IMG/VR virus record: IMGVR_UViG_3300009161_002937 | Coordinates: 1 to 23,368 of that record | From: a virus | Direction: 5' to 3' (one strand) | DNA length: 23,368 nt | In this document: positions 1 to 23,368 of the stretch, in pieces | Layout: each line of letters begins with the position of its first letter | Position numbering within the stretch: the first letter of the stretch is position 1 | Notes under the pieces: generated by a model | Database searches by the model: none | Told to the model about the DNA's origin: nothing | What the model saw: the letters and a program-made list of their open reading frames with translations, nothing else | Made by a program: the position numbers and the translations under genes

Positions 1-1236
1 CTTGAGCTTGCCAAACAAAAGAAACTAATTGAAGCACAAAAAGCAGCGGTAACTGCTGAGAATGTAAAAAATATTCGTGAATTGGAAGAATCAACAAACA
101 CCGCTTTTATAGTTTCGCTTAATGCACCTCATGCTACGGCTGAAGCTAAGAAAACAGCCTTGTCAATTGCAAACAGAGAAGCTAACACTCGTGAAGAAAA
201 AATTGCAAACTATAGAGCAGCCACTGCTTATATGAATGCACAATCTAATAGTGGTACGCCTGCTAAAGATGCTAAAGAATATTTAAAATCAACTGCCGAT
301 GAGATGTATAAACTTGGCTCATTAAATTATGAAGCTTATAGGCAGGTTAAACGTGAAATTTTTGAAGGTAATCTTACTGATGCGGATATAATTCTTAACA
401 GAAAAGATGTTGGTACTCCCGAATTTTATTTGGGAATTAAACCGGGCGATAAACCACTTCACATTGCTGTAAGTGGAAGATCGGGAACAGTACCTGGCTC
501 TCCAGACCCTGCTAACCCCGGACACTTTTTAATATTAAGTAAAACACCTAATGGGGGTGTTAAAGTTCTACGCACCATAGACGATAAAAAACGTACTTAT
601 TTAGAATCAAGCCCATCAGCTAACAGCCCGGATGAAGATATTAAAAGAACAATGAACGGTTTAAATAAGAGTTTATTTACTTCTCAAAAAAGTTCAGATG
701 GCAAAGACCTGCCTCCACGATTTCTTAAAGGTAGTGAAGGAGGAATAGATGCCCAACTACGAGAATGGAAAAACAATAGAAGGCGGCTAGATCAAGACGA
801 TGAGGTTGCGCCATATGCTACTGCAATAAATGGCTTTTTAAACATTGCAGCTAAGTCTAAAGATAAAGAAGTTAATATTGGTAAAATGCTTGATCTTGCA
901 GTTATTAACGTTGCATCATTAACTGATACAAATAAAATAACAGTAAGAGATAAACCAGATGAAGCTATTTCTGCTGCCAGAATTGGAGAGGCCGTTAAAG
1001 AGGTAACATCACCTTTTAATAATGGAAAATCTCTTAGTAGATTTAAAAACCCAACTGAATTTTTAGATGAAGTTTCTTCTAATTTTGAAAAAGATAGAGG
1101 TAAAGTAAATGTTAAAACCTTACTCTCAGGCGTAGACAATAAGAGTAGATATTATAATCTAATTAATGAAGCACCAAATGATTGGTGGGCTTACGTGTAT
1201 CGTAACCTTTATAACCTAAATAAAGAAGGAAAATAA
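1..1236 (+). CDS. Unknown probable virion protein, C-terminal part (gene enters from the left edge)
   Basis: The reading frame is open from the first base, so the true start lies outside the window; the TTG at 82 is just an internal leucine codon. The visible part is about 411 residues and ends in TAA. Its first ~90 residues are rich in Ala, Lys and Glu and look like helix or coiled coil. The rest is hydrophilic, without a membrane segment or a motif I recognise. It is followed with no gap by a large ejection-type protein and then a vRNAP-like protein, all on the same strand, so it most likely belongs to the late structural operon as an internal or tail-associated virion protein. That role rests on position only; I do not recognise the family. 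Confidence 0.75.
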   Translation, partial: LELAKQKKLIEAQKAAVTAENVKNIRELEESTNTAFIVSLNAPHATAEAKKTALSIANREANTREEKIANYRAATAYMNAQSNSGTPAKDAKEYLKSTADEMYKLGSLNYEAYRQVKREIFEGNLTDADIILNRKDVGTPEFYLGIKPGDKPLHIAVSGRSGTVPGSPDPANPGHFLILSKTPNGGVKVLRTIDDKKRTYLESSPSANSPDEDIKRTMNGLNKSLFTSQKSSDGKDLPPRFLKGSEGGIDAQLREWKNNRRRLDQDDEVAPYATAINGFLNIAAKSKDKEVNIGKMLDLAVINVASLTDTNKITVRDKPDEAISAARIGEAVKEVTSPFNNGKSLSRFKNPTEFLDEVSSNFEKDRGKVNVKTLLSGVDNKSRYYNLINEAPNDWWAYVYRNLYNLNKEGK

Positions 1237-4200
1237 ATGGAAAATTCTCCAGTAGAAAGCTTAAATTTGTTGTATCCAACCACTACTGGTGAAGAACCTA
1301 TTCTTTTTAAAGATAAAAAAGGTCAGGAAATTAGGGGCCGTCTTCATGATGCAGACACAATCATCACCGAAGCTAATGGAAACATTCGCTTTGGTGGTGG
1401 CATTGATGCGGCAGAAACCCCTAAGATAACTTCTGTTGGTGGATTTTCAGCCGGATCTCGTCTGGGTTTAGCCCAAAAAGAAGCAGTTAATCTTTTAATT
1501 AAAGAGGGAGGATACACTAATATTCCTTCTGCTTCGGACAAGCTATCTTATGGGAGGTCTGTTGCTGATTTACAACAACCAAGTGGTTCTAAACTTAGTT
1601 CTGCTTTAATAGCTAATGACATTATTCCTGCTAATGCTTGGACAACACCAGAGGATATTGAAGCAAGATCTATTACTCGTTTCCATAACGCTGTAAGAAA
1701 TTCATCAGTTGTTCGCCCTATTGATAAAGCCAGATCAATTGTGGAAGATGCCTTGCGAGGCACAGGAAGTATTTCGGCTATGCAAGCTAACACAATTGAA
1801 GAATACCAAAATTATGTAGGGGCAACAGGACATAAAGGTCTTGGACAACAAGAAGAAATGATTAAGGCTTTAGAAACACGTATTCAAAGCCCAAAAATAA
1901 ATGATAAACAAAGAGAAGCAGCAAAAGCAAAACTAGAAATTCTTCGAAGTAACTATCAGTCAAATTTAAATGCACCCCGCAATATCTACATCAGTTCTCT
2001 TGAGGGTATGAACACCACACCCAGTTATGGCAGCATGGGAGAAATGGGACGAGCATGGGACATGGGGATGGTTGCTGTTAAGGACTCTGCTGCCAACTTT
2101 CTTGATTATGCAGGTGATGTAATTAATAGCCCAGCTATTACTGAATACAGCAAAGGGTTGCTCAATAAAAATGAACGTGAACACCGCAAGATTGATTTAA
2201 AAGTTGGAGATAAAGATGTAACAGGTGGAACTCTTACAACACTAGACGATGCCATTGCGGATCCCATGAGAACGTTCCAATTTATTGGTAACTCTATTAT
2301 GCAGTATGGCCCTCAAATGGGGGTGATGGTAGCCGGTTCTGTGGCAGGGGGAGTATTAGCTGGGCCATTTGGTGCTACAATAATCCCCATGGCTATGGCT
2401 GTTGCCGATGTTTATGGAGAACAGGCTGATGATGAGAAAAACCCACTAGTTGCATCAGCTGCAGGAATAGCTATTGGCTTAGTAGATAGGTTTGGTTTTT
2501 CTAGAGGAGCAATTAAAGCTAAAGACTTGCTTACTGTTGCAGGCAGAGATAAAGTAGCTCAATATATTGCATCCAATCATATAAGTAAAAGTATTACTTT
2601 ACCTGAAGCCAAAATTCTTTTAAATTCTGGGATATCCGATTTAGGCAAGGATTATGCACGGTTAATTACTGCTTCAGCGACTAATCAATTGGCAGCTAAA
2701 AAAGGATTGTTAGATGTTTTATTTAGCATATCAAAAGCAGCCGGTAAAGAGTCAGCTACGGAGTTACTGCAAGAGGTAATGCAGTACACCGCAATAACAG
2801 AAACAAGCTCTCAAGACTTTAATTGGGAAGTGCTATATAAACGCGCAAGAGAAGCAGCGGTTGTTGGGGGTATTCTCGGAGGTGCTATGCACACTCCTTC
2901 ATCTATGTATGAAAAATCTTTATTTAACCAAGAATTAAATAATATTTCCGGAGTAGAAACACGGCAACGAACAGACGTTTCTCTTATGGAGCGTGAAGAA
3001 ATACTACGCAACAGAGGTAAGCTCAATGACGTACAACTCAGCCAACAATTAAGGGGATCTGTTGAGCCGCTAGGAAAAGATAAATACGGTAAAGATTTAC
3101 CACTATCCAGCTTTATATTGCAAGGTGACAAAGCTTCTTTGTGGGAAGATACTAAAAGCATTCTTTCTAATGGTGGAGCTTTTTCACAGGCAAGAGATAA
3201 TGCTGTTGCTCATCTTACAAAATTTATTGGCGGCAGAGAGATTGCAGGGCTACTAGATGCTAAAAGCGTTCGGGGTGTTTACTCAGGGCTATCTGCATTT
3301 AAAAGAATACATATGATTGCTAACTCAGTAACGGCGGCTTTACCTAGTAGGGCTGACAAACGGATTTTGTTTGGGACGGATAACAACAAAGATATTGGCA
3401 CTGCTCTTATGGATTCCCTTAATAACAACAGTAACCATGCTGGTGCCAAACAATTCAGAACAATTTTAGATTCTATTGGTAATGAGCTTGCAGATCACTT
3501 GGATGAACTTGGAGTTAACACTGGTTGGAGTTCTGCAGAAGTCAGGAGTCCTGATTTCTTTTTAAAGAATCAAATATTTGATCCTTTGTTAGTCCGTACG
3601 CACGAAGATGAACTAATTAAATTACTTTCTGCTCAATGGAAGAGCAATGGTTCAGTAGGATCAGCACCTAATACTTCCTACTTTAAAGACTTAGTAGCTC
3701 GCATAAAAGATAATATGAGCCATCGGGAGATTGGTGAATTAAATCAGCTGGGTGTACTTAACAACCCGGCTTTTAACAAGTTTAAATCTAAAGATGTAGA
3801 AAATAACGTTGCTCGATTGACAGAGGCGATAGCCCGTGGCTCTGTGCGTAACAGCATATTTGGCGCTAACGGAGAAGTGCTGGCCAAAGGCATTGCCAAG
3901 ATGCTGGCAGCTAACGAAATTACTGCAGGGGAAGCTTCTAAACTGGCTATCTCCCTTGAGCAACAAATGCAGTCATTTGATGGCAGACTTAATAGACCTG
4001 AGAGTGACCTTATCCGTGGTGTAAATGAAAATTTAACATTTGCATCTATGATGGTATACATGGATACGTCTTTGTTTGCTAATCTATCTGAGATAGTATT
4101 TGGGGCAATAGGATTATCTCCAAAAAACATGGTAAAATATTTTGGTCTTACTGCAAAAGAATTTGCCAAAGATCTTACTACTAAATTTACTCAACTGGGT

Positions 4201-5259
4201 AGTATGATTACTCGTGGCGGTATAAAAGCGCAAGATGAGCAAGATACCTCTGAGGCCATGCAGCTGTTGCAACAAACAGGTCATCATGGAAAAATGAATG
4301 ACATTGCTTTTAATGTGGGCGCTAATATCAGCACACAATCAAAACGTAATATGAGCAAGGTTATGTTTAAGGTTAACATGGTTGAATCTGCAACTAACGC
4401 TGCAAGAGCTGCAAGAGCTTCGTTGGCAGCAGATGAAATAAATCACCTTGTTTCTATCATAGCAGAGGTAGACACTGATAATGATATGACTCGATGGGCC
4501 AGAGATAGGCTGGCTTATTACAGAATGGATCCTGATGAGTTAGTTGATATTTATAAATCAATAGGCGGTCTTACAGAAGAAACTATAGGCGCGCTATCTC
4601 CTGCCGATCCTCTATTTGAAAGAATACGGGTCTCTCTGCGCGATGGTATTATTAATTTTATTGATGAATTTTCTTCCAGGCCAGAGCCGGGGAGTACCGC
4701 CAAAATACTTGATGATCAACGCTTTGTTTTGTTTACTCAATTTAAAAAGTTTACTTGGCATTTTTCAAGCAATGTAATGCCACAACTGTGGAATATGTAT
4801 ATGAAAAGAGGTGATGTTAAATATACGTACTCTACATTTAGCGCATTGATGATGGCATTTGCTATTGCATACGCAGGTATGTATCTTAAAGATTCCTTAC
4901 GTGGTGATGAATCAGAAAAAGATGATGAGAAAAAATTAGCTAAAAGACTGAGGCAATCTTTTGACTACACTATTGGCCAAGCTCATAGCGATGTTTTTAC
5001 TTCAACAGCTAGGCTAGTAACTGATATAGGTAGTACAGCTAGAGGAGTAGTAAGCAATCCCTTATCAACAAACCCGTTTAATCCACTTATAAACCAATCC
5101 CCCGCCCTTAATATGGCAGTCAACACAGGCAAAGACTTATATGGTATTGCGTCAAAAGAAGATGATAGTAAAGAAAAAACTAACTTAATTAAGCGTGTTC
5201 CTGTATTTGGAGAGATCCCCGGTGTAAGACATTTTTTCGAGAAGGAAAATAAACAATGA
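1237..5259 (+). CDS. Large probable ejection/internal virion protein with N-terminal SNase-like domain
   Basis: 1340 residues. ATG follows the upstream TAA directly, with AGAAGGA at 1224-1230 as ribosome-binding site. Residues ~25-140 resemble the staphylococcal nuclease (thermonuclease) fold: RLHDADT (35-41), IRFGGGIDAAET (50-61) and YGRSVADL (105-112) match the DGDT, vRLxGIDaPE and YGR signatures. Arg51, Asp57, Glu60 and Arg107 fall at the catalytic positions, but one extra Gly sits between Arg51 and Asp57. A long Gly/Ala-rich hydrophobic stretch (about 349-396) and a second one (about 1199-1217) could be membrane-active. The rest is predicted helical and unrecognised, in the style of large phage polyvalent or ejection proteins. 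It overlaps the vRNAP-like gene by ATGA. Inference: it is injected with the genome and either forms part of the DNA-translocation conduit or acts on host DNA. The virion location is inferred, not shown. Confidence 0.8.
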   Translation: MENSPVESLNLLYPTTTGEEPILFKDKKGQEIRGRLHDADTIITEANGNIRFGGGIDAAETPKITSVGGFSAGSRLGLAQKEAVNLLIKEGGYTNIPSASDKLSYGRSVADLQQPSGSKLSSALIANDIIPANAWTTPEDIEARSITRFHNAVRNSSVVRPIDKARSIVEDALRGTGSISAMQANTIEEYQNYVGATGHKGLGQQEEMIKALETRIQSPKINDKQREAAKAKLEILRSNYQSNLNAPRNIYISSLEGMNTTPSYGSMGEMGRAWDMGMVAVKDSAANFLDYAGDVINSPAITEYSKGLLNKNEREHRKIDLKVGDKDVTGGTLTTLDDAIADPMRTFQFIGNSIMQYGPQMGVMVAGSVAGGVLAGPFGATIIPMAMAVADVYGEQADDEKNPLVASAAGIAIGLVDRFGFSRGAIKAKDLLTVAGRDKVAQYIASNHISKSITLPEAKILLNSGISDLGKDYARLITASATNQLAAKKGLLDVLFSISKAAGKESATELLQEVMQYTAITETSSQDFNWEVLYKRAREAAVVGGILGGAMHTPSSMYEKSLFNQELNNISGVETRQRTDVSLMEREEILRNRGKLNDVQLSQQLRGSVEPLGKDKYGKDLPLSSFILQGDKASLWEDTKSILSNGGAFSQARDNAVAHLTKFIGGREIAGLLDAKSVRGVYSGLSAFKRIHMIANSVTAALPSRADKRILFGTDNNKDIGTALMDSLNNNSNHAGAKQFRTILDSIGNELADHLDELGVNTGWSSAEVRSPDFFLKNQIFDPLLVRTHEDELIKLLSAQWKSNGSVGSAPNTSYFKDLVARIKDNMSHREIGELNQLGVLNNPAFNKFKSKDVENNVARLTEAIARGSVRNSIFGANGEVLAKGIAKMLAANEITAGEASKLAISLEQQMQSFDGRLNRPESDLIRGVNENLTFASMMVYMDTSLFANLSEIVFGAIGLSPKNMVKYFGLTAKEFAKDLTTKFTQLGSMITRGGIKAQDEQDTSEAMQLLQQTGHHGKMNDIAFNVGANISTQSKRNMSKVMFKVNMVESATNAARAARASLAADEINHLVSIIAEVDTDNDMTRWARDRLAYYRMDPDELVDIYKSIGGLTEETIGALSPADPLFERIRVSLRDGIINFIDEFSSRPEPGSTAKILDDQRFVLFTQFKKFTWHFSSNVMPQLWNMYMKRGDVKYTYSTFSALMMAFAIAYAGMYLKDSLRGDESEKDDEKKLAKRLRQSFDYTIGQAHSDVFTSTARLVTDIGSTARGVVSNPLSTNPFNPLINQSPALNMAVNTGKDLYGIASKEDDSKEKTNLIKRVPVFGEIPGVRHFFEKENKQ

Positions 5260-8200
5260 TCAGCTTAAAAAAACCCAGCACAAGTGTTGCCGCTCCATTA
5301 TCACAGGCAGCACAGGCAGCACAGGTACCGTATTCAATAACAAATCAATATGACACGCCTGAATACACTCCTGAAGAAATTCAGAAACAATTGCAGGGGC
5401 AACCCATTAACCGATTCCCCGGCACAATGCTTGATCAGGCGCAGGGTGACGCAACATCTCGTTCTTCGTTGCCGGAGTTGCCTACTACTGGGCTGGCAAT
5501 GGTACCCTCAGAGGCAGACATTGGCCCAAGTCCCGTAGTAGGTGAGGCCCAACCTATCCCCGCTATGGATCAACGGCAAGACCGAGAGGAGCAAGGTGTT
5601 CGTCTTGCATTGCCTACAAACATCCCTAACTTTGCAGAGCCAGGTGTTGCATTAGATTCTTTAAGGCAAGCTGAGGCGCAAGTAGCACCCTCTTATGATG
5701 CTCTGGGTTATAGGTCTCATCCTAAATATGAAAAGAAAAGTCAAACAAATTTAGATATTGCAGATGCAGCAGTTGAGGCCACAGCTATTTCAAATTTAGC
5801 TAACAAAATGCAACGTACTGTGTTAGATAATGAGGGTGCATTTGCCAATGAGCAGGTACTAAACGCTCTTGCAAAAGATATGCGGCTAAATGATGATCCT
5901 AAATCAGTGAATAATATTGGATCAGTTATGTTGTTAGCTTCGGCTAGATCCGCAAGTGATATTTTATCTCGCCGGTATGCAAACATGGTAGATAACCCCG
6001 AGGGAGTACCTCAAGAAGTATCTTATGATGATCCTGAATTTTTAAACCCAGTTAACCTCAGCAAAGATCCTGCAGAGCGTAAACAAGAATATGCTGCAGC
6101 TATGGGAGATATTACCAGTCAGCCGGTGTTACAGGGCTGGATTAATGGCCTTGGTAATTCAATATCAAAGTTAGTTAGCCCTCCCGCTTCACCCGGCGGT
6201 TTTAGAGCTGAAGGAGCAGTCTCCCCATTAACTGCCAGCGCATTAGCTTACAACATGTATGACCAAGGCTTTGTTGATTTAGGGCGGGATAAACATGGAA
6301 GATACTATCCTATCCTAACTAAGACAGGCAGGGAAATGCTTGCTATCACAAACCGTGCAGCTGCAATGTATGATACGGAGTTACGGCATTTGAATGTTAA
6401 TGAGCCGATTATTCGTTCTCAAAATCTGCCACCAGTAAATAACAGGTATGCAGGTGTAGCTGCTTTGTACTCTAAAGATGGTAGGTTTATTACTACTGAA
6501 AACAATAAGGGTGAAATAGTTAGCAGCCCTAATTTAATTGAAGCAGCTGCAATGATTGTTAGTTCTACAGGAATTATGGTTAATCCTCAAAATTTGCATA
6601 TGCTGGAACAAATGTATACTGATGTAAATAAAAGTATGCAAGTATACGCTCCAAGTAATTACCCAAATGTAAAAATACCTAATGCATTTAGTACCTCCGT
6701 ATTTGCTGAATCAATTGCAGATTTATCTCAAGATTTTGTTGTTGAAAAATTTAAAGAGCTAATTGAGCAAGGGGTAAGGCCTGAAGATACTGTAAAGATT
6801 ATTATGGATATTTCCAAAAATAAACTAGATCAAATTAACAAACACTTAAAAGATTACCTTGGTGGTAATCTAAATAAAGGTGCCAGATTTACTACTGTTC
6901 AAATTTCGGATGCAACTAAACGAATGTTTCCGACAGCGACAGATATTAACACAACTAACCACTCAGGTACTATTCGCCCAGGCATGTGGTTTGCTGTGCA
7001 ACATAAAGCAAGAGTTGAAGCTAACATGCTTCAGCAAATTGGCAGGTTAAAAGATAAAGCAAGAAGCATTTACAACACCTCTAATATGAAAGGCATTGCT
7101 GTTGGCGCAAGTATTCAACGCGCATTATACGCCTTGCCCGAAGAAGAATTGGCAATGATGGGTGCTTTGTATCAGATTTCTAAGGTAGCAGAAACAATGG
7201 GCTACCATAAAGTTCCGGGTAACAGAGCAGCACCCGGAGAATACATTGCGGCAATGACCCCTGATTTGTTGAAAAGAGTTGCGGCATTTGGGCAACAAGC
7301 TCAAGGTTGGTTAAAGAATGGATTTCCTACTGCAAATGATGCTGTTACTCTACCTCCCGCATTTAAATCTCTTTCAAACCTTTTTGAAAAAAAAGAATGG
7401 GGGCCAATTCTTTCAAACTCTTTGATGGCAGCGGATATGTTAAGAGCTTCCAGTGAAGGTGGAGCATCTGTTACTATGGCTTCAACAATTGAAACAGACG
7501 CTTCCCAGTCTAACGCTATTATCATGTCGCTATTAATTGGGGATCTTAGCGTAGCTAATATGCTTGGTGTACCAGTAGGTGGTCGTGCTTTTGAAGAACT
7601 TAAATTTAACTTTAAGGATCTTCGTAATAAAGCAAGCAGCACAATTGATATGGATGTTGATGATACTTTTTCAGGTGAGTTTGAGCAAGAAAAAGCTGAT
7701 AAAATTAAATCAATGTTTGCCAGAGCTAAAGGAGAGTTAGGCGGTAGCTTTGATAAGGCGTATGCAAGAGGTATTGTTGTTGCTGGTTTGTACGGCAAAC
7801 ATGCTGATTATATGTTTACAGAAGTAAAAGATATGTTGGCTAAGCTATATTCGGTAGTTGGGCCGGAGCTGCAATATATTGAAGAGCATTTGTATAAAAA
7901 CAATAGACAAGAATTCATTGAAGACCTTAGTTCTTTGTATAGCACATCAACTAAGCGTCACCTTGCAACTTTAAAAGGTTATCAACGTGCAGCAACTGGT
8001 ATTGCTAAAGTTAAAGCAGCAGTTAATGGCAGCACTAAAGTTAAAGGCTTTATGAACACAGAAGTTGATCTTGGTATCAAACATATTGTGCCATATGATG
8101 ATGAAACAAATACTGTTCAAGATATTCTTGGCTTTAAAGAGGATGGATTTCCCTTGGCAGGGCGAGCAAATAGTTTAATGGCCCCCGGTGATTACGGCAA

Positions 8201-9080
8201 GTCTCAAGCTGATATTAGCATTGCCAAAGAACGTATTAAAGCAATCAATGCAAGTATTCCAGATATTTTGGATCAGCTAACTGACCACGCAACTTACGGA
8301 GATAAAGCCGGTAAAGCTTTACCTGTTAATTTAATTCAAAATGGTGATGCAAACTGGCTTGCTATTGTATTAACTTTTATCAACAAAGATAACAGAGACA
8401 ATAAAGGTCAACCACGAAAAGAACCAAGAAACATTTTAACAGTCCATGATGCGGGTATTACTGATCCCAGTTCTACTCTGCTTTATATTAACGCGTTTAA
8501 TAATGTTGCTCCACATATTTTAGCGGAAAACAGCACCCCTATTCTAGATAGTTTAGAACAATCTATGAAAGAAGATATTGTACGTGCTCACAAAGAAATT
8601 ACTTCAAAAGGATTTGCAGATATTGGTATGAATGGCAAGTACAAAGCTTTGAGTGGTTACTTTGACAGGATTTATAATTACAGCTTTGGAATAACACGAG
8701 AAGAACAACGAGGTAGAATTGCAGCTGATAGTGCTGCCGACAAACGGATTAAAGCTAATAAAGAGCATAGCAAATTTATTTTGGATACTGCTATGGGCTT
8801 AGGCTGGTTGCCTCCTACTGAAAGAAATTTTTCTGCAAGAACGCATAACAGAGTTACTCCAAAACAATGGGCTGATTTGCTTACGCTTATGCGCGAGGAT
8901 GTAGGTGTTGTAGAGATGACTCATTCAAAGAAGTTTTTGACTGATGCTAAATATAAATACAGTCACATCAAAGATAAGGCAGGTAGTTTATTAAATTCCC
9001 TTCGTGGTTTTAAAGTAAGCAATGCTACATTTACTCAGATGCTTAGGTCAATGTCTAACCAAATAACAAACACTAAATAA
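5256..9080 (+). CDS. N4-type virion RNA polymerase (compact single-subunit vRNAP), putative
   Basis: 1274 residues. ATG overlaps the upstream TGA (ATGA), with AGAAGGA at 5240-5246. Three motifs of single-subunit RNA polymerases occur in order. Motif A is IETDAS with Asp748 (N4 vRNAP: VEAD, Asp559). Motif B is KAYARGIVVAGLYG, with Lys834, Arg838, Tyr846 and Gly847 in the R-x3-K-x7-YG spacing of T7 (627/631/639) and N4 (666/670/678). Motif C is NILTVHDAG with Asp1065 (N4: NTLKIFDG, Asp951). Gaps A-B (98) and B-C (219) sit near the T7 and N4 values. The segment before motif C, with its NGD, also lines up with the N4 GTGDG segment as I remember it. Residues 1-150 are rich in Gln, Pro and Ala and look disordered. 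N4 vRNAP has about 3500 residues, with a ~1100-residue active core; this protein is close to that core alone. In N4 the enzyme is packaged, injected and transcribes early genes. The fourth motif (TxxGR) is not clear; Arg574 is a candidate. Odd: the motif B Arg and Lys are swapped. Confidence 0.8.
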   Translation: MISLKKPSTSVAAPLSQAAQAAQVPYSITNQYDTPEYTPEEIQKQLQGQPINRFPGTMLDQAQGDATSRSSLPELPTTGLAMVPSEADIGPSPVVGEAQPIPAMDQRQDREEQGVRLALPTNIPNFAEPGVALDSLRQAEAQVAPSYDALGYRSHPKYEKKSQTNLDIADAAVEATAISNLANKMQRTVLDNEGAFANEQVLNALAKDMRLNDDPKSVNNIGSVMLLASARSASDILSRRYANMVDNPEGVPQEVSYDDPEFLNPVNLSKDPAERKQEYAAAMGDITSQPVLQGWINGLGNSISKLVSPPASPGGFRAEGAVSPLTASALAYNMYDQGFVDLGRDKHGRYYPILTKTGREMLAITNRAAAMYDTELRHLNVNEPIIRSQNLPPVNNRYAGVAALYSKDGRFITTENNKGEIVSSPNLIEAAAMIVSSTGIMVNPQNLHMLEQMYTDVNKSMQVYAPSNYPNVKIPNAFSTSVFAESIADLSQDFVVEKFKELIEQGVRPEDTVKIIMDISKNKLDQINKHLKDYLGGNLNKGARFTTVQISDATKRMFPTATDINTTNHSGTIRPGMWFAVQHKARVEANMLQQIGRLKDKARSIYNTSNMKGIAVGASIQRALYALPEEELAMMGALYQISKVAETMGYHKVPGNRAAPGEYIAAMTPDLLKRVAAFGQQAQGWLKNGFPTANDAVTLPPAFKSLSNLFEKKEWGPILSNSLMAADMLRASSEGGASVTMASTIETDASQSNAIIMSLLIGDLSVANMLGVPVGGRAFEELKFNFKDLRNKASSTIDMDVDDTFSGEFEQEKADKIKSMFARAKGELGGSFDKAYARGIVVAGLYGKHADYMFTEVKDMLAKLYSVVGPELQYIEEHLYKNNRQEFIEDLSSLYSTSTKRHLATLKGYQRAATGIAKVKAAVNGSTKVKGFMNTEVDLGIKHIVPYDDETNTVQDILGFKEDGFPLAGRANSLMAPGDYGKSQADISIAKERIKAINASIPDILDQLTDHATYGDKAGKALPVNLIQNGDANWLAIVLTFINKDNRDNKGQPRKEPRNILTVHDAGITDPSSTLLYINAFNNVAPHILAENSTPILDSLEQSMKEDIVRAHKEITSKGFADIGMNGKYKALSGYFDRIYNYSFGITREEQRGRIAADSAADKRIKANKEHSKFILDTAMGLGWLPPTERNFSARTHNRVTPKQWADLLTLMREDVGVVEMTHSKKFLTDAKYKYSHIKDKAGSLLNSLRGFKVSNATFTQMLRSMSNQITNTK
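5302..5325 (+). repeat. Short 9-base tandem repeat inside the vRNAP-like gene
   Basis: CACAGGCAG is repeated 2.7 times and encodes QAAQAAQ in the low-complexity N-terminus of the protein. It is probably replication slippage in a disordered segment and I see no sign of other function. Confidence 0.6.
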
Positions 9081-9085
9081 ATAAA

Positions 9086-9125
9086 AACCCCCTAAGGAGT
9101 AATCCTTAAGGGGTTATTTTTTATT
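9086..9125. terminator. Bidirectional intrinsic terminator between convergent operons
   Basis: Arms at 9086-9098 and 9103-9115 pair over 13 bp with one mismatch (C9092/A9109) and a GTAA loop. On the + strand the hairpin is followed by TTATTTTTTATT. On the - strand it is followed by a T-rich run (complement of 9080-9087). It lies 5 bases after the vRNAP-like gene stop and runs into the stop of the 84-residue minus-strand gene, so it can end both transcripts. Confidence 0.9.
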
Positions 9126-9375
9126 GTTTAGCCATACTTGCTGCTACTGCTTTGGCTTCATTAAGTTTTGTTCCTGCAATAGAACGAGCTTGGCCTTCAG
9201 AAAAGCCACCTTCTTTTAGATCTTGAATGTTTTCAAGGTAAATTGCTTTACGTACAGCTTCATTTATAGCGGGGGTGTGAGCTACTTTGGGATCCAAACT
9301 GTAGCGATTTACTAGCTCAGTATCATCAATATCTAATCCTAGTTTAGCTGCGTAATTGTGATTTGTTGTAACCAT
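9121..9375 (-). CDS. Small protein of unknown function (84 aa), last gene of the minus-strand operon
   Basis: 84 residues, slightly acidic, predicted mostly helical, no Cys, no membrane segment. Its ATG overlaps the TAA of the Dps-like gene (TAATG), and AGGAG (9385-9389), inside the end of that gene, sits 9 bases upstream. Both the coupling and the strong ribosome-binding site argue that it is a real gene. It ends inside the bidirectional terminator. I do not recognise a family. Co-transcription with the Dps-like gene behind a possible promoter element at 9911-9937 suggests shared timing, not a known function. Confidence 0.8.
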   Translation of the reverse strand: MVTTNHNYAAKLGLDIDDTELVNRYSLDPKVAHTPAINEAVRKAIYLENIQDLKEGGFSEGQARSIAGTKLNEAKAVAASMAKQ

Positions 9376-9827
9376 TATTTAATACTCCTGTTTAATGTTG
9401 CTTTAACTTTCCAATTTAATTTGCCGAGGTCACGCAGGTAATCCCCTATAAAGGTGTTTAACCCTCCACATTCTGCAGAGTTTGCAAACAACCATTGGGC
9501 ATTAAGAATGAGGGTATCAAAGTCATCGCATAGTTCGGCGAACATTACTGCGCTGGTCTCATTTAGCTTCATACACTCAGTAACTTCAGAGATATCAAGG
9601 ATAGCTTTCAGAGAGCTTGGTGCTGGCTTATCCATTTGCCTGAGATGTTCACCAAGGTTATCATGTTGTTCCCACAGAAAATCATAGATCTCTTTTAGTA
9701 GTGCGTGGTCTTGAGAAAAGGTTGGGCCTTGTACATTGAAGTGGTAGCCATGTGATTTGTAGTAGACAACAAAGTTATCTGCAAACAAGTTACGGAGAGG
9801 GAAGACCAGCGGTTGTGGTTTTGCCAT
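9375..9827 (-). CDS. dps: Dps-like ferritin (DNA-binding protein from starved cells family)
   Basis: 150 residues, the usual length for a Dps subunit. HFNVQGPTF (29-37) matches the Dps HWNVKGPxF signature. His29, His41, Asp56 and Glu60 reproduce the spacing of the intersubunit ferroxidase ligands of Listeria Dps (His31, His43, Asp58, Glu62). The fifth ligand, Asp47 in Listeria, is Lys45 here. The family forms 12-subunit shells that oxidise and store iron with peroxide and often bind DNA. Here that could protect phage DNA from Fenton chemistry or hold iron (inference). There is no obvious Lys-rich DNA-binding tail at the N-terminus, although the C-terminus is basic. AAGGA lies about 8 bases before the ATG. 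It is coupled to the 84-residue gene and preceded by the 9911-9937 element. Confidence 0.82.
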   Translation of the reverse strand: MAKPQPLVFPLRNLFADNFVVYYKSHGYHFNVQGPTFSQDHALLKEIYDFLWEQHDNLGEHLRQMDKPAPSSLKAILDISEVTECMKLNETSAVMFAELCDDFDTLILNAQWLFANSAECGGLNTFIGDYLRDLGKLNWKVKATLNRSIK

Positions 9828-9910
9828 TGTTTATTTCCTTTATTTGTTGGTGTCATATAAGACTTGAGCTATTATTTACAGCTTAGAAGGCTGTTGCTTT
9901 GTCTTGACCT

Positions 9911-9937
9911 TCCTATTAGGTACCGACTAAACCAGTT
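9911..9937 (-). promoter_or_regulatory. Conserved hairpin-plus-19-mer element, copy A (candidate phage promoter or RNA-processing site)
   Basis: Read on the minus strand, a 5-position stem (AACTG/TAGTC, loop GTT, one G-T wobble and one mismatch) runs into TAGTCGGTACCTAATAGGA. Copy B at 20209-20235 shares 18 of these 19 bases. It begins one base after the stop of the thioredoxin-like gene and lies about 83 bases before the Dps-like ATG, in the longest gap of the minus-strand operon (about 110 bases). The end TAATAGGA resembles the TATAGGGA initiation region of T7-type promoters. The hairpin geometry (5 bp, 3-nt loop) recalls N4 vRNAP promoters, but the loop bases are not conserved. Role inferred. 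Confidence 0.55.
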
Positions 9938-9938
9938 A

Positions 9939-10253
9939 CTAACATTCTGGGTCAAAGTCATGCCATTCTTGGGCTTCATCTGGTTGACCATCATGCTCAT
10001 AGTCTGCTGTACCCAGCCAACTGGCATACTCTGTGACAGACATTGTTCCTGCATGTGTATTTATAATTCGATCATCTTCTTCCATAACAAAATATGGTAC
10101 GCTTTTAACTCCATATTTTATTACTTGAGCTGTCTCATCTCGGGCGTCAAGGTATTCAAGATGTACTTTAGTGTGGTCAATATCAGCCATAATTTCTTTC
10201 ATTTGTTTGCAGGGTGCGCACGTTTTAGTCGTGAACATCTTAATTGTTGTCAT
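9939..10253 (-). CDS. Thioredoxin/glutaredoxin-like protein, probable RNR reductant
   Basis: 104 residues. KMFTTKTCAPCKQM at the N-terminus carries the redox motif Cys12-Ala-Pro-Cys15, and SVPYF (about 51-55) supplies the cis-proline of the thioredoxin fold. The tail is acidic and ends in Cys104. The frame stays open far upstream into the RNR gene. I chose the ATG at 10251-10253 because it follows the RNR TGA by one base and puts CxxC at the usual position. The direct link to a class II RNR, whose C-terminus carries a CX4C relay, suggests that it re-reduces that enzyme, like NrdH or phage glutaredoxins (inference). Confidence 0.88.
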   Translation of the reverse strand: MTTIKMFTTKTCAPCKQMKEIMADIDHTKVHLEYLDARDETAQVIKYGVKSVPYFVMEEDDRIINTHAGTMSVTEYASWLGTADYEHDGQPDEAQEWHDFDPEC

Positions 10254-10254
10254 A

Positions 10255-12117
10255 TCAAATTTCACACCCTGAAGCACTGCAAGCAAGGGTTTGAGCACCT
10301 TCAACGTTGTCTTGCTCTTCGATGAACAGAGACCAATCAATAGCTGGCATCTGCATAGCCTCATACTGTTCTTTGGTACACTCCTCATAGGGTGCCTGTT
10401 GGTATGTACCTCCATCGTCAGGCAAGAAGCTGATACCTGTACACTCATCAAAGTGTTTGTACACCCATGCACCCACTTCCAACCACTCATGTTCTTTGAC
10501 AGAGATAGTGACTGAAGGCTTATGCTCGCAGTAGTGCCGCTGATATGCCAGCCAGATGTCTAGGTGTTCAATAGCAGTAATATCTTTGCGGGTAAATCCC
10601 GGTGAGTGCTGAGGGAATGAGAACACAACTGTATCTTTAGGCTTTATTACACAGTCCTCGTGAGGCACGCCTTGATCAATAAGGAATTGAGTTAATGGGT
10701 CTTTCTTGTCTTGACGGATACGGCGAATGTAGTATGGGGCATGACCTGCATGTATGCCGCTGGAAGTTTGTGTCAATTGAGATACAGTGCCCTCAGGTTT
10801 GACCGCAGTGATAGCCACTGAGCAGCTGATACCCAGCATCTCTGCCATTACTCTGTTTGTATCTCGTGCGGTATCTCGAAGTTCTGCTAGTACCGCAGGC
10901 AGTCCACGTTCATGGCGAAGAAGCCTGTTATCAAAGATACCAGTTAGCGACACACCCAGCAATCGTTCAGCTTCTGTGTTCTTAGTCCATATGTTTCGCA
11001 GGTAAGGAAAGTAAGTTAGGTCTGACTGCATAGTACCCATGATGGTGGCAATACAGACTTTCTTTTTCAGAGATTCCAGGGTATCATCAGGTTCAACAAC
11101 CACAGTAGACAGGTTACAGAACTGGTATGGCTTGAGAATAATCTCAGCACATGGATTAGTACCGTAGTCTATGTCAGCACTACGTCTGCCCCACTTGGCA
11201 GCTTGATTCTGAGATGCTTCACGATTGAAGATACCACGTTCACCTGAGTGACTGTTGTAGATATCATTCCATTCTTTCATGAACACACCAATAGAGGGCT
11301 TGGAGTTGTACACGGCTGAGTTGTTAGATAGTGCTCGTTCACCATGCTGTTCCCACCATGCACCGGTCTTGGCTGTTGCATGTTCATAGTCACCCAGATC
11401 TCCGAGGCTGATCATAGCAGATCGCCGTACACCACCTACAACAACTACCTCACCGATCTTACACATGATGTCATGAACTTCAATAGGTTTTAGTTGTCGG
11501 CCTTGAGCACCTTTAAACTTAGCTACTGTGTATTCAAATAAAGAAACCAAAGGTGCTGGCCCTGATGCACGACCACCAAAGGTTTTGAGAGGCGCTCCTG
11601 CAGGACGTACTTGAGACACATCCCATGAGAGAATATTACCATGGTACAATCCCATAATAAGTTCTTTGAATGCTTTACACCAGCCTTCCTTGCTGTCTCC
11701 AACTAGAATAGCAAGACTTGTTGGTGATAATGGAGGTACATAGGGTAATTTGGTGGTGTACATTGATTCGCAAGAGAAGCCTACTCCTGTTCCGCATAGC
11801 AAGATGTACATAGCCTCATCAAAAGCCCTTGGGTGGTCTACAGGCAGGTAGCTGCAGTTGTATGCTGCCACGTTAGTACGCCTGAGTGCTTCACCTGCAG
11901 TCATAATAGAGCGCATTGAGGGCAGTGACTTCAGATTTTTAATGCTGTAAGATAGATCTTTCCATCCTTCCCATCGATCATCAAGCCTATCTTTGAAATG
12001 GTCTTTAAAGAAAGTAAGCCAACGATCAGCGGTCTCATCCCAGTTTTCCCGGCGAGATAGCTCAGGGATGTAACGAGCGTATCGTGATTTGGCGATTAAT
12101 TCTTGGTATGAATTCAT
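10255..12117 (-). CDS. nrdJ: Adenosylcobalamin-dependent (class II) ribonucleoside-triphosphate reductase, monomeric type
   Basis: 620 residues; makes dNTPs from NTPs using B12. AYNCSYLPV holds Cys88 and NPCAEI holds Cys323 (thiyl radical) and Glu325, with Cys334 eleven residues further. This matches Cys119, Cys408, Glu410 and Cys419 of the Lactobacillus leichmannii enzyme as I recall them. The C-terminus CSASGC (613-618) is the CX4C pair that passes electrons to the active site (Cys731/Cys736 in L. leichmannii). It is shorter than the ~740-residue bacterial enzyme, as phage versions often are. Being class II, it needs host or imported cobalamin but works with or without oxygen. AAGGA lies upstream of ATG, just after the RNA polymerase stop; a thioredoxin-like gene follows one base downstream. 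Confidence 0.92.
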   Translation of the reverse strand: MNSYQELIAKSRYARYIPELSRRENWDETADRWLTFFKDHFKDRLDDRWEGWKDLSYSIKNLKSLPSMRSIMTAGEALRRTNVAAYNCSYLPVDHPRAFDEAMYILLCGTGVGFSCESMYTTKLPYVPPLSPTSLAILVGDSKEGWCKAFKELIMGLYHGNILSWDVSQVRPAGAPLKTFGGRASGPAPLVSLFEYTVAKFKGAQGRQLKPIEVHDIMCKIGEVVVVGGVRRSAMISLGDLGDYEHATAKTGAWWEQHGERALSNNSAVYNSKPSIGVFMKEWNDIYNSHSGERGIFNREASQNQAAKWGRRSADIDYGTNPCAEIILKPYQFCNLSTVVVEPDDTLESLKKKVCIATIMGTMQSDLTYFPYLRNIWTKNTEAERLLGVSLTGIFDNRLLRHERGLPAVLAELRDTARDTNRVMAEMLGISCSVAITAVKPEGTVSQLTQTSSGIHAGHAPYYIRRIRQDKKDPLTQFLIDQGVPHEDCVIKPKDTVVFSFPQHSPGFTRKDITAIEHLDIWLAYQRHYCEHKPSVTISVKEHEWLEVGAWVYKHFDECTGISFLPDDGGTYQQAPYEECTKEQYEAMQMPAIDWSLFIEEQDNVEGAQTLACSASGCEI

Positions 12118-12132
12118 TTATTATTGTCCTTG

Positions 12133-14343
12133 TTAGCAGAAGAAGTATTCGGAGTTGGTTAGATCAGCCAGATTGAGGGATCCAAGGCTGGGTTGCGGTA
12201 CGGTAAAGGTATCTTTGTGTTGCATTAAATTGTCTTGAAGGATATCAAAGAAGTTAGGAACGTCATATTGCGCCTGAAATGTAATCTTGGTAACATCTTG
12301 CAGGAAAGATACGTCTGATGCGTGACAACTGAAACTATCGTGCACAGCAGCAAAGCTACCGTTAAAGGCAACAATAGTATTAGCCATATGAGCAGCATCA
12401 TAGGAATGAACTACATTAGGGCTGATGCCGGAAGCAAAAGATCTGCGGCAAGCTACTTTATCTCCTGTTTCTTTATTGGAGATATTAACCCTGACAACGT
12501 GGGTTACTCTTCCGTCTTTGTTTCCTTGTATTCCTCGGATAGTTCCCCTTTGTTTGAATTCATGTTGCAAATAAGCTTTGTATATAACAGGAAATCCACT
12601 TGAGGTAGTCCATTCAAGTACTGTGCGGTCATTATTTAATTCGTGTTCAGCAATCTTTTGAAGGTATTTACTGGTTTTTAGTGGCCCACTACATACAATA
12701 TTAATTGCAGTAATTAAATTACCTGCCAGCAAATCACATTGATCTTGGTCTATATTGTATTTAGTTGTGTAGCCTTCAACATGGCAGTCATCATACATAT
12801 TTTTGGCAATACGTTGTTTTCCTGCTGAATATGCTCGGGTCATTGCACCACGCTTGGCAATACCTTTGCGGATAACTTTCATTGGCATTTGTCTTTCAGC
12901 AAACCAATCAGGCATAAGCATTATAAGTTCTTTGGCTACAGCCACATAAAAATCTTTTTGAATACTTGTCGGTACCAAAGACACCAGCTCACCTGCATGT
13001 TTGTCTTTAGACATAGCTGCCAGATGTTGATAGCCGTTGTTGCTGCCATCTATAGGGATAGGCAAGCCTGATTCATAAGGTAAGTCTTTAAATTCTGCCT
13101 GAACATACTTAACTATTTCATTACACACGGCTAAAAAGCTGTAAGGCTTTTCAGTTTGTTTGTCAATGATGTTGTTTGACGCAACTAAAGAGATAAGCTC
13201 CATGTTATTGTAAGCCCATGCTGCTCTATCTTTAAGTGTCATTTTATCTAGGGAGATTGTGTCCAGCCCTTCTGACTCCAGATGTTTTACATAATCAGTT
13301 GACAACCACTTTATCTTTTTTAATTGATCAATAGTATATGATTGATTACAACAGTTGGCTGCATGGATACACATCCACTTGTAGCCTTCTTCATTGACAA
13401 TTTTTTTATTATCAAACAGAAACATACTTCTGGCAAAGTCACTGCCCTGAAACTCAAGGAATGATTCGGCGTAGTACATACGACCACGATAGTCGCAGGA
13501 TATTTCCTGATAAAAAGGGTAACCTGTTTGTTTTATGAGGTCAGCTTTGCGAATAATTTGGTTGTACTCGTAGTACTTAGAAATTAATCTTTGTAATTTA
13601 GGATCTCGCTTGCCAAGGTATTTTGTGCCATCAGCGTGCGTGGTATCTTTAGGAAGCTTTGTTCCAGAATGTATATTGTAGGTAAGGATTTCCCCATCAG
13701 AGTTGACAAGTTCAATTGTGTTCTGTGGAGGATTTTGTCGGGCAGCTTCTAATACTTTTTCATTGAGACTCCAAGGTTGCTGCCTTAAAATTTCAATAGC
13801 CTTAACAAATCTTGAATCAATATGCTGAATAAATCTTTCATTGCTGTTCCAGCCTTTGATATAAGGTTCCTTGGTTATAGGGGAAATTAAACCTTTGATA
13901 GGCTGAGGCTTTTCAAAGGTAGTACCAATCAATATTGGTTTGATGCTATTAACATGCCATTTAATTTTGACCATGTAAGGCGCTTTAATCCCGTCGTATT
14001 CCCGAAAGATCTCAATAAGATTTTCTTGTAGGAATGACTCAAGCATTAAGTCACCAAGAGCCAGGGTAGATTTGATATTGCTGCTGTCAATACCCAAATG
14101 TTTTGTTAGCCTTCTGCCAATCAGATTACTGGCAAAGGTTAATTTAGCGGAGGCGCTGTGTGTTTCATTTTTATTACGGATACAGTATCTGGTCAGCACA
14201 TCCCAGGCTTCACTTACAAGCATCTCAAGGTGCTCTTCCCATTCAGGGTGTTGAGCAATAAGCAGGCATCCATGATTGTAGATCTTATCTGAGTCTAGCA
14301 CAACAGCGCTTACTCGTTCAGTTAAATATTCTACGGGGTTCAT
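12133..14343 (-). CDS. Single-chain T7-type DNA-dependent RNA polymerase
   Basis: 736 residues against 883 in T7. All catalytic motifs are present: CDYRGRMY (Arg288, DxxGR), motif A PIDGSNNGYQH (Asp432), motif B KGIAKRGAMTRAYS (Lys497, Tyr505; the usual Gly after Tyr is Ser506) and motif C VHDSF (Asp669). The end, YFFC, resembles the aromatic C-terminal foot of T7 (FAFA). It should transcribe phage middle/late genes from its own promoters. AGGA lies 6 bases before the ATG, inside the short gap after the primase-helicase stop. In N4 the comparable middle polymerase is split over two genes; here it is one chain. It is divergent from the vRNAP-like protein at 5256-9080, so the phage appears to encode two RNA polymerases of the same superfamily. 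Confidence 0.95.
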   Translation of the reverse strand: MNPVEYLTERVSAVVLDSDKIYNHGCLLIAQHPEWEEHLEMLVSEAWDVLTRYCIRNKNETHSASAKLTFASNLIGRRLTKHLGIDSSNIKSTLALGDLMLESFLQENLIEIFREYDGIKAPYMVKIKWHVNSIKPILIGTTFEKPQPIKGLISPITKEPYIKGWNSNERFIQHIDSRFVKAIEILRQQPWSLNEKVLEAARQNPPQNTIELVNSDGEILTYNIHSGTKLPKDTTHADGTKYLGKRDPKLQRLISKYYEYNQIIRKADLIKQTGYPFYQEISCDYRGRMYYAESFLEFQGSDFARSMFLFDNKKIVNEEGYKWMCIHAANCCNQSYTIDQLKKIKWLSTDYVKHLESEGLDTISLDKMTLKDRAAWAYNNMELISLVASNNIIDKQTEKPYSFLAVCNEIVKYVQAEFKDLPYESGLPIPIDGSNNGYQHLAAMSKDKHAGELVSLVPTSIQKDFYVAVAKELIMLMPDWFAERQMPMKVIRKGIAKRGAMTRAYSAGKQRIAKNMYDDCHVEGYTTKYNIDQDQCDLLAGNLITAINIVCSGPLKTSKYLQKIAEHELNNDRTVLEWTTSSGFPVIYKAYLQHEFKQRGTIRGIQGNKDGRVTHVVRVNISNKETGDKVACRRSFASGISPNVVHSYDAAHMANTIVAFNGSFAAVHDSFSCHASDVSFLQDVTKITFQAQYDVPNFFDILQDNLMQHKDTFTVPQPSLGSLNLADLTNSEYFFC

Positions 14344-14356
14344 TCAAGTTCCTATG

Positions 14357-15958
14357 TTAAGCGAAATCAACTATCTCAGTTTTCTGGAGTCTTCCAGTAA
14401 CGGTATTATAACGCACACTGCCACAGTCACCGGTGCGACCTGTCTTACGGCACTTAAGCACTCGTAATTTGATAGTATTCCTTGTCACTTCATCTGCAGC
14501 AACCATGTTACGGCAGAAAGCCAGGATGTCAAAGCTAATTTGTTTTATTGAGCCTGATCCTTTGATGTCATCAATGGAAGGCATATGGCCTTCTTCAAAT
14601 GGCTTTTCACCTTTACGCAGGTGAGAGATAACACCTAGCCAGATGTTATGCTTCTTGACAATCTTAAGCAGGTCAGACATGAAAGCGTCAACAGCCTCGT
14701 TGCCTGTTTTACCTTTAATTCCTTCAGACACTGCAATAGTGATGTGATCTAGGATAATGTATTTGCAGCCCATTACAGCAAGATGTTCAATCTTATCAAT
14801 CAAAGAGTCATCACTCACAGAACCTTGGTGATCAAGCAACACAAGTCGTTCATCGGCAAATACTTTTAAGAAGGCAACACGTTGTTCCTCTTCTGTGGAG
14901 GTATCTGAAAATGTTTTCTTCATTGCCATGTTAATAAATTTTTCTGCTGTATCTCCGATAGATTCTTCAAGTGATACCATACCAACCATATCACTTGTGG
15001 TATCCATGATTTCAAGTACAATCTCTTTGATGACAGTACTTTTACCTGAGCCTGTGCCTGAAGCAAACAAAGCAATTTCGCCTTGACGCATACCACCTAG
15101 CTTGTCATTCAAATTACCAAGGCAATCCGGATAAGGGATTGAAGATACGTTTAGCATATCTTTGTATTGGTTCCAGATGTCTTCTCCTTTGACTACTCCT
15201 GCCGGACTAAATGCCTTGGCATTAAATACAGCATTCATCAGAGCATCACTACCATGCTTGATCAGCACATCACAAGGATCTTTTTCGGGTAGCACTGCAA
15301 TTTTAACTTTGTCATAGCCAATAATTTTGGCGGCTATGTCAGTTGCTTTCTTTCCTGCTTCATCTTGATCAAACATCAGAATTACTTCCTCAAAAGAACG
15401 CAACCATTCTCTTTGATCAAGGATTAATTTAGTAGCTGCAGAGCTTGGTATCGCCACTGCAGGATAGAATTTTTTATATTTGTCATATTGAGCTTGGGCT
15501 ACGGCTAACGCATCAAGCTCGCCCTCAGTGATAACAATCCTGCGGCCACCTTGCGAAACATTTTGTCCAAAGAGTTGAATGTTTTTAAAGTTACCGTGGA
15601 TAACAAATGACTTGGGTAGCTTACGTTCCTTATATGCCACAACTTCATTGTCTTTAGTATAAGGATAGAAATGGCTAATGATCTCGCCGTCTTCATCATA
15701 GCTTACTTTAACTCCATAATGTTCTGATACCACCTTGGTGATACCTCTTTCTTTAAAACCTCGTGAGGTGTAACTCACAATTTCGTCTACATAGTGCATG
15801 TTATAGTCTTGTTTGGTTGTATAGCTTGTTACAGCATTAGGGTCTACAGGTGACGAGCGAGTGCAGCTAAAGCAATAGCCCCATTCATCACCTTCTTTGT
15901 AGGAGAATGCATCATGGCTGCTACATTTAGAGCAGCCTGTTTGTATCCATTGCGCCAT
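14357..15958 (-). CDS. Fused DNA primase-helicase (T7 gp4-like)
   Basis: 533 residues. A zinc ribbon at the N-terminus (Cys9, Cys12, Cys29, Cys32) recognises primase sites. The TOPRIM primase core shows ITEGELDA (Glu145) and MFDQDEAG (Asp197, Asp199). The C-terminal DnaB-family helicase has Walker A GTGSGKST (301-308), a Walker B region around IILDH, and a C-terminal IDDIKGSGSIKQIS segment typical of T7 gp4. It unwinds DNA and primes the lagging strand with the family A polymerase encoded in the same operon. The ATG follows the TAA of the 54-residue gene by one base; the ribosome-binding site is weak (TTGGAA), suggesting coupled translation. Confidence 0.94.
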   Translation of the reverse strand: MAQWIQTGCSKCSSHDAFSYKEGDEWGYCFSCTRSSPVDPNAVTSYTTKQDYNMHYVDEIVSYTSRGFKERGITKVVSEHYGVKVSYDEDGEIISHFYPYTKDNEVVAYKERKLPKSFVIHGNFKNIQLFGQNVSQGGRRIVITEGELDALAVAQAQYDKYKKFYPAVAIPSSAATKLILDQREWLRSFEEVILMFDQDEAGKKATDIAAKIIGYDKVKIAVLPEKDPCDVLIKHGSDALMNAVFNAKAFSPAGVVKGEDIWNQYKDMLNVSSIPYPDCLGNLNDKLGGMRQGEIALFASGTGSGKSTVIKEIVLEIMDTTSDMVGMVSLEESIGDTAEKFINMAMKKTFSDTSTEEEQRVAFLKVFADERLVLLDHQGSVSDDSLIDKIEHLAVMGCKYIILDHITIAVSEGIKGKTGNEAVDAFMSDLLKIVKKHNIWLGVISHLRKGEKPFEEGHMPSIDDIKGSGSIKQISFDILAFCRNMVAADEVTRNTIKLRVLKCRKTGRTGDCGSVRYNTVTGRLQKTEIVDFA

Positions 15959-15959
15959 T

Positions 15960-16124
15960 TTAATTCCAATCGTTATCTTCTCGGAGTTCTCTTAATTGTT
16001 TTCTGCGGTTATGTGCTTGCTCTTTTCTGTCTTGTTTGTTTTGAAATGCTTCTCTGTTATCTGATTTTAATTCGATGTAGGATTCTTCTTGTTTTTCTTG
16101 TGGTTTTTCTTTTTGTTTTTTCAT
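15960..16124 (-). CDS. Small highly charged protein of unknown function (54 aa)
   Basis: A 54-residue frame starting ATG AAA AAA CAA. Its ATG overlaps the TGA of the GIY-YIG gene (ATGA) and its TAA lies one base before the primase-helicase ATG, so it fills exactly what would otherwise be a ~160-base gap. About half of the residues are Lys, Arg, Glu, Asp or Gln, predicted to be one long helix or coiled coil with a basic patch (HNRRKQLREL). No Cys and no membrane segment. A role as a nucleic-acid or replisome accessory protein is possible from place and charge only. The upstream ribosome-binding site is poor; translation is probably coupled. Confidence 0.7.
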   Translation of the reverse strand: MKKQKEKPQEKQEESYIELKSDNREAFQNKQDRKEQAHNRRKQLRELREDNDWN

Positions 16125-16534
16125 TTTGGTTTCAGAAATTTAACGGCTCCGATGTTCCCGTTATACCAAATACGCTCCCCGAAAGGTGTCTCATCTCTAG
16201 ATAAGACCTCACCTGCCCATTGCTCTTGGACCTCGCTATATGTAAGATCTCCGGGGCCGTTACACCATTTGTATATAACAAAAGTAAATGTTCCAGATCC
16301 GTACAGCTCAATATCATCAAGGAGTTCCCGGCAGGAGGACATATATGATCTCCATCCACTTTCTGTGCGAGTAACGATTCGCCGCTTAGATCCAGGTTTG
16401 AGTTTTTTTGTAACACTTATCAGTTGCTTTCTACCAATGTATTGTCTTCCTGTTGGGCCAAAGACAAAATAGATGAATCCAAAGGCTTCGGAGGGTCTAT
16501 CTGATAAAGCAATCCAATGTCCATAATCTTCCAT
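16121..16534 (-). CDS. GIY-YIG-type endonuclease-like protein
   Basis: 137 residues. GFIYFVF (18-24) and QYIGRKQL (about 31-38) form the GIY-YIG signature. Further on come a W-x2-YMSS segment and a Glu-containing helix (SEVQEQWAGEVL) that could hold the metal-binding Glu. Such domains cut DNA as phage resolving, recombination or homing nucleases. The gene overlaps the end of the exonuclease gene by 115 bases in another frame. The overlap is needed, because the GIY strand lies inside it and no later start would keep the domain; AGAAAGG 5 bases before the ATG supports the start. It ends in ATGA with the 54-residue gene. Whether it is an active nuclease or a mobile homing gene is open; it has the same strand and style as its neighbours. 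Confidence 0.8.
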   Translation of the reverse strand: MEDYGHWIALSDRPSEAFGFIYFVFGPTGRQYIGRKQLISVTKKLKPGSKRRIVTRTESGWRSYMSSCRELLDDIELYGSGTFTFVIYKWCNGPGDLTYSEVQEQWAGEVLSRDETPFGERIWYNGNIGAVKFLKPK

Positions 16535-17274
16535 TCCAACCTTTCTTTTAATTCTGCCAGGCTTAGAGGCCGCAAGTCATCCATGTACTCTCGCAGATAA
16601 ATGTTGTTAGCACACTTAATAAAGTTGTTTTCCCATTCACTTCCTTGTCGTTCCTTCCAGGTATCAAGGACAAGCGACAGCATCTTGCAATGGGATACCC
16701 CATCCAAGATCTTTGTTGCTGTTACTGGGCCAACCTTAGCAAGCCCCTTGATGTTATCTGTGCTGTCACCTGTCAAGATTTGTTGCATCAGCCACTCGTA
16801 GCATTTGCCCTCGTTGTTTTGGTAGAGAGTTCCTGTCTTGAAGTTGTGATGCCAACCGGGAATACAGTTAAGGTCTTTATCTATATGAGAGACTATATGG
16901 CTTTTTCCTTCTTTGACAGCCATTCTGGCCGTGATAGAACAGTAGTCATCTGCTTCTCCATCAACTGATTCCATTGCAAAAGTACGGGTATACTCAAACA
17001 AAGCGTCAATACGTTCTTGAATATCAGGTTCGACCTTATTTACTCGATGGGCTTTATATTCAGGATCTACTTTAAATCTAAAATTATTTTTACCTTTAAT
17101 AAAGATAACCCCAGACCTTGCGTTAGTTTGATTCATGATCTGGTTGATCTTAGAATCCATTTCTTTTTTACAAAGCGCAGGGGACTTCTGGGTATACGCT
17201 ATTTGATAGATAATACTATCAGCATCAATGATTGCTATATCAAAGTGCTCTTGTTCAACATTTTCAATGGACAT
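16420..17274 (-). CDS. 5'-3' exonuclease (FEN/PIN-like, T7 gp6-type)
   Basis: 284 residues from the ATG at 17272-17274. The frame has an ATG 33 bases further upstream (17307), but only the inner one has a plausible ribosome-binding site (GGAAAG, 17285-17290), and it leaves an 11-base overlap with the DNA polymerase stop. Metal-binding acidic residues are Asp17 and Asp19 (IIDADS), the GEADDY cluster, and the two Asp of TGDSTDNIKG; YKAHR is a substrate-contact motif. GLAKVGPVTATKIL is the helix-hairpin-helix of the family. It probably removes RNA primers and degrades host DNA into precursors, working with polymerase and ligase. The last 38 residues are encoded in the overlap with the GIY-YIG gene. 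Confidence 0.9.
   Translation of the reverse strand: MSIENVEQEHFDIAIIDADSIIYQIAYTQKSPALCKKEMDSKINQIMNQTNARSGVIFIKGKNNFRFKVDPEYKAHRVNKVEPDIQERIDALFEYTRTFAMESVDGEADDYCSITARMAVKEGKSHIVSHIDKDLNCIPGWHHNFKTGTLYQNNEGKCYEWLMQQILTGDSTDNIKGLAKVGPVTATKILDGVSHCKMLSLVLDTWKERQGSEWENNFIKCANNIYLREYMDDLRPLSLAELKERLEWKIMDIGLLYQIDPPKPLDSSILSLAQQEDNTLVESN
16540..16546 (-). promoter_or_regulatory. Ribosome-binding site inside the exonuclease gene for the overlapping GIY-YIG gene
   Basis: AGAAAGG on the minus strand, 5 bases before the ATG at 16532-16534. It fixes the start of the GIY-YIG protein within the upstream coding sequence and makes the long overlap credible. Confidence 0.7.
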
Positions 17275-19108
17275 CTGAGTATTTCTTTCCGATATGTGCG
17301 GCACCATTCATACATTTTATGCCGAACCATTTAGGTGCTTCTGTGAAGGCTTCTACTGCAATCTCTGCAACTTCCTCTGTATACTGATCTGGAGTTACAA
17401 CAGCAAATTCATCATGATAGTGTAATACAATGTAGTGGGGTATCTTTCTTTTGAGCAGTTCACGTTTGGCGTATACCACAGCAGCTTTGCAGGTAATGCC
17501 TTCAGCTGTCTGCAGCAGGTAATTTAGGACTTGATGTTTGGATTTGACAAAAACAATTCTACCATCTAAGCCACGGATAAATCCATTTTCTTTTCCGAAT
17601 ATTTCTTCTGTTCTTTTAAACTCATCTTCTAACTTGTCAGTTAATTGTTTCATTCCAGGAATCGAGTCTTGGAACTTCTCCTTTGCTTTGGCACCGACTT
17701 TAGCATCAGTATTGCCAGTAAGAATAGAACCAAGTTTACCAGCCCCGCCGCCAAACAGAAAAGCATAAAGGAAAGGCTTGGCAAGTTTTCTGCTGACTCC
17801 AAGAGCATCTGCGTTGCGTTGATGAACGTCTCCATTGATTACCTCATTTGTAAATGTATCATTATCAATATAGTGGCACAGACCCCGCATCTGATTGCCT
17901 GAAGAGTCAGCTCCTACTATTGATGTTCCTTGTTCGCAGACAAGTAATGATCGCATTTCTTTTCCGTAAATTGAATCAATTGATGGGATGTTTGCAACCA
18001 CTTCATGACGACATCTGAAAGTAGGAGTACCAATAGTCCACATTTTGCCGTGTAATCTTTTATCTGCTGTTGATTGTACACTTTCTATCCATCCTTTTAA
18101 TACCCCTTGTCTGGAGCGTAGTGTGTAGTATTCACTGATTGTAATAGCAGATCCACCTAACTTTTCAAGGGAACTCTCTGTTATCTTAGGTGATTTTTTC
18201 ACAAATTTTCCATTGACCTTTTCAAAGTTCCATTCATCAGGCACCCAGCCTATACTGTATAGATAATCTTTTACTACTTCGATTTGGCCTACTTTACCTT
18301 GTTCAAAAGATATGCGGGAGTATGCTCCTTCAATAGGGCGTTCCTCTTTACCTGACTCCTGAGGGTATCCGAAATGTTTTACGGTGGCAACAGTGTAGCA
18401 ACCGTCTTTACGCCATGCCGGAGATTTACTTTCAAGGCCATCTGTTCTGATGCAACGCATACCAATTAACGGTTCAAGTGTATGCTCAATAGCATGCATT
18501 TTTATTTCAAGATCGTTAAGAAGTTTAACTGCAGCTTCCATATCAAACATCCATCCTGTATGTTGGATGTCTGATTCTATCTTGGCAAACTCCATTTCAA
18601 CATCCATACCTTTGATAAATTCAGGATGCTTTTTTATAATCTTGGTTGCTTCTTCTGCCAAATGCTTATACACTTTGACATTGAGTTCTACATCTCGGAT
18701 ACAGTAGTTAAGCATATCCTTGGTGTATTTGTCCCATTCATCCCAATCAATCTTGGGAAAGCCCAGCTTAGTTCCCCAACCTGCAAGACCATGCTTGTGA
18801 TTACGTTGGTATTGAACCAGCAAAGATAAAATCCAGGTATCAATAACCTTTTGATGAGGCAGTGGATACCAGTTTTTAATTTTTGCCAGAACAACGTTAT
18901 CATACCCAATAACATTGTGACCGAAGATAATGTCTGCTGTGTGCAGGTATGCTAATCCTGCGTCTAAAGAAGGCAGGTCATTATCATGATCGGAGTAAGA
19001 AAGTATTTCACCTGTATCTGCATTGGAAATAACCAGGCACCAGATAGTATTAACCGCAGGCATTAAGCCATTGGTTTCTATATCATATCCCAGTCGTAAT
19101 TTGGTCAT
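17264..19108 (-). CDS. Family A DNA polymerase with 3'-5' proofreading domain
   Basis: 614 residues. The exonuclease domain shows GYDIETNG (Asp9, Glu11), FGHNVIGYDN and YCIRDVELNV (Exo I-III), so proofreading should be intact. Polymerase motif A is GADSSGNQMRG (Asp401), motif B RKLAKPFLYAFLFG (Arg440, Lys444, Tyr448) and motif C HYHDEF (Asp566). Tyr448 is at the position of E. coli Phe762 and T7 Tyr526. Gln406 replaces the Glu (T7 Glu480, E. coli Glu710) that forms the ribose steric gate. It is the replicative polymerase of the phage, with the primase-helicase downstream. Its ATG overlaps the TGA of the metallopeptidase-like gene (ATGA); no strong ribosome-binding site is visible, so coupling is likely. 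Confidence 0.95.
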   Translation of the reverse strand: MTKLRLGYDIETNGLMPAVNTIWCLVISNADTGEILSYSDHDNDLPSLDAGLAYLHTADIIFGHNVIGYDNVVLAKIKNWYPLPHQKVIDTWILSLLVQYQRNHKHGLAGWGTKLGFPKIDWDEWDKYTKDMLNYCIRDVELNVKVYKHLAEEATKIIKKHPEFIKGMDVEMEFAKIESDIQHTGWMFDMEAAVKLLNDLEIKMHAIEHTLEPLIGMRCIRTDGLESKSPAWRKDGCYTVATVKHFGYPQESGKEERPIEGAYSRISFEQGKVGQIEVVKDYLYSIGWVPDEWNFEKVNGKFVKKSPKITESSLEKLGGSAITISEYYTLRSRQGVLKGWIESVQSTADKRLHGKMWTIGTPTFRCRHEVVANIPSIDSIYGKEMRSLLVCEQGTSIVGADSSGNQMRGLCHYIDNDTFTNEVINGDVHQRNADALGVSRKLAKPFLYAFLFGGGAGKLGSILTGNTDAKVGAKAKEKFQDSIPGMKQLTDKLEDEFKRTEEIFGKENGFIRGLDGRIVFVKSKHQVLNYLLQTAEGITCKAAVVYAKRELLKRKIPHYIVLHYHDEFAVVTPDQYTEEVAEIAVEAFTEAPKWFGIKCMNGAAHIGKKYSDVH

Positions 19109-19569
19109 AGTAGATCTTGACCATACATTTCTGTGTATGGGTCTTCAAATAACCTTGCTTCAATTTCGCAAGGAGAAAAGAAGTATGCTTCTTGTTCGTT
19201 ACTTTTATCATATTTTAAACTATTTATTTTAATACCTGTTCTGCCTGTTAGTTCTTGACAAACATGAACCATTTCATGTGATAAGATGTTTATAAATTTA
19301 GCTCTTGTATATTGATTATCATCCCAATCACTTAAGAATGGATCTCGTGTTTGGACTATAATTTTTTTACTATCTTCAGCATAACAGGTCATGCCTGCAG
19401 AGGCTGAATTTTCTTCATAGCTGACAAGACAAAATATAATTTCCTCTATGCTGGTATTTGTTACCATTACCTGAAATCTGCTGCAATAATCGTTTAAGAC
19501 GTTGTTGAACATCTTTTTTATTTCTTTTTCGCAGTCATGAACAGTGGCAACTTTAATTTTAAAAGCCAT
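19105..19569 (-). CDS. Putative HExxH zinc metallopeptidase
   Basis: 154 residues from the ATG at 19567-19569, which overlaps the dCMP deaminase TAA (TAATG) and has AGGA about 9 bases upstream; the ATG 27 bases further upstream is less likely. LSHEMVHV gives the zinc-binding His98-Glu99-x2-His102. SPCEIEARLFE (132-142) offers Glu135 or Glu137 as the third ligand, a pattern seen in small phage and SprT-like metallopeptidases. No signal peptide, so it is cytoplasmic. The substrate is unknown; possible roles are cleavage of DNA-protein crosslinks or of a host protein. The exact family is not certain. It lies between dCMP deaminase and DNA polymerase, overlapping both by a few bases. Confidence 0.72.
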   Translation of the reverse strand: MAFKIKVATVHDCEKEIKKMFNNVLNDYCSRFQVMVTNTSIEEIIFCLVSYEENSASAGMTCYAEDSKKIIVQTRDPFLSDWDDNQYTRAKFINILSHEMVHVCQELTGRTGIKINSLKYDKSNEQEAYFFSPCEIEARLFEDPYTEMYGQDLL

Positions 19570-20033
19570 TAGAATAATCCTGTTTTTCTTAACCATTCAG
19601 GCTCGGCCAGCCTGTTATGGGTATTTGGTTCATTTACAAGAATGTTTGCTTTCTTCAGAAAGTCAATACCTTCTGTGTATTTATAGGTATCCCGGTATAC
19701 TAACCTGTGTATGCCTACTTGTGCTATTAGTTTGGCACATTCGATACATGGGCTTAAGGTGTTGTATAGGGTTGCACCTTCTGTGCTTTGGTTTGATCGT
19801 GCTACTTTTGCTATAGCCTGTGTTTCTGCATGGAGTACTTTGTCAAGCGTCCTTCCTGACGCATCTACTGTGCAATTGTGTTGACCCGGCAGAGTTCCAT
19901 TGTAAGAAAAAGAAATTATGTTTCCATCCTTTACAATTAAAGCGCCTACTTTTCTGTCTTGTGCATAGCTTTGTTGGGATATTAGATCTGCCATTCTCAT
20001 ATAGAATGTATCCCAGTCTGCTTGTGTTTTCAT
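19569..20033 (-). CDS. dCMP deaminase
   Basis: 154 residues. Converts dCMP to dUMP, feeding dTMP synthesis. The zinc site is His68-Ala-Glu70 (LHAETQAI) and Pro95-Cys96-x2-Cys99 (SPCIECAKL), characteristic of the cytidine/deoxycytidylate deaminase superfamily; length and the KVGALIV start fit dCMP deaminase. The ATG overlaps the TGA of the 57-residue gene (ATGA) and has no ribosome-binding site of its own, so it is probably translated by coupling. No thymidylate synthase is in the window; it may lie elsewhere or be supplied by the host. Confidence 0.9.
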   Translation of the reverse strand: MKTQADWDTFYMRMADLISQQSYAQDRKVGALIVKDGNIISFSYNGTLPGQHNCTVDASGRTLDKVLHAETQAIAKVARSNQSTEGATLYNTLSPCIECAKLIAQVGIHRLVYRDTYKYTEGIDFLKKANILVNEPNTHNRLAEPEWLRKTGLF

Positions 20034-20203
20034 TTTAATTTTGGTTTTTTATGGAAGTGGTTTATTGATAAGATTGCTACTGATTCATTGGTATGTAGCT
20101 GCTTATTAAATATATCATCAATGAAATATTTTATGGTATCTGCGTGTGGGCAGTAATCAATCTCAATTTTTACGGTGATCATTGTTTTGTTTGCTTTTTT
20201 CAT
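20030..20203 (-). CDS. Small protein of unknown function (57 aa), first gene after repeat element B
   Basis: 57 residues starting ATG AAA AAA GCA. AGGA (20209-20212) lies 5 bases before the ATG and forms the end of the repeated 19-mer. Its TGA overlaps the dCMP deaminase ATG. It fills the ~190-base gap between the GIY-YIG and deaminase genes. Predicted short strand (MITVKIEIDY) plus helix; basic C-terminus (HFHKKPKLK). No family recognised. The good ribosome-binding site, the ATGA junction and the exact filling of the gap support a real gene. Confidence 0.72.
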   Translation of the reverse strand: MKKANKTMITVKIEIDYCPHADTIKYFIDDIFNKQLHTNESVAILSINHFHKKPKLK

Positions 20204-20208
20204 GGAGA

Positions 20209-20235
20209 TCCTATTAGGTACCGGCTAGTTTAGCC
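20209..20235 (-). promoter_or_regulatory. Conserved hairpin-plus-19-mer element, copy B
   Basis: On the minus strand GGCTA-AAC-TAGCC forms a perfect 5-bp stem with a 3-base loop, continuing into CGGTACCTAATAGGA. TAGCCGGTACCTAATAGGA matches copy A (9911-9929) at 18 of 19 bases. The stem covers the last codons and the stop of the upstream GIY-YIG gene; the closing AGGA is the ribosome-binding site of the 57-residue gene. Between the copies one stem pair changes from A-T to G-C, which keeps pairing. Candidate promoter for a phage RNA polymerase, or an RNA processing or translation-control site; unproven. Confidence 0.55.
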
Positions 20236-20833
20236 TTAGATTAGTGGACATGTTGTAGTAAAAGGGTGATTGCTTTGTCTTTAGTTGCAGTAGCAGCATG
20301 GTTTCTAGTTCTAGCATGGCCTGATCAGAGCCGTAAGCAAGGATTGTTCTTATGAAACAATCTGGATTAACGGCATATTCAGCAAGCATATCCTGAGAAC
20401 TGCAGATATAACCATCGGAAATTGTTCCTTTATGTTTGCCAATATATTTTTTATCAGATTCTGTGTTAACCCACATATACACAAATGCATCTGTGTTGTC
20501 AACTTCATATGCTTTATCTGTGAAAGGCACTTCCACATTATAAGTACCTTCTAAGTGTTCTTTCCATATATCTTTGACGTAGGCAAGCATTGAATCTCCT
20601 TTGGGCGCTCTCCACAACACGATAAATGATTCTTCTCCCTCATTTGAACAAAGATAATCGTATACCCATTTGTTGTATAGACCTTTGAATGTTCGGCCCT
20701 CTGTTTTGGCTGCAATCATTTGTTTACCGGAACTAGATTCAAACGTATCTACTTCATCTACAGTGCATTTGTAAATGTCAAACAGTTTGTCTGAGCCGGT
20801 AATATTTCTCTTTACAGTTTTTAGTAGTTCCAT
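20225..20833 (-). CDS. GIY-YIG-domain protein with unknown N-terminal domain
   Basis: 202 residues. Residues ~1-110 form an unrecognised domain. Residues ~116-202 look like a GIY-YIG fold: FVYMWVN (117-123), KYIGKHKG (129-136), then a GYICSS segment, a Glu-containing helix (MLELETMLLLQL) and Asn194. The first strand reads VYM rather than GIY, and no arginine stands at the usual catalytic place soon after YIG, so nuclease activity is doubtful. It shares general layout (YIG, Y-x-SS, Glu helix) with the 16121-16534 protein and may be a distant paralogue. The ATG overlaps the ligase TAA (TAATG). The stop lies within repeat element B. Confidence 0.72.
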   Translation of the reverse strand: MELLKTVKRNITGSDKLFDIYKCTVDEVDTFESSSGKQMIAAKTEGRTFKGLYNKWVYDYLCSNEGEESFIVLWRAPKGDSMLAYVKDIWKEHLEGTYNVEVPFTDKAYEVDNTDAFVYMWVNTESDKKYIGKHKGTISDGYICSSQDMLAEYAVNPDCFIRTILAYGSDQAMLELETMLLLQLKTKQSPFYYNMSTNLRLN

Positions 20834-21714
20834 TACATATCTATTTTATTTCGGAAACCCAGAAAGATAGGGTGCCGTGGTTTATCTTTTACACCTATAG
20901 GGAAGTGTTTGTATTTAACAATTTGTCCAAGCAAATCAGGTTGATTGTTCCAGAAACTTTCTCGATCTGCCTGATCAAATCCCGAACCGATTTTAAACTC
21001 GATTCCTTTATCGGTCTTGCAGATGAATGCTCCGAGAGTGTTTTTGCCAGATAAGCCAGCTTTAGCAGTTGATCGTTTAGTTCTGCCGAGTTCATTAGTT
21101 TCTGCATTGTTTCCGTTGTACATTTCTTCTTCAAAACCTGTGATGACTGCTTCTGCATCTTCAAATCGTTTAAGTTTGAAGGCATTAGCTTCTTTTATTG
21201 TGCAACGACCATATTTGTATTCAGTTTCTGGGTTACGAATAATTAATCCTTCATAACCTAGTTCAAGCATTTGTTCTTCAAATATAAGTATTTCATATTT
21301 GTTGTTACATACTTTATAATTTAGCACCACAAAATTGGTTATAGCCGGGGCATTTGTGGTTATGTTTGACAGTCGCATATTGTACGGGGTACTTGATTGA
21401 TCCCACATATCAAACACAAAATATTTGAATGGGCCAACTTTATCATGTGACATTACAAACGAGTTGGTATCTCGATACACAGTACTTGATGTGGCATTAC
21501 CTACAATTAGCTCCCCATCAAACCCTTGCAAGGCAAAGCAGTGAGTATTTGCCCATTCTTGAATATGTTTGTTGGGGATAGGTTTGAGTGTACGGCTGAG
21601 TGCTACTCCACCTTGCATTAAACATCTGATTCCGTCAAGCTTGGGAGATACTATTACCGGATACTTTAGATTGTCAAGATCAGGCAGTTCTCGGGGAAGC
21701 AGCATTGGTTTCAT
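20833..21714 (-). CDS. ATP-dependent DNA ligase
   Basis: 293 residues from the ATG at 21712-21714. That start overlaps the upstream TGA (ATGA) and has GGAAAG (21719-21724); a second ATG 12 bases upstream (21726) would place this ribosome-binding site inside the gene. SPKLDGIR is motif I, with Lys25 as AMP acceptor. GFDGELIV (motif III), EGLIIRNP (motif IV) and AFKLKRFED (motif V) follow in order, and an OB-fold domain should follow. It seals nicks between Okazaki fragments after primer removal by the encoded exonuclease. Shorter than T7 ligase (359), within the range of minimal phage ligases. Confidence 0.92.
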   Translation of the reverse strand: MKPMLLPRELPDLDNLKYPVIVSPKLDGIRCLMQGGVALSRTLKPIPNKHIQEWANTHCFALQGFDGELIVGNATSSTVYRDTNSFVMSHDKVGPFKYFVFDMWDQSSTPYNMRLSNITTNAPAITNFVVLNYKVCNNKYEILIFEEQMLELGYEGLIIRNPETEYKYGRCTIKEANAFKLKRFEDAEAVITGFEEEMYNGNNAETNELGRTKRSTAKAGLSGKNTLGAFICKTDKGIEFKIGSGFDQADRESFWNNQPDLLGQIVKYKHFPIGVKDKPRHPIFLGFRNKIDM

Positions 21715-22226
21715 ATTTCTTTCCATGTGCCGGGTTTACGGACAACAGTACCGTAGTCTCCTCGATCATCTTTGAGACAGGTGTGCAGGTCACTGTCAAG
21801 TAGTATAGCACATGATGCCATAACGTGAGCCAGGTGATGAACTTTGCTGTCATGCGCGAAATCTTCACCGTTGAACCAATCAAGCAGGTGACGCATCATT
21901 GCATCGTAGAATACGCTGGAGGTACTACCTGTTTCACGCCAGTTGAACCTGCCATATTTTCTCTCACCATCAGACATTGCAGCACCTAAAGCCAGTAATG
22001 CTACGGGAGGGATATCAGATAGGCGTGGTTTATTTGCAGCAGCAAATGTTTTTAGGTTGGTGTCTACCAGGGTTTTGCTTATACCATCGTTCATTGCCTG
22101 CATTTCAAGGTATTGTTCAATTTCGGTTTTGATATCACGTTCCATTTGTTTATTCATTTCGGTTGACATTTTAGGTTTGTCAGGGAAGAATTCTTTCAGG
22201 AATTGTTTGTCGTAGAAGTCAGTCAC
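21711..22226 (-). CDS. dATP/dGTP diphosphohydrolase-like nucleotide-pool enzyme (DUF5664-type)
   Basis: 171 residues, GTG start. Residues ~65-150 contain KPRLSDIPP, GERKYGRFNW, a MRHLLDWFNGEDF helix and HHLAHVMASCAILLD. This is the pattern I know from the phage dATP/dGTP diphosphohydrolase N-terminal family (formerly DUF5664), an all-alpha relative of MazG-type NTP pyrophosphatases. Likely role: hydrolysing purine dNTPs to tune or clean the pool. Residues 1-60 are helical and charged. The start overlaps the upstream gene by 8 bases. In some phages related enzymes serve modified-purine genomes; no purZ or datZ is in this window, so I do not infer that here. Confidence 0.75.
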   Translation of the reverse strand: MTDFYDKQFLKEFFPDKPKMSTEMNKQMERDIKTEIEQYLEMQAMNDGISKTLVDTNLKTFAAANKPRLSDIPPVALLALGAAMSDGERKYGRFNWRETGSTSSVFYDAMMRHLLDWFNGEDFAHDSKVHHLAHVMASCAILLDSDLHTCLKDDRGDYGTVVRKPGTWKEI

Positions 22227-22467
22227 AATATACGTCTCCGTTTTGATTTATTTTGACATTCTCATATGGTGCTGCAATACGGCGATAGAATTCTAGTTTA
22301 GCGCCTTCAAGAGCACCGACGATATCATTGATAGTTTGGTAGTTTAATTTTTTTATTGCGATGTAGTCGATTAGAAGTGTGGTTATAGAGTAATTTAACT
22401 CTCCTGCATCTTTTGGCGTCATTCCGTCTGCCAGGTTAATACGTTTTTCTGTGTTGATATAAGGCAT
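22219..22467 (-). CDS. Conserved small phage protein (DUF6899-like)
   Basis: 82 residues from the ATG at 22465-22467. The frame is open 21 codons further upstream, but that part overlaps a tiny membrane-protein gene, and the inner ATG comes one base after that gene's stop. AGELNYSIT, INDIVGALEGAK, EFYRRIAAPYE and KINQNGDVY match my memory of a widespread phage family (DUF6899), usually ~80-100 residues and beginning MPYI. Function unknown. The position among replication and nucleotide genes is typical for it. Confidence 0.85.
   Translation of the reverse strand: MPYINTEKRINLADGMTPKDAGELNYSITTLLIDYIAIKKLNYQTINDIVGALEGAKLEFYRRIAAPYENVKINQNGDVYCD
22236..22239 (-). promoter_or_regulatory. Ribosome-binding site deciding a GTG start
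   Basis: GGAG on the minus strand, 9 bases before the GTG at 22224-22226. The next in-frame ATG is 19 codons downstream and lacks a comparable signal, so GTG is the chosen start of the diphosphohydrolase-like gene. Confidence 0.65.
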
Positions 22468-22468
22468 A

Positions 22469-22558
22469 TTAGATGTGGATCTTTTTACGTTTGAATAGTT
22501 GAGCAACGATACATATTGCTCCGAAGACAAGTATACCAGTCCAGATTTTTAGGATCAT
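22469..22558 (-). CDS. Tiny single-pass membrane protein (29 aa), unknown function
   Basis: 29 residues: a hydrophobic helix from about residue 2 to 22 (WTGILVFGAICIVAQLF is its core) followed by a basic tail (KRKKIHI), which by the positive-inside rule would face the cytoplasm. The ATG overlaps the stop of the 35-residue gene (ATGA) and the TAA lies one base before the next ATG. This exact tiling supports it more than its weak ribosome-binding site does. Function unknown. Confidence 0.6.
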   Translation of the reverse strand: MILKIWTGILVFGAICIVAQLFKRKKIHI

Positions 22559-22662
22559 TTAAATCGCTTTAAGTTATCTTGTTTGTCCAGCCAAGGCATA
22601 ATTAGACTTCCTACAAGTAGTGTACCTGCGATTATTCCCCATATGGTAGCTATTATTTTCAT
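22555..22662 (-). CDS. Tiny single-pass membrane protein (35 aa), unknown function
   Basis: 35 residues: a hydrophobic helix from about residue 3 to 25 (ATIWGIIAGTLLVGSLIM) with a charged C-terminus (DKQDNLKRFK). It starts three bases after the stop of the deoxyribosyltransferase-like gene and overlaps the next tiny gene by ATGA. There is no clear ribosome-binding site nearby (AGGA lies about 15 bases upstream). It could be a holin-like, superinfection-exclusion or host-takeover membrane peptide; nothing in the sequence decides this. Confidence 0.6.
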   Translation of the reverse strand: MKIIATIWGIIAGTLLVGSLIMPWLDKQDNLKRFK

Positions 22663-22665
22663 TTG

Positions 22666-23097
22666 TTACAGGAAATATTCCTTTACTGCTTCTACAGCAT
22701 CATCAATTGTGTAATGAATTTCTGTGGCATATTGGGTGATGAATGGGTGGTGGAATTGGTCTTCATCCATCAGCACAATAATGATTTTGTTTTTGGTATG
22801 AGCATGAGCTACTTCTGCTACAGTACCCCACTTTTTACCGGGAAGGTGTTCGCTTAGGTTGGCAAGGATGACTGACGAGTAGGCGATATCTTGCAGGTCT
22901 GCTTTCCAGATACGAGCATCAGCATGTCGTGATTTGCTGCTTACAAATGACACTCTTCGGCACGGATCAAGGCAATCGATATTGGCAAATTTGAGTTTAT
23001 CTTTTGCTTTTAGACGCCAGCTTGTTGCTTGTTCATAGGTGAGACCTTCAATACCTCCTGCAAGGTATACATGTTGAGTGTGCGGGAAGTGTTTCAT
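22666..23097 (-). CDS. Nucleoside 2-deoxyribosyltransferase-like protein
   Basis: 143 residues. VYLAGGIEGLTYEQATSWR is the N-terminal nucleotide-binding loop of this Rossmann-like family; KADLQDIAYSSVILANL and WGTVAEVAHAHTKNKIIIVL are the central Asp-containing and GT-x2-E segments, the Glu being the likely nucleophile. Members move deoxyribose between bases or hydrolyse the N-glycosidic bond of (deoxy)nucleotides, so it probably acts in salvage or in removal of unwanted nucleotides. The ATG overlaps the upstream TGA (ATGA). The substrate cannot be told from the sequence. Confidence 0.8.
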   Translation of the reverse strand: MKHFPHTQHVYLAGGIEGLTYEQATSWRLKAKDKLKFANIDCLDPCRRVSFVSSKSRHADARIWKADLQDIAYSSVILANLSEHLPGKKWGTVAEVAHAHTKNKIIIVLMDEDQFHHPFITQYATEIHYTIDDAVEAVKEYFL

Positions 23098-23318
23098 ACA
23101 GGTGTGACTGGTTGATACCAGAAGTGGTTTTTGTTTGTGAACAGGAATGTTCTTTTTGTTTTATGGAACTTGAATTTTCCTTTATTGGTGTCACCCAGCC
23201 GTTTCATGATCATGGTTTTATCAGGATTGATTTTGAGGATTGCGTAGATACGAACACCCCATCCTACACACCGGGCGTAACCGCCTTCAATGTATTTATT
23301 TGACTGTTTAAACATCAT
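23094..23318 (-). CDS. Small basic protein of unknown function (74 aa)
   Basis: 74 residues, rich in Lys, Arg and aromatic residues, with no membrane segment and no recognised family. Two adjacent ATG codons (23316-23318 and 23313-23315) follow AAGG by ~7 bases; the first also overlaps the upstream gene's TGA. It ends by ATGA coupling to the deoxyribosyltransferase-like gene. The basic, strand-like sequence (GKFKFHKTKRTFLFT) may suggest nucleic-acid contact, but that is a guess. Confidence 0.7.
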   Translation of the reverse strand: MMFKQSNKYIEGGYARCVGWGVRIYAILKINPDKTMIMKRLGDTNKGKFKFHKTKRTFLFTNKNHFWYQPVTPV

Positions 23319-23368
23319 AATGTGCCTTTGTTGTATGCGTTACCGGCGTTAATAGCTGCGTTATAGCC
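23315..23368 (-). CDS. C-terminal end of an unknown gene running in from the right edge
   Basis: The last 17 codons of a minus-strand frame (GYNAAINAGNAYNKGTL) and a TGA that overlaps the ATG of the 74-residue gene. The GYNAA pattern is common at the ends of small phage proteins, and the 4-base overlap fits the junction style of this operon. Too short for any functional call. Confidence 0.5.
   Translation of the reverse strand, partial: GYNAAINAGNAYNKGTL

Follow-up and report, generated by a model that had tools for sequence, protein, structure and literature searches.

The last gene of the structural operon in the window (the whole stretch of DNA analysed here, a viral record of 23,368 bases) encodes a protein of 1274 aa that, judged by its family profile and its predicted fold, is almost certainly a single-subunit RNA polymerase (RNAP) and is predicted to be active as such. 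Profile alignment and modelled fold further show the protein to be homologous to the catalytic domain of the virion RNA polymerase (vRNAP) of N4. Taking all observations together, we consider it probable that this compact RNAP is made late, packaged into the particle and injected, and that it then starts the transcription of the early genes. The gene occupies positions 5256-9080 on the plus strand and starts with ATG; as the first-pass annotation had stated, it closes the late operon, and a hairpin separates it from the convergent genes. The features discussed in the following are, by position in the window:

1-1236, plus strand: C-terminal 411 aa of a protein whose relatives carry a muralytic domain (GH108 or pesticin/lysozyme) and match internal virion proteins that have an endolysin domain
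1237-5259, plus strand: 1340-aa protein adjoining the RNAP gene, CRP-7 gp34 family, likely an ejection protein
5256-9080, plus strand: gene of the compact single-subunit RNAP (1274 aa), closing the structural operon
5256-5750, plus strand: N-terminal tail of the RNAP, residues 1-165, rich in Pro, Gln and Ala (pLDDT below 50 for residues 130-170; the model starts at residue 130)
7491-7517, plus strand: motif A, ETDASQSNA, residues 746-754 (D748 aligned to N4 D559; N753 at the sugar-gate position, T7 G542 and N4 G564)
7755-7799, plus strand: motif B, KAYARGIVVAGLYGK, residues 834-848 (K834, R838 and Y846 aligned to N4 R666, K670 and Y678)
8337-8348, plus strand: QNGD, residues 1028-1031, the conserved Q..D segment preceding motif C (N4 GTGDG, T7 HSQD)
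8442-8456, plus strand: motif C, VHDAG, residues 1063-1067 (D1065 aligned to N4 D951; beta-hairpin turn in the model)
9081-9120, no strand: hairpin between the convergent operons with flanking A/T runs, likely a bidirectional terminator
9911-9924, minus strand: candidate phage promoter GGTACCTAATAGGA, copy 1, by consensus only
12133-14343, minus strand: second phage RNAP, a single T7-like chain of 736 aa (Pfam RNA_pol 3.7e-51; phrog_414 4.8e-94)
20209-20222, minus strand: candidate phage promoter GGTACCTAATAGGA, copy 2, by consensus only

The three motifs of single-subunit RNAPs that had been claimed for the protein are present at the expected residues, with IETDAS starting at residue 745 (D748), KAYARGIVVAGLYG at 834 (Y846) and TVHDAG at 1062 (D1065). 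A loose pattern of the three motifs, spaced in the N4/T7-like manner, has a single match in the protein, at 748/846/1065, and matches 0/20,000 shuffles of it. On the N4 mini-vRNAP the same pattern also has a single match, which falls exactly on D559, Y678 and D951. The proposed N4-like order and spacing are therefore borne out, although the distances are shorter (A to B 98 and B to C 219 residues vs 119 and 273 in N4), and the N4 strings named in the first-pass annotation, VEAD, GTGDG and NTLKIFDG, are all found in the N4 record. Motif B agrees with RxxxKxxxxxxxYG exactly in its spacing and its Tyr.

A search of viral contigs with the 1274-aa protein alone found nothing. The family was opened by an alignment of only two sequences, the 1274-aa protein and its homologue from phage CRP-7, and profile-guided scans then yielded 23 loci with complete genes of about 1230-1500 aa. 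Those loci that are long enough to show it share one arrangement, namely two large upstream proteins, the compact RNAP, and then a convergent T7-like RNAP and a primase-helicase. The wider family was obtained by scanning contigs carrying relatives of the window's T7-like RNAP with the family profile. Seventeen of the 24 records match this profile and the other seven are picked up by a profile made from the most divergent members, so that a compact RNAP is present in 24/24 examined records carrying a T7-like RNAP of the window's type. The two genes are directly convergent in 22/24 records, and in 2/24 they are convergent only across the contig ends. Complete genes across the family encode 1135-1498 aa. 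The compactness noticed in the first-pass annotation is thus not an isolated truncation but a property of the whole family. No relatives were found in the bacterial and archaeal genomes searched. CRP-7 is the only cultured relative that we found, and it supplies the sole annotated relatives of the 1274-aa RNAP and of its 1340-aa neighbour.

The family falls into three clades. Clade I, with the window and CRP-7, has the motifs ExD[AS]xQSNA, K...R...LYGK, Q..D and HDA, clade II has DDGNQNG, K.PLMQ..YGK, Q..D and HDS/A, and clade III has DxNSAG, K..LLT.xYGK, QYRE and FDN. Profile alignment joins clade I to clade II with P 1e-57 and to clade III with P 2e-17. D748, Y846, Q1028, D1065 and N1083 are invariant in 45/45 members. 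A search for T/DxxGR returned, for some members of clade I, an NKGAR/SKGIR-like string on the N-terminal side of a conserved SxxTxR; this string is not kept in CRP-7 and lies where model confidence is low.

Look-ups of the 1274-aa protein in Pfam, PHROGs and the PDB, by sequence or by profile, gave no match. With hhalign, the 45-member family profile aligns to N4 vRNAP with Prob 94.6 and P 7e-8 (10-member N4 profile) or Prob 91.7 and P 8e-7 (71-member core profile), vs P 0.021 for T7-like RNAP and P 0.2-0.5 for reversed decoys. Since clade I alone gives a weak match to the Schitoviridae vRNAPs (P 6e-4 to 2e-3, strongest at motif C), clades II and III had to be added. An unconstrained profile alignment of 38 sequences from clades I-III then covers 405 columns (P 3.5e-5). 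In it, D748 falls on D559, K834/R838/Y846 on R666/K670/Y678 and D1065 on D951. The predicted equivalence of the two Asp residues with Asp559 and Asp951 of N4 thus holds in the profile alignment. An independent profile alignment with T7-like RNAPs has motifs A, B and C all in register as well.

The predicted structure points in the same direction. AF2 models were obtained for residues 130-1274 (pLDDT 72.6, pTM 0.69) and for the core, residues 532-1274 (pLDDT 76.8, pTM 0.77). Against the PDB, the longer model gives 65 Foldseek matches at E<=1e-3, and the best 50 of these 65 are all single-subunit RNAPs of the T7, mitochondrial or N4 type, with T7 RNAP first (4.7e-9) and N4 2po4 at 3.5e-8. The best match of the core model is the N4 mini-vRNAP 2po4 (1.8e-4). 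The right-hand polymerase fold of single-subunit RNAPs is therefore recovered and the polymerase assignment of the first-pass annotation is supported by it, but with low TM-scores (0.30-0.37) and moderate pLDDT; since the TM-scores are low, it is the agreement among the matches, together with the motifs, and not a close superposition that carries the fold claim. A top hit to N4, which the first-pass annotation had named as supporting, is seen with the core model, whereas the longer model ranks T7 first. Because of this ranking, and because the N4 profiles are deeper (Neff 4.6-6.3 vs 3.0), a closer relation of the compact family to N4 vRNAP than to T7 RNAP is favoured but not certain. The description as an N4-style vRNAP is to be divided: N4 vRNAP is the nearest known family by profile, but the protein lacks both the ExDGxxxG hallmark and the N- and C-terminal domains of N4 vRNAP. 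For these two reasons we regard the compact RNAP not as N4 vRNAP proper but as belonging to a sister family, with a mode of action that is probably similar.

In the neighbourhood of the gene, the muralytic domain that relatives of the first upstream protein carry gives a match to phrog_342, a family of internal virion proteins. The N-terminus of the 1340-aa protein bears, by eye, a likeness to staphylococcal-nuclease motifs, with no Pfam match. The hairpin behind the RNAP gene (folded segment 9078-9124) has -18.1 kcal/mol and a z of -3.1. Beyond it, the leftward operon encodes a small ORF, a ferritin-like protein, a B12-dependent ribonucleotide reductase, the T7-like RNAP, a primase-helicase, an exonuclease, DNA polymerase A (17264-19108), a dCMP deaminase and a ligase. 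A promoter-like word, AGTCCCCTATTAAAAGGA, also occurs in CRP-7. N4-like hairpins with a 3-nt loop show no excess in the early regions of CRP-7 (1-10000) or L126 (1-13100).

From the position of the gene and its neighbours we infer packaging and injection, and by analogy with N4 a virion role of the compact RNAP is likely. The protein would be expressed late in infection and packaged along with the two large proteins encoded immediately upstream. All three would be injected together on infection, with one of the upstream proteins breaching the peptidoglycan. Once in the cytoplasm, the compact RNAP would transcribe the early genes, the T7-like RNAP gene among them, and the T7-like RNAP in turn would transcribe the middle and late genes. 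The compact RNAP would do so without the lipid-binding N-terminal domain (NTD) of about 1000 residues and the autoinhibitory C-terminal domain (CTD) of about 1400 residues of N4 gp50. Such a cascade, in which the injected polymerase acts first, fits with the shared promoter-like words and with the presence of a second RNAP gene among the early genes.

It is also conceivable, though unlikely, that the protein is an active single-subunit RNAP which is expressed late and stays unpackaged, serving late transcription or the priming of replication in the cell. The strong case for polymerase identity also suits this reading, and a host promoter could drive the T7-like RNAP, as in T7. However, in the records examined the gene lies directly 3' of ejection-type proteins, which is the position of the N4 vRNAP gene, and a second RNAP acting only late would be redundant with the T7-like one.

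There are also unusual residues in the active site of the window's clade. At motif A Asp+5, the Gly that accepts ribose is replaced by Asn throughout clade I (23 members, the window's protein among them), and Gly is present in the 22 members that make up clades II and III. Since clades II and III keep Gly, its replacement by Asn was presumably derived within the compact RNAP family; Asn at the sugar gate is a state absent from the T7-like and N4 polymerases compared. In motif B, the basic residues of clade I are swapped, K standing at -12 and R at -8, whereas clades II and III have K at -8; a basic residue at -8 is found in 44/45 members. Given N753 at the position of the sugar-gate Gly and R in place of K at motif B -8, catalysis in the window's clade may be altered. 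These same two exchanges could be taken as signs of a catalytically dead polymerase fold, reused as a structural or ejection protein with the place and size of T7 gp16, and there are many large ejection proteins of about this size. We hold this to be quite improbable: both metal-binding Asp residues, the motif B Tyr and the basic residue at -8 are kept in three deeply diverged clades, none of which a dead fold needs, and the sister clades retain the canonical Gly and Lys.

A relative of family A DNA polymerases acting in primer extension or repair, considered because, on inspection by eye, DASQSNA in motif A and the segment IQ..HDA resemble Pol A and because clade II alone reaches P 5e-4 against Pol A over 38 columns of motif C, is rejected on profile and fold as highly improbable, since the whole-family profile prefers N4 vRNAP to Pol A (P 0.009, motif C only), the PDB matches listed at E<=1e-3 are all RNAPs with DNA Pol I absent among them, and the phage encodes a separate DNA polymerase A.

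Returning to the compact RNAP as a packaged and injected polymerase, we lean towards a broader picture, in which abundant, nearly uncultured podovirus-like phages of about 60 kb would run a two-RNAP cascade begun by a minimal vRNAP without the giant flanks of N4, and in which the window's clade would work with an Asn sugar gate. Such a small polymerase could reveal how little an enzyme of this kind needs in order to ride in the particle and to start an infection. The reason for the two extra domains of the N4 vRNAP (about 3500 residues), one membrane-binding and the other autoinhibitory, both conserved in size across the Schitoviridae, is an open question (PMC12633501). If a related polymerase in the corresponding genomic position does without NTD and CTD, it would separate the needs of packaging, tail passage and early transcription from N4-specific traits, and with CRP-7 in culture this is already open to experiment. 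In addition, the single-subunit RNAPs gain a new branch with an unusual sugar-gate residue, and the family offers an annotation handle for many environmental phages in which this gene is now called hypothetical.

Among the close known systems is the Roseobacter phage CRP-7, a cultured podovirus. Its gp33 (QBQ72826, 1235 aa, annotated as 'hypothetical protein') is a direct homologue (24.5% identity, with 93% of the query covered), the gene order is the same as in the window and the T7-like RNAP is likewise convergent. The CRP-7 genome paper names only the T7-like RNAP (ORF30) and no virion RNAP (PMC6918029). With the T7 and mitochondrial RNAPs the compact RNAP shares the fold and, for T7-like RNAPs, the register of the three motifs; it differs from them in the weak sequence relation (P 0.02), the apparent lack of a canonical DxxGR, another motif A and the location of its gene in the structural operon. 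The T7 ejection protein gp16 is comparable in size and operon position, but it is a transglycosylase, whereas the compact protein is a predicted polymerase.

For the comparison with N4 gp50, the reference Schitoviridae vRNAPs have 2842-3820 aa and the signature ExDGxxxG (PMC10654107), and the complete ones that we collected from IMG/VR have 3055-3941 aa, except for one ORF of 1493 aa. The compact RNAPs have 1135-1498 aa, and the window protein reads ExDAxxxN (ExD[AS]xQSN in clade I). For the two flanking domains of N4 gp50, of which the NTD binds lipid and the CTD is autoinhibitory (PMC12633501), no counterpart was matched in the 1274-aa protein (P 0.56 and 0.30); a survival of these domains as the 1340-aa or the lysozyme neighbour is unsupported (P 0.009 at best). 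Here, the muralytic domain is encoded by a neighbouring gene, and the second RNAP is one chain, whereas that of N4 consists of gp15 and gp16. On the other hand, motifs A, B and C are in register, with an E two residues before the motif A Asp and a D preceding motif C, and both polymerases are encoded by the last structural gene, convergent with the replication region and partnered by a second phage RNAP. N4 gp50 sits after the ejection proteins gp51 and gp52, the compact RNAP after a lysozyme-bearing protein of the internal virion type and the 1340-aa protein. The biochemically defined mini-vRNAP has 1106 aa (PMC4496689; N4 gp50 998-2103, PDB 2PO4), and the compact RNAP corresponds to this mini-vRNAP plus a flexible N-terminus of about 165 aa.

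Next to the compact polymerase gene lies that of a 1340-residue protein (window 1237-5259), whose N-terminus, when aligned with its relatives from the related loci L004, L008, L012 and L026 and with gp34 of the cultured Roseobacter phage CRP-7, carries what looks like a staphylococcal-nuclease motif (RLxDADT...R..G.DA.ET); no significant Pfam model was found.

The compact polymerase genes of two related contigs, L253 (G006) and L254 (G012), each contain one in-frame TAG, which may reflect a sequencing error, suppression or decay. In the N4-type contig L046, the vRNAP frame comprises just 1493 residues and is closed at both ends; this is likely a split or frameshifted gene and not a compact form.

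The neighbours of a ferritin-like protein gene are the ribonucleotide reductase gene and an ORF resembling glutaredoxin, and two homing endonuclease-like ORFs are interspersed among the replication genes:

9375-9827, minus strand, ferritin-like (Dps-type) DNA-binding protein
16121-16534, minus strand, GIY-YIG/SegE-type homing endonuclease-like ORF
20225-20833, minus strand, GIY-YIG/SegE-type homing endonuclease-like ORF

The B12-dependent ribonucleotide reductase of CRP-7 (L001, 35552-38170) is annotated in two pieces with a small ORF and non-coding gaps between them, as though an intron or some insert had split the gene.

The intergenic word GGTACCTAATAGGA is repeated on both strands ahead of gene blocks and, judged from the sequence, is a candidate promoter of the T7-like RNA polymerase. 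A different word, TATAGTCCCCTATTAAAAGGA, is repeated ahead of gene blocks in CRP-7:

Window, 9911-9924 and 20209-20222, both minus strand, GGTACCTAATAGGA
Related locus L126, 10161 (minus) and 14133 (plus), GGTACCTAATAGGA
L004, 15446 and 17605, both minus strand, GGTACCTAATAGGA
CRP-7 locus L001, 2028, 7149 and 14766, all plus strand, TATAGTCCCCTATTAAAAGGA
CRP-7 genome, 38261 and 57211, both minus strand, TATAGTCCCCTATTAAAAGGA

The CRP-7 word stands upstream of the T7-like RNA polymerase gene itself as well.
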